From assembly GCA_023053545.1 (NCBI GenBank), contig JAKZAN010000005.1, positions 12,586,001 through 12,650,000 of the forward strand: a DNA stretch of 64,000 nt, given 5' to 3'. Under the pieces are notes generated by a model, which was not told the DNA's origin, ran no database searches, and saw only the letters and a program-made list of their open reading frames with translations. This DNA is from Lepidurus packardi. Taxonomy: Eukaryota > Arthropoda > Branchiopoda > Notostraca > Triopsidae. Numbering within the stretch: the first letter of the stretch is position 1; the number at the start of each line of letters is the position of its first letter. The translations under genes were made by a program, and so were the position numbers. This document shows positions 1 to 64,000 of this stretch, in pieces.

Positions 1-600
1 CCTAAGGACTCGAATGAAGTGAATAATTTAAGAAGTAATCGGATTAACAAGCTAAAAGAAAGAAAATAGTCCATCTTTGAACTACTAAAAGTTCAATTCA
101 ACTTTGAAAACTCAACTTGAGTTGCAATTTGACGGAAGTTCGTGGTTCCCAGAAGGAAACTTAGTTAACTTCTACGGAATTGAAACATTCCTTTTTGGAG
201 ACTTATGGATCTTTCCATTTCATTTTTTCTTAGATCTTTTTGAAAATTTTTGAGTTTTTTGAGAAATTTCGAGATTTTTACCATTGATTGATTTACCCAT
301 ATAGTGCCCAAGTACTCGAATGAAGTGAATAATTCAAGAAGTAATGAGATTGACAAGCTAAAAGAAAGAAAATAATTCATCTTTGAACTACTAAAAGTTC
401 AATTCAACTTTGAAAACTCAACTTGAGTTGCAATTTGACGAAAGTTCGTGGTTCCCAGAAGGAAACTTAGTTAACTTCTACGGAATTGAAACATTCCTTT
501 TTGGAGACTTATGGATCTTTACAATTTATTTTTTAGATCTTTTTGAGAATTTTTTAGATTTTTGAAAATTTTTGAGATCTTTACCATTCATTTGAATTTC
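1..600. repeat. Two-copy tandem duplication, unit about 306 bp
   Basis: A block beginning ACTCGAATGAAGTGAATAA at position 8 recurs almost unchanged at 314. It runs on through the shared stretch GGAGACTTATGGATCTTT to about 600. The copies differ by scattered substitutions and a diverged T-rich tail, so the duplication is fairly young. The first copy may start before the window. No coding potential is visible. It lies upstream of, or in an intron upstream of, the first cnc exon seen here. Confidence 0.85.
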
Positions 601-1780
601 CGGGAAATATTGACGCCGTCATTGTCAAGTTAAACACATTGATGATGAAAAGCCTTCCAAAAAGATTCCGACTAATCACAATTCACAGGTCTTAAAGCCT
701 AGCGAGAAATAAGAGCCAATCCTGGTCGTCTTCCGTTGGGGAAAATTCCCGAGTGTAATTTGAAGACGTTTCCATGCGTAAATCCTTGTTATTCACCGTT
801 AGGCTATGTCTTGGAACCCCCCAAAAAATATTGTTACAAAATCTGAGGTGTGGAACAGTTTCTTTTAAAAAAATAGAAAAAAAAAACTTGAAAAGAATTT
901 AAATAAAAATTGGCGTTTAAGGCGCACAACGCCCATGTGTTCCATGTATTTAGGTTCTACCTCAAAGGAAGTTATGATTTCCTTGTAACTTCATTTTTTT
1001 ATTTATTTTTTTAAATTTAGTTTTGGGGGTTCCAGAAACTTTGATAAATGAATTTGAGACGCGTTACAACGGATGTGGAAAGTTTATATGTAAGCTATTG
1101 AGACTCAGTCAAGAAGAATATGTGAGAAGCACTTAATCTGCGTCATTAAGAATGAAGATCCGGCTTTAAGGATTCTTTTTTTTTTTAAACTAAAAAAAGA
1201 AGAAAAATAGAGAAAAAAAAAACAGAAGGAATAGGGCGGCTTTAGGGATCCTAATTTCTCATGGTAGTCTAAACAAGAGAAACGACATATGCGTTTATTA
1301 AAAGACCCCAAAAGAGGGCAAAGGGAGAGAAAGAAAAGTGGAAAAGAGACCTACCTGACAGGTGTGAAAGAGAACCTGTTGACATGACATGGCCGGCAAA
1401 AAGTTCTTTTCGACTTGACTCCCTTTAAGTGTCCCTTTAACGAAGCGATAAAATCTTGTTGGGGGGGTTCCCTGTGTGGGAAAAAGAAAAGACCCGTCAA
1501 GAGTTGCTCCGAGTTTTAGATTTTGGACTCGAACTTTGGAAGGACTCGACCGAAGTAGTTTTGCCCACGTTGTGCCTCCATAAAAATGAACGAAATCGGG
1601 GAGAAACGTTCAAGTTTTCACGGAATCTTAGTGAATCGAAGAAGGTTTTGGGGACTCGGAATGTGAACTGTTCTTAGAATCAATTCAAATCAACTAATGT
1701 CAATTAGAATCACCTAATGAAGTTCTTAGTGGAGTTTTGTCCTCTGCTTTCGAAAGATGATTCAGTGGAATCTTGCATTG
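601..1780. other. Noncoding DNA, nothing recognised
   Basis: The stretch is AT-rich with short A and T runs. The open frames are short and show no family resemblance. It may be intron of cnc if that gene has exons to the left of the window. I see no RNA gene or repeat beyond homopolymers. Confidence 0.5.
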
Positions 1781-1794
1781 AGATTTCGTTTATA

Positions 1795-1915
1795 AGGTTT
1801 GGATTGAAATGGATTGGAATGGATTGGAATCATTGAAATTGAGATTTCGTTGGTGAGGTTTGGATTGAAATGAATTGGAATGGATTGGAATGGATTGGAA
1901 TCATTGAAACTGTCA
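1795..1915. repeat. Tandem repeat of GGATTGAAAT / GGATTGGAAT units
   Basis: Units of ten bases (GGATTGAAAT, GGATTGGAAT) are repeated. They sit in two longer segments that each begin GAGATTTCGTT and end GGAATCATTGAAA, so short units are nested inside a duplicated block of about 60 bp. This is simple noncoding sequence. Confidence 0.8.
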
Positions 1916-2154
1916 TAAGGCCGGGAATGTTTCATGGAAAGTTTGATAAACTTGGTGTTTGACGATAGGCAATGTCTATTTAATGTCAGGGAAAGTGAAT
2001 TATCCCTTCTAAAAGCGAAAGTGCTCTGCTTTTAGAAGTTTGTCGCGAGTTCGAAGTTTGTTCGAAGTTTAACTAAGTTTGTCTAGTTGATGAGAAGTTG
2101 AACGGCAAATCATTGGACTCATTTCAAATTGAAGAATTTGAACTGAGAATTGAA

Positions 2155-2290
2155 GACTCATTTCATTTCAAATTGAAGAATTTTCATTTCAAATTGAAGA
2201 ATTTTCATTTCAAATTGAAGAATTTTCATTTCAAATTGAAGAATTTTCATTTCAAATTGAAGACTCATTTCAGATTGAAGAATTTGAAAT
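2155..2290. repeat. 21-bp minisatellite
   Basis: About five near-identical 21-bp units built on TTTCATTTCAAATTGAAGAA follow one another. Because 21 is a multiple of three the array stays open and would encode a repeating NFHFKLK heptapeptide. There is no sign of a real gene around it, so I treat the open frame as a consequence of the repeat. Confidence 0.85.
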
Positions 2291-2299
2291 GAGAATTGA

Positions 2300-4400
2300 A
2301 AAATGAGAATGAGAACATGAAGAATGTGCGTTCATTTTTGTTCAATTGTTAGCGAATAGTGTAATTAGAAGGATTTCAAAGCACACAGGAGTGGAAGTTT
2401 CGAACGTTTTGGGTTCAAAACAGTTTTATGGACTCGACGGGGTTTAGTAAGGCGCTAACGGTAACTGTCTGGGAACCAAGAAATTGCCTGCTTTTCAGGG
2501 GCGCGTTGCGGCTGGGAGTAAATAAGGATAAATGGGATATTTCAGGGGGATCTCCACTTTTTCAAAAGTTTTAAAAGGAACCTTAGCAAAAGGATGTCGT
2601 GCTCAAGTGCTAAAGCTGGTTTGTCCCACCTAAAAGCAACATGGGAAAACATTCTACGGTGGCATACCTTCCACTTCTTCGCTTGGCCGAGAACAGCTTC
2701 TTTTCAAAGAGTTGTCTACCTGTGGGGGCTTTTACACCGATTTGTCATCTTTTTCGTCTCCGTATCACACATATCACACCTTCAGTTAGATTCAAGATTG
2801 TTTTTCTTTCTATTCCTTTCCTTTTTTAAACCTTGGCCTTGGTTATTCCCCCACCTTGTCGCTCGTACATATCGTCTCATAACTTTTTGTAAAGTAACAG
2901 TCGTCTTTTTACTAAACTACATGACAGTTTGTACCGAGTTTCCAAGTTTCTCTCTTGGAATCTTTCCGAGCATCTTCATCTTGTGTATGTACAGTACAGT
3001 AGTACAGTCCAGTACAGTAGTGTTGGCTATTTGGCGACGTTTCAATGTGAACTGTGTTAGTACCAACAGTGAATTTTCAAAAATTCAGTTTACTGAACTG
3101 GGGCCGTTATGTGCCGAAATCTCCAGAAGTATTCGAAAGTTCCCAAAAGTATTCGAAAGAATTGAAAATTCGAAACATTTGTGGGAAGATTTAACTTCAG
3201 GATTTTGAAATGCTTCACAACTTGTTGGGATCGTTTTAGATGGCAAGATGGGATTGTTTGATCCTTTCAGACGGGTAAATAGACGAAAATAACTTTGGAA
3301 AATAAATTTAAAAAAAAATAATAGAAAAAAATAGTTTAGGGTTCGAGGAGTTGAGAATTGGCTGTGCTAATGAAGTAGTTTCTTTTCTTGGAACACAATT
3401 TTGACAGTTTTGCGAGCTGGGAGTACAGAATTCTGCAAAGAAGTCTTTGCCAAAGGAATAAAAAAAAAGTTTTTTTTTTCGCCAGGAGGTGGAAGTTTAA
3501 TTAGTGTTGTGTTGTTCAACTCTCTTTTGCTGTTCAAGACAAGCAAAAATGAAGGGAAGATGAAGGTTAGCGTACAAATAGAAAGAAGAAAGAAAACGAA
3601 AACGAAATGCCCCTCAAAATAAAACAAAAATCAAGATATGGCAGGTTTTATGAGCCCCGCCTTTGGTAACTTCCCAACGAGCTCACAAAAGCCTTGTAAT
3701 TAATGATACACAGAAATTTGACTGCAGTATCTTTTTCTTTTCTTTTTTAAAAAATAAACAAAATAATCATAATAAAAACCTTATTTTTTATTATTATTAG
3801 TTTTGACGAGTTTTGAAGTGCCCTGGCGGGTAAATTACGTACTTTCTTTCAGATCCATTGGTCTGACATCTTCTGAAATTGGAAAGATGATTCAACTCGC
3901 CATTTATTACTATTTTTGGCACATTGTCATTGTCATTTCAGAAGTCAAAGAATAACGTTGTAGTGTTTTTCCAGCCATAGGAAGCGTCAGTCCCTGAGCT
4001 ATTGTTGACAGAACGTAAGAGAGACGGAAAGGAAAGGGAAATAATTGATAGGACGAAGGGCAGTGCAATAGTTGACAGGAGACGAAGAATGAGCAACGAA
4101 AGATGCCTGAATTGGACTGCTTTGCCATAGGTGGGTTTTTTTCCAAAAAGGGCAATCCTATTGTTGAGCAATCCATCCCCTCCCTATTGTGTGTTATCGC
4201 ATACCAACCCCACCAGTCTCGTATTCAATTTCCCTCTTCGCATTGGCCTTTTTTTTCTGTATCAAAATGGGGGGAAAAAGGTGAGGGGGTGGAGCCTAAT
4301 TCTCGGTAAGTAATTATGGAAGTTTTTTTTTTTTTAGAAGTTTTTTAAGGTTATTGGCATGGGTGAAGGAGAAGTAACCCAAGGTTTTCAGATTGTTCTA
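2300..4400. other. Noncoding stretch with one long but unsupported open frame
   Basis: The longest open frame (2594-3208, +) encodes 204 residues rich in Phe, Ser and Leu. It has no recognisable domain, no convincing splice context and no codon regularity like that of the nearby cnc exons. I see no RNA gene. Homopolymer runs are scattered through the segment. Confidence 0.4.
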
Positions 4401-4429
4401 CCCCCCCCCCCCCCCCCCCCCCCCCCCCC
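4401..4429. repeat. Poly-C run of 29 bases
   Basis: An uninterrupted run of 29 cytosines is present. The length in any single assembly should be treated as approximate. Confidence 0.9.
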
Positions 4430-4509
4430 TTCTACAAAACGAACAAATACTTGACACTTGACATGCAAATTAGGGGGAATTTTTCGAGTGTTGTTTTCCT
4501 TTTCAGCCC

Positions 4510-5345
4510 GCGGATTATATATTATTTTTTTTTTTGTATTTTTGTATTTTGAATTTTTGAATTTTTTGAATTTTTTGAATTGTATTTACTTTTTTTTAAA
4601 TTTAATTTTTATTATTTAATTAATGAATATTTATATGAATTAATTAATAAATTGTAATATTGAATTAATTAATTAATTTTTATTATTTAATTTTTTGAAT
4701 TGTAATTACTTTTTTTTAATTTACTTTTTATTATTTAATTAATTAATTTTTATTATTTAATTTTTTTAATTGTAATTACTTTTTTTTTAATTTACTTTTT
4801 ATTATTTAATTAATTAATATTTATATGAATTAATTAATAAATTGTAATATTTAATTAATTATTTAATTTTTTGAATTGTAATTACTTTTTTTAAAATTTA
4901 ATTTTTGTTATTTAATTAATTAATATTTATATGAATTAATTAATAAATTGTAATATTTAATTAATTATTTAATTTTTTGAATTGTAATTACTTTTTTTTA
5001 AATTTAATTTTTGTTATTTAATTAATTAATATTTATATGAATTAATTAATAAATTGTAATATTTAATGAATTAATTAATTTTTATTATTTAATTTTTTGA
5101 ATTGTAATTACTTTTTTTTAATTTACTTTTTATTATTTAATTAATTAATATTTATATGAATTAATTAATAAATTGTAATATTTAATGAATTAATTAATTT
5201 TTATTATTTAATTTTTTGAATTGTAATTACTTTTTTTAACATTAAATTTTTATTATTTAATTAATTAATATTTATATGAATTAATTAATAATTTGTAATA
5301 TTTAATGAATTAATGAATTTTTATTATTTAATTTTTTGAATTGTA
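4510..5345. repeat. AT-rich minisatellite, unit about 118 bp
   Basis: Units beginning near GAATTGTAATTAC recur at about 4696, 4768, 4873, 4980, 5099, 5217 and 5337. Spacing grows from about 73 to about 120 bp, with the last three near 118-121. Each unit has a T-run, TTATTATTTAATTAATTAAT and an ATTTATATGAATTAATTAATAA segment. The last partial unit stops at GTAATTAC immediately before the acceptor GTTTGCAG of the cnc exon at 5359, so the array forms the end of the preceding intron or leader. Confidence 0.9.
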
Positions 5346-5358
5346 ATTACGTTTGCAG

Positions 5359-8300
5359 GTGCGCATGCCTTTGTTGCGCACGATGAGCATGGAACAACGC
5401 TGGCAGGATTTGGCGAATTTGTTAAGCATTCCTGGACCGGATGCGGCAGCGGCTGCCGCAGCAGCGAGCCACGCCCATCACTCGCATCACCATCATCATC
5501 ATCACCATTTGGGCCACGCCTCCCACTCCCATTTCGCGCATCCTTACGCCCCGCATCATGCCCATCACACCCCTGCCTTGCATAACTCCTCCCATGCCCA
5601 TGCTGCCCACGCCCACTTGGCCAGTCATTCCTTGAGTCATCACCATTATGGACCCGCGGGACACCACGCCTACACGGGAGTGTACCCGACCGATACCACG
5701 CCCAACCACCGCTCGGTTTTGCTACAAAACGCGACCTTGGGACCGCCCATTGGGGATTTAGGAGCCAATGGCAGTTATCCTTCCTCTTCTTTAGGTAACA
5801 TCTTCAGATTTGTCTAGGGAGTTTCTTGAATTTGCTTTCGTAAGTCAGTTTTAAGCAGAATGTAACGTGAAAGTTGCGTTTACTTTACTCAGTGATACTT
5901 TTGGGGTATACTTGGCTAATTTAGTCGTTAAGATTGTTAAAATTTGGCTAAATTTAGCTAATTTTAGTCCTTGATATGGCTCATATTTGCCTAAATTTGG
6001 TTAATTTAAGCTTCTTTGAATGGGTAAGTTGTCCTTCCTCTGATAACATCAAGGTTAGGTAGGAAATTTCTTTAGTTTTCAATCTTCAGTCAGTTTTTGA
6101 ACGTTGAAACTTTGAACGTTTTAGAACAGTGAAAGTTGCGTTTACTTTACTCAGTGATACTTTTGTGGTATACTTGGCTAATTTAGTCGTTAAGATTGTT
6201 AAAATTTGGCTAAATTTTACTAATTTTAGTCGTTGATATTGCTCATATTGGGCTAAATTTGGTTAATTTAATCTTTTTTGAATGGGTAAGTTGTCCTTCC
6301 TCTGCTTTCCATAACATCAAGGTTAGGTAGGAAAAAAATTTCTTTAGTTTAGGAGCCAATGGCAGTTATCCTTCCTCTTCCTTAGGTAACATCTTCCTAT
6401 TTTTGTAGGGAGTTTCTTGAATTTGCTTTCGTAAGTCAGGTTTAAGTAGAATGTAACGTGAAAGTTGCGTTTACTTTACTCAGTGATACTTTTGGGGTAT
6501 ACTTGGCTAATTTAGTCGTTAAGATTGTTAAAATTGGGCTAAATTTTACTAATTTTAGTCGTTGATATTGCTCATATTGGGCTAAATTTGGTTAATTTAA
6601 TCTTTTTTGAATGGGTAAGTTGTCCTTCCTCTGCTTTCGATAACATCAAGGTTAGGTAGGAAATTTCTTTAGTTTTCAATTAGTTTTTCAGTCAGTTTTT
6701 GAACAGAATTTAAGTTTGAATTTAAATTTAAGGGAAATTAAGTTTGTAGAACTTTTTGTGTATATTTTTCTAAGAGTTTTGGTTATTTTTAAATCGTTTT
6801 TGGTAGGATCGGCGGTGAGTCTTGGATCTGCTGTGACCACTTCCATGAATTTGACCAATAGCACTGAAAGTGTGGATGTCCATCCCAACAATGCCTACAA
6901 GATGGAAGGAACGTCAGATTTGCTTTATTACCCGGTAAATTGTCTTTCTTGTCTTTAAAAAAAAAATTGAAAATTGAAAAAATTAAAAATTCTTTGAAAA
7001 TCAAACAATTCTGGAATTTTCATTGATTTGTAGTTTAGGAATTATGAATTTTCTGAAATTTTCTAAAATTATGAATTTTCATTTCTTTTGTATTGTTCTG
7101 TCACTAGAATACCAATGGAGAGGTGAACCAGACTTCAGATGGCTTTTTGTCCTCGATTCTCAATGATGAAGACTTGCAGTTGATGGATATCGCCATGAAC
7201 GACAGTAAATTTCTAAGAAAATTGATACAAATCTGAAATAAGATGGTATTAATTCCCATTCTGTTCACGTATTCTCGCCAGGCATGTACAGTATGCGCAT
7301 GATGGATAATAATGGGCCATCCAACAACCATACCACCCATTCAGGCCACATCCATGGTCACTCAGTTCACGCCCATAATGCGTCTCAAAGCCACAGTGTT
7401 TCCGAAGAAGCCACTTCAGATAGTGGCCACCCCCATACGCCTCATACCCCCGTTTCTTCCAGCATTTCCGATAACGATTGGGTTACGTTAGACAATTCCA
7501 CTTCGGATACTAACGCTACGGAGCAAGGCTATATGGAAAGCTATGCAACGGGGTAACAATTTGGGGCTTTTTTGAGTGGATTTTGAGCTTTTTTAAGTCA
7601 TTTTAAGCGGAAAATTTATGAAAAATTGGGTTCTTCGCAGGGGAAAGTACCGGCCATACGATTACTATGCTCGTCAAGGTGCTAATGTGGTGAATCCGGA
7701 CGGAAGTCATGGGCGAGTGGCCCAAAAGAAGCACCACATGTTCGGCAAACGTTCGTTTCAAGAACCTGGAACTCGTAAGATGAATAAACTCTTGTTTAAA
7801 CCGATTGGAAGCGAATTCAAACGTTCTATTTGTATTTTGGTTTAGCTGTGGACATCCATGGAGCCATTGCACCCTTGCCAATACCTGTTCCAGCTGCTCA
7901 TGCGTCGAATACCAGTAGCCATAAGTACGATTACAGCCAAGGCGCGCAGGGATATGATGGAAGTCAAGGTGCAACTGCCTTGCATCCTCCCATGGAGATG
8001 AAATATGGTTGTGGAATGGACTTTTCTCACCATCCTCATGGTAATATCAACGTTTATTCCCTTTGTGTTGAATCATTGGGTGTACATTGTGTCTTTCGTG
8101 CAGAGGTACGTGGGACAATGGATTCTTTGCATCATAATCATACGTATTCCATGCCACCGGAAGCTGCAGCTTCCCACAGACCGCTAGCGCGAGATAAAGC
8201 TCGAAGTAATGGATAAAACTTCCAGGAAATTGACTGATTTGTTTTGTGTTAATGAACTAGATTCGAATGCAAGTATGAGGGCTGCGAATGCTGCTGCAGC

Positions 8301-9026
8301 GGCTGTACAAGCAGCTGCCGCAGCAGCTGCTGCGGATGCCGAAGCTGCTTCCAGAGATGAGAAGAGGGCGTTAGCGATGAATATTCCCATTTCGGTGGAA
8401 GATGTCATCAATCTCCCCATGGATGAGTTTAACGAACGACTTTCCAAGTATGAATTGAGTGAAGCGCAGTTGTCCTTGATCCGGGACATTCGACGTCGAG
8501 GAAAGAACAAGGTTTGTGTTCAAAAGAAACGCTGTAAGAGGAATTTGAGTTCAAAGATGGGAATTTGTAGGTTGCAGCTCAAAATTGTCGTAAAAGGAAA
8601 TTGGATCAGATTCTCAGCTTAGCTGATGAAGTGAAACGTGTGCGAGAACGAAAGCAGCGTTTGATACGCGAGCAAGAGTTCTTGTTAGCCGAGAAAGGAC
8701 GCGTGAAGGACAAATTTGCCAAATTTTACACCCATGTCTTTCAGGTAAACCAAAGAAAAAGGTTTGATGCTTCGTTTAGGAGCAGTTGTACATGTTTGGG
8801 AACTTAGGCTTTGCGTGACACTGAAGGAAGGCCTTATTCAGCTTACGAGTACAGTTTGCAGTTGTCGGCTGATGGAAATATCTTGGTTGTTCCGCGTAGT
8901 TCAACTGCGTCCCAAGTTTCTCATCAGAACCAGCAAGCTGTGACTGGACGTGTGGAAGGCGAGACTGGATCGTCAGACATCAGTCAAGGTGTCCGAAGAA
9001 AAGTGCAAGAGCATAAGGATTTGTGA
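5359..9026 (+). CDS. cnc: cap'n'collar, CNC-type bZIP transcription factor (ten exons; 5' end may be incomplete)
   Basis: Arthropod orthologue of NRF1/NRF2, a nuclear factor that dimerises with small Maf. In flies it acts in head patterning and stress response. Exons are 5359-5794, 6807-6934, 7108-7204, 7282-7552, 7641-7774, 7846-8040, 8104-8205, 8261-8511, 8571-8744 and 8808-9026. All junctions are GT-AG with matching phases (1,0,1,2,1,1,1,0,0), and the lengths sum to 2007 nt. Visible parts: an N-terminal [12 protein letters not shown] motif, Ala and His runs, [15 protein letters not shown], the CNC domain ([20 protein letters not shown]), basic region [10 protein letters not shown] with a leucine zipper, and a C-terminal [15 protein letters not shown] block. 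The first exon follows an acceptor, so a longer isoform may start upstream; otherwise ATG at 5365, 5383 or 5389 is available. From 5365 the product is 666 residues. It converges on lab. Confidence 0.95.
5757..6690 (+). repeat. Intron-1 tandem duplication that copies the tail of the preceding cnc exon
   Basis: A unit with the block GTGAAAGTTGCGTTTACTTT occurs three times, at about 5868, 6129 and 6459. The first copy (from 5757) and third (from about 6348) include the last 38 bases of the coding exon, with one synonymous change, and its GTAACATC donor. The middle copy lacks that part. The rest is intronic, with repeated phrases such as TTAGTCGTTAAGATTGTTAA. Confidence 0.9.
8261..8511 (+). CDS. 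cnc: cnc exon 8: alanine-rich linker and CNC domain
   Basis: The exon enters in phase 1 after a 55-bp intron. It encodes an alanine-rich run, then [19 protein letters not shown], then the CNC signature [20 protein letters not shown], ending at the start of the basic region (RRRGKNK). The Drosophila protein has almost the same block. The donor is GTTTGT, weaker than the other cnc donors. Confidence 0.95.
8571..8744 (+). CDS. cnc: cnc exon 9: basic region and leucine zipper
   Basis: Phase-0 exon of 58 codons opening with [15 protein letters not shown], the DNA-contacting helix of CNC-bZIP proteins. A zipper with Leu/Val heptads follows, then [11 protein letters not shown]. It joins exon 10 ([18 protein letters not shown]), which matches the conserved C-terminal extension of arthropod CNC proteins. 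Confidence 0.95.
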
Positions 9027-9659
9027 GGGAGCCAAACTCCGGCTGCGTATTATAGCATCAGATTCTAGAGGCTTGTGTAAGTCTTTGAAGGTGATAGTTT
9101 TGGCAAAGGGAAAAGGATTTCAAGCTCGTACAAGTGCCTCTTTTGATCAGCTGATCGTGACTTTAATTTTCCTTGCATTTCGTTCGTCTAATACTGCATA
9201 GAAGTCTGAAACCCCGTAGTTGATTCTAAATTACGAAGCTTTTCCTTCGACTAGTTTTGTACAAATGGGGGTTGGTGTCATGCGCAACCTTGTACAAAGA
9301 ACTATATACCATATGGTAGTGAGCCAGTATTTTGCATCTAAATATGTGGAGACGAGAACTTCATTAAGCTTCTTATATGATTCAGAGGGAATATATGGCA
9401 TTTCCTGGGGCTTAGATTCCATGTTACAAAATAGCCGATTGTGCTTAATTGGTGATTATAATATTAGTTTTCCAAGTTAGGTGTATGTGCTAGGAAATTA
9501 ATTTGATTCCGGTGATTTCAGAGTGAATACTTGTATTTGTTATACATTTTGTACATGTTCAAACTAGGGGTTCTCTTATTAATCAAGCACCTTAAGCGGT
9601 TTCTTTATTTTCATGATTTGTTTCATTTGTTTTGAATTTATTCTATTTAAAACAAACGG

Positions 9660-9940
9660 TTTCAGTAGCCGTACGTCCTCATTGGCCCATTTGAAGCGCC
9701 CAGTTCAAAAGCCGTCACGCTGATTAGCCAAGGCACCGCGAGGCTTCCCTTAGGACCCGCTGGAGGCTCTCGATTGACGCCATTTTTCCCCCGGGACTCG
9801 AGACAATGAGACGTGTTGTCGTTTTCGTGAATTTAAATTGCGGAATTAGCAAAGCTAGTGTTAATTATGTGAGATTATTTTTCTCCGACTGCGACTTTCA
9901 TATCCCCGTAATTTTTGTGAAAATCGAGTGAGGGTAAGTC
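9660..9940 (+). promoter_or_regulatory. GC-rich promoter-like segment ending in a strong splice donor (tentative)
   Basis: In otherwise AT-rich DNA this segment is GC-rich. It has two inverted CCAAT-like elements (CATTGGCCC near 9678, GATTAGCCAAGG near 9722). At 9931-9939 it has AGG/GTAAGT, an almost ideal plus-strand 5' splice site (cut after 9933). It could be the promoter and noncoding first exon of an unannotated transcript. No coding exon is visible downstream, so this is inference. Confidence 0.25.
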
Positions 9941-9946
9941 TATTTA

Positions 9947-9952
9947 AATAAA
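9947..9952 (+). terminator. Possible cnc polyadenylation signal
   Basis: AATAAA about 920 bases after the cnc stop codon is the first canonical hexamer I can find on the plus strand. The 3' end is not otherwise defined by sequence, and a variant hexamer closer to the stop could be used. Confidence 0.25.
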
Positions 9953-10138
9953 ACTTTGAGAAACTTTCTATTGTCTCCTTTTTGGCGCCAAAAGTAATTT
10001 TTTTCTAAACTACAGGGCAGTTTATACATGAGTTTCTCGGTTTCTCTCGACGAAACATCTCGCTTTGAGCAGAATTCAGAGTGAAATTTTTTTTAGTGAT
10101 TTTTGGTGTAAATTTTGCAAATCTAATTTTTGTTTAAA

Positions 10139-10392
10139 CAGCGTGAGCATTTGCTCTTGGCTGCTTTACCTAATCGTTGATGTTGTTAATAGTTTTAAAT
10201 TTTGTAAACTGAAATTTTTGAATTTTTAAAAAATTTAAAAACTTTAAAAATTGTGCATTTAAATTTAAGAAATTTTTTTATTTTTTTAAAAAAACATATA
10301 CACAGCGTGAGCATTTGCTCGTGGCTGGTTAATGTTGATGTTGCTGATTAATGCTAATCGTTGATGTTGTTAATGGTTTGAAATATTGTAAA
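10139..10392. repeat. Direct repeat beginning CAGCGTGAGCATTTGCTC
   Basis: A block of about 70-90 bases starts at 10139 and again at 10303. It runs from CAGCGTGAGCATTTGCTC through CTAATCGTTGATGTTGTTAAT to a T-rich end. The second copy has a short insertion built from the same GTTGATGTTG phrase. A related segment (ATTTAAATAAA ... GGCGCC) occurs near 9943 and near 10657, so the surroundings of the cnc exon relic have been duplicated more than once. Confidence 0.8.
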
Positions 10393-10457
10393 AATGCTTT
10401 TTTAATTTAAACAAAATATTAAGGAATTTTGCTTTTTTAATTGTTTTTAATTGGTAG

Positions 10458-10570
10458 GATCGGCGGTGAGTCTTAGACCTGCGGTGACTACATCCATGAA
10501 TTTGACGAGTACTACCGAAAGTATGGATGCTTTTAAGATGTAAGGAGCTGCAGATTTGCTTCATTACCCG
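10458..10570 (+). pseudogene. Decayed duplicate of cnc exon 2
   Basis: This is a 113-bp copy of the 128-bp cnc exon at 6807-6934, still bounded by GGTAG/GATCGG and CCCG/GTAAATTGTC. It reads [17 protein letters not shown]..., then TESMDAFKM, a TAA stop, then GAADLLHYP. Against the parent it has one in-frame 15-nt deletion and one GAA-to-TAA change. Many of the other differences are synonymous. The flanking intron sequence is also related (GTAAATTGTC and a T/A-rich tail), so this was a DNA-level duplication and not a retrocopy. It lies 1.4 kb beyond the cnc stop on the same strand. Confidence 0.9.
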
Positions 10571-11363
10571 GTAAATTGTCCTTAATTTCTTTTTAAAAAA
10601 AAGTTTTAGAAATTGCAGACAAATTTCCCTTGCAAAATTCCGGTAATAGTTAGGTCGATTTAAATAAACCTTTTAGACACTTTCTGGGCGCCTTTTAGCG
10701 CCCAAAATGCTTCCACAATCCACGTGCGGTTTGTTATTGTTTACAATTGAGCCACGCCCTCAAGTTGACGTCCCTCTGACACTCGGTTTTTTCGCTACGA
10801 ATTACTGCAGGAAGCCTAGTAATTAATTAATCTTAATATGAATAATAAAATAAAAATTATAAATTAAATAATACAGACAAACTAAATAAAATAACATTTT
10901 AAATTAATTTTAATATAAGCAATTAATATGAAAAGAACGTAATTTTTCGTTAAAGAAAGGAATGGATAATTAACAATAAAAGGAATTTACGTAGTTATCG
11001 ATAGTGTCGTATATCGGCAACAATGAGCCTTGTCGGTTGTTTTTCGGAAAACTTTTTTTTTTTTTTTTAATTCCCAGAATTCTTTTCTTGCCTTTTTTTC
11101 GGGCTCTTCAAACACGTGACGTTGTGTTTGAAAGAGTGAAAAAAAATCTTGAGTACAGATATGCAATAAACGGCAACAATGCAAGCTATTTGTAGCCGAA
11201 CTCGTTCGGTTATGGAAGTTTATATAGGTTATGGGCCGAACCTTGCTCCGTCGTGATTTGAATGCTCACCTTTGTTTCAACACTCAAAAGGAAATGTGTA
11301 CCGAACACGATGCGGTATACCACTATTGTTAAAAATTAACTTTCCGAATTTAAAATGGTTGTA

Positions 11364-11436
11364 CTTCTGGTTAGAAAGTGGATTCATAAGGCTTGTTCAC
11401 TACAGTCCACCGCTCTACCAACTGAGCTACCAGAGG
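11364..11436 (-). pseudogene. tRNA-Tyr-like relic (5' half well preserved)
   Basis: On the minus strand from 11436 the sequence reads CCTCTGG, then GGTAGCTCAGTTGGTAGAGC (canonical A box and D arm), then GTGGACTGTAG with a GTA anticodon. A 16-nt intron-like insert follows, then ATCCAC closing the anticodon stem. The expected TTCGANNC loop and B box are absent. CCAGAAG at 11364-11370 could pair with the acceptor strand at six of seven positions. I read it as a truncated tRNA-Tyr gene or tRNA-derived relic. Confidence 0.6.
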
Positions 11437-12267
11437 ATGAAATTCATAAGCACGCTGGAACGTTTGGGGATAGAAGTACCAGCTTTGGACACTAGAGGGC
11501 AGAGGAGTCAGTTATTTGGCGGCCATTGGATATGTCCTGCGGGTGAGAGCGGTCACAGCAATGGGACTTGGCCATGTAATTAGAATTTTTTCTTTCCCGC
11601 CTGCTGCGGCCCCGCTTTGTGAGGAAAGGGAGGAAAGGCAAAGTTTGGCAATTATAGACTGTAACAGCCGAAGTGATGGATCACCCTGAAAACGGCAGTC
11701 TGCGGCCAAAGTGGTGGCCTTTCGTGCTCAACCAGACGCTACACAGTCTGCTGGTTTGATTCTCAACAATTGCTAGTTTCCCCCCTGAAAAACTCTCTGT
11801 ACTCAAAATTAGGGGGAGGGGGTTTGGTTCGTTTTGGAACCCCCTCCAATCAGAACTCGGCACAACCTTCAAATTAAAATTGTAAAAAAAAAAATAGATA
11901 TCTACCTTCCATCCTCCGGGCCGCCATTTTGGGAGTATCTGAAAATTGCTGGCAACAACTACGACGCAGTATAAGATGACGCACGGAATACATCCATTAA
12001 ATGCGTTGCTCCGAGGGAAACATGTTACTAGCCCGGATATTGAAGCTTTTTGTCTCATCATATGCGTAATTTTGTATTTCTTTTTCTTCTAAATTTTTTG
12101 GTTTCGTTTAGGGCAGAAGAAAGAACGCTCGAAACAAAGGTCGTGTTATGAAAGTTTTCAAGAATTTCAGTTCCGGTTCTACGAGTCGGGCGCTTCCCTA
12201 CGTCTTCATATGCTCGGCGTGTACGCTTGATAGGATGATGTGTCGCGCGAGCCAGGCAGATATCTGG

Positions 12268-12296
12268 CATTCTGGAGAGAGAGAGAGGAAAAGAGA
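12268..12296. promoter_or_regulatory. GAGA-type stretch
   Basis: An alternating GA run (GGAGAGAGAGAGAGG, then AAAAGAG) lies in the cnc-lab intergenic region. GAGA factor binds such repeats in arthropods and often marks promoters or Polycomb elements. No gene start is visible beside it, so a function is only possible. Confidence 0.25.
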
Positions 12297-12417
12297 ATCT
12301 AAGGCGAGGTCTGCACATTGAATTGTGGCAGCTCGTTCGTCATCCCCACGTCGAACTTGTGTGTCGCCGGTCCTGGGAGACACGAGAATGACAGAGCTGT
12401 GAGATATACAATTTTGA

Positions 12418-12444
12418 TTTTTTTTTTTTTTTTTTTTTTTTTTT
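12418..12444. repeat. Poly-T run of 27 bases
   Basis: An uninterrupted thymidine run lies in intergenic DNA. It could be the tail of an old retroposed element on the minus strand, but no body is recognised. Confidence 0.85.
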
Positions 12445-12982
12445 ATGAATTTTGTTCTATGATATTTGGATTGGCCGCGTGCCTCTTTTGACACTTGGAC
12501 ATAAGTCGAGCCTCTTAATTTTTTTTTTTCGAATTTTTCTAGTGGTGTCGCCTTACCCTTATAGGAGATGGTGTGTACCCAAGATGAGCACGGGAATGCG
12601 CGTTGAAGCCGACTTCAGACACTGGAAAGTAAATGTGTGATAAGAAAGCTTACTTTTTATTGAAAAAGTTTGAATAATGTTATTTTTACAGTTCTTTTTA
12701 AAGTTTTTTAGTTTTTTATAGTTATTTTTAAAGTTTTTTACAGTTATTTTTAAAGTTTTTAAAGTTATTTTTACTCAGCTGTTTAGGTTTAATTAAAAAG
12801 AAATTCCGCTCGTTTATTTTGAATCTTAAACTTGAATTTTCTTCCGAGCTTTGGGTAGATTCAGGTTTCAAAGATTCGCAGATTCGAAGAAAAGAATAGA
12901 TAAATTCGAAGAAAAAATAGATAAAAAAATATCGCTCAATTTTTCGAGTGATCCAAAACACAACGAAAAGACACAAGAAAGC

Positions 12983-13013
12983 TTAGATCGCTCGTTTATT
13001 GCGAGCGATCTAA
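12983..13013. repeat. Perfect 12-bp hairpin with 7-nt loop
   Basis: TTAGATCGCTCG and CGAGCGATCTAA flank the loop TTTATTG. A degenerate version, ATCGCTC ... TCGAGTGAT, lies just upstream near 12931. Both are followed by GAAAAG-ACAAGAAAG-like sequence, so the hairpin is part of a unit of about 60 bp present twice. Confidence 0.85.
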
Positions 13014-13129
13014 AAGCAAAAACAAAATGAAAAGGTACAAGAAAGTGTCTAAACTGGAGGAAAAAGTGACAAAAGTGCTCGTTGTGTTTTGTCTAGTTAT
13101 TAAGAAGAATTGGAATGTTCGGGAGTTGT

Positions 13130-13325
13130 ATAGCCTTGCAAAGAAAATGAATTTGTACAATGCTTGGGATTTTTCTGGATTTACTTTTTGCCGCTTGAGT
13201 TTTGATCGCCGCAGTTCGGCCGAACTGCGGCGAGCAAAAATCACGAGGCAGAAAAAAAAATCCCAAAAGGAAATGCTGAGTGCGCTGAAGAAAACGAAAA
13301 CGAAGCTTCCTTTGCGAAGCTGACA
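13130..13325. repeat. Long inverted repeat with a near-perfect 40-bp centre
   Basis: The arms meet without a spacer between 13219 and 13220. The 28 bases at 13206-13233 are a perfect palindrome (TCGCCGCAGTTCGG and its complement). Allowing one mismatch it spans 13200-13239. Weaker complementarity continues outward (TGCCGCTTGAG against CTCGTGA...GCA, and CTTGGGATTTTTC against its diverged complement), to about 13140 and 13300. It may be a fold-back element or a young local inversion duplication. Confidence 0.8.
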
Positions 13326-14237
13326 GGCCCAAATGACGAATCGGTTTGACCATTAACCCCTACGACAATCGCCAACGTATAGATTCCGTGTACTCGGGAA
13401 CGTACACTGTAAGCAATAATAGGCCCAAGACGAGAGCGACGACGAGGTTTGGTTAGAGGCTTTTATAACGTGGAACAATGGGACTGTTTGGTTATTGTTG
13501 CTCAGAATTGGGTGTGAACAGCAAAAGGGAAAGAATTTCCCTAGCTTGAAGATTTTCAGAATTTCTCGAAAGTTTTTCAATGGAAGATTTGAAAAAATCG
13601 GAAAAATTTTGAATGTGGTTCAGAAATTGAACCATCGATGAAAATGAATAATAAACACAAAAGAGCTGCTGGCTTGATAAATATCACTTGTAATAGACAC
13701 GGTCAAGGACAGGAGTATTTGGTTTGTTTTCGCCAAGAGTATTTACAGATCAAAAGTTGTATATCATTTATATATATCATTAACGACCCGAATATTGCAT
13801 CCACACTGGCTCTATCTTGCGGTAATGCTGAAGATTTTGTTCCAAATTTTTTCTTATTTTATTAATCTTATCTTGTCTCCTTTTCCCGTAGGTTGTCACT
13901 GTAACACGTTAATGAGGACGCCATGTTTGCGGAAATCTCTTAATCTTTGTTTGGTATCATCGAATAGTCCTTTTTCGAATAATTTCTTTTTCTTCAGGGT
14001 ATATGCCAATGATTTCGTGGAATGTGAACCGAGCTTAAACTAAGGGCGGGACTTGCACACAATTTTAGCGGAAAAAAGTTGAAGTCTTTTTGATTTTGGT
14101 CGTAATCTGCTGATTAAGACTGGGCCAAAATTTTGCAAGATTCGCCCGTTTTATTTTTGATTTTTTTGGCGCTTTTTCCTTGTTCACTCCACGATAACTC
14201 GTTATTCATCAAAAAACACAATATGCCTTTTTTTGTA

Positions 14238-14243
14238 TTTATT
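14238..14243 (-). terminator. lab: Possible lab polyadenylation signal
   Basis: AATAAA on the minus strand lies 476 bases beyond the lab stop codon. It is the first canonical hexamer I see downstream. A second candidate lies near 14150. Confidence 0.35.
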
Positions 14244-14718
14244 TTTATGTTAAAATTTGAATCCCTGAGTAGGTACGGTTCAAATTCGATGCCCGTGCAT
14301 TCGCCAAAAGTTTTCTTGAGGTATTTTTTTATTTTTGCGATTTGGGGGGAGGAGGAATTCTAAAAGTAGAGATGGAAACAAACACTATGGGAGAGTTTGG
14401 GAGGTTTTGTGTGTGACTTTCTGCGGAAAACGCCTTGAAAGACGACCCCATCCAGATTAGGAATTCTTCGTCGGGATTTTTTTTTTGCCCAAATGAGTTT
14501 TCCCTTTGACACAGCAGGCGTGGGCGGGGTCAGCTCTAACTCATTGAAGGAGAGTAGTTTTCGCAAACCCTGGTTTCGCGCATGCACTATGCTATATAGT
14601 AAGCCTCCTTATGGCGAACGTTTTGACGGTTGTATCCAACGCCGGGTTCTTTGGTATATGACACACATTTCTTGACAATTCATTGTTGTTTTTCGGTTGG
14701 GAAGGAAGGAGTCACGAA

Positions 14719-15140
14719 TCATTGGGGAGTTGGAGGCGATTCACTTTTGGTGGGAGGGCCTCCGCTGTTGCCACTTTCGGAATCGGTGACGGGCGACGGC
14801 GCGCCAGGCGAAGTCGATAGAGTTGGTTCCGGAGGGATGAGACCTTCTTTCATGCGCTTCTTTTGCTTCATGCGCCGGTTCTGGAACCAGATTTTCACTT
14901 GCGTCTCATTGAGTTGCAAAGCGGCTGCGATTTCGATGCGCCGAGCCCGCGTCAGGTATTTGTTGAAATGGAATTCCTTTTCCAACTCGGTCAGTTGCTT
15001 GGTGGTGAAGTTGGTGCGGCCGGTATTGTTGGGACCCAAGCCGCCGCCGTTGGTTCCTAAGCCGCCACCACCAGGACTTCCATTGCCGCCTAAACCACCC
15101 GAATTGGGGCTGCCGCCGTAGCTATAATCCGGTCTAGGAG
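14719..15140 (-). CDS. lab: lab exon 2 (homeobox)
   Basis: The acceptor ATAATTAG precedes CTCCTAGACCGG. The exon begins [10 protein letters not shown], runs through a Gly/Asn linker into the homeodomain, and ends with a Pro/Ser-rich tail and TGA at 14721-14719. The homeodomain has no internal intron. Confidence 0.97.
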
Positions 15141-18100
15141 CTAATTATAAGAAGAAAAAAAACGTTTTAGCGAAGATGCACTTGAATATGGTTCAATGGA
15201 AAGCTTTCGAAGACATTTCCTGTTGGGAATTGGAAAGAATAATGTGTTTTATAGCTGCTTAATTGAGGAACTTTAGAAAGAGAAGACTTGATTGAGATGG
15301 AATCTTCTCTTTCTAAATTTAATCAGGGATTTAGGAAGTTATTTTTGCGAGTGTGAAGCGAGTTTTGTTGTTGTTTTGGATTGATAAGGAGATTGGGGCG
15401 TTTGAGTTGCTATACTTGTGACTTTTTGACAATGGATAAGTGAAATGCGACGTACAGGCATGAGAGATGAGTCCCTAGGGATCGGTTGCATCTTGACACA
15501 AGGGAAAACGAGGGAATTTTTCTCTAAATGTAACGTTTTCTTCCGAAAGGAAGCAAGATTTCGCCATCTCTATGCGTGTTTAAAACCAAAACCTAAGATT
15601 CTATCTCATTCGTTAGCTTACTGAAGTTTAGCACTTCAACAGAAGACAGAAGATTACAAGTTTCGAACTAACTGTTTACTGTAGTAAAGAAGTTTAGGAA
15701 TGGAAGATCATTTGGTAGAACTTCTTATATCTTCACGAAGACCTAATATTCTAGCTTATAGAACCTTACTTCGTTAGCTACTTCGGTTCAAAAGAAGACA
15801 CAAGATTCCAAGTTTTGGACTAAACTGTTTCTGTATTAACGAAGCTATGAAATGGAAGTGTTTCTGAACACCTTGATTGTTTTGAAGACATTCTGTAACT
15901 TCGTGTAACCTGAGATTCTAGATCACCGAAGCTTACTCAAGTTTAACAACGTTAAATTCAAAAGCATACAAAAGATTCCATGGTTTGAACTAAACTGTTT
16001 CCATAATAACGAAGCTATGAAACGGTAGTGGCTCTGGACAACTTGATTGTTGTGTAGACGTTCAATAACTTGACGAAAACCTAACATTATACCTAATAAA
16101 AGCCTTACTTACGTTCAGCTACGTCAATTCAGAAGAAGTCCAAGGATTCCACGTTTTGAACGAACTGTTTCTGTGTTAACGAAGCCATGAAATGGAAGTG
16201 CTCCAGACAACTTGATCGTTTTGTAGACATTCTAGAACTTGATGAAAACCTAAGTTTCTATCTGATGAAGCTTACTTTAGTTACGTCAATTCAAAAGAAG
16301 TCAAAAGATTCCAAGTTTGAACTAAACTGTTACTGTAGTAAATCATAATTGCACGAAATTTTAGCTATTTTAGGTTTTTTTAAAGGAATGTTTAAGATAA
16401 AAAGTAAGGGAAATTATAAAAGAAGCTATAATCGTTTAATTAGACTACAACTGTTGAAAGACAAGTGCTTGTATAGCGTCTTCGGACGAAAGCTAATCTT
16501 CTGTATGTAGCTTCCACTTGGTTATTGTTGTCATCACTTTGATTGGATTCTGGCGATTGTTCTTTCTCAGCGAGTTTGGAGGGGGCTGGGTTGTATTGTG
16601 GAAAAACATCAGATATCTCTGTTAGTAAAAGCAAAGGGATATACATCCTTTTCATCCGTTCGGAAACGTTCGGAAACAGCCTCAACAACACAGGAAAAGG
16701 AAGGATGGGAAAAAGGACCAGGGACAACCCAAAATGCAAATGTAGCTCTATAGCTAGACTATGCATGCTGCTTGGATGCTGCAAAGCGCATAGGACCCTT
16801 TTCTGGTGTAACATATACGAAGCTTCGGCCATGTCCAACACAGTGATGGATGGGGCTGGATCTGTGAAGACGAAAACTTTTGCCAGCAAATTTCCCCCCT
16901 TGTGCCCCTCTTCTTCCCAAGGCCCGGAATCGAGTTCTCCGAAACTATTTTAAAGTTCAAACTTGTAATTTTTACTTTAAAATTGAATCCATTTCCATTC
17001 ACATGCAAAAGAAAAAAAAGAGCTTAACAGGATAAACTTGAACTAAACGAATTTCCATAAGCAAGAGACCGAACATGGAACAATGGCAACTCTGGGAAGT
17101 AATTCTAGAAAACGGAAATAGACCTACGGAAACGTATTTCGGTTAGAAAATGTGGCAAAAATGGAAGGCCGACGGTATAGAGGTTATATAGTGTGGAACA
17201 CTCTTGGAATTCTTGGAATTTTTCAGTTCTCTTCGTTATCGCGAGTTTTCGACGACGTGGAACGGGACAACAGGCTCTGAATAGAAAGGCAGGCTCGAAA
17301 ATTTCTGCTCAAGCGACATGTCGCGATAAGATAAAAGGTTCTATGAGGCTGGGAAACTAGTTTTTTTTCTGCCTGAAAGGGTGAAAGACAAGTTTTTTTC
17401 TTGTTAGCTCGTGTGCTTCTTTCGTTAGTTGGCTCTTCTTCGGTAGCTCACTCTCGTATTTAAAAAAATAAATAAATAAATCGAACGAAAATGGGGATAT
17501 TTGTTTATGAATCTGTCTGGGCAAAATGGCGTCCGTCCGATCAGGTTTTTACTATTGCTCGAGTTCAATATTGACTCGCGATCGTTTTCGTCCGGGGGGA
17601 GACTGAAGGGAGCCAAAAACAAAGTCTTAGTGGTATAAAGGCTTCCCAAAAAGCTTTCACCGCCTAAAAAAAGGCTGCGGGACTCTCTTTGCTCAGGATC
17701 AAGTGACGCAGGTCTGAGAGTTTTAGCAGTAAGCAAAACAACCGTTCTGCCTATGAAAGACGCATATGATACGTTTGTTGATCTTCGCTTTGCTTTTGTA
17801 CCTTTTCTCATTAGCTTGCCCGAAAAAACTTGTAGGTTGCCCAACAAATTCCGCATAAATGCTAAGGAGTTGCAAGTTTCTATGTTAGAGTTGATCTATA
17901 GTTTGAGTAGAAAGAATATTTTGCAAGTCATGGGATGTTTTCGGTTCCTTTAGGGAATGCTTAGTAGCGTTTAAGTGAGGAAGATTAGGGAAAACATGGG
18001 TGGCTTTTGGATAACAATTGACAAATTTCCACTATGGTGGGGTCGTGTTTTCAACCCATTGTTGACCACTATGCTGTCTTCGGAACAAGCTAAACGAGCT

Positions 18101-21100
18101 TGCTTGAATGCCTTGTCCCAACATAGTCCCAACATAGCACCTTGTTGCCGCCTTGTTGTAAGGGATCTGATTAATGATGCAGTGATGAAAAATGAACCCG
18201 ACGGTTGTGGTTGTTTGGTTTGGAAGCCAAGTCCAAGCCATCGGACTTGGGTGCTGTTTAGGAAAAAAATCTGTTCAAGTGGGCATTGGTCAAAGTGTCA
18301 AAGGCTCTTGAATTGTGGTATTGACTCATGCTTCGCGAGTTTTCTTAAGCATTTTTTGGGGGGTTTGAGGAGTTTAGGGTACGTGGGTGGCTAATTGAGG
18401 TAGCCTGCTGAGTAGCTAAAAAGGCTAAAATGTCGCGTACCGCCGTTTTGGTTAAATGGGTTTAGGATAAGGATTTCTGGAAAAGGATTTAGGATAAATT
18501 AATGACTGGAAAAACGCAAAGGAGGTTTCCTGGGAGCTGTTTTGAGTTAATGAGTGAAGTTGGAGACATCATGGGTTGAGGACAGCAAAGGGTTTTGACT
18601 TGAAAGGTTCTTAACGTTTTGCGTCGATAGGAAGCAGGTTCTTTGGGGACTGGTTGGGATGAAAGAGTTTTGTGTCGGGGAACTTGTTCATCCGTCAGAC
18701 TTGCGAAAAGATGTGTAAGAGAGTTTAAGGGGGAAGAGAAAAGAGAGAGCTTTTGAGTGATGGAAATGAATGACATAACGTTTGTTCACGGCTACTTTCC
18801 GTTGCCAGGATCTTATTTCGGATAGGTTCTAAGGTTAAGAAGTTGTTATGGTGGACCGTTGAAATATTGGACGGGGACATGTATACATAAGCCAAGATTA
18901 TGCTGTTAAATAGCAAAACCTTCGCTATTGAGTTTGCTTCAGTGACAAAGTTGCAAGGTTTTTGAACCTCATTAATAAGATTTACTGAAACTACGTATTT
19001 ACCTAAACTTGTTGCAATGTTTTCTTAGTGAATTCTTGGACTCTGTTTGGGAAAGTTGGGATTGGTTTCGGTTACGGTGAAAGGTTTTAAACTTGATTGC
19101 GAGTCAGTTTACATGCATTTTTGGAGATGGGATTATATAGGGATTCTATTGGTTGAATGCATTGACCCTTGTTCGTAAGATTTGGATATCGAACATTGAG
19201 AGGTTCTGAAATTGAGCTGAAGATGAGTTCAAGTGATAGATCGAAAGATGATGATCGAGATTCAAATGGAATTTTGCCATTTTGTCGTGACCCTATGAAG
19301 ATTGATATGTTCTCAAAGAAAGCTACATTGAATCTTAGAATCTTACGGATTTAAACAAAAAAGAAGGGTGATCTTAATCTTATGGAAGAGATATGCGAAA
19401 ACGGCTACATTCACTTGAAAAATTGGGTTTAGGGATCGTGTGTATTAATTCTTACAGAAAGTTAAACTAAAGCTCAGTTTGGCGAGTGATTTACGGAGAA
19501 TTGCATCCGAATTTCAGACAGGATTTTCCGCAAAGATCAAGTGAGATTCTAATGATGTTTATTGTGAAACCTGAAGTTTTTACCATGTTTAAAGCCTGGT
19601 CAACATCTGTCAGTCAGAGCTATCATCTGATCTTGTTTATAATCAAGTGGATTTTTAGCCAATTTGGGCAGTTTGGAACAACCAAAGAAAAACACCAAAT
19701 TTTGGTTGGAAAGAATACGTTTTTATCTACCCTGAATTTCGCTTCTTCTACCTTTCAAGTGCAAACCGTATACAGTGCTTATCTTATATACTCTTCGTTG
19801 AAAATTAAATGAAAATACGTTGCCAAATTGTGCGAGATATAGATAGTTCTGTTTCTTTTTTTATTTTTTTTTTTAGTTTCTCGAAATGGTAAACTTTTTA
19901 CTACGAAGGTCTTGAAGAAGGGCGATGGCTCGAACGAAGATTCGAACCATGGTTGAACGAAGGTCGATGGTTCAGTGTTGGTGTAAGAAAACGAAAAAGT
20001 AAGGCCTGGGTTAAACGACGAATAGAACACTAATTAATGGAACTTGCCCTATCAAGCAGCAAACTACAGTTTTGCTAGGGATTTGTTTACTGTTATTTGA
20101 TCTGTTATTAGTGTTTCTGCTCGTGCTTCAGAAGCTAGTAGGAGTATCATTGTTGTCGTTGGGTGGAAGAAAGTTTGTGAAAGGAGAGAGTAAGGAAAAT
20201 AGGATTGTTACAGTACCTGGCTTGGGTACGTTGCGTTTGACTTGCATCCATTTGTACGTGGGTACGCTGGGTTGCACCGGGTTCAACGGGGGCTGTCCAT
20301 TGTTGCCCAGGACTCCTGGCTGATGAGGATGGCTATGAGGGTTATGCGAGCCCGGGAAGTGATGGCCGCCAAGTTGGTGGTGGTGTGAATGAAGACTTTG
20401 TGCAGGGTGATGATGGTGATGATGCGAGTGCAGGCCGGTCAGCCCCAGCATCCCGTTCACGTTAACTTGACCACATTGTTCGCGGAGCACAGCCGCCGCC
20501 GGATAAGCCGCTGCATAGCTGCCTGGTATGGTTGACGGCGGCGGGTTAGGATTCAGGGTTCTGACGACCGATGGTTGGACATGCTGGGGAACACCATAAT
20601 CCTGAGCCACCGCGTGGTGGTAGCCATAACCCACTGACACAGCATTGTTGCCAGATGCTACGCTAGTTGATCCAATCTCTTGCAGATTGCTGAAATGATG
20701 ATGCGGATGTTGCTGGTGAAGAAGATGGTGACTACCAACAAAGTCTTGACTACCCACCCCTCCGCCGCCGTATCCACCTGAGTTGCTGCTGACTATCGAT
20801 GGAGCATTATTGCCCGGTACGGGACTGCCACCGGGCCCAGACACATTGTTGCCGAGACTGGATTGCTGCATATGATGATGGTGATGAAGGTGATGCTGTT
20901 GATGCGGGTGGTAATAGTTGGTCGAGTCGAGGTTCGTGTAAGACAGTTCTTGGGGATTCAATTGCTGTTGTTGCTGCTGCTGCTGTTGCGAGTCATGCGG
21001 AGTTAAAGGAGGCGTCCTTGGGTCCGGCAAAGGTAGCAAATGATTCGTAGGACTGGACAAGTAGTGCGAGACATTGTTGGAATCGGGTGGCGTCCCGGCC

Positions 21101-21270
21101 ACCACTGATGAGGAACTTACATTGTTGGGAACCGAACTCACTCCAGCATAGTAGACGGCTGCGGCGGCGGCAGCCGGGCCAAGGTGGTCAGTTGTGCCGC
21201 CGTATGTATTATAACCGCCCGTATCTGTCCCACACACACCGTACATCACGTTGGCATTCATGGCCATCAT
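14719..21270 (-). CDS. lab: labial, Hox1-class homeodomain protein (two exons)
   Basis: Most anterior Hox transcription factor of arthropods, acting in the nucleus with Extradenticle and Homothorax. Exons are 21270-20217 and 15140-14719, joined in phase 1 to give 491 residues. The N-terminus ([12 protein letters not shown]) fits labial. Exon 1 is rich in His, Gly and Asn, with a nine-residue Gln run and several His runs. The labial-type hexapeptide [14 protein letters not shown] (about 338-351) ends exon 1. Exon 2 has a Gly-rich linker and the homeodomain (about 389-448) with [20 protein letters not shown] and [14 protein letters not shown], the labial signature. It ends [10 protein letters not shown] chose ATG 21270; ATG 21267 and 21261 are in frame. 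pb follows upstream on the same strand, and cnc converges from the other side. Confidence 0.97.
15590..16345. repeat. Satellite array in the lab intron, unit about 155-170 bp, five copies
   Basis: The phrase AACTGTTTCTGT or close variants recurs at about 15668, 15822, 15992, 16160 and 16320. It is accompanied by ordered shared phrases: CCTAAGATTCTA, GAAGCTTACTT, GTCAATTCAAAAGAAG, GATTCCAAGTTT, AACGAAGCTATGAAATGG and ACAACTTGATTGTTTTG. Copies are diverged but collinear, so this is an old local array. Confidence 0.85.
16844..16853 (+). promoter_or_regulatory. lab: Candidate Labial-Exd (Hox/PBC) autoregulatory site
   Basis: TGATGGATGG matches the bipartite Hox1-PBC sequence known from labial and Hoxb1 autoregulatory enhancers. 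It lies inside the lab intron, 3.4 kb past the end of exon 1. No Homothorax/Meis TGACAG motif is directly adjacent. One ten-base match can be chance; its position makes it worth listing. Confidence 0.35.
20217..21270 (-). CDS. lab: lab exon 1 (activation region and hexapeptide)
   Basis: 351 codons plus one base, from [11 protein letters not shown] to NVPKP. The donor reads CCAG/GTACTG on the minus strand. Low-complexity parts are AAAAAA near the start, a CAG/CAA-coded Gln run (about 20970-20995) and many CAT/CAC His codons. These make length variation between alleles likely. Confidence 0.95.
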
Positions 21271-21820
21271 CTGCTCCAACTCCCTTCTCTTCAACTTTCC
21301 AAACTATTCCTCTTTCTTAAAAAATTAACTTCAATATATCCGTCCACTACTTCGTTCGACACACTATTCCAACTACTTAATCCGATTAAAGTCGCACAAC
21401 TCAATCTTTCGTTTATTCTGCGTCAATCGAGGAATCCGTTTTCAACGCTTGATTTAGCGAATCCATTTTCACCACTTGATTTAGCTTAAGAAATTCTTCA
21501 CGAGTGTGTTTCTTCGTGTAGATAAACAAAAATTAAAACAAAATTACACGATAAGTCGAAACTTGATGGGAATTTCAAAGGTTCCGTGGTTCCACAACTT
21601 TCGGGATGGAAGGTTAAGTCGAGCCTACATGATGTAGTTTAGGTCGTTGGTATTAGCTGGGCCCTAGGAGTTGAGGTCTTTCCGACCTCCCTTTTCGTCA
21701 CGTGATCCGGGTGAGGTTGAGCCAATGAGCGGCGCTTGCCACCAGGAAAAGGGCGTGGTGATCACTGAGCAGGGCACATCTGCGTTGCAAGCGGTTTTTG
21801 AAGGGTTAGAATTGGCTTGG

Positions 21821-21836
21821 GCTTTATAGATTTATA
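21821..21836 (-). promoter_or_regulatory. lab: Tandem TATA elements, possible lab promoter
   Basis: On the minus strand TATAAATC and TATAAAGC lie side by side about 550 bases upstream of the lab start codon. Initiation near 21795 would give an unspliced leader of roughly 525 nt. I see no in-sequence proof of the start site, and a 5' intron is possible. Confidence 0.3.
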
Positions 21837-22167
21837 TGGCTCCTTGAGAGCATCTCATCGCAAGGCTTTTTACCTTCTTTTCTCATCGACGACTACGGTG
21901 TCCCTAGTATATAGGCAAATTGTCGAGAACTCTACATCGTTCTGGTTTTCGATTTTCTACTGATGCTTACTCGAACTACACAGCGGCTTTTTTTTTATCC
22001 AGGCATTGCTCTTCCAAAAAAAGGTCACGAGCAAGGGGGGCGTGGCAGGGTAGTCCAGTTGGTTCACTCGGCACTTGGGCGACTTGCAGACTTTTGCTAA
22101 CCGCCAAAAAAGGTCTTCCCCATCCAAATCTGAAGCTTATGACTTAGGAGGGGCACGTCCCACTCAC

Positions 22168-22205
22168 TGAATACCGTACGGTCCCTAGAGCACTCGCGGT
22201 ATTCA
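22168..22205. repeat. 9-bp perfect hairpin, 20-nt loop
   Basis: TGAATACCG at 22168-22176 and CGGTATTCA at 22197-22205 are exact complements. The stem is too short for a microRNA precursor by itself. Confidence 0.6.
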
Positions 22206-25200
22206 ATTGTCGGCTGAACAGAAAAAAGGATCTGTTGGAAAGATTTTAACTTGATGTTTTCTCCAAGTTCTGTAGTAAATGTGTACTAGAATCCTTCCTT
22301 GGAAGAACGCCAAGGAAAACCAAACCACATAGCTTAACAAACTCTATATGTGTAGGAGAGATGGCCAACTGGTTGTGTTGTTGGATAGATACTGTTTCCA
22401 TGGCGTGTGTCGTTTTGAACTACTGGGTTCCAAGCTCCGACTTCTTCTGGTGTGTGTCTCTGTGTCGTTTTCCCCAATGGGTCTCATGCTTTTGGCCCTT
22501 GTATACCACCGATAGTGATCATGAGACCTCTTTTCGCCTGACAGACATTTGAATTCGAAGGGAAAGGTTTTTGCTTCTGTGGTCTCTTTGGGCTTTTTCA
22601 CCTTTAGAAAGCCCCCAAAAGGCCCAGAAGTGGATCAAACTGTTGAAACACACACAAAACTGTGGATCTAACACAATTACTAAACCACCCAGATCCAGAT
22701 TGTTTGGATAGAGTGGATCGTAGTCAATAAAAGAAAAAAATAAATAAAAAAGTGCTCCCCGAGTCGATCCATTTTTTAGAGGGGTAAATATCATGGTCTA
22801 GGTCTATTCATCACCGCAGACCCAGCAGGCGATTCGTTCTTTTCTCTGATTGTGATTGAGTTTGTTGGTGGGGGAAAAGCTGGAGCAATCGAATTGTTAT
22901 TAAATTAGGCGTTCCGGATATTTTCTGACTATTGATCATACGACATCATAAGGCGTCGTAGGAACGAAAAGGTGAGGTTATAAGGTGATGGTGCGGTTAT
23001 GTGAAGTTCAAAAAAAAAAGGAGATTAGCATCGTCGTGTACTTTTGTCAGCTTCTGGTGGTTTGAGGAAACCGTTTGCTTCCTTGGGTGAGCTTTCCAGG
23101 CAACTTGATGAGCCGTGAGCGAATTATCGGGACGGAGAACTTGGGCCGGGTTAGTTAGTTAGTTAAGTCGAAGTCTTTGGGGCCTGGAAGGAAACTCACT
23201 TTTGACCTGTTTCCTAAGAGATGAGTTGCATATGTAGATACAGACACCCCAGCCCAAACCTGGACTCGCTAAATATTAGTGTTAGAAAAGAGGAAATACA
23301 CGGGAGGTCTTATTTTTTTACTAATTTTTTTTTTATTCAGACCCCCAAAGAAATGAATTTTGTTGAGGGGATGTTTCAAGAGATTGGCCAGGTTTTAAAA
23401 GCCTGTGGAGTCTGTCCCGTCAGCAGCCCATGTCAGTTGTCACAACCATGTTTGGAGTGGTATGTTGTTGAGCATCTTTCTTGAGGACACACGCAGGTGC
23501 GCTCGCGGGACGGGATTCTTGTCGTTTGTTATGATATTGCGGGTAAAGGGGGTCAACCTTATTGGTCCTCATAGGTATTATGATGTATATACCATAGGTG
23601 ACCACATAGTGTCGCCATTTTCAAGGACTTGTGGTAAATGCTGTCGTAAGGATGGTATTTCTACACAATAAAGCGTATAGCAAGTATAATACAGGTTTGA
23701 TTTGATTCGACGGAGAGAAGAGCATTTGAAGTTTCCTTTTCTTATGGGACAAGAGGATCCAGTGTGGGTTTCGTGCTGATAAGAGCAAAGAAGAGGCATC
23801 AGGGAGCGTTTGGAGTTGTCTGCACAGGGTGGGTCGCCTGTCACCTTCCTGACGACTTCTCATCTGGAAGTCAATGGGATCCACACGGGAACAGTTTCAG
23901 TTTCAGTCCCTTATAGGGACTCGGGCCTGTCAATCACTCGTTTTATACCAAACCGCAGGTAGAATCTATAGCTACCACTTCCCTTACGTTTTTTCTTTCG
24001 TTTTGTGCCAAACTAATAAGGCAATTAAAATAGGAATAGAGGCAATTAAAGTGCAATAAATGGCAAATAATCCAACGCATAGTTACATGATACACATGCA
24101 ACAAAACACACCAAATTCAATAAGGCAACAAAAGCATATGACTAATAGGATAACGGAACAGAATGAATACAACACAACAAGTAAAAGCTAAACAAAAAAC
24201 AAATAAAGACAACGTGATACATAATACATATGTAACGTTTACGTGCTTAGGCTAAGACTGCCTTGTATTTTAAAGTAGGAATATATATATACATGTACAA
24301 GGGAAAGGGTTTCAAAAAGGTGAAAGGCACAAGTTCCTAGTTCACAAGAATTAGCCAGTCTCATGAGCAATAACAAAGGGAAAGCAAATGACAAGATCAA
24401 ATTACTAGGAAGGCACTCTTACACATACACTAGAGGATAACTTAACAAAGAGCCAGTCCAATAAAACAAGTGAAATGTAAACAACATAAATGCTATAAAC
24501 CACAACAATAACAACACATACAGGCAAGGGGAATGGAGATCTATGTAGTAGATTTAATAAATTAATTGGAGAAGTTGAGAAATCTTAAGAAAATTCAGAA
24601 ATTGTAACAAATGGTAATAGATTTCATAAGACTAGAAGTAGAGGAGAAGTTGAAGAAACTGTGTCTTTGCATAGCAGTTAAGTACTTGGGTTTAGACGTT
24701 TAGGGAATCTGAAGGTTTTGGGAAGCGAAGGGCCAAGACTGAAAACACGGGACATTTGGGCGAATTGAAGTATTAGAGAGTTGGTAAGAGCAAGGGGGCA
24801 GGAAATGTGTCCCCGATGATGGACATCAGAATTAGGCCTCCTAGGGTGCGCGAGGTGCGTTTGGAGCAGCAACAGTGAGCACAAATTCTCGATTCTAGTT
24901 ATTGATATACGGGAAGAACGAAACGAGCAAGTCAAGAAGGGGGGAACCCTTATATCTCTCTAGCTCGTTTGTGTTGTACTTGACCATTGAGGTTTTCAGG
25001 GCTTTTTCAGGAGGATGGCTGGATAAGGGGATATGATATGATACGATATATATAAACACACCAAACAGTCACAGACTGAGAACACAGGCCAAGAGGAGGT
25101 TCCCCAAAAGAGAGATACTGTATAAAGGTGTCTTGTTTGCAAACTTTGGGTTCAAGCTGAAGCACAAAGTGTCAGTGTGTCACCTGGACTTTCAGAAGGT

Positions 25201-27984
25201 GTCACCTGTCCATCACGTTCTGGTCAGATTCCCCTCCATGCACATACATGTATACACATAGAGGGCAACATCAGACAACATAAGGTATAACACAAGACTC
25301 TGTGCCTTTTAGGGTCCATCCAAACACTAGCCACAACAATAAGAAAGTGATTACGGAAACCAGTATGCTATGTTGGAGTGGCAGAGGACATTTTTGGTGG
25401 GGCCAGGCAAGGATAAGCTTAACTCTTTCATTAAAAGCTTAGGTGCAGCACGTGTCTGTGTTTCATTTCATTTGTTCAGCGCAAAAGACGTTGAGGCGGG
25501 GTTTTCCAGAGGCTCAGGGCGAAAAGAGACGGAAAGGGTTGGGTGACACTAAGAGATTAAAATGCCACCCCCCACTATCTTCGGGAAGGTGTATAGCTTC
25601 ATCTTAAACGGTTTGCCTGTATACAAGGTGGCAAATGAGCCGACTTCACTCCGCCTGGCTCAATTTTTAACTTTTTTTCTTGAGACGGCTCTCATACAGT
25701 ACCGGGCAGTAAGTACACGTAAAAGGCCCCACTTTATTTATAGCTCATGAAAAGTGAGTCCGAAAGGGTAATGTGTGGTATATGTCGGTTGTACTGTACG
25801 TGTGGTAGCATTGATATTTTTCCCATTTTCGGGGTGGGGAACGAGAACAAGTCCCTGAGAAGTGGACTCGTGCTGAATGACCAGGTTGATAGGATTTCGG
25901 ATAGGTTTTGCTTGGGAAGACCGTTTGGAATTCCTAGGGAAGAACTCAATAACTAAATTAGGGACATTTTAGCCTGAAGAATGAGCGAATGACCTTAGTT
26001 TGTTAGGAATTAAGTACAGTTTAGGATATTCCAAAAGGTGTAACGTTCGAATTGAGCTAAAAAACGTAACAGCGATAGAATTGAGCGGTTTTACTTTTTA
26101 CGGCTGGTTTTTTATAGCAGGAAGTGATGACAGTCCCCCGTTGCATGTTGTGTGTTGTAATGAGCGAGGGGTTAGGGAGAAAAAAGCTAGGAGGAGAAGG
26201 TAGGGCATGAGGGTTGATTGCGGAAAGCACCCTCGATAAAAGGAAAGAAGGGCGCCCAGGTGAAATGTGTTGTATGCAGATGAGGGTTAAGGCCTGCAAC
26301 GGTCAAAAGGTGATCTAAAGGTCTCATATGCAGGTTAATTGCCACTTCTTGTGTATTAGAACCCTTATTTATAGCTGTTGTTGATGGCTAGACAATTGTC
26401 ACGCCATTGACATGCATGACGGGAGCATACATTCCGGGGGGTTAAAGAAGGGAACTAGCGAGCTATACGTGTGTGTGTGGGTGGATGGTACATGGAACGC
26501 TGTTTGCGTTGGATTAACTTTGGGGTATATACCTTTTTGATCAAAGGGGGTGGGTCGTAATATAACGAATGAAGAACGCGGAGTGTATATAACATGCATA
26601 TATGCTTTCCACCAGGTTGGAAGACATACAGAAAACATAACACAACACAACATAACACAGCACGCCACCCCCACCCACCCTAATACAACACCTATCGACC
26701 CCCCGTCCAGGCAAAGATCTTTGGGAATATGTCTGTATATATATATATTGTAGAGAGAGCGAGTGCAACGTTTGGTAGACATGCATGACATGGAAATAGC
26801 ACGCAGCTTTGGAAGGGGTACTATACTATATAGACTGATGCGGTGGTGGTACATATATGCACGCAAACCGGGACCAACTCAACGACCCTCTTTTGCTTTT
26901 CCGTTGGACAAGTCACCGTATAAAGCGTGGAAGCAAGCAGGAGCAGGTACCGGTACCGACCGACACATCTCTCACTGCACGTGGCCTATTGCACAGGGGC
27001 ACATAAAAGTACGAGTAAAAAGTTTTCGGTCTGGTACGAAAGGGTGTATTTTTTCTTATTTTTTTATGATAGGCCTTTAGGGGAAAAGTATAGGTAAGCG
27101 TGACTGGAACTTGGGAGTTTGGAGTGTCTTGCGGCTCACTGATGAGCTCATTAGATTGTGAAGGTTGTCAGATGTTATTTCTCAAGAAAAAAATAAATTT
27201 TGGAATCTTTTTAAAGGACAACTGGTCCATATTTTCTCCCTGTGGAAGTTATTTTTGAAGCTGTAAACCTTTCCAATGCTTGGAAACGTGAAAACGGAAC
27301 TTTTGAAGCATAAGATTTATAACCACGAAGTTACTTGGAAACGTACCAAACGTACTGGACCTCTTTGAACCGCACAAACATCAAAAGTGGGTTAAGGAAG
27401 GTGAAAAAACCTTGGGATTTTATTTGGAATCTATTTTTTTCGTTTGGACTGCACTAGCGAGTTAATCTAAGAAGTTCACTTGATAAGTCTGATGGAAATT
27501 GTTCGTTGGCGATTTTATTTTACCCTTTTTGATCATACGGGGTGTTGAAAAGACTTGGCTCTTGGCTTGAAAAAGAAAATTTAGATGAATATGTAGATTT
27601 TCTACGCTCTTTTCGGAAAAGGATGGCTTTTCGAGGTACCTGAAGGTTGGAATGGATACTATGAAGAAGATATACATATACATCGACAGAGAAATCTTTA
27701 AGGCTACGAGATTTCACCACTCGCTGAAAAGGACACAGATCGAATAAGAGGGAACCCTTAGAGGAAGCCTTGTGGACTGCAGTAATAGGATTCTGGGTTG
27801 TGCTTTCAAAGAAGAGCCGGAGTCACGGGATGGAAAGAGGCTTGTATTGCGCTTCCGACCCCAAGAATAGTTTTACTTCTATAGACGATATTCCATTCGT
27901 TTTCTTAGGGAAAATTAAGAGTCCGATAGGAAGTGAAGAGGAGAGAAAAGTACCGTATCGTCCATCAGCAGTCTTTTTGACTTT

Positions 27985-28055
27985 GGTATCTACACATACA
28001 CACACAGACGTGTATATCTACATTTATATAAACACACAGACACACACTAGTGCAA
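27985..28055. repeat. CA/TA-rich microsatellite cluster
   Basis: Interrupted runs of ACACAC surround a TATA-rich centre (GTATATCTACATTTATATAA). This is simple sequence with no evident function. Confidence 0.75.
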
Positions 28056-29825
28056 TACTGTATGGAAGTAGCTATCAACTCCAGAGAGGCAGGACCATAA
28101 TGGATCACTCTGTTTATCGAGGCAAAAGTTTTACGTGAAAAGAAAGTGGGGGCCGACATAAGAGAGAGCAAAGCATTCTATTAACCTTTTAGGGACCATG
28201 GCCAGCCAAATCTGTAAAGGGAAAGAAAAAGGAAGAAGATCTAAGAGAAACAACAGCGAATCAATGAAGCAATAATAGCTTTACATTATTTTTTCAACTA
28301 TTTAATTTTCAAAAATGTATTCTATTCAATTCACTTTCTATTCTCGGATTGAAGTTTGAATTTTCCCACGCCTAAATTAATCAAAGAATGGTAAATCTAC
28401 CTCAATTCCTTGCTAGTTCACTCATTTGCATAAATATAAGTTTAGGCATTAGGTTGTTGTGTCGATTCATCTTATGCTTCACCAGTTGGAGCTTATCGTG
28501 GCCATATAATTATCAAACAGTAATTAGATTGCGTCATAAACGTTAAACCTACTCCCTTCGGTTTCTTTACATTAATTTGGTTCCAATTCAGCGTTTTTAT
28601 GACTAGTGGGCAAACAAGGGGACTTGACTTCTATCGACTTGAACTTTGTTAAGTTTTTTTCACAAAATGGCGCCAGTTCGGTGAGCGTCCTTGCCCACGA
28701 GCGCCGCCATTACTGCCTCCGCCGGCACTTCATTTTTTGTATATTTTTTTTTGTAAAAAGAAGGTTAAATCCAATCACGATCGAGTAATTATTCTACAAT
28801 ATTTTCGGAAATTTAACAGACTCGCCCTCCTTATTTGCCTCTGGGATTCCGGGGGCGCAGACACATCCACAAAATAAAACAAACACGAAAGGTTTTTTTG
28901 CTGTCGAGAGATATAAAACTGTTGACAAAACATTATGCTTATGTCTTATACATGTTCATGATTACCTCTGCGTGACTCCTCTGGTGCGAGTCCAAAACAC
29001 AAGAAAGAAAAGAAAAAAAGGACGACAATTGCTGGGTTTAAGGATATGATGAAACGCAATTTTGTTTTTGTTCGACTGGGGGCCGGACACACTGGCCATT
29101 GGCGGGGCAGCCTTCGTGGCTTGATAGGGAGAAACCGCCACGGGAATACTGCGGGTTTTATAAGTTTTGGGGGATCTTCTTTTTTGTTTCTCAACGTTGC
29201 TTCTGGTGAAGAATTAGAAGGTTCCGGGAGTAATTTTCTTTTCTTTTTCCTTTTTGCTTTTTACAGTTGAGTGGAGCTAGAACTAAAAGGAACAACGGGA
29301 CTGAACCACCACTGAAAACGCTTGTGGTTATTATCAAGGTACAAAATGAGGAGGCGGGGCTTTAGATGAGATACACGGGGGAAGGTTGTAGGGTGTCAGA
29401 TGTTGTACTGTTTACATCGGTACCGGTAATACTACCTGGGAAGCATATAGATAGATAGGGGAAAGGGTAGGGAGTTTTTAATAAGTGTCATTCGTTTGAG
29501 CCTTGATGAGAAACTTGCTGAGGCTTGAAAATGTTGGGAAAGAGTTGCCTATATTCAACCCGATGGCGTTGGCGTTAGGGTTGTTTAGGCAGTATATTTG
29601 AAATTCTGAGGTTTTTTCGAAGCCAGTCGTGTTCCAGTATTCGTTACTTGCCTTTGGAACCTCTGATAGGCGTTTCATTCCTTTTTTTCTTGCTTTGGGG
29701 GCCCAGGCCGGATGCTAATCTTCAATGACAGGTAATGTTGATGGATGAGTCGGACGTGGCGCGCAGCTTGGGACCTTGTGGAAAAGAGCCGGACGCAAAA
29801 AGGACGTCCATACGCTCTGCATTAT

Positions 29826-29890
29826 CAAACATACATACATACAGAGACTCATACCTACAACATGCACACATTCATACATACATACATGCA
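29826..29890. repeat. CATA-type microsatellite
   Basis: Two interrupted blocks of (CATA)n separated by about 40 bases form a simple tetranucleotide repeat. Confidence 0.75.
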
Positions 29891-31559
29891 GTACGGTACA
29901 ATTTAGAACATTATAGTACGTATAAGACGTACAGTACGTTCGAGCTAGCTAGTGGGATGGGGATAGTGGAAGCATTTTGCTTAAAAGTAGTGTAATTATC
30001 GAAGTTGATTCATGGGGTTATGGCATGGAAGAGCGAAGCCAGTTATTTTTTGTTTAATTTAGTTGAAACTGCATCTTGCAAAGAACCAGAAACAAGAGAA
30101 AATTGTCATTTTATAGATTTTTGGGCAAATTCAAATGGAAGGAAAGATTATGAATGAAGTTACTTCGACGTTCCTTTCAGAACGAACACGCTGAGCAAAT
30201 ATCAATGTGGACAGTCTTGGTGTCGAACATCTTTCGAACGCTTGGGTTTAGACAAGATGTTCCAAGGTAAACACCCTAATAAGGGCTTAAGGACCTTCAT
30301 GACTGAATCATTTGCTTAAGAGTAGTCAATAAAATATAAAAAATTCATGAATTCTCCGCAATAGGATAGCTTACTTTGATTTTCGATTTGGTCGAGCTCA
30401 TGCTCTACCCGTGTACAAGGTTTCGGCACCGTTTTCTTTCTAGTAGAACCTTACGTTAGCTTTCTGATCCTCTCAGCATTGACTCCTGGCACGGGTTTGA
30501 TGGCTTCTTTTTTCGACATTGCTTATGAAATAATAAGTCCGATGTCATGCTACTTTCAGAAAGCACACGCTTCGACCACTCTAATCAGACTAATAAAAAC
30601 GCAGGTTAATCCAGGTTCTCCTTTTCCTTTTAAACTAAGTCTCCTAACTTGCAAGACTTTAGCTTTCAGTTGAAAGTTGAACTCGTCTGTCTGCGGAAGA
30701 GAGATCATCGTCATGTCAGAGAACTGTTGTACCGCCGACTAACATTGCTATACGGCTGCTGGCGAATGAACCCTAAGTGCAGCCACAATATCTAGGAGCT
30801 ATACATAACATGGGTGGTAACAATAATGTTAACAGGAATGAAATATCCCTTAGCTCGGGACTTTAGTGCCAAATAACTGTGTGGAAACTCTGGCAGAATG
30901 TAACTTCCATTGCCACCCCGAAGCTTCCTAAACATCCTTCTTCGCAGTCTGACCTGCATAACGTATATTGTAACATGGGAAGCTGTGTTCTAAAAATGAT
31001 CAGGGGTACCTTGGATAACATTAGAATTCAGATAACTTAAGGCGTCTTTCAAGCTTTTTAAGTAAGGATGAGTGGTTTGAATGAGTTTAGGAAATTCGAA
31101 AACGCCCGAAGTTTAAGTTTACTAAAAAGAGCGTTACTCACGAAAGCTGGAGAACACTTTTTACCCGAACTGGATTGTCTGCGACCAAATTGCTGCAACT
31201 GCAGCACGCTGCCCTCGATTCGAACCTCGATTCACCCAAAGCTCGACTCATTAGGGTGGGGTTGACCTACAAAGGCCACGAACGGTTGGTTCACTAAACT
31301 CCAGTATGTTAAAAATTACACCTGACGTCATCTTTAGTGGACCACATTGATGTGAAACAAAGACCAAAGTGATGAAAGATCTTGCTGCTTTGGTCGGTTG
31401 AATCGCAACCATTAATCTTAGTTTCATTCTTTGGATTCTTTAAATTCATTAAACCCGACTAATTTTCTGTTCTTACCAAGTATACTTCAAATATATTAAA
31501 ATATTAAATATATCAAAATATTAGCCAAAATTTCCCTACATTAAAATAAACGTCACTGG

Positions 31560-32060
31560 TAATATGCATGTGTAGATTGCGAAAGAATTTCTTGGTTTGG
31601 AGGGTAGGGAGACTGATTCTCAGCGTTTTGCTATGGGGTTGGCACAGCCAAAGAGGGTTCAGCGAGCGTGTCCAAAAGTTTTCTCAAAAGTCTAGTTGGG
31701 GCGCGCTACGGCTCTTGGGTATGGTGGACTCGCTGGGTTCGTTCGTTTTCATCCGGGTTCGTTTGCTCGGGCTTTTGGGGATATATAGCTGGTAGCCTTT
31801 CTCCCCCGGTTCCCGGGTCGTTCCCATCCATCATCGAGTCGAAGCGAACATGTCACGGCCCCGGCACGGAACGCATCGGGGGCGCGCTTTTGGATGGTAT
31901 ATGCGAAGATGCAAGGGGCCCAATAAGTTCCCTGCGATTGTGAAGAGAGGGGAATTTGTTAGAGGGGGAATAACTCGCGAGTTCTAGAGAAAGAACCACA
32001 GAGAGAGGAAGAGGACGAGAGAAAGAAGAATAAACGCCGGGGCACAAGTAAGGGAAGTTT
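31560..32060. promoter_or_regulatory. GC-richer segment with Hox/PBC site and GAGA cluster; candidate enhancer or promoter
   Basis: This stretch stands out from its AT-rich surroundings. It contains GATATATAGCTGG (about 31769), the exact Hox1-PBC site TGATGGATGG on the minus strand (31824-31833), and repeated AGAGAGA/GAGAAAG motifs (31980-32030). It lies upstream of lab and 3.9 kb from the pb 3' end. The assignment rests on motifs only. Confidence 0.3.
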
Positions 32061-35000
32061 TTCGTTCATGGCCAATGCCTTAAACGTTATTAACTATTGA
32101 CTCTCTTTTCATTCATTTCCAGAGGGTTTGATCCTGTTGGGTGGTGGGGTGGCTTTTCTTTAGCCTTGAAGTAGCTGGTAGCTTGAAAGTGACGAAGGCG
32201 ACCGCCTTACAACCTTGGTGATGAAAAACTCCTCTTTACACAGATCTTGGAAAGTTCCTGGAGTGTAAAAAAGTTCCTAGATTGTTGGTTTTGGTATAGT
32301 TTCTACCTGGGTTGATTCATGTCGAATAGTGTGGTGTGGTGGCTGAAAAGCGTTGAAGGCAAGGGGATTTCTGTGAACAACCGTTCTGTGAAAACGGTTT
32401 GAATCCAGCGGCATTCGCGGAAGTTTCTGGAAGATCTAAAGAAGGGGCTTTTACGACAATCAATGGAGAATTCCGCGGTTGGGTACGCAAGAGGAGCCAT
32501 CTGGTAGTTTGAAGATGAACTTGGTATGCGTAATTTGAGCCGTGCTCCTGGGGGACGTTCGAACAAAACAAGGTGCTGGTCTCCTGAGGGACTCGCTAAG
32601 GAATGTCCTTGCTGCTTCCAGAATGTTCGCTAGATGTCGTTGGCTCTCCGCTTGTTTACAACCGACGGTCACACATTCTGAAACTCTAAAACCACTTTTG
32701 TGATAGATTTAGTGAGAAATTGAACCCTAAACTTGGGAATTACGGCAGTTTATTCTTCATTGATCCTCTTCGAGTAAAGTAAATTGACTTTGGGAAATTG
32801 GGAAAGGCGTCAGTAAGTAACGTTCAATAGTCGGTCAGTATAGAACTGCATTGAAGTCCCTTGGAAAGCCCAAGTCTTAAGATTACTATCCAATAGAATA
32901 GTAAATCTTAAGAAATTAAGTATTCTTGAACTGAACTAAAGCTAAATTAATTAGCAAATGTTCTTTACTTTGGCAGAATTTAATTAATGTTTAAAGGTAG
33001 TAAGGGTTCAAAGTGTTTAAAGGTGTTATAAGGGTTCTCCGCATTCACTAAAAAGTAAGTACAATTTTCTCATCAATAAATCTCTTTTTTTGTAATTTCG
33101 TTAATTTCACGCTTTTAGAATGATTTTTTAATGCCTGCTTTTAATGCCTTTAACGCTTTTAACGTTTACCATGTTTCACTTTGTAATTTTAAGTATTTCA
33201 GTAATTAATTTTCATAATTTTCATTGAAACTTTACAAAGTTCATTTGTACATACGTATACACAATTCACTGTCGTTAAAACGTACCATAAATCTATTTGA
33301 AATGGAAGCTTCAAGATTTAAGGTATCCTTAGCTTAAATTCTGAAATATGGAAGAAGTGTTCAGACTGAGAGAGTCTTAAAGGTTTTATTGAATGTTCTT
33401 GTTGGCTTGGAATTCTTTTTATTTATTTTTTAAGGAAAGACGGATATCCTTTGCGGTGGTATACAACACACACACACACACATAAGAGATTGCGTGCTGC
33501 ACTGGCGGATAGTGCAGTAAAGCTTGGTTGTTTTACAGACAATTTGCATAGGTGAAGCTATGACAGTGACGAATGAGTTGGGCTTTGAGGTGATCTCTCT
33601 CTCCGTCTTCCTCTCGGTGCCGCGGCGGTCTTTTTTTGCTTTTCTTTTCAAAAGCGGCGGTAGGTAAGTTTAGATATACATGGAAAAGATAGAATAGCTC
33701 ATTTTTTGCCCAACTCTATACTTTACTTAAGTAAACTCACGATATTCCCTTACTCAAAAGGCAGCGAAAACCACCTGCAGTAAAACATTTTCTTTATTTT
33801 CAAAAACATTTTCAGTAATTTTTTTTAAATTGTCCAGAGACAGATATGTAACTGCCACTTCTATATTTAGATTAGGTTGCTCTAACAATTGTTAAGTCCC
33901 CAAAATATAAAGTACGAGACTCAAATTGCTCTGGAATCAAAAAAGAATTGGGAACGGAAGCTAAATAACCCAAAACACTTCACAATCCTTTTAAAAAGGA
34001 TTGGCTCCAAGAGCATTACTAGAGTGGTCAGGTCGGATGTTGGATAGTTGCACCTGGAGGGCTGGCTAGGGTATTTTGGGGTAGGGGGGTTTTGTGCCTT
34101 GCCCCTGCCACCAAAAGTCTGTGTTGTCTGTCGGCTTTCTCGCGGCGCCTCTCGACGTCCTCATCCATCAAGTGCTTTACGTCCGCGACGCGCCCTGTCC
34201 TGCGGCCCCGTAAGCGAAGCCAAAAGTCTTTCTCTCTGCTCTGTTCTGCATTTTTCCTGGTGTCTCCTTCTTCTCTTGCTACCCGATCCCAGTCCCGGTA
34301 CTCGTTGCCCCCCAACTGGATTTGAGGGAACTAGAATTGGGGGAACTGGAGGCATAAACTCTACTCACTTTTAAAAACGACACTGGAGTAGAAGAATGAA
34401 GCTCCACTGTTTAAAGTTCAACGCAGTTTAACATTCGAATCCATCAGAAGAAGCAATCTGGAATGCACAGTAAAAAAAATAGGGGAGGCGACCCTATAGG
34501 TATTAGTACGTCCCGCTAAGTTTTGATGTGTTTCCCTCAAAGTGGTAAAGGAAAAAGACACGTTTGCACGTTATATAGAGCAGAAATAATTGCGAGAAGG
34601 TGACAGTAATGGATATCTACAGCAACAGAGAGAAGGAAGGGAAAACCCTAACCCTACCACCCTAGAGTTTTTACCCTCGGAAAATTTGGTCTGGGAGGAC
34701 TATCTGATACGATTCCATTGGCTCTGATCAGCTAAAAACCGATCCGAAAACCACGGTCTTGTCTTTCCAGACTTAAAACCTGGGGGGTGAGAGAGGGTTG
34801 AGGTGGGCGGGTTTGTTCTGATGCTCGCACCATTATGCAGATGTTGGGGGGACGCGGGAGTAACACAGCTTCACATATTGACGTCTTTTCTGGGCAAGGC
34901 TTCTTCCTCCCTCCCAAAACACAGCAGGGACATAAAAAAGGGCATAAAATGAGGGGGGGGGGGTACCTCTTACCCGTACCCTTACCCTACCTCCCCTTCA

Positions 35001-35348
35001 GCAATCGTAAAAAATGGTTTCAGTAAGCAAGGGTGACAAGAAAGGGAAGGTTTCTATTATCTTTCTCTCTTTTGGGTTTTCTTTATTGCGATATGTTACC
35101 ATCCCTCTACCTTTCACTGCCAATTTCGAGCGATTAATAGCGCTTTGAAAGCAAAAAAATAGAGAAAATTTCATGAGTATTTGGGATTGTTTTTGCAGGT
35201 TGTACATAGGTGGCGTGGTTTTTTAAGACACTGGTGAGGGAAAAGAGGATAGAGTAAAGCCATGGGATATAGGATTTGATCGTGTTCTAAATCATTCAAT
35301 TTTCTATGGCCAGGCCAGGACCACGTGACTTGAAAGCTTTTTTTCGTG

Positions 35349-35880
35349 CGTTTTACTTACAAATCTGAACTTGCCGAGAGAAAAAGAAAAAAAATCATAT
35401 TATTTTCTAAGTTTAAAACCGGTTCGTCAGGGCAAAAAAATAAAATAAAAAATAGGAAAAAAATAGCTACCCGAAGACTGCTAGCAGCTGCTTCGAAATT
35501 TGCCATTTGCCACACATTTCCTTTGCATGTAAAATTTCGTGCAAAGAATTTAAGCGCCGGACTGCTGCCAAAAGCGCAAATAAATGAAACACTGGGGGAA
35601 AAAATGGAAAACGAGAGAAGATGGAGATAGGGTTGGTAGTTTTTGTGTAATTTTGTAAATTTGAATTTCGATTTTCAAAAAATTCTCCAGAAAAAAAAGA
35701 AAATAATGGAATTTTTGAACAAGAATTTGGACTGTGCTGGAATGGACCACACGGTTGACGTGTCGTATATTTGTGTTAATGTACAGGTCAAATTAAGACG
35801 TTTTACTTACAAATCTGAACTGGCCGAGAGAAAAGGAAAAAAAAAATCATAGTATTTTCAAAGTTTAAAACCGGTTCGTC
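35349..35880. repeat. 82-bp direct repeat flanking about 370 bp
   Basis: GTTTTACTTACAAATCTGAA begins both copies (35349 and 35799), which run to AGTTTAAAACCGGTTCGTC. They differ by a few substitutions and A-run length. The DNA between is ordinary AT-rich sequence. It could be a local duplication or the ends of a small element; nothing between them supports the latter. Confidence 0.8.
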
Positions 35881-35965
35881 CAAGAAAATTCCATAGTTTT
35901 GGGTTGTGGTAAGTGCCCCGAAGTTTCATTATCACTTGATTATTATTTCCTTATCATTTCATTAT

Positions 35966-35971
35966 TTTATT
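35966..35971 (-). terminator. pb: Possible pb polyadenylation signal
   Basis: AATAAA on the minus strand lies 22 bases beyond the pb stop codon, which would give a very short 3' untranslated region. Signals further downstream are equally possible. Confidence 0.3.
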
Positions 35972-35993
35972 TTTTGAAACTTCCTTGAAGGAG

Positions 35994-37762
35994 CTAAGCT
36001 AGCTCGTAGTAGTCAGAAATGTCACCAGCTAGACTGGTCAGGAAGTTAAACTCCGAGACGTCTTGGGGTGGCAGTAAAGGTTGGGCTGAAGCGGCTCCTC
36101 TGGTGACCGCAGCCGATTCCGACGACGAACACAGGTCGCCTTCGACTTCCACCGGGCTGAAACCGTTGAGGTGTTGAGGGTAGTTGCACTGTCCCGCTTG
36201 CGAGGGCTCGTGGCAGTGATAGTTCTGGTGGATGACACTCACGCTCACGTCGCTGCACACGCTGCTGGAGTCGGACAGACTGCCCGAGTGGTAGCAAGGG
36301 TCGGTTGGGTGGCAGTGCCCGAGGTTGCTGGTACTTTCGTGGTACGACAGTCCAGCGTACTTTTTATGGTCGTTGACGCAAAGAGGGTTGATTGAGGATG
36401 ACGATTCGGAGGGGGGAATGTTGGGGGTGTAGGCTCGGGTAGAGTAATGGGAATCATTGAAGTGGTGGAAATACTGGTCGTAGTGGGGGTTGTAAGGGGT
36501 TGAGTAGCTTTGTTGTTGCTGTAGTTGTGGCTGAGACGGATTCCCGCGAGGACTATGAGGGTTGTTGTAATTGTGGACGATCGACCCGAGGTTGTTTCGA
36601 GGTTGCGACTGCGTTTGACCGTAAGCGAAGTTGTCTGGCCAGTTTTTACTAGATTGGGAGGGCGGGTACGGTTGGGACGTGGTGGGTACCTGTTGGTAGT
36701 GGTTGCCGTTGAACCGCTGCCCCAGCGAGGTCCAGCTGACTCCGTAGTGCGGGTGCGTGGGCGGTAAAGTGCCCATCCGAGGGGAAGTACAACTATTGTG
36801 GACTCCGGCGGTGCTGGTACCGTAGTGCGGCGGGGGCTGGACATGGACTGGAGGTGGTTGCAAACTTCTTGACAAACTGGAATGTGTGGAGTATTTGCCA
36901 CCACCACCGGCAGGCCTATCCTCTTGGACTTGCAGGGAATCGTAGGCAGTAGGAGGACGCTGGTAGGTGGTCGGAACATCATGGTGCGAGGGTGGGCAGC
37001 AAGAAGAAGAGGTAGAGGGATGATTGTGATGATGGTAAGGCGGCCGAGCTGGGTTGAAACGTGAGAAGTACGGGTGGCTCTGCATTTGGTAGATGTTCGC
37101 ATCATTCGGGAAGGCTGTGAGTTCCGATTTGGGATGAATTTCCGGCGAAGATTTGGCAGTCGGATAGATGAGCGAAGAAGAATCGGCACCGGGCGTAGTA
37201 GTAGGAGGAGGAGGCAGGACCACTAGGTCAGCCGGAGGGTGAGACCACGGACTATCTGTAGTACTAAGCGTCTCGGTGCTGTCGGTGCTGCCGCAGGGAC
37301 TGTATGAGCCGCCTGAGTTGCTCCGCGGCGTCAAACCACCGCCACAGTGGTTGCTTTCGTCGGACGTGAGTTTGGCCGCACCACCGGGAAGGAGACCTAG
37401 AGGGGTGGACGCTCCCCCTGGGGTGTACATGCCTTGATCCAAGTTATTACTCGCCACCGAATGTTTGCTTGATGGTTCCTTGGTTTTGGATTTGATCCCG
37501 TGACTCGACGGAGACTTGACACTCTCGCTCCCACTGCCGGTATCATCGTCCTTCTTGGTTAGCGATTGACGCTTGTGCTTCATGCGACGGTTCTGGAACC
37601 ACACTTTGACCTGACGCTCCGTTAGGTCCAACGAGGCGGCGATCTCAATGCGCCGCGGGCGGCATAAATACTTGTTGAAATGGAATTCCTTTTCCAGTTC
37701 CAGTAACTGGGTATTGGTGTAGGCGGTCCGCAGTCGCCGCGGGAGTCCGTTTTCGGCTAATG
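35994..37762 (-). CDS. pb: pb exon 2 (homeobox and long C-terminal region)
   Basis: The acceptor AATTATAG precedes CATTAGCCGAAAACGG, completing the split codon as GCA (Ala). The homeodomain is uninterrupted. Downstream are a Lys/Ser patch, a Ser/Thr/Pro stretch with [17 protein letters not shown], His/Pro-rich segments and a short Gln run. The stop is TAG at 35996-35994. Confidence 0.97.
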
Positions 37763-40700
37763 CTATAATTCAGAATAAAAATGGAAAAAAAAATAGAAAT
37801 GAGTTTCAACGCCAGGCATCGAAAGAGGGAAGGCAGAGGTAACTGAACCTAATTTTTTTTTTAAAAATTTAAGTTTTGAGAAAATTCGAATTTTGGGTGT
37901 CGGCTTAATCCTTAGGGCGTCGGTTATACATTGCAGTCAAAGGATTTAGGGAAAGAGGTGTGTGAGGACTGTGAATAGTCTTACGCTTAGCATGAACATG
38001 ACGTTGAGCTTTTTTTTTGGACTTTTCAGATGCTGGTACTTTTATGTTTTTTCCCCTGGCGGTTGGTTAAATGGTTTAATTTTTTTTTGTTGGTCAAGTT
38101 TTAAGGCTTTGGGGAGACGTTTTTGGAATTAAGGTTCTCGCTTACGTTGGCGTTATATATTTATATCTGAGGTTGAAAGCAGAAGTCTCTTTTCGTTCGG
38201 TGTCATTTTTCTAAACCGGGGCAAGACAGTGTTGGAGATGGTGCAAGGGGGAGGCACAAGTGGCCATCTTGTGCTGTAAATAACGGGCGGCAACCAGCAG
38301 ACGGTTAGGGCTTGTGCTTTGAATGCGTTCCAGTTCTAAAGCCCCCGGTTTCCTTTCTAACTTCTAACGTCTTTTTTTTTTCATTGTTGACGTTGGGTAT
38401 TTGGTGGGGAGTTTTGGTTTCCCGGTAAAATGCCCAAAGCTTTGAGCATTTAGTGAGCAAGCCAGAGGGACTAAAAGCTTTGCCTCACGATTCTTGAATG
38501 ATTTTCTTAGCGCCTTCTCTATCTCTCTTGGGGGGAAACAAAATGGTTAGGTTGCTTTTTAGCTGGAATCTGGCGAGAAGAATGACTGCAGTTATTCCGA
38601 CCAAGTTTCTTTTTTCAAGGTTAAGTTTAAATTTTGAAAGGGATTGAAATTCAATTGAAGGAAGCGTGTCGGGGTATTTTATTTTTATTATTATTTATTT
38701 TTATTATTATTATTTTTACTGAAAAAAACTTCCAGCACACAATTTGAACTGTCCATTTTCATGGGTTCAAAAGTGAATATTACAGGCCATTAACTTCCGA
38801 GCAAAAATGTAAATTAGAAAATATGAGAAAATAGAGCGATACATCTAGTTTCTAGGGATATGTTGCTTGCCATCATGCGCCATGTAGGGATGAAGCTATT
38901 AAAGTAGGGGGATCAACCGTGAGCACGTTGACAAGCGCCCGCGACACGTTCGTGACGTCATACCGCAAATGTTCAATGCTAGTAACTCGAGAATAAAAAT
39001 GTCAACAAAGTGTGTCGTTCTTAAGAGTAGGATAGTCTACAAATAAAGAATCCACCCAAATCTCAGCATGTGAACATTTTGGTGGCTATTGACCCTTTTA
39101 AGATCCCCCGTGGGTCCAGCGATCCGGGGGGGAGGGTGGAAAGGGGCGTCGCTGGTTAAGGCAAAGTACATTGCAATTTCTGGCAATCGCTTTTGACAGT
39201 AATGTACGTATGTTCAATACGGAACAAGTGGCAGTCCAGGTTCTTATATATGTGAGCACAGTAATTAGTGACTTGCAAAATTAACTATGCACCTCTTGAA
39301 AACAGGGCAAATTTCTTGTTGTTTTGGCTCTAATCTATACCTAGACACATTTTATACCTCGAAAGGTTTCCTATTAGGGCTTGTGATTCCTTTATCTGTT
39401 GCGTAGTAAAATAACAGGGAACGTAGGTAATGTACGGTACTTTTAGTTTCATGTGCCATGTTTAGCACCTGCGCAGGTTTTTCTAGTGAGGCGAAACTGA
39501 CCTAGGCCATCACATCGTGTCCTTTTATCGGGAAAAGCGGGCCCAAGTTATGATTCGCTTTTAGTACCTTTCCTGCTGTGTTCTAACGGCTAAAGGTCGC
39601 CTACCAACACCAGAAGAACAAAACACCAATGATCGTGGATAATCGTAAGGATTATTTCGTTACAATCCGTCGATTCGAGCAAAACGATCCAAACCCATAT
39701 AGACCCATTCTAAAGAATTCTTTCAACACTTTGTAAATGATTTTAAACACTTTGAAGTGAATTCATTTTAAGAAGAAAAAAACGATTCAAGTAATTTCGA
39801 TCAAATATTTGGGTATTGATGGTTATTGACGGATAGAGAAGGACAGACCTAAATTATTACCGAAAATTACACGATAATCATTAATTCAGTTGATGTTCTT
39901 TGTGCTTTCTGTTGCAGAATGGTATCCGAAGAAGTTTTTTTAGGGATTTTTCCTACCAAAGATCAAACGACTACTAGAATGCTTAGGCTAAAGAACTTTT
40001 GTTCATTGTTGTCACATACCACCTGTTATAGCGTAGCTATACATTGTATACAGTACCGTTGTCGAATATCAAAGAGAAAAAAATAATAGTTAATCAAAAG
40101 TTTCCGAAATAAATTTGAATAAAAATGCTATCAAAATTCTTTTGTGTAATATTTAGAAATTAAGTCGTAAATAATTCCGCAAGATTCGTTAGATTTTACT
40201 ATCGAAAGATCGAAGAGAAAAAATTAATAATTAATAAAATTTTCCGAAATAAGTTTTATTCAAAATATTCTTACAATTATTTTGTATAATATTTAGAAAT
40301 TAATTACATAAAACTAGTCAAATTCAGGCAATAAAATTCGTAAAATTTAGGAAATAACTAAATATGCTCTTCAAATTATTTTGTATCGTATTTTCTCGCT
40401 TTTTTTAATTATCTTGTATCATTTTGTATTATTTCGAAATTAATTCGTGGAAAATTTAGTAAAGTTGATTCGCAAAAATTTAGGAAATAATTCTAAAATA
40501 GTCGTTAGATTTTATGGCGGAAATTATTGGAGGCATTTTTTTATTAGGTGGTGGCAGTGTTTCTTAGAACCATGACTGGTTTTTTAGCAAAAGATTCTCG
40601 AAATTTTCGTTCTGGCTGAACTCATGTCGTGTCGTGTCTTCCGGTCATCTGATTTGTGGATCAAGGGGAGGTCACTGGAAGGGGCTTTAATAGCGTGATC

Positions 40701-40905
40701 ACTTTTACGACATTACCGGGTTTTTCTGACCCCCAACGGGAAAGCGTTAACACAACTCTAACATGACATTTCTATTGGTTTCTATTTATTTTATTTAGTT
40801 TTATTTCATTTTTTGTGTATCTGAATGCCGCCAAACTTCTCATGTGTAAATCATCCGAGCTAAAGGAAGCTTAGAAAGAATGATACAAGTTTAGAACTTT
40901 GGCTA

Positions 40906-40944
<39 letters not shown>

Positions 40945-43900
40945 TGGGTTTATTTTCCTTTTCTTTGCTACGTTTTTTACGCTTTTTAAGGGCATCTTCG
41001 GGGCAGAAAATCCAAAGATTTAGTTCCATGCCTGCTTCCTCCTAGATTGAAGCTTCAAATGGCGCGGAAGCAATGGCTTTTCTGCAGCAAGTTCCGCGAG
41101 TTCTGTCCAGTCAGTGTGTGTGTTAGAGGTTATGAAACCAAAGGCAGAAATAGACCCCCCCCCATAAAAAGAGACCCAGACTTGGAGACTTGAAACATAA
41201 GAAACATATAGAGAAACTAAACCCCACTATTGTTCCTTATGTGCTTTAACTCCACACGCCATGTTAGCTTGAGCAGCAACAATAGCGCGAAGGGAGGAAG
41301 GAAAAGAAATAGGAAGCCATTTTTTTTATTTATTTTTTTTTTTAGGTAACGGAAGTACAACATGTATATATATATATTTGAATTTTTTTCCTCTTTTCTG
41401 GGACCGTTTGCTTTGGCGCCCCCGCTGCTTGAATGTGTTTCTTCTCCTTGGCTGATTTTTCACTATTTTCAAGCTGGCTGCTGCGAACCTTAGCTTTTCC
41501 TCTCGCAATATTCGACTTAGAGACGGGGGAGGAGAACAGAAAGACAGACAAAGAGAAAGGACACAGAAAGACAGATAAAGAGAAAGAAGGAAGAGGTAAA
41601 AGACCATCGAGACAGAAGGCAGAGAAACGGTGGCTTCTTTTGGGGTATTAACTGCTTTTGGTGGCCATTTCTTAGTTCCGCCCTCTATACTACTGAACTT
41701 ATGTTACGGCTTACGGGACGAACTGAACTGAACTGAACGGGGCCCGGCTTCGTTCGGCTCGGTTCGGCTCCCGGCTTGCCTTTTACGGAGTGTGACAAGC
41801 GAAAGAAAGGGACGATAAACATCATGACACGAGAATTTTCACACCGACACGACTTTTAACAGCAGTTGCACACAACATACTGAGCTCTTTTCTTTCTTTT
41901 TTTTCCTGAAAGAAAAAATTGTTCCTTTTTTTTCTTTCGGGGGAAAATAAAATGAAGGAAGGAAGAGAAACAGAAGCCTAAGCCTATAAAAAGCGTCACG
42001 GAAAATTTGAGTTGGAATTGTCTGGCAAAGTTGGGATTTTTTTTGGGGGGATAACGTTTCTTAAAAAAGAAAAAATGGATTTGGGTGAGCTGGCCCGTGT
42101 CGGTGAGTTTTTTTTTTTTTTTTAGAATGTTGGAATTATTTTCTATGATGGTTTTGTAGTTGAAAGCAGATTAAATACTCGAGAAAACTTGCCAATTTTT
42201 CGAAATTTTTATTTGACTTTAAAAGGAACTTTATGTGATTGAGTGAGAAAAGTAACGTTATACTTTAGAACTTTTACTTTTAGAGCGATAGACTTTTCCT
42301 GCTCTCAAGATCATCTGCGCTCTAAATTAGACATGGACTTTTTATAATTGTGCCATTTTAAAGAAATTCTCGAAATTTTAATTTAAGAAAATTGGCTCCA
42401 TTTTTGGAGCGCCCACCTTTTTGCGCTCATTCTTTTTTTATTATTAATACAACTTTCTAATAGGCTTAAGACTGTTACCATCGGTATTTATTCCTAAAAG
42501 GGTGGAAGAGGGGGAGTTGGATGTGAACGTTTTACTTTTATCATTGTATAATTACAATTTACAAGTGCAAGTGCGAATTCCGAAACATTTACCCCAATTC
42601 ACGTTTGTTTCTAGATTTATAGAAAGATAATTAGATTAGCTTTAGATTTATTCAATTTTGGTAGAAACAGTCCATAGCTAAAAGTAAATATGAAATTGTA
42701 GGCCTACGAAAACTCTCGAAATTTCGGCTAAATCTCTCAAACTTGCTTCATTTTGGCTTCCTAAAAAATGAAGGTTTTCTTGAACTGGAAGTATTGGGAT
42801 CAAGCTTTCTTTTTCACTTTTCTTTTTTAGCTCTCCCAAATCTCTGGAACTAGATCTTGTCCTATTCTCTTTTGGAAGCAAACGGGGTAAGTTTGGGTAG
42901 AGCAGAGTAAGTTTTGGGTCTAGCGTAAAGGGGTTAATGAGTCATTGCCAAAAGGGAGGGGGGAAGGGTGGGCGTATATTGTCATAGCCATTTTCTCGCC
43001 TTCTTAGCGGCGTTTTATAGCAGCCATAATGGCCGAGGCCCGAAGAGAGCCGGGGAGAGACTTTTAAAGTGACACGAGCAATATGCAAGCCCAGCCGAAG
43101 AAGAAGGGGGGTGTTGACCCATTTGCATATAAAGCTATTTTTTTGTCTTTTTCTTTGCAATGGCTTTTGAGCGTTAAGTCAGGGCATTCTCAAACAGCAA
43201 GCCGTTAAACTTAAAAGAGTGTTCGTGGTTGGAAACTTGGTAATTTCCAAACGCTTTCATTCACTTTTCCTCTGTTGTGAAAATCCTATAAGAAGAGTAA
43301 TCCCATAAGAAGAGGGGGCGCTTTAAGGGTAGAGCAGGAGAACAAGGTTAGCCGCGTTCCTCATTTTGATTTGGAAAACAGCTGATTCCCATTTACACCT
43401 ACTCGGAACAGTCATTGCATTTGCATGGCCTCCGTCTCGTGTGGCGAGTCAAGTTACCGGAACTTGGAGTCTTGGTTGGTTAAGAGCAAAAGTCGAGTCG
43501 AAGGAGTTTCGGGGGTTCAGCGGAAGCTAGGTTACCTACTTACCATGAGTTTTACTGGGAGTTTAATTAGACAGCGTTTTTCTCCCCTTTATACTTTCCC
43601 TTGAGCGAAGGATTCAAAAAAAGAGTGATCGGAAGGAAGGAGCCCAAAAGGAGGGGTGTGGTGGGTAAATGCAAAATTGGCTCTCAGGGCCAGAGCGTCG
43701 CTTGATTAGGCACCGCCAGCAGGGTGTCGATAAGAAGATGTCGAGTGGTTAAGTCAAGGTATGTTTCCATGTGCAGGCATCCTTGAGGACGCCCTCTAGT
43801 GGAAAGGGGTGGAAGTGGATGTGGGGGGTTAGTTGAGTGTGTGTGTATGGGTGAATCTGGGTGTGCTGGGGGCTTCCGATTTCCTCTCAACGACCTCTTG

Positions 43901-46018
43901 CATATGCTTTTTTCTTTATTTTTTTTTAACGCTCCGTTTCCTTTTTTTTGCCTTACCCACCTTGGTTTTGCCAGTCAGGGAGTTAAATGAGAAGGGAAAT
44001 GGAAGATTTTTTTTTTTTTTATCTGGAGCTGAGCAACCATCTTCTTTGCCCCCCTCCGCCTCCATGCTAAAACAGCAGCCAACACATCGCTAACTACCTA
44101 AAACCTTTTATAGAGACCAGCCTTTCTGAAGACATATCGACCTACCAAAAACTGCGGGCAAAAATAAAAAAAACTAAAATTGAGTTGAATTTAAACATTA
44201 AAGTTTACGAATCTTATCGGTTCGCAGAATGTGGAATTTTTGTGTCAGCAGCGTAACTAGCTTAAGTTGCTTACTTAAGTAAATTGAAATAAATAATTTG
44301 AAATGAAATAAATAAATAATTAAATAAATTGAAATAAATTTACAATAAATAAGTTTTCAATCAATTATTTGTAAGCAATTATTTGTAAGCAATTTGTAAG
44401 CAATTATTTGGGGAGTAATTCAATGAATTTAGAGCTAGTTTAAATGTGAAATTTTTTAATTAGATTCAGAGTATCCAATTTTGCATTTTGGGCGAATTTT
44501 CTAGTTGATTTTGGGCTTTTAAAAATTTGGGTGCCTTTTTAGTGACATTCACACATTTTTAGTGACATTTTCGCGGAAATTTGCAGATTCAGATTTCGAG
44601 TAAGGATTTCAAATTAAAAGAAATGTTTTGGAGCGGCTACTTAAACCTTGTAATAACTTCGCTATTTAACACAAAAATATTGATATCAAATATGGAATCT
44701 TTAAATCTTATTATTTATCTATATTTACCAGATCTACACAATTTTATACTAATTATTGGGAATTCATTAACTTACACTTTAGTATACTTTTGCAGTTTTA
44801 CAGATACTATTGCTAGTATAAAATTCAGCCATTTATCCAACATAGAGAGCACATATTACCCGCTTTCACACTAAAGTACTATTCCATTACTAAAATACGA
44901 ACTGTACCAACATACTTACAGCGCACATTAGTCATGCCTTAATCCATCGTATATTGAAAGGAAAATGAGAACGTTATTAAGGGTATGAAAGCCCCATTGG
45001 TTTCATATACGCTTGTCGTTAAGGGCTATATCCGTATAGCTGGAACAATGAAAGTTAGAACGCCTTGGGGTTGGTTTGCACCTTGACTGCGGACAAGGGT
45101 TTGGGAAGTTCAGTAGCACTGGTCTTAGGCGTTGAATGTCGCTTAATTATGATTGCTACTGGCTTTATTTTCAAAGGTAGCTCAAAGGGGCTAAGCATAT
45201 ACACCCTGTCTATAGAATCAACAATGTTCCTCTTCACAACAATCATCAAGTGGCGACTTCCTTTCAGCTCGCGTATTCAAAAGCGAGGGAGGAGGGGGGT
45301 TCAGCCCCCCTTAAATGTGAATACATATTGGCGTGCATAAGCTTTAACCTTTTTTTTCGTACGGGAGCAAGGGGGAAGTGCAGTTATTTTCCACTTTTTG
45401 GTTCTTTTACTAACAAAAGAATAACAAATTTTAACATTTTCTATTCGAGACCTCTTTTGTCGCGTTTTTCACTAATACACTTGGATCATGTCTGGTACCT
45501 CAAAAGTAATGCCCTGGACCAGACCCGACTTCTCCAAGGTATTGTTGCGGTTGAAAACAATGTTGCTTGTGTTCTTATTGTTCTCCCATGTTCTTACTTC
45601 CCCCCAACTTGCAGCAAAAATATCCAAAAATTTCCAGGGCCAAAAAAATAAAAATAAAAAAAAGGGAAAATCGGAAAATAACCGAAGAGAACAAAAAAAA
45701 CTGAACCGGCAGCTGCATATTAGAGGATTCAAGTCAGTGGATCATCATGGAGGCCTGATTGTGCCTGTCATAAGGTGCCATGATGGATGACTCTGGAGGG
45801 GGGGGGGGGGGGTTGGGTGGCATGGGTAGGTTGAAGCTTCCGCCCATTTCATGTAGAGAGGTTGGGAGTGTGACACAAAAAAGTCAATTCTTGATAACTT
45901 TCGGTTCTTTTGAATGTTTAAAATGTGTCAATTTTTATTTGAAGTTTTTTTTTTGACCTTTTTGGGGGGCTTTTCGGTTTTATTGGGAAATGAGTTGACC
46001 CAAGAGCGGTAACATGTC

Positions 46019-46054
<36 letters not shown>

Positions 46055-49000
46055 GCGAAGGTGTTGGCGTGACTCTGTCCAATCAAGGATTGTCGCCTGG
46101 GGCATTATGGTTGCAGCTTTAGTAGAAAAGTCTCCCTTCTTTGACTTTTTATTCGAGATTGCTTCATGGCTGATCCAAATAAAACTGGAAATCAAATAAA
46201 AAGAAAAAGAAGTAAACCTTCTATACCTTGCTGTATGTTGTTGGTACTATAATATGAGGTAACGATTGGGTCGGAACATCGTGTCTATTGTAATTTCCTG
46301 GCCTATAATGCAATCTACACAAGTGTCGATAGACTTTGAGGGGAGTTGGAAGGGAACCAATAGGATGAATGTGTCCTTTTTTTTTTTTTTCTTTGTGCCG
46401 CCGAGTTTTCGTATTGTCGGCTTTATAGGGGAGCTATTTAGGGTGTTGATGGCCCGTTTTCACGCAACTTGGGGGATAGGTTGTCAAGAAGTTTTCTGAA
46501 CACTTTTATGGATATCCTATTCCCCATACAAGTCCCGTAAGAGAGGCGGAGGAAGGAATGAAATAAGGAAAACAGGTTTTACGGCCCGGAAAAATATCGG
46601 AAAATTGAATAAGGTTTATAAGAGACGAATTCATGTCCAAAACGAAATTTTGAATTGGAAAACATGGGTATTTTTATACTTTTACTGTACTGCGCGGATC
46701 AACGGAAGACAGAATAGGATATCGACAATATTGGACAGATAGGTTATGTTGCAGAAAGGGTTTTTTTTTCATAGGTAACTGGTCGTGGCCGCGATACTAA
46801 TGTGTCGATGATATGTCTGTTGCCTTAGTTATTATGAGGCTCATTATTGATGTATTGATGGAGCGTTTTATCCCCATACAAGCATGAATAAGGTGAATAA
46901 ACCCTAAGCCTGTTGGGGTTAGAAAAGAATGTCCTAGACTTCCGATTTAGGGGCGATTAACAAAGAAATCACAACCAAAACAACAAAAAACGGCCAAAAA
47001 TGAGATTTCCTGCCAAGAAAGGGTTGTAGAAAGCTGGTACTATAGAATCCGTAAAACGATATGTAAAAGTCGACTAATAACTGGACTGGCTAAAAGCATT
47101 TGCTGCGCTGGTAGCTCCTCGATCTACCTTTAACCCGGTAGAGGCGTTTAGCATGGGGAATGTACATGTTTCGGAACAACTCTTGAGTTGAAACCAGCAG
47201 CTTTCATGGAAAAATTCTTCTGACAGTAAGCTTGAGCAGGCTAACAGCTAGTGCACAATCAATCTACCTATTTTTCCAATAAATAATAAATTTATAGCAA
47301 ACTGCGGTGACCAGTTGTACTTTTCAGAATCCCAACAAAACTTTAGAGGCCTTGCCATAATTAATAATAAGATTAAAACAAGCGTAGACACTTTGCTGGC
47401 GATTAGCTGTATGTTCATTTGTTTAAATTCTTACGAAATGCTCTCGCAAAACAATAACAAACATCAGTGCCATCTATAAGCTAAGGTATACGGGAGCCTT
47501 AACAACAAAATTGATAGGTTGAAGACAGTACATAACAATGAATACACTAAAAATACAGTTAAATAGAGTAATTTACAGTAATATTATTAAGCAAAAGTAG
47601 TAATCTCTCCGGCGCAGTTTGCAAAGTTTGCTAAAAGCTCAGATACCCTGGCAGAATTTGGCGGAATCTTGATAAAAGCATTGTAACCATAGTTAACCTA
47701 TTCTAAGTACAGTCATAAATTGGGAAGCGCCTTGTATAAAAGTAAATTTGAATAAAATAAGTCTATTCGCAAGGCACTGAAAGAAAAAAGGTCGTGTAAG
47801 GTCAAGGTGAAGTTTGAAGGGTTGCAGTCGTGTGCAGCTCCGGAGAATGAGCCTTTGGCCAAAGCTATCTAATACATAGCAGCGAAAGCTCCCCCATCGA
47901 AAACTGCGGTGGATAGGTGATATCCAGGTATTAGCTTCGTAATTACACCTAAATAACTGCCTATAACCTCCCAATTATAATCTATAAAGCTCATTCCTAT
48001 GAACATTTAGATATCCCGGTCGTGGGGGGACGGTTATTGGCTAGCTATATACTACGTATCCTGGTATTGCCTCCTGATAGACATGTTGTGGGGTCACCAG
48101 CGGAAACTAAAAGAAGGGTAAAAGGCAACAGGAAAGGCAACTCACAGCAAAGTACCGACATTAACTTGGAACGCCATCCTATATACCTGCCAAGAAGGTC
48201 TTTTTGCTTAATAGAAACATGCTGAACCCTTTGATTTATACCTCCGTTAGTACTTTTTGACAGCCCAAAATACGATTGTGCAATTTTTGTTTTTTCGGTC
48301 AATACCAAGGTTATGCAAGTTGCGGTACCCACAAAGTATTGCACACAGCTAGAAGTACTAACAATGTCTACGAGGACAAGCGGATTTCCTTCTAACATAA
48401 CTAAGAACGAAACCTTCCCACTTTCCATATAAAGCATACAGGAGCCAATAATCAATTTAGCTTCCATGCCGCTAACGGGGTGGGGAGAGGGCGGCAGTGT
48501 GCTAATTTCGCTCCGGTTTTTCGTTGTGACCGTCTTGGGACCTTATCTATTCTCTATCCGAAGTAAGCTTAAATACTAATAGTAATAATACTATCAAGGT
48601 TAATAGTGAGTTCATTCTCCTGGAAATACCGCAATATTGTACAAAAGTGACGCAATTTTATTTCTGGGACTTTAGTTTGTCTTATTAGGTGGGCAAATCT
48701 GTTTCCACCAACATCGTTTTTTGTGAAGCGCCCAGCAAACAAAAAATAAATACAAAAAACGTATTCCCAGAAGTCTATCATTAACCACGCATAGCACCGC
48801 ATCAGCAGCAACAGATCATTACCGGACGATGGATAGGTTCTTTGTTATGCGTGAATATGTGCGAGTCTATAATTGTTCTATTTTTTATTCTTTTATTGCT
48901 TAGGGATTCCATTAAATCGACGTAGAAAAAAAAACGGTAATCAGTGGTTAACCCTGAGAAAAAATTTAGAAATTGACGTCTTTTTGTTCTGAATTATGTC

Positions 49001-49490
49001 GAAATAATTGAGACAACCGTTAATTTACTTCATTTTGTAATTGATCGATTTTTTTAAAGTGATAGAAGGGAAGCAGTATTTATTTTTTTCTACCTTGCTG
49101 GTTATTTTTCCGTGAAGTTTTCTTCTCTTTCATCCAAGGGTACTGCTGCTCACCACTGCCATTGCTATTGGGAGTTAAGCTGAGGCTCGGGTGATGGTTG
49201 CCGTAAGGCCCGCCGTTCCCACCGCTGCAGAGGTCCAAGGTAAGGGGTGAGGCAGACGGGTCGAGCTGCTGGGGATGATGTGGGTGATCGTTCGTACCAC
49301 AGTTTAAACTGGGGATGGGACCGCAGGAATGGCTGATGAATTCCGCCAACGTGGGTTGGCTACTCAAGAAAGCTTCTTCGCTCGGAGAGAGTTGCAATCC
49401 TGGCGGCAAGACTGGACTGGATTGGTTGATGTTGTGATGGTTAGTCAACAGGATGCCTCCACCCGAATTCATCAGCGATAATTTCTGCAT
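35994..49490 (-). CDS. pb: proboscipedia, Hox2-class homeodomain protein (two exons)
   Basis: Hox transcription factor of the arthropod mouthpart segments. Exons 49490-49094 and 37762-35994 join in phase 1 to give 721 residues. Exon 1 opens [15 protein letters not shown] and ends with the pb hexapeptide block [16 protein letters not shown] (about 117-132). Exon 2 begins [19 protein letters not shown]; the homeodomain (about 140-199) carries [20 protein letters not shown] and [15 protein letters not shown], which identify pb and not another Hox class. A long C-terminal region rich in Ser, His, Pro, Gln and Tyr follows, ending [11 protein letters not shown]. The linker between YPWM and the homeodomain is short compared with the fly protein. 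ATG 49490 is the first in-frame ATG after noncoding leader. pb shares strand and order with lab. Confidence 0.97.
40908..40936. repeat. Poly-T run of 29 bases
   Basis: An uninterrupted T run inside the pb intron. It would be a poly-A tail on the minus (sense) strand, but no retroposed body is recognised next to it. Confidence 0.85.
42950..43140. promoter_or_regulatory. pb: Motif cluster in the pb intron: PHO-like, GAGA and octamer sites
   Basis: GCCATAATGGC (43023-43033) has the PHO/YY1 core GCCAT on both strands. GAGAG occurs twice just after it (AGAGAGCCGGGGAGAGAC). ATTTGCATAT, an octamer-type POU site, lies near 43120. A TATAAAG-like string follows. This mix resembles Polycomb response or enhancer elements of Hox genes. 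It is motif evidence only. Confidence 0.25.
44280..44410. repeat. AAATA-type and AAGCAATTATTTGT tandem repeats
   Basis: Runs of AAATAAAT and TTGAAATAAA are followed by three tandem AATTATTTGTAAGC-like units. This is AT-rich simple sequence in the pb intron. Confidence 0.75.
46022..46053. repeat. Poly-T run of 32 bases
   Basis: The longest homopolymer in the window, inside the pb intron. No adjoining transposable element is recognised. Confidence 0.9.
47690..48830 (-). other. Open-frame-rich segment of unknown nature
   Basis: Three minus-strand open frames (48811-48569, 48467-48045 and 47974-47693) follow each other with gaps of about 70-100 bases. They read as ordinary protein-like sequence and not as low complexity. 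No domain, motif or terminal repeat is recognised. It could be a decayed mobile-element fragment or chance. Confidence that it means anything is low. Confidence 0.15.
49094..49490 (-). CDS. pb: pb exon 1 (N-terminus and YPWM hexapeptide)
   Basis: 132 codons plus one base. The donor reads CAAG/GTAGAA. The exon ends right after KTSRKNNQQ, as expected for pb, where an intron separates the hexapeptide from the homeobox. Confidence 0.95.
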
Positions 49491-49509
49491 TTTTACTAGA
49501 ATTTATTTC

Positions 49510-49583
49510 CTTTCTTCCCAAACCAACGCTTGGTTCGTTTGGGTTGGATTGCCTTTCTTCCCAAACCAACGCTTGGTTCGTTT
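49510..49583. repeat. pb: 31-bp exact direct repeat, each copy containing a hairpin, in the pb leader
   Basis: The 31 bases at 49510-49540 recur exactly at 49553-49583, 43 bases apart. Each contains AACCAACGCTTGGTT, a 6-bp stem with a 3-nt loop. They lie 20-93 bases upstream of the pb start codon, so they should be in the leader RNA. Another duplication, TGATGATGTGGAAGTGTTGAA, lies just beyond (about 49624-49667). Confidence 0.85.
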
Positions 49584-49856
49584 ACTGCTCGTTTTCAAAT
49601 CCTGTCAATGTCGTGCTGACTTTTGATGATGTGGAAGTGTTGAATGATGATGTGGAAGTGTTGAAATGTGTCGAAGCGTTGGATGGGTTGGTTTTAATTG
49701 GGGAGTTTTGATCGGAATTGTGAAGGTGAGAGAGTGAAAGACTCGATTCCAGGGAATCACACTGAGAACCACCAAAAAATGGGGCAAGTCTTAGTTCCGA
49801 AAAAGGACTGTCAACACTGAGAACATAGTTAACACAGTTATGGGGGAACGGACGCG

Positions 49857-49863
49857 TTATATA
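49857..49863 (-). promoter_or_regulatory. pb: TATA element, possible pb promoter
   Basis: TATATAA followed by CGCG on the minus strand lies about 370 bases upstream of the pb start codon. An Inr-like TCAGTG lies at 49820-49815, somewhat further than the usual 25-35 bases. This is the best core-promoter match near pb, though start-site data would be needed. Confidence 0.3.
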
Positions 49864-51744
49864 GAAGGTTGAGTCCTACACCTGTTGATGTATTTTGGGC
49901 ACTGGCCTTGTATTGTCTGTCGAGTCATACGCACTTCACTATACTATGTTTGCCGTAGAATAGAGGGGACCCAGCCTGACCAAGTCCAACCCATGTGCAC
50001 ATGTGGTAACGTTGTCCCTTGGCCCGATGTAGCCGAACTTACGGAGCTTTTAAGCTCCTGAACCACCAAGTGAGTCCCATTATGGCGTAGGTTGCATAGG
50101 GAAGATTTGAACGGTCTAGCACTTGAACTGTCAATACGTACAACGTAGAGTACGTAGTGGGTACAGGGTTACAAGTTGAATCGCTCCCAACACGAGGTCT
50201 TCGAAGCAGTTTACTTTGGGGTCCTTCTGTTTGGTGGAGTGGTTGTACAAGAATCGAACCGTCAAAGAGTTCCGCCGACTAGCGGCTTCGCCAATGTAAT
50301 GATGACGGACTTGGAGGTCTCACATGTATATTTCTACTGTGTCCCTTTTGGCGCTCCGCTCGGTTCTCCTAGTTCCTTCATGCCGTGTGCGTGGACTCGC
50401 TTGGGCGTTCGATTCTGCGCTTGCGGTGGCATTGGACTGCCCATTAGAGTGTACACAAACCACAAGTGTGTGTATTTCTTTTTAAGGAATGCTTTGCTTT
50501 TCCGACCCGAGATCCTTGACACTCTGGTAATCGGTACGCTATTCTTCTAAGATCACTTTTTTAACCTTTAACGGAATTCAAGAAACCAATTCCATTCTGA
50601 ATTCAGCCTGAATTCAACTTAATTGCCATTTAATTGTGTGTTTCATAGAAAAACCACCAGGGGATCTTGGGGAAGCCTCTTGAAGGTTAATATAGATCAA
50701 TTTGAAGCACTTTTCAATGTGAATTTAATTGTAATTGCCCATTCCATTTTAAGTTTCCTAGAAAAAGCACCAGGGGATCCTCGGCAAGAAGGTTAGTTTA
50801 AATGAATTCGAAACACTTTGTAGATAAATCAAAAGGAACTGGTTGGTAAGTAGTGATGCCAAGGATTTCTTAGTTCTAGAAGGTGGTTTTCGAGTTTTAG
50901 GAACACTTTTGATTAGGTTTAACAGACAGAAGTGGGAGGTTCAGTGGAATAGGATTAACACGCTTCCCGAGTGGAGGTTTTACGAAGCTTCAGGATTTCC
51001 CTCCGTTAAGTGTACAGAAGGAGAGCACAAGCACGCGACTGACGAGCCTGGAGTGAAGCGAAGTGCTTGGCTTGGTGTTGATGGCCAGGCCAATTCTTTC
51101 ATATCTAACCCCCAAAAAAAGGTGCATTTTTTTCTCTGTCTGTCTGTGTATAGTGTGGTGCGGTGTGTGAAATGCGGAGCAAGCGGCTTCGGAGCCAGTC
51201 GACGTACGTTCTCTTTCTCTCCTTACAGATGGTGCTTGCTAGCCTGTCCCCTGTCACGTGACTGGGAGCCAATGAGGGGTGAAGTTCTTTCAGAGGCCCC
51301 CGCTGTAGGATGTCCGTGAAAGGGTAACCGCGTTTGTGAGGAGAAACACTGCGGGATGCGGGAGCCAAAAGCTCGGCAGGAAACCTGTGAGCGAGCAAAA
51401 AGCAGAATAGTGCCCAGTGTTTTTGGGGGAGGGATATCGGACTTTAAAGAAAAAAATGAAAAGTTCGTTTTCACTTTTTTTTATTTCCCCAATTTTATTT
51501 TTATTTGTATTCCTAAAGCTTCTGCATTTTCCAAGCTTCCCGCTTTCTAACTAAGGGTCTGGGTCGGGAAAATCGGTCTACGTTTCGCTATTGGTTGTAA
51601 AAAGTAATCGAATCTTTTTTATGACCTTCACTCTTGATTAAAAACGCACCACAGGTGTTAACTGCCTGCCGTTTTCCAATAATCACACACACCCAGCCTT
51701 TCTTTCCTTTTCTTCAATGTGAAATAGAAGTGTGAATTTCGGAT

Positions 51745-51905
51745 TTAACATAGTATTAATAATAGTAATAAAATAATTATTAGAATACTAATAAAACATA
51801 ATAAAATAATATGAAATAAATAATAAAATAAATAATAAAAGATAATAAAATAAATAATAAAATAAATAATAAATAATAAAAGATAATAAAATAATACTAA
51901 AATAA
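51745..51905. repeat. AATAA/ATAATA simple repeat
   Basis: A long interrupted run of AATAAAATA-type units. It may have grown from an A-rich tail but no element is attached. Confidence 0.85.
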
Positions 51906-53854
51906 TATTGAAATAATTGGAATGACACTAACGATAATGAGAGAAAATAGGAGGAGGAGAGGAGGAAACAGAATAATTTCTTAAAAAAATAAATAAAAAT
52001 ATTAAGAAAATAAGAAGAAAATATAAAAAATAATGGTAATAATAGTAATGATAAGTAGAAGAAGAAGGGGAGGGAGAAGGAGAAGAATTTTTAAAAAGTA
52101 AATAAAAAAACAGTTGGAAAGAATTGACATTTGGGGTGAAGGTTTTATGGATGGATGTGTTTTTATTCTATGTTATGTGTTTATGGGGGTACGGGTGTCT
52201 GGCCCTCTTTTTCCGGCGAACGGGAAGCAGAAGTTCATTGTTGAAACTCGGTGCTCCGTAAAGCTGACGACAGTCGTGCTGCTAGTGCACTGTGCACCAC
52301 GTAATAGCGCATTACACCCAGCACAACACAACGCAACGCACACACAGCGTAGATACCCCGAACTGAGCGTATATATACCTCATCCATCATGTTACGAAGT
52401 AGTAAACTTCCCCTTTTCGGAACTGCGTGTGAAACAATCACAAAGATTTTCAAACTATATATCCTTTTTGAAACAATCCATTTTCTTGCTTTCGAAAAAC
52501 CGTTAGACGCTCTCAACGGTACTTGGATTTAGTTAGGCAATACTTATTCGTTCAAGGGTTTGTTTGTGGTAACTTTGTTAGTTGCAGTTGGAGTTGGACT
52601 TTGGTTATAGTTATACCGTTTAGCAAAGGGTAGTAGGCTTGATGGAATGTATAGTTAAGGTAATATCGTTAATAGAGGGTGTTAGTCGGTCTAGTTTGCG
52701 AACAATAGACGGGCAATACTTTCCCATTTGGGTACTCCTGTTTTTATTAGAAATGAATGTTTAGAACGTCGATGTTTAGGGTAAGAATTTGGTTGCTAAT
52801 TCTAGAAAAAAATATTTAAGGTAATAAGTAAGATATCAAGGAAAGTTCTTGTAGAGGCGGAGGGGGAAGTAGGAGGAAGAGGGGGTTTTAGCGAGCGAAG
52901 GGCAAAGGGTGACAAAACGCATAGGGATTGTCAACTGCCCCATAAAACTTATCCGATAGGAGCGGTTACGAGCCAACATAAAAATCATATGTCCTCATAA
53001 CTCGTGGTTGCCGTCCCTATTCTCCCTGCACTCCTTTGGCGTTCTCCCACACAACCTCACCCGTGTTAACCCTTGCGGCGGCGGGGTTCGGCCATACCGA
53101 AAATCTCGGACGGCAAACGTCTGACAGCACCAAGTCGGCCGAGAGGAAGATGGACCAACGCAAGCCAAAAACTCACCCCAGAAAGACAAGGTGGTATATA
53201 AAAGGGCCCAGAAACGTTATAGAATTAAGTACCCAGAGCCCCAAAAAGAGAAGGAAACCCCGCCAGAAGCCGAAGGAAATGGCAATTTATAGAACACATT
53301 GGACATGTCGTCCGTTTGGTACTTTCTAACCTTGTCATCCCTCTTTCTCTCATTGCCTGCAGGCGATCTTTGGGGTGGATCAGTGCAGAGCCAGTGTAGA
53401 AATCCGCAGTTATTTGGGGTAAAATATATTATAGTTATGCTCGCAAAAGTTGGAAGACAAGCTTTTTACCCAAAAGGGTCCAAGGGGTTTTTATGAGGGA
53501 CGCTGGTTAGCCGCGATTTGGGAGCTGGGGTCAAAGGTTCTCTCTATATTTTACTTCTTTTGGGGGACCGATAGGAAAGAGGAAGGGAGGGAAGCCATGT
53601 TCGCCCGCGGGGCACAGCAGCATTGTGAGGGCACCAAAGTTGGTAAGGGAAAAAGCGAGCTGGGGTTTTAAGTCGAGGGAATCGACCAAGACAGGGGATA
53701 ACCTATGACCCCGCAGAGATCTGCTTTCGACGATTACATGGCTGTATTTTTCCCCGGTCTCCTTTTTTGACCTCCGCGACAGGACTTTTTCGCTGTTTGA
53801 GAGTAATAATTCCTGTTAACGGAGAATTTCTTTCCAATTTCTTCTTTCGAAAAT

Positions 53855-53884
53855 TTCGTAGAAATTTCTTCGAATTTCTACGAA
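53855..53884. repeat. 11-bp perfect hairpin, 8-nt loop
   Basis: TTCGTAGAAAT and ATTTCTACGAA are exact complements around TTCTTCGA. Related TTTCTTTC-type phrases surround it. Confidence 0.65.
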
Positions 53885-55319
53885 TTTCTTTCGGGAATTT
53901 TTCTTTTTTTTTAAAGAAGGCTTGAATAGCGAAAGAAACGGGAGTTGTGGGTTGGAATAGCTTGTGTTCGTGGGCAATTTGTACAGTATCATACCATGTT
54001 TAGCCAATCTGGAACGTTTTTCTCGAACTCTTCGTTTCTTTTGAAAGAAATTGGTGAAAAACAATAAAAAAAAGCAACAGAGCAAGAAATCGCATTTCTG
54101 CCAAATGCTATTGACGTTGAACATAGGATATGATGTGTTGTTGTCTTTTCCCTGTTTAAACCTTGTGGTCCGCCTCGGTAGGTCGGGTACATTTAACTTC
54201 CAGGGACCCCCAAAAAAGCGAGTTGGATTCGCCGATGGCATGTAAACGGGTAGTTACCGTGATTGAGGAGTGGCTCGCAAGGTTCCCCCATGTTGCAGCA
54301 ACAAGCCACCCGCCACCCTCGGAATCCTTGAAAAGTAGGTACTGTACATGTTACCTACGGTATAGGAAAACAAAAGAAAGAAACGTCGAGTTGCGAGTCC
54401 AATATTGACATCAACAATAGGCCGTGTCTGTTGCTTGCTCCCCTTTGTGTTCTCTTGCCTTCTTTCCGTTCCTATATAACGAAGGACAAGTGGAACTGAA
54501 CTGTTGTCTATACCGACATGGCTTAATGGGTAAAAAAAATATATATATAAATAAATATAAGAAATTCAATATAAGAGATAAATATAAATAAATATAAGAA
54601 ATCAAATAAATATTGGTGAAAAAATGAAATAAAATGCAACTGGGCCTCCATGCTTTGTGTATGAAGCCATTTTGGGAATGCGAAAGGGAAATGGGAGGTG
54701 AGACAAAAAATGGACGTGGACATATGAAGTTTTGGCTCGTTAAGGGGCCAAATCGTAGTTATAGGGAGGATTCGGGAAGAGTTCTTGATAAAAAATAAAT
54801 AGTAAAAAAAATGAAAAATTAACGTATTGCTTTCGTACGGTTCAGAGAAGAGAAGGACTATTAGTGAAACAAGAAAAGTTAATGGATTTGGTTCCAGTTT
54901 GCCATCACTCCATTAACAGAGCGAGAGAGGGTTTCTGAGAACATATGATTTAAAAAATATATTTTTTTAGGTGTTTAATTGTGTTTTGAGGAGTTTGGAA
55001 ACCAATGATGGTTGTTCGGGCCATTCTTTTGTTTGGGTGCTGACCTGATTTTTTTTTACACATTTCGACGCCCATTCATCATTAATCTTGGTGCACAATT
55101 TTTTCTGAGAGCTTTTTTTCGGGGGGCATTGGAATCTTTGAATCTAGTTGGAGGTAGTAAGAGGTTTTGGGACCCTTGTAAACTGTCGTAAAGACGATGA
55201 AGTGTACTTGTAACTCCGTAATGATGTTTTTGTTACGATTAGGGGGGAGAGCCCTTGATCGCTATACTGATCGGACCTGAAAACCTTCGATAGGTTCCCA
55301 AAGGCGTCCACTAAAACAT

Positions 55320-55720
55320 ACTTAACTACCCAGGAATAGCCGACTCGAGTAAAAGGTAAAGCAAGCCGGAGTAACGCTACGAGTTGCGGGTCCCTTTTGG
55401 TCTACCTTCCAGTTTTCATTATTGGGGCGCGCGACCCTTGAGGAGGCCACCCCGGAGTAGCGCTACAAATCCGGGCTCTGTCCTTCCAGCGGGGAAAACG
55501 TCGGTGAAGGAAAGCCTTCTCCGGAATGGCGAGCGAGTGAAGGAACGGGACTCGTAGCGCTGCCGCGCTACGAATCACGGGAGCGAAACATTCGTCTGTC
55601 AATTGAAGGATGTTATGTGCTTTGTTCCTGGAGTCCGATCGCCTTGGCGAAGGTAGACCGGAGTAGTGGTAAGAGCTCCGGCCTGAAACTAACGGGAAAT
55701 ACCGTCGGTGGAATTCTTAT
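55320..55720. repeat. GC-rich cluster of inverted repeats with tRNA-like boxes; possible SINE or MITE
   Basis: GGTCTACCTT (55399-55408) is matched inversely by AAGGTAGACC (55650-55659). Inside, TCGTAGCGC-TGCC-GCGCTACGA (55552-55573) is a perfect hairpin, and GTAGCGCTAC-type palindromes recur. Just outside, AGTAGTGGTAAGAGC resembles a tRNA A box, with GGTGGAATTC further on where a B box might be. The segment is clearly GC-richer than its surroundings. The element class is inference. Confidence 0.4.
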
Positions 55721-56539
55721 GGAAAGAAAAAGTATTACTTTTTTATCGTAACAAACGCAATTAAAGGGAGCACCGTGGGATTTTAAGGGTGAACTTTTTT
55801 TGTTAAAGAAAGTAAAGCTTAGGTTATAGAAATTCTTAGGTTTTTTAAGCCCTAATTAGCTTGTCGGGGATAATGTATTTTGGCTGAGAGCAAATGGGTT
55901 AGAATTATTAAGTAATAAAGCACAAAATAGAGCATAAACCTTATAGGACTTGGGGGAATTGTTTATAGGAGGTTCCAGACTAGAAACGAAGGTATAATAT
56001 GATTACCCGTTTTTTGGGGGAAACTGCTTTGATGTCATTATTATTGTGCATGGCGGCAACAAACGGTGATATGGAATGACGATTCTCTTAATTTTCAGGG
56101 TTTTAGTTGGCGACGCTAAAGTTCATTTCAACAAGGCCAGTCGGCATGAAAGGCAATGATTTCTCATTAACGGTGCACCTTAACATGAGTTTAGCGTGTT
56201 TTGTTGGAGCTAAGAGTTGAGCCAATAGAATTGACTGTACCCCACACAGGTGTTGTGACTCTCCCCCCCCCCAAACATTTCAGAGGTTTGAATGGGATTT
56301 ACTGTAACTGGACGAAATTAAGCTTAACGATGACTGTAATTAAAGGTTAGCATCTAAAACCGCGACGGGGCAATGATTGTTATATCTTATGTGTTTACGC
56401 TATTTTATCTTAATCTCCATAAATAGGTAGTTAATTTAAATTAGCTTGTTGATATCTTAAGCCTTACAAATTTTAAAATTTAGTCTAAACACACTGTCAA
56501 ACCATTTTCGGTTAGAAAACAGAGGAAGGCCACGGTGGT

Positions 56540-56640
56540 GATGACGTCACCTTCGCCACGCGGTTCCGGTTCATTCCTATGGGGCGCACGAACTTGACCG
56601 TTAGGAACGGCGCGCGAAACCTAGTTTTCAAATCTTGAAG
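56540..56640 (+). repeat. Dispersed repeat, copy 1
   Basis: Begins GATGACGTCAC and ends near GCGCGCGAAACC plus an AT-rich tail. Shared with copy 2 at 60292 are the CRE-like palindrome TGACGTCA, CGGT-CC-GTTC, GGGCGC, GACCGTTAGG (or GACGGTTAGG) and GCGCGCGAAA. Copies are diverged. Class unknown. Confidence 0.6.
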
Positions 56641-58622
56641 ATGTATTGGACCACACGGTCATTAATGGAGTGCAGGGATTTACTGTTATATTATATGTTC
56701 ATGCTATTTATACTAGTGTGTAAACTGCGGTTAAGATTGCCTTTAATTACACAACTTCTTTATATCTCCGTAATCTATTGATTTGGACAATAAACAGGAA
56801 ATCGAAGCACGTTTCAATGTTTTTAGGTTAGGAAAAGTGTATGTGATTAAAATGTAGCGAGTCGTTACTAATAGTTCGCGGAGGATGTTGATTAACCTAT
56901 TGCCTATTTTGAGTAATGGAGTTCCATATCCGGTCGGCGACTGGTACATAATTTCGATCTGTCAGATAGCTATTTATTACGTTTTATTTTTTATGTATAT
57001 GTTTCTTTTATTTATAAAGGAAGTTCCTATCATTTGGATAATGTTTATTTTTTCTGGACAGACGCAAAGACAGCTTTGAGAATTATCCAGCAAAAAACTC
57101 GGATACCTTTTCTTTGAAGGCAGTTTAGGGTTCTTTAGACTTTCTGTTGTTTAGGGATTTAGGAATTTTTAAGAGGCTAGACTTTTTTTCGTTTGGTTTG
57201 GCTTGGGAAATCCCATTAATCTATGTAGTTGCAAATGTGTGGCGGTGTGACTGTTTGTCTGGGAAAATCGGGTTGATGGAATTGAAGAATTACCTTGGCA
57301 GTTGTTGCCTTATAATTTGGCTAGCGCTGGTTTTTATACATTTTATTCGTTGCAATCCAAGTGACACACTGAAAAAAAGAACTACCATTAATCAAGGCCT
57401 TTTCTGCGTTGAGTATTGTTTTATGCACGGGATAATATATATGTACCATGTAGTGAAACTTATTTTTTATTGCAGAGGGGTAATGAAAGTACGTGAGGCC
57501 CAAATTTTTTTTACCATCTCTCTTTTTTATAGGTCTGCGCTAAGGAATATGTTGAGCAGAATGATTCTTGAGACAAAAAAAGGGAAAAAAACAGGTAATG
57601 AATGTTTCGGGAAGGAGGTGCCCTTGTTCATTTGTCATTTTTGGGTGGGATGATAAGGACCTTTCATGGTTTTGAGTTTTTAGCTTTGCTTAAAACTCTG
57701 AAACAATACTGAATCATATAGAACTTGCAACTCATCCAAAAAAATGAGTAATGACCAATCCCTTTCTTTTTGCCGCCCCAAAAACTGCTCATTTGTCCTT
57801 TTTTCTGCATTCTTAGATTCGGGGACTTTTCTAATCGAATCTTTAAACTTACCATAGTTCCCGGAATTCTAAGAAAGTTTAAATTCTCTTGATGCAATTG
57901 GATTCAATTGGATGCAAATGTTCTTTGTTATAAAGCAAATTATTCCTGAATTTTCTGTGGGTATTTTACATTCATTTAAGCTCTTATTTGACATGAGATC
58001 ACTGCCGGCCTGCGGAAGTAAAAATGGCGGAACGCGCTGGATAGGGACGCTCTCGGTTTGGCGCCTTTTCGCCCAAAACGAACAAAAGCCAGCCGCCATA
58101 TCGCCCGGGGCAGCTTCCGCCGGGACTGCTGCATTACCTTCAACAAAGTTACCTCGCGTTCCTTTAGATTCTAAATTAAAAAATGGATTAAGGTAATGTG
58201 GACATTTCCAGGGGATTATAGAAATAATAGAAAGTAAGGGTTTGACAAAATAAAGGGAATTTAAACTGTTTCCATTTTAAATTTGCTTACATTTTAAATT
58301 TGTTTACATTTTAAGAGTAGAAATGTAGAAACCAAGTTTAGAAATGTTTTCTAATTTTATAATATTTTTGGAATTAGATTTGGTATCGATGGATTTGAAT
58401 TATGGGTATTCTATTAAAAAGCGTAAAGCATTTTTTCATTTTTTTCTGGTTAAAGCAAGTTGTGTTGGTGCTTGAAAATTCTTATTAAAAGAATTAATAA
58501 AAGTTCTGCTTAACGCCCCTGAACTCGACTTAAAAACAGAATCTGAATCGGACGATGACACGCGCGTGATGAACGACTTGCTGGGGGCTTTATATACTGT
58601 AGATATATACCGGAACGCGTAA

Positions 58623-58641
58623 TCTTTTTTTTTTTTTTTTC
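58623..58641. repeat. Poly-T run
   Basis: A T run of about 18 bases followed by CCTTTAAG. Nothing else recognised nearby. Confidence 0.6.
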
Positions 58642-60291
58642 CTTTAAGAAAAGCTGGGAAAGCGTCGCCATAGTATATATAGCTCGTGTCGTGCAGGGAT
58701 TAAAACTTAGCATGGTGCCATCGAGGATGCTGCAAATTCATTAGTCATAGTTACGAGGAGACTTTACAAGTGGCCGTCGCACAATGATAAATGTTGGGAA
58801 GTCAGCCTTGACACTTTCTCTCGAACACATGCTTTATTTTCCTTAATCAAAACTTACACAACCTTCCTTCCACACTGGCAAAAACATCTTCATTAGAACC
58901 AATTTCTTACAATTGCTTACATTCCCCAAACCCAACCTCTAACTCTACGTCGTCAAACGCAAGTTTGAATTTGAAAAAAAGCCGTTGGAAGTGAGAACGT
59001 TAGCACCGCTCAGAAATTGACTCTTTTCCCTCATAGATTTTCTTTCTAGGAGAATTTAAAGTACTCTTAACGCTACAGAATCTTCGAATAAAGAAAAACC
59101 AACCGTTTTTGTACACTTGTTTTTTTTATTTCTTTTCAAAAAGCTTAGAGACAATCCACTGGAAACTGGAGTTAGAGCCGAGCCGAGCCCTACCGGCGAG
59201 CTCAAGAGCTAAAACAAAATGGCTGCGTTGAGCGACAAGGCATCACAGACCAACAACAACAGCGGACAATCGCTTGGCTTGGGCTTTGCCTGTTATGATA
59301 TGCATGCTCACATGTGATGTGTGCAATGTGCTTATAGTTGGAGGAGGAGGAAGGGGGAAAAAAAGAGGGATGGATTTTTGGTTCTTTTATTTATTCAAAT
59401 AAGATAGGCTTCCCTTCCACCCTTTTTCATTTTTTTCCCTTCCTTTTTTTTCTTATTATGGGCTTTTGTCTCTTAGCTTTGGTTTTGGGGGGTGTTTTTC
59501 TTCTCTACTTGTTTCTTCTCGTTCTTTCTTTCACTCTGCCTTGCACGTTTTTATTACCGCAGAAGAGACCAGGACATAAAAAGACGCGGGAAACGGAGAT
59601 GAAAACTTGCCTCCCCCTGAAATTTACGAGTTTTTTTTTCTTTATTTTTTTCTCCGCTTCCAAACAATATTTTGAATTTTTCTTTTTCATGCGTTTATCT
59701 TCCAAACCAAAAGAACTAGAACCCAAAACCGGAAGACAGGAAAGCATCAGCTTGCAAACTTAACTGTCCTGCAACCAGTCCTGTAGCTTGAGAGGCTTCC
59801 TGATAAGGGATTTTTCCCTCTTGGCCTATGGCGTGTGAAGTTTTAACATTTTGGTGGTTTTAATTTACTTTCGCCTTTCGATTGGCTTTCACGGAATAAT
59901 TACAATAGGAATCGATGCTAACGTTATTTGTGACTTTGGTTCTTTAAATTCACGCTTAAATCGCGGAATTATTTAAATTTTCATTGGATTTCCAGATTCT
60001 TTCGGATGAAAATTCTTGGGATTTTTAAAAATCGACTCAGTTCACATTCCAAGTCTAGCTTTTGAAATGAGTGGACATTTACTGCTTTACTGCGCCAATA
60101 GAAAATTCAATAAATTAATTTTAAGATAATGAAATTAATGTAATATGTAAAAGTTGCTTCTGAATTAACCAAAATATTCGTTAAAGAAATCCCTCTCTGT
60201 GAATTAAGAATTTGTCCAATTTGTCTCTAAGCATAACCCTTAGATGTTAAATCTAAGCCCATAAAGAAATGAATGATTGGCAATACATTTC

Positions 60292-60390
60292 GATGACGTC
60301 ACTTTTACCTTCCTGGCGGTCCAGTTCTTATGGGCGCCCAGTGACGGTTAGGCACAGCGCGCGAAAAATGAGATTTGAATTTTTGGATCC
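60292..60390 (+). repeat. Dispersed repeat, copy 2
   Basis: Collinear with the copy at 56540 in the same orientation: GATGACGTCAC, GGCGGTCCAGTTC, GGGCGCC, GACGGTTAGG and GCGCGCGAAA in order. No target-site duplication or terminal inverted repeat is obvious. Confidence 0.6.
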
Positions 60391-62618
60391 CACAAGGAAG
60401 ATTTATGAGGCGCACATGATTAATTAAAGGATAAGGGAATTTCTTTTTGTGTCTTTTTATGAAATCAGACAAGGAGGGGGTGTTTTTCTGTTTTTTCCCT
60501 CCTGGTTCCTGCATAACAGCGTGATATAAAATAAACCCCCCGGAAAACTGAGCAAGGGGAAGAAGATACAAGCACGGAAAGGCATCTCTAGTTAAAAAGA
60601 ATGGACTGGAGTGCGCCGGTTCTATCGCGTGTTGCATATGCAAAGTGTATAGCAAGCTGGCGCTTGATGGGGATCATGTGGAGGGAACAACCGATTGCTG
60701 GAGGAAGCCTGGCGATACCGCCAGGGCAGTCTGGCGTGGGCAGAGTGCCAGGAATACGGAATCGCTCTGAAATCGAAAGTCTTTGGAGAGCGAACCCCCT
60801 CCTTTTTGCCTCCCTTGACTTACTTGGCATTTTAAAGTTTTCCATTGGGCGAATAAAGAAACTTTTGCCTCTTGAACCCTGTGCAGGTCTTGCTTGACAA
60901 CAATGGAAGAAAAAAGGGGACAGACTCCATGCATAGCATGCATGTCATCTTGTCGCTATGGCAGTCTCATGCTAAAACTGGGAAAGTGATAACAGAATTC
61001 ATTAACTTGGCTCTTTTAAACCCAAAGATGAAAACAGAATCCTGGGGATGAGTTGGGGACGTAGTGCGTAGGTGTCCAACTGGCGAAATGAACCCATGTT
61101 GGAGAAATGAGGTGAGAGGTTTTGGGAGGAAAGATGACCTGATGGATGATTGTTGGGATAAAAAGGGGTTAATTTGTGGAAGTTGTTATAAATGACACTG
61201 GAGATGAATCACTGGCCTCAATGACGCTGGAGCAGACCGCCTTCTAATCGCCCATGATCAAATGAATTAATACAAGGGCTTCTGTGTCCTTCAATCCTTT
61301 ATCATTGCTTCTTTTGGTTTACTTGGATTATTTTCTGGGAATTTATAGATTTCTTGTTTCAAAAGATATTCAATTTTCTTGGAATTATTAGCTTCTAATT
61401 GTAACCTCAGGTGTTAAATTTCGTAGATTTAAATTAATGTACATAATAAAGAAATGAACTATTTTGAAGTAATTGATTTTCTTGGTTTCTTATCAGTTCT
61501 ATTTTTTAAATTAATAGTGGTGTATACCACTAATAGTAATAGTAATAGTGGTGTATTATGAGCCTGTTGCCAAAGTTTGTTATTAAAATGGACATTTAAG
61601 GTCGGTTTAAGATCGGATGAGAATTAGATTTTCTAGATTTAAAGCAGTTGAGTTATAAAGAAAGTCGAAGAAAATTTTATACGATTTTTTAAAATTATAT
61701 TTAAATTTATATAGAGAAAGAGACTAAATAAAACGAAAAAAATAAAACAGTAAAGAAACGGTACAGGATGCTTTACAGTCAACAATGAATTATTTCAAAT
61801 CAAACAAATTTCACTTTCAAACAAAAACCGTTGCTTCTAATAGATTCCATGATGATAGGAATTATTTCAATCCTGGTTCAGTTGGCATTGATGTATTATC
61901 ATTAACTATAGAAAATTCTACAATTTAGTATTATTTTTAGCTGTTTTGAGGGGGTATTAAGACCGGATATTAATATTAATTAAACCGGTTACGAGTTTTC
62001 CGGGTAAACGTTCGATTTTATAGCCAGTTCTGACAAGAAACACCATCTAGGGATAAACCTCGGTAGCTTATACCACGCGCGAGGCGTGCTCTGGGCTGCG
62101 TCCTATGCGCCTAAAGGGTGGAGTGTTACCTTGGATTAGCAGACATACACACAGCAGACGGTCCTGTGTTTTGATTTTTGTTGTGCTACCGTGTCGGGCT
62201 CTTGGCACCCTGTGCTAATTCCGAGTCTTTCTCAAATGGCGTAACATGAAGCAAAACTGTGCCGAACTTCCTTAGAAGAGCCTAAGAATCTGAAAGTCCT
62301 TTTAAAACTTCTCTACCTTTTATGTGAACCCTAAAATCCAGTCACGCCACGTCAGTATTTGAAACAAAACGTTGTGTTTGCCTCGTGTAATCTCTCACTC
62401 AAGTCTCTCTTAAGTTATACCTTGCTTTCTGGTATGGTTTAATTGGCTCGAGCCCGAAATAAATTCGTGGAAATTATTTGGTAAATTGCCAAGGCCGTCT
62501 TTCCAGCGTTGTCAAGGTAAACATCAGTGATCTTGGCTTCAGGTACAATCTAAAACCATTTACTTACCTTCATTTCGTGTACCTTGACTTAGGCATCTGC
62601 TTTTGCCCCACCTGGCAG

Positions 62619-63856
62619 GCTTCAAGTCTTGATAAAATGCCTTCCATTCGCAAAAAAGTGGCTGGTTTCATTCGCCAATTGTCCAATCCTGGCACCAATG
62701 AGGGAGAAAGCCCTGATTTGGTGATTCCCAAGTCACCTGGTCCTGAATCAGGTTGTTTTATCCAACGCTATTTAAGTGGGTAAGCATGGCGTTCCTTAAT
62801 TACAGAATTATCCTTTAAAAATTGGTTTAAAACCGAGTCGTAGAAGGCTTTGAGCTCTTCCTTTCTTTGTTTAGTTTTGAGCCGTCACATGCGAACTCAA
62901 AAAGGAGATAGGGAGTTGTCCCCAGTCCGTTTACTCGTGGGTGTGACTCATCAACTTTCTTTTTTTGGCTCGTTTAAGTATTGATTTCCTGACATGCTAA
63001 CGCGTTTCGCACCGTAACTCCCATTCATGACTGTCTCAACTCGCATGCTTTGAATGCGTGATACTTACGTGGGATTTGAGAGCTTCCCAACATTCAGGAC
63101 GTCAGAAATCTTTTTTTTATTCGACTCGTTTGGATACTTTCATCAAACATTGAGTTATTATCAAACCTTGAGTTATTTCAGCAAACTAGTGACAAGCTTT
63201 GGAAATTCAAGGGCTATACTCAATCAATTCAATTACACTTTGTAATTAAAGCCCGATTAAAGCCAGTCAAGGACCAAAACCAACTGTTAATCGTACCGGA
63301 GAAATGTCATTAATTTCTCAGAAATTAATTAAGAGTTAATAATTCTTAAGAGCGATAAGTAATGAATTAAGAGCGATTCATTACGGTCGTTAGTTTGAGT
63401 AAGTTCTAACTTTTGTGAATAGTAGGAATGAAATAAGAAAATAAGACCGAAGTTAATGCAGTATTACTTGTAATTTTAACGAAAGTAAATTTAGTTAATT
63501 GTGAAAAGAAAATGAGTTAATGAATGTTTAATTTTAACGGAATTTGTAGAAAGAGGCAAGGGTCGTATTTTAAAGTGTTTTTCAAACGTTGTTTTGTAGG
63601 GACATTCAACGGTCGCAACCGGAAATTCTACACGGAAGAACCGGACAGGATTTACCGTGTTTACGATTGATGCGGTTCCGTCCGGAGATTATGGCCGCGT
63701 GCACAGGACCCGATGGGGGTTTACTCACCGTCAATGTGCGGCAGCGCCATGTGTCCATTGACGACCCGGATGTGGGCTTTATTGACAGCGACGAGGAAAG
63801 TTTAGCGACGACGACGCGGAATCGCCGGAGTCGCATGCTGGATCCCGATCTGCCAG
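62619..63856 (+). CDS. Unrecognised protein, two exons seen, continues past the window
   Basis: Exons 62619-62779 and 63600-63856 join in phase 2 (GG + G). The first has acceptor CACCTGGCAG and donor GTAAGC; the second has acceptor TTTTGTAG and donor GTGAGT. The reading frame gives ASSLDK, then MPSIRKKVAGFIRQLSNPG, SPDLVIPKSPGPESG, DIQRSQPEILHGR, CLRLMRFRPEIMAACTGPDG and VSIDDPDVGFIDSDEES, ending RSRMLDPDLP. The acidic and basic patches and good splice sites look like a real gene, but I do not recognise the family. ATG at 62637 could be the start, or coding may enter from upstream in phase 0. It runs opposite to lab and pb, at a place where Hox3 might be expected in an arthropod cluster. Confidence 0.65.
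62780..63599 (+). other. Intron of the right-edge gene
   Basis: 820 bp of AT-rich sequence between a GTAAGC donor and a TTTTGTAG acceptor, with no independent feature recognised. A small open frame at 63054-63245 is probably accidental. Confidence 0.6.
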
Positions 63857-64000
63857 GTGAGTCAATCCTTTTCTCTCCCTTGAATCATTTCCTATCACTC
63901 TTTGTCTTTCATCTACCGAGTCCGGTCATAAATTTCTCCGTGTCGAGTCCCACAAAATAAAAAAAAATTGAATGAATAGGTTCCAAATTTCACTGTGTCG
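63857..64000 (+). other. Start of the next intron, cut by the window edge
   Basis: Begins with a consensus GTGAGT donor after CTGCCAG. No further exon is seen before the window ends. Confidence 0.55.

Follow-up and report, generated by a model that had tools for sequence, protein, structure and literature searches.

CNC-bZIP transcription factors act with small Maf proteins, and their genes have a recurrent association with Hox clusters in vertebrates. We take all four human CNC genes to lie on the HOX1 side of their clusters and to be convergent with them, and we assume that Drosophila cnc and labial (lab) are far apart on one arm. The linkage of the human NFE2 family to Hox genes, which the initial annotation of the locus studied here had invoked, is in print: members lie near all four clusters (PMC2566581). 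In a cichlid, cbx5, hnrpa1 and nfe2 are located 3′ of HoxCa, the Hox1 side, with nfe2 beyond cbx5 and hnrpa1 from the cluster; a HoxBb clone contains scap1 (stated to be 3′) and then, in list order, snx11, cbx1 and nfe2l1, an order from which nfe2l1 is apparently also on the Hox1 side (PMC2080641). Zebrafish nrf1a and nrf1b are syntenic with the hoxb clusters (PMC3840143), and Nfe2 is counted among the Hox-linked genes in a cyclostome reconstruction (PMC10927551). In Strigamia, cnc1 and cnc2 are on separate scaffolds, so that at most one of them can adjoin lab (PMC4244043). The literature searched, mainly non-subscription texts without figures or supplements, yielded no arthropod case of CNC–Hox1 linkage and no earlier report of cnc beside lab.

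Here we describe a cnc gene that lies tail to tail with lab in the branchiopod Lepidurus packardi, within a 64,000-nucleotide stretch of genomic DNA (the window). Linkage of cnc to lab goes unmentioned in the parts of the Strigamia study consulted (PMC4244043), whereas Lepidurus cnc adjoins lab. The features of the locus are collected in Table 1.

Table 1. Features of the cnc–lab–pb locus in the window
Feature	Position	Strand	Details
cnc (CNC-bZIP gene), ten visible exons	5359-9026	+	Exon model; Pfam bZIP_Maf; PDB NRF2/NF-E2
cnc exons 1-5	5359-5794, 6807-6934, 7108-7204, 7282-7552, 7641-7774	+	
cnc exons 6-10	7846-8040, 8104-8205, 8261-8511, 8571-8744, 8808-9026	+	
cnc last three exons	8261-9026	+	CNC domain, basic region, zipper, C-terminus
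Duplication within cnc intron 1	6348-6704	+	92.2% identity to 5757-6102
Gap between cnc and lab stop codons	9027-14718		5,692 bp; no intact gene recognised
Decayed copy of cnc exon 2 plus edges	10433-10602	+	blastn E = 1.4e-33; alignment, translation
labial (Hox1)	14719-21270	-	Exon 1 21270-20217; exon 2 15140-14719; intron 5,076 bp
proboscipedia (Hox2), assigned by likeness	35994-49490	-	Exon 1 ~49490-49094; exon 2 ~37762-35994 (homeodomain)

A cnc gene of the NRF/NF-E2 type

The visible exons of cnc form an open frame of 668 amino acids, the stop codon of which ends at 9026. Exon boundaries were picked by eye to hold the reading frame open, and all nine modelled introns have GT..AG ends; in view of their number we rejected a retrocopy. 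The CNC domain is immediately N-terminal of the bZIP basic region and a Maf-type zipper, a combination of CNC domain and bZIP that is shared with Drosophila and Strigamia cnc, and an intron interrupts the coding sequence after RGKNK. As in the Strigamia cnc genes, the conserved domain occupies the last three exons (PMC4244043). The Pfam family bZIP_Maf matches both the C-terminal 213 amino acids (E = 3.3e-22) and all 668 visible residues (E = 2.8e-21). Matches in the PDB are to NRF2 (102.6 bits; the match to 7x5e spans residues 30-118 of the 213-residue query), NF-E2 (100.2), BACH1 (68.3) and SKN-1 (46.9). The protein is therefore nearer to NRF/NF-E2 than to BACH, and on these scores we rejected a BACH identity. 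Pfam identified no BTB domain in the 668 visible residues, which exclude N-terminal exons outside the view, and BTB is not among the families found in the 191 other open reading frames (ORFs) scanned in the window.

A splice acceptor directly precedes the first visible exon (5359), and further upstream exons are therefore expected, either beyond the window or undetected within it. Thus, the initial description of a complete CNC-bZIP gene holds for the identity, on the basis of Pfam and PDB matches, but its completeness is not supported by the visible exons. The N-terminal exons of Lepidurus cnc are out of view, unlike those of Drosophila cnc and Strigamia cnc1 and cnc2. Long isoforms of the CncC/NRF2 type carry the N-terminal Keap1-binding motifs DLG and ETGE. 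On the plus strand up to 9026 there is no ETGE/ESGE/ETNE-type motif, and upstream exons may lie beyond the window; the first visible exon contains the sole DLG of the cnc frame, within GDLGAN, and we did not count it as a Keap1-binding motif. The 35 ORFs to the left of cnc gave no convincing Pfam match. Pattern searches for cnc relatives produced 16 matches in viral contigs and 122 in prokaryotic genome contigs, none of which was confirmed, in keeping with the animal origin of the gene.

The duplication within intron 1 includes a copy of the final 33 bp of exon 1 (6353-6385). This copy is preceded by AG and followed by GT and, judged from the sequence, could be an in-frame cassette.

Anterior Hox genes of the locus

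The lab coding sequence begins with an ATG at 21270, and its homeobox is not interrupted by an intron. The homeodomain was recognised by Pfam (E = 2.8e-23), and the best PDB match is HOXB1 (111.5 bits), the next Hox protein being Sex combs reduced (78.6). Exon 1, upstream of the homeodomain exon, encodes the hexapeptide YKWM, a form typical of Hox1. Farther upstream, on the strand shared with lab, an exon encoding YPWM is joined to a Hox homeodomain exon, with splice ends assigned by visual inspection. We take this gene to be proboscipedia (pb, Hox2) by its likeness to Hox2 proteins; its best PDB match is Pdx1 (81.8 bits), and there is no Hox2 chain among the best 60 of 65 matches. Since lab and pb share a strand and pb is the upstream gene, the locus, with the order cnc(+) lab(-) pb(-), forms the anterior end of the Hox cluster. 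No third homeobox was seen in the window, so that the 14.5 kb upstream of pb lack a Hox3 gene. The adjacency and shared orientation of lab and pb resemble the typical arthropod order (PMC12220506). In Artemia, a subcluster of lab and pb is about 11.7 Mb from the remaining Hox genes (PMC11492255), and in insects the splits and moves of Hox genes affect lab, pb, zen and Dfd most often (PMC10914929).

The interval between cnc and lab

The initial annotation placed cnc and lab in convergent orientation with 5.7 kb between their 3′ ends, and we measured 5,692 bp between the stop codons. Within this gap we recognised no intact gene, and cnc is the next recognisable gene beyond the Hox1 end. We scanned 191 ORFs with a complexity filter, using minimum lengths of 50 amino acids to the left of cnc and in the gap and 78 amino acids elsewhere; the scan excluded the regions of known exons, and short exons could escape it. 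The 78 ORFs in the gap (43) and to the left of cnc (35) gave two weak Pfam matches (best E = 0.0063; ORFs unattributed), and the 113 ORFs elsewhere in the window matched three Pfam families (best E = 0.00092, ANGEL2_N, in one ORF); none was taken as a gene. An ORF at 63574-63957 was likewise rejected as a gene, having no Pfam match. The window contains no Rfam match at gathering scores and no tRNA. Pfam did not recognise the Cbx, Hnrnpa or Skap families in the gap, and on the far side of the first visible cnc exon the window extends for only 5.4 kb.

Part of the gap is derived from cnc. The decayed copy of exon 2 aligns to 6786-6966 with 75% identity over 185 columns and scores 135 bits, compared with at most 36.5 bits when the gap was dinucleotide-shuffled 30 times. 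It retains AG and GT at the splice positions and has a 15-bp deletion and an in-frame stop; on account of the stop, we rejected it as a working exon. This relic ties its part of the gap to cnc. A scaffold join between 9 and 14 kb had been raised as a threat to the linkage; there is no N in the window, and the relic connects the sequence to cnc up to 10.6 kb. Both observations argue that the sequence is truly continuous from cnc at least as far as 10.6 kb.

Origin of the arrangement

In the interpretation that we favour, and to which we assign a probability of roughly 0.6, a CNC-bZIP gene was already linked to the Hox1 end of the cluster in the ancestor shared by arthropods and vertebrates, and the pair is a remnant of that linkage. 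The vertebrate NFE2-family genes likewise place a CNC-bZIP gene outside the anterior Hox end (stated for cichlid HoxCa and deduced from list order for HoxBb), so that the earlier claim that the position of cnc echoes that in vertebrates agrees with the printed cichlid data as to the Hox1 side (PMC2080641). Under a simple model, a given gene would directly adjoin lab on the outer side about once in 12,000-30,000, and a gene already on the lab chromosome would do so once in 500-2,000. Allowing post hoc for about 15-20 Hox-linked families, we roughly estimate the chance of adjacency as nearer 1 in 1,000. The low chance of adjacency under such models counts in favour of ancestral linkage, and we infer common descent of the Lepidurus arrangement and the vertebrate NFE2–Hox linkage. 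Points against ancestral linkage are the intervening cichlid genes (PMC2080641), the separate Strigamia scaffolds (PMC4244043) and the frequent moves of lab and pb in insects (PMC10914929).

Alternatively, a rearrangement in this lineage may have joined cnc and lab secondarily, with the likeness to vertebrates reflecting coincidence or linkage at the scale of chromosomes only. The genes that intervene in the cichlid (scap1, snx11 and cbx1; cbx5 and hnrpa1; PMC2080641) are unrecognised in the gap, several local duplications have occurred at the locus and, in insects, it is the anterior Hox genes that separate most frequently from the cluster (PMC10914929), all of which fit such a juxtaposition; however, it requires that cnc, among all genes, arrived on the Hox1 side by chance, and we regard it as possible but rather unlikely.

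The initial annotation went further, proposing that direct adjacency predates the Bilateria. This is not borne out by the cichlid clusters, in which two or three genes intervene (PMC2080641), whereas none of these is seen in the 5.7-kb Lepidurus gap. In one version of the idea, direct tail-to-tail contact of CNC and Hox1 genes would be the bilaterian ground state, kept by a regulatory interlock, with the vertebrate intervening genes as later arrivals and the pair marking where the Hox regulatory domain ended anteriorly in the ancestor; we consider this version doubtful. We give a still lower probability to an interlock in which an old linkage is kept by lab or cnc enhancers in the introns of the neighbour or in the shared gap: a gap without a recognisable intact gene is consistent with it, but in Drosophila the two genes are presumably far apart. 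Such an interlock addresses why the pair persists and is compatible with ancestral linkage.

An assembly artefact uniting two separate places is highly improbable: assemblies can fail at sequences such as the AT-rich tandem repeats (4.6-5.35 kb) and the runs of T (near 11.05 and 12.42 kb) present here, but the window has no N, the relic links the gap to cnc up to 10.6 kb, GC skew is positive within the gap and on each side of it (+0.067 in cnc, +0.109 in the gap and +0.194 in the lab intron) and a chimaera would need to unite precisely cnc and lab.

If the linkage is ancestral, the pair most likely survived because few rearrangements occurred at a compact edge of the cluster. Perhaps the 3′ region that the two genes share also contains, or is spanned by, regulatory DNA of one of them, in which case breaks there would be selected against.

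Significance

The position of cnc beside lab is a fresh instance of an already known CNC–Hox linkage. The Lepidurus gene would be expected to function like other CNC-bZIP factors and, as in mandibulates, in the labrum and mandible; cnc is required with Dfd for the mandible (PMC3897911). If the arrangement is common to other arthropods and to outgroups, the pair would establish what bordered the bilaterian Hox cluster anteriorly and provide a gene-order marker for orienting Hox clusters, and a head-patterning gene, cnc, would be placed physically beside the Hox cluster.

Gene order and identity

cnc, a CNC-bZIP gene, converges on labial (lab, Hox1) with 5,692 bp between the two stop codons, and the order and orientation are cnc(+) lab(-) pb(-), in which pb is proboscipedia (Hox2) and cnc lies outside the Hox1 end. 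The convergence, with 5.7 kb between 3' ends, had been described in the initial annotation and is borne out.

Features of the cnc-lab-pb region, in window coordinates
Feature	Position	Strand	Description
cnc	5359-9026	+	Ten exons, one joined 668-aa frame
Duplication in cnc intron 1	5757-6102 and 6348-6704		92.2% identical
Gap	9027-14718		Between cnc and lab stop codons
Relic	10433-10602		cnc exon 2 copy, decayed; matches 6786-6966
Probable foldback or MITE-like element	13171-13268		49-nt arms, 78% complementary, zero spacer
lab	ATG 21270, stop 14719	-	Two exons
Tandem array in lab intron	15711-16341		170-bp units, 3.8 copies, 73% matches
Paired copies directly past pb stop codon	35349-35428 and 35799-35880		About 80 bp, 92.7% identical
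pb (presumed)	Exon 1 about 49490-49094; exon 2 ends at 35994	-	Exon 2 long

The CNC domain, basic region (split by an intron after RGKNK), zipper and C terminus of cnc are all encoded in its last three exons. All modelled introns are bounded by GT..AG (9 of 9), a count without independent value as proof, as exon boundaries were set by eye to hold the frame open. The Pfam domain bZIP_Maf was matched in the C-terminal 213 aa (E=3.3e-22) and in the whole visible protein (E=2.8e-21), which contained no other domain above the curated cut-off. PDB matches ranked NRF2 (102.6 bits) above NF-E2 (100.2), BACH1 (68.3) and SKN-1 (46.9). Judged by these sequence matches, the gene is cnc. A splice acceptor precedes its first visible exon, a motif search found no ETGE-type motif on the + strand up to 9026, and the 35 open reading frames (ORFs) to its left gave no convincing Pfam match; therefore, at least one isoform has 5' sequence that falls beyond the window or escaped detection. 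The CNC-bZIP identity proposed initially thus stands, but the description of the gene as complete is not supported.

Exon 1 of lab carries [10 protein letters not shown] close to its end and exon 2 contains an uninterrupted homeobox; the best PDB match was HOXB1 (111.5 bits) and the next Hox protein was Sex combs reduced (78.6). Exon 1 of the gene that we take, by likeness, to be pb encodes [13 protein letters not shown], and its exon 2 a homeodomain (E=6.4e-23); Hox2 was absent among the best 60 of the gene's 65 PDB matches. No third homeobox was found in the window by tblastn using the lab and pb proteins as queries, and the 14.5 kb upstream of pb (49491-64000) contains neither a third homeobox nor a convincing gene.

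Across positions 1-64000, GC skew is +0.121 (G > C on the + strand), with positive values in 58 of 64 one-kb windows and in all 11 compartments (exons, introns, gaps and flanks), whichever the gene direction. Skew this even across 64 kb is unusual in animal nuclear genomes; it might reflect replication direction.

The interval between cnc and lab

Among 78 ORFs scanned with Pfam (43 of at least 50 aa in the gap and the 35 left of cnc), just two weak families were matched (best E 0.0063). The gap does contain a relic of cnc exon 2, which corrects the initial account of the pair. Starting around 1.4 kb past the cnc stop, it aligns with 75% identity over 185 columns (E=1.4e-33), retains AG and GT at its splice positions, has lost 15 bp and carries an in-frame stop. 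The match scored 135 bits, versus at most 36.5 across 30 shuffles of the gap that preserved dinucleotides. By this alignment, a copy of part of cnc once arose on the lab side and then decayed. Within the intron 1 duplication, the final 33 bp of exon 1 occur again between AG and GT; by its phase, this copy would add 11 residues in frame if spliced in. Several local duplications speak for some restlessness at the cnc locus.

The foldback, as RNA (13160-13280), has a predicted energy of -52 kcal/mol (z -5.85; equalled by 0 of 200 shuffles), and its 14-bp core occurs in its two arms only (up to 2 mismatches).

Comparison with other animals

In human, each of the four CNC genes is on the HOX1 side of its cluster and converges on it; Drosophila cnc and lab are far apart on one arm. 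Many arthropods are compatible with the features seen here: short cnc introns, a compact cluster and no intron in the lab homeobox. In the available parts of PMC2080641, cbx5, hnrpa1 and nfe2 are placed on the 3' side of cichlid HoxCa; the HoxBb clone is listed as scap1, snx11, cbx1, nfe2l1 and cdk5rap3, with scap1 described as 3' of HoxBb, and the list order suggests the same side for nfe2l1. Two or three genes thus separate the CNC gene from Hox in this cichlid, whereas the cnc-lab gap holds no recognisable intact gene, a simpler geometry than in the vertebrate cases compared. Nfe2 is included in a cyclostome reconstruction (PMC10927551, available portion). NFE2-family members are placed near all four human Hox clusters (PMC2566581), and zebrafish nrf1a and nrf1b are syntenic with the hoxb clusters (PMC3840143).

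In the accessible text of PMC4244043, cnc1 and cnc2 are on different scaffolds and no link to lab is drawn. The main texts of five further papers on arthropod genomes or Hox genes (PMC4862073, PMC10914929, PMC12220506, PMC5111886 and PMC11492255) do not mention 'cnc', and no earlier report of an arthropod cnc-lab pairing was found in the portions of the literature searched. In Artemia, the lab-pb subcluster is far from the remaining Hox genes (PMC11492255, in part); lab and pb could form such a separate subcluster here as well.

Origin of the pairing

We favour, with a probability of roughly 0.6, survival in this window of an old linkage between CNC genes and the anterior edge of the Hox cluster. 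The ancestral pairing proposed in the initial annotation is partly supported: vertebrate data speak for linkage on the Hox1 side rather than for contact, given the intervening cichlid genes. Contact could be ancestral with later vertebrate insertions, or intervening DNA could have been lost later between cnc and lab; the window does not decide between these because it shows one animal genome and only 5.4 kb on the far side of the first visible exon of cnc.

Secondary juxtaposition of the two genes is a less probable reading. The chance that one named gene is the next outside lab is about 3e-5 to 8e-5 (12,000-30,000 genes), or 5e-4 to 2e-3 for a gene already on lab's chromosome; because the comparison was made after the fact and many families are linked to vertebrate Hox clusters (14 were studied according to the available part of PMC2566581), a rough figure nearer 1 in 1,000 applies. 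That shared regulation has kept the pair together is doubtful, although compatible with old linkage. An assembly error joining the two regions could still lie at 10.6-14.7 kb, but is very improbable: the window has no N, and the relic connects the gap as far as 10.6 kb with cnc. The cnc-lab pair adds one more case to a type of linkage already known.
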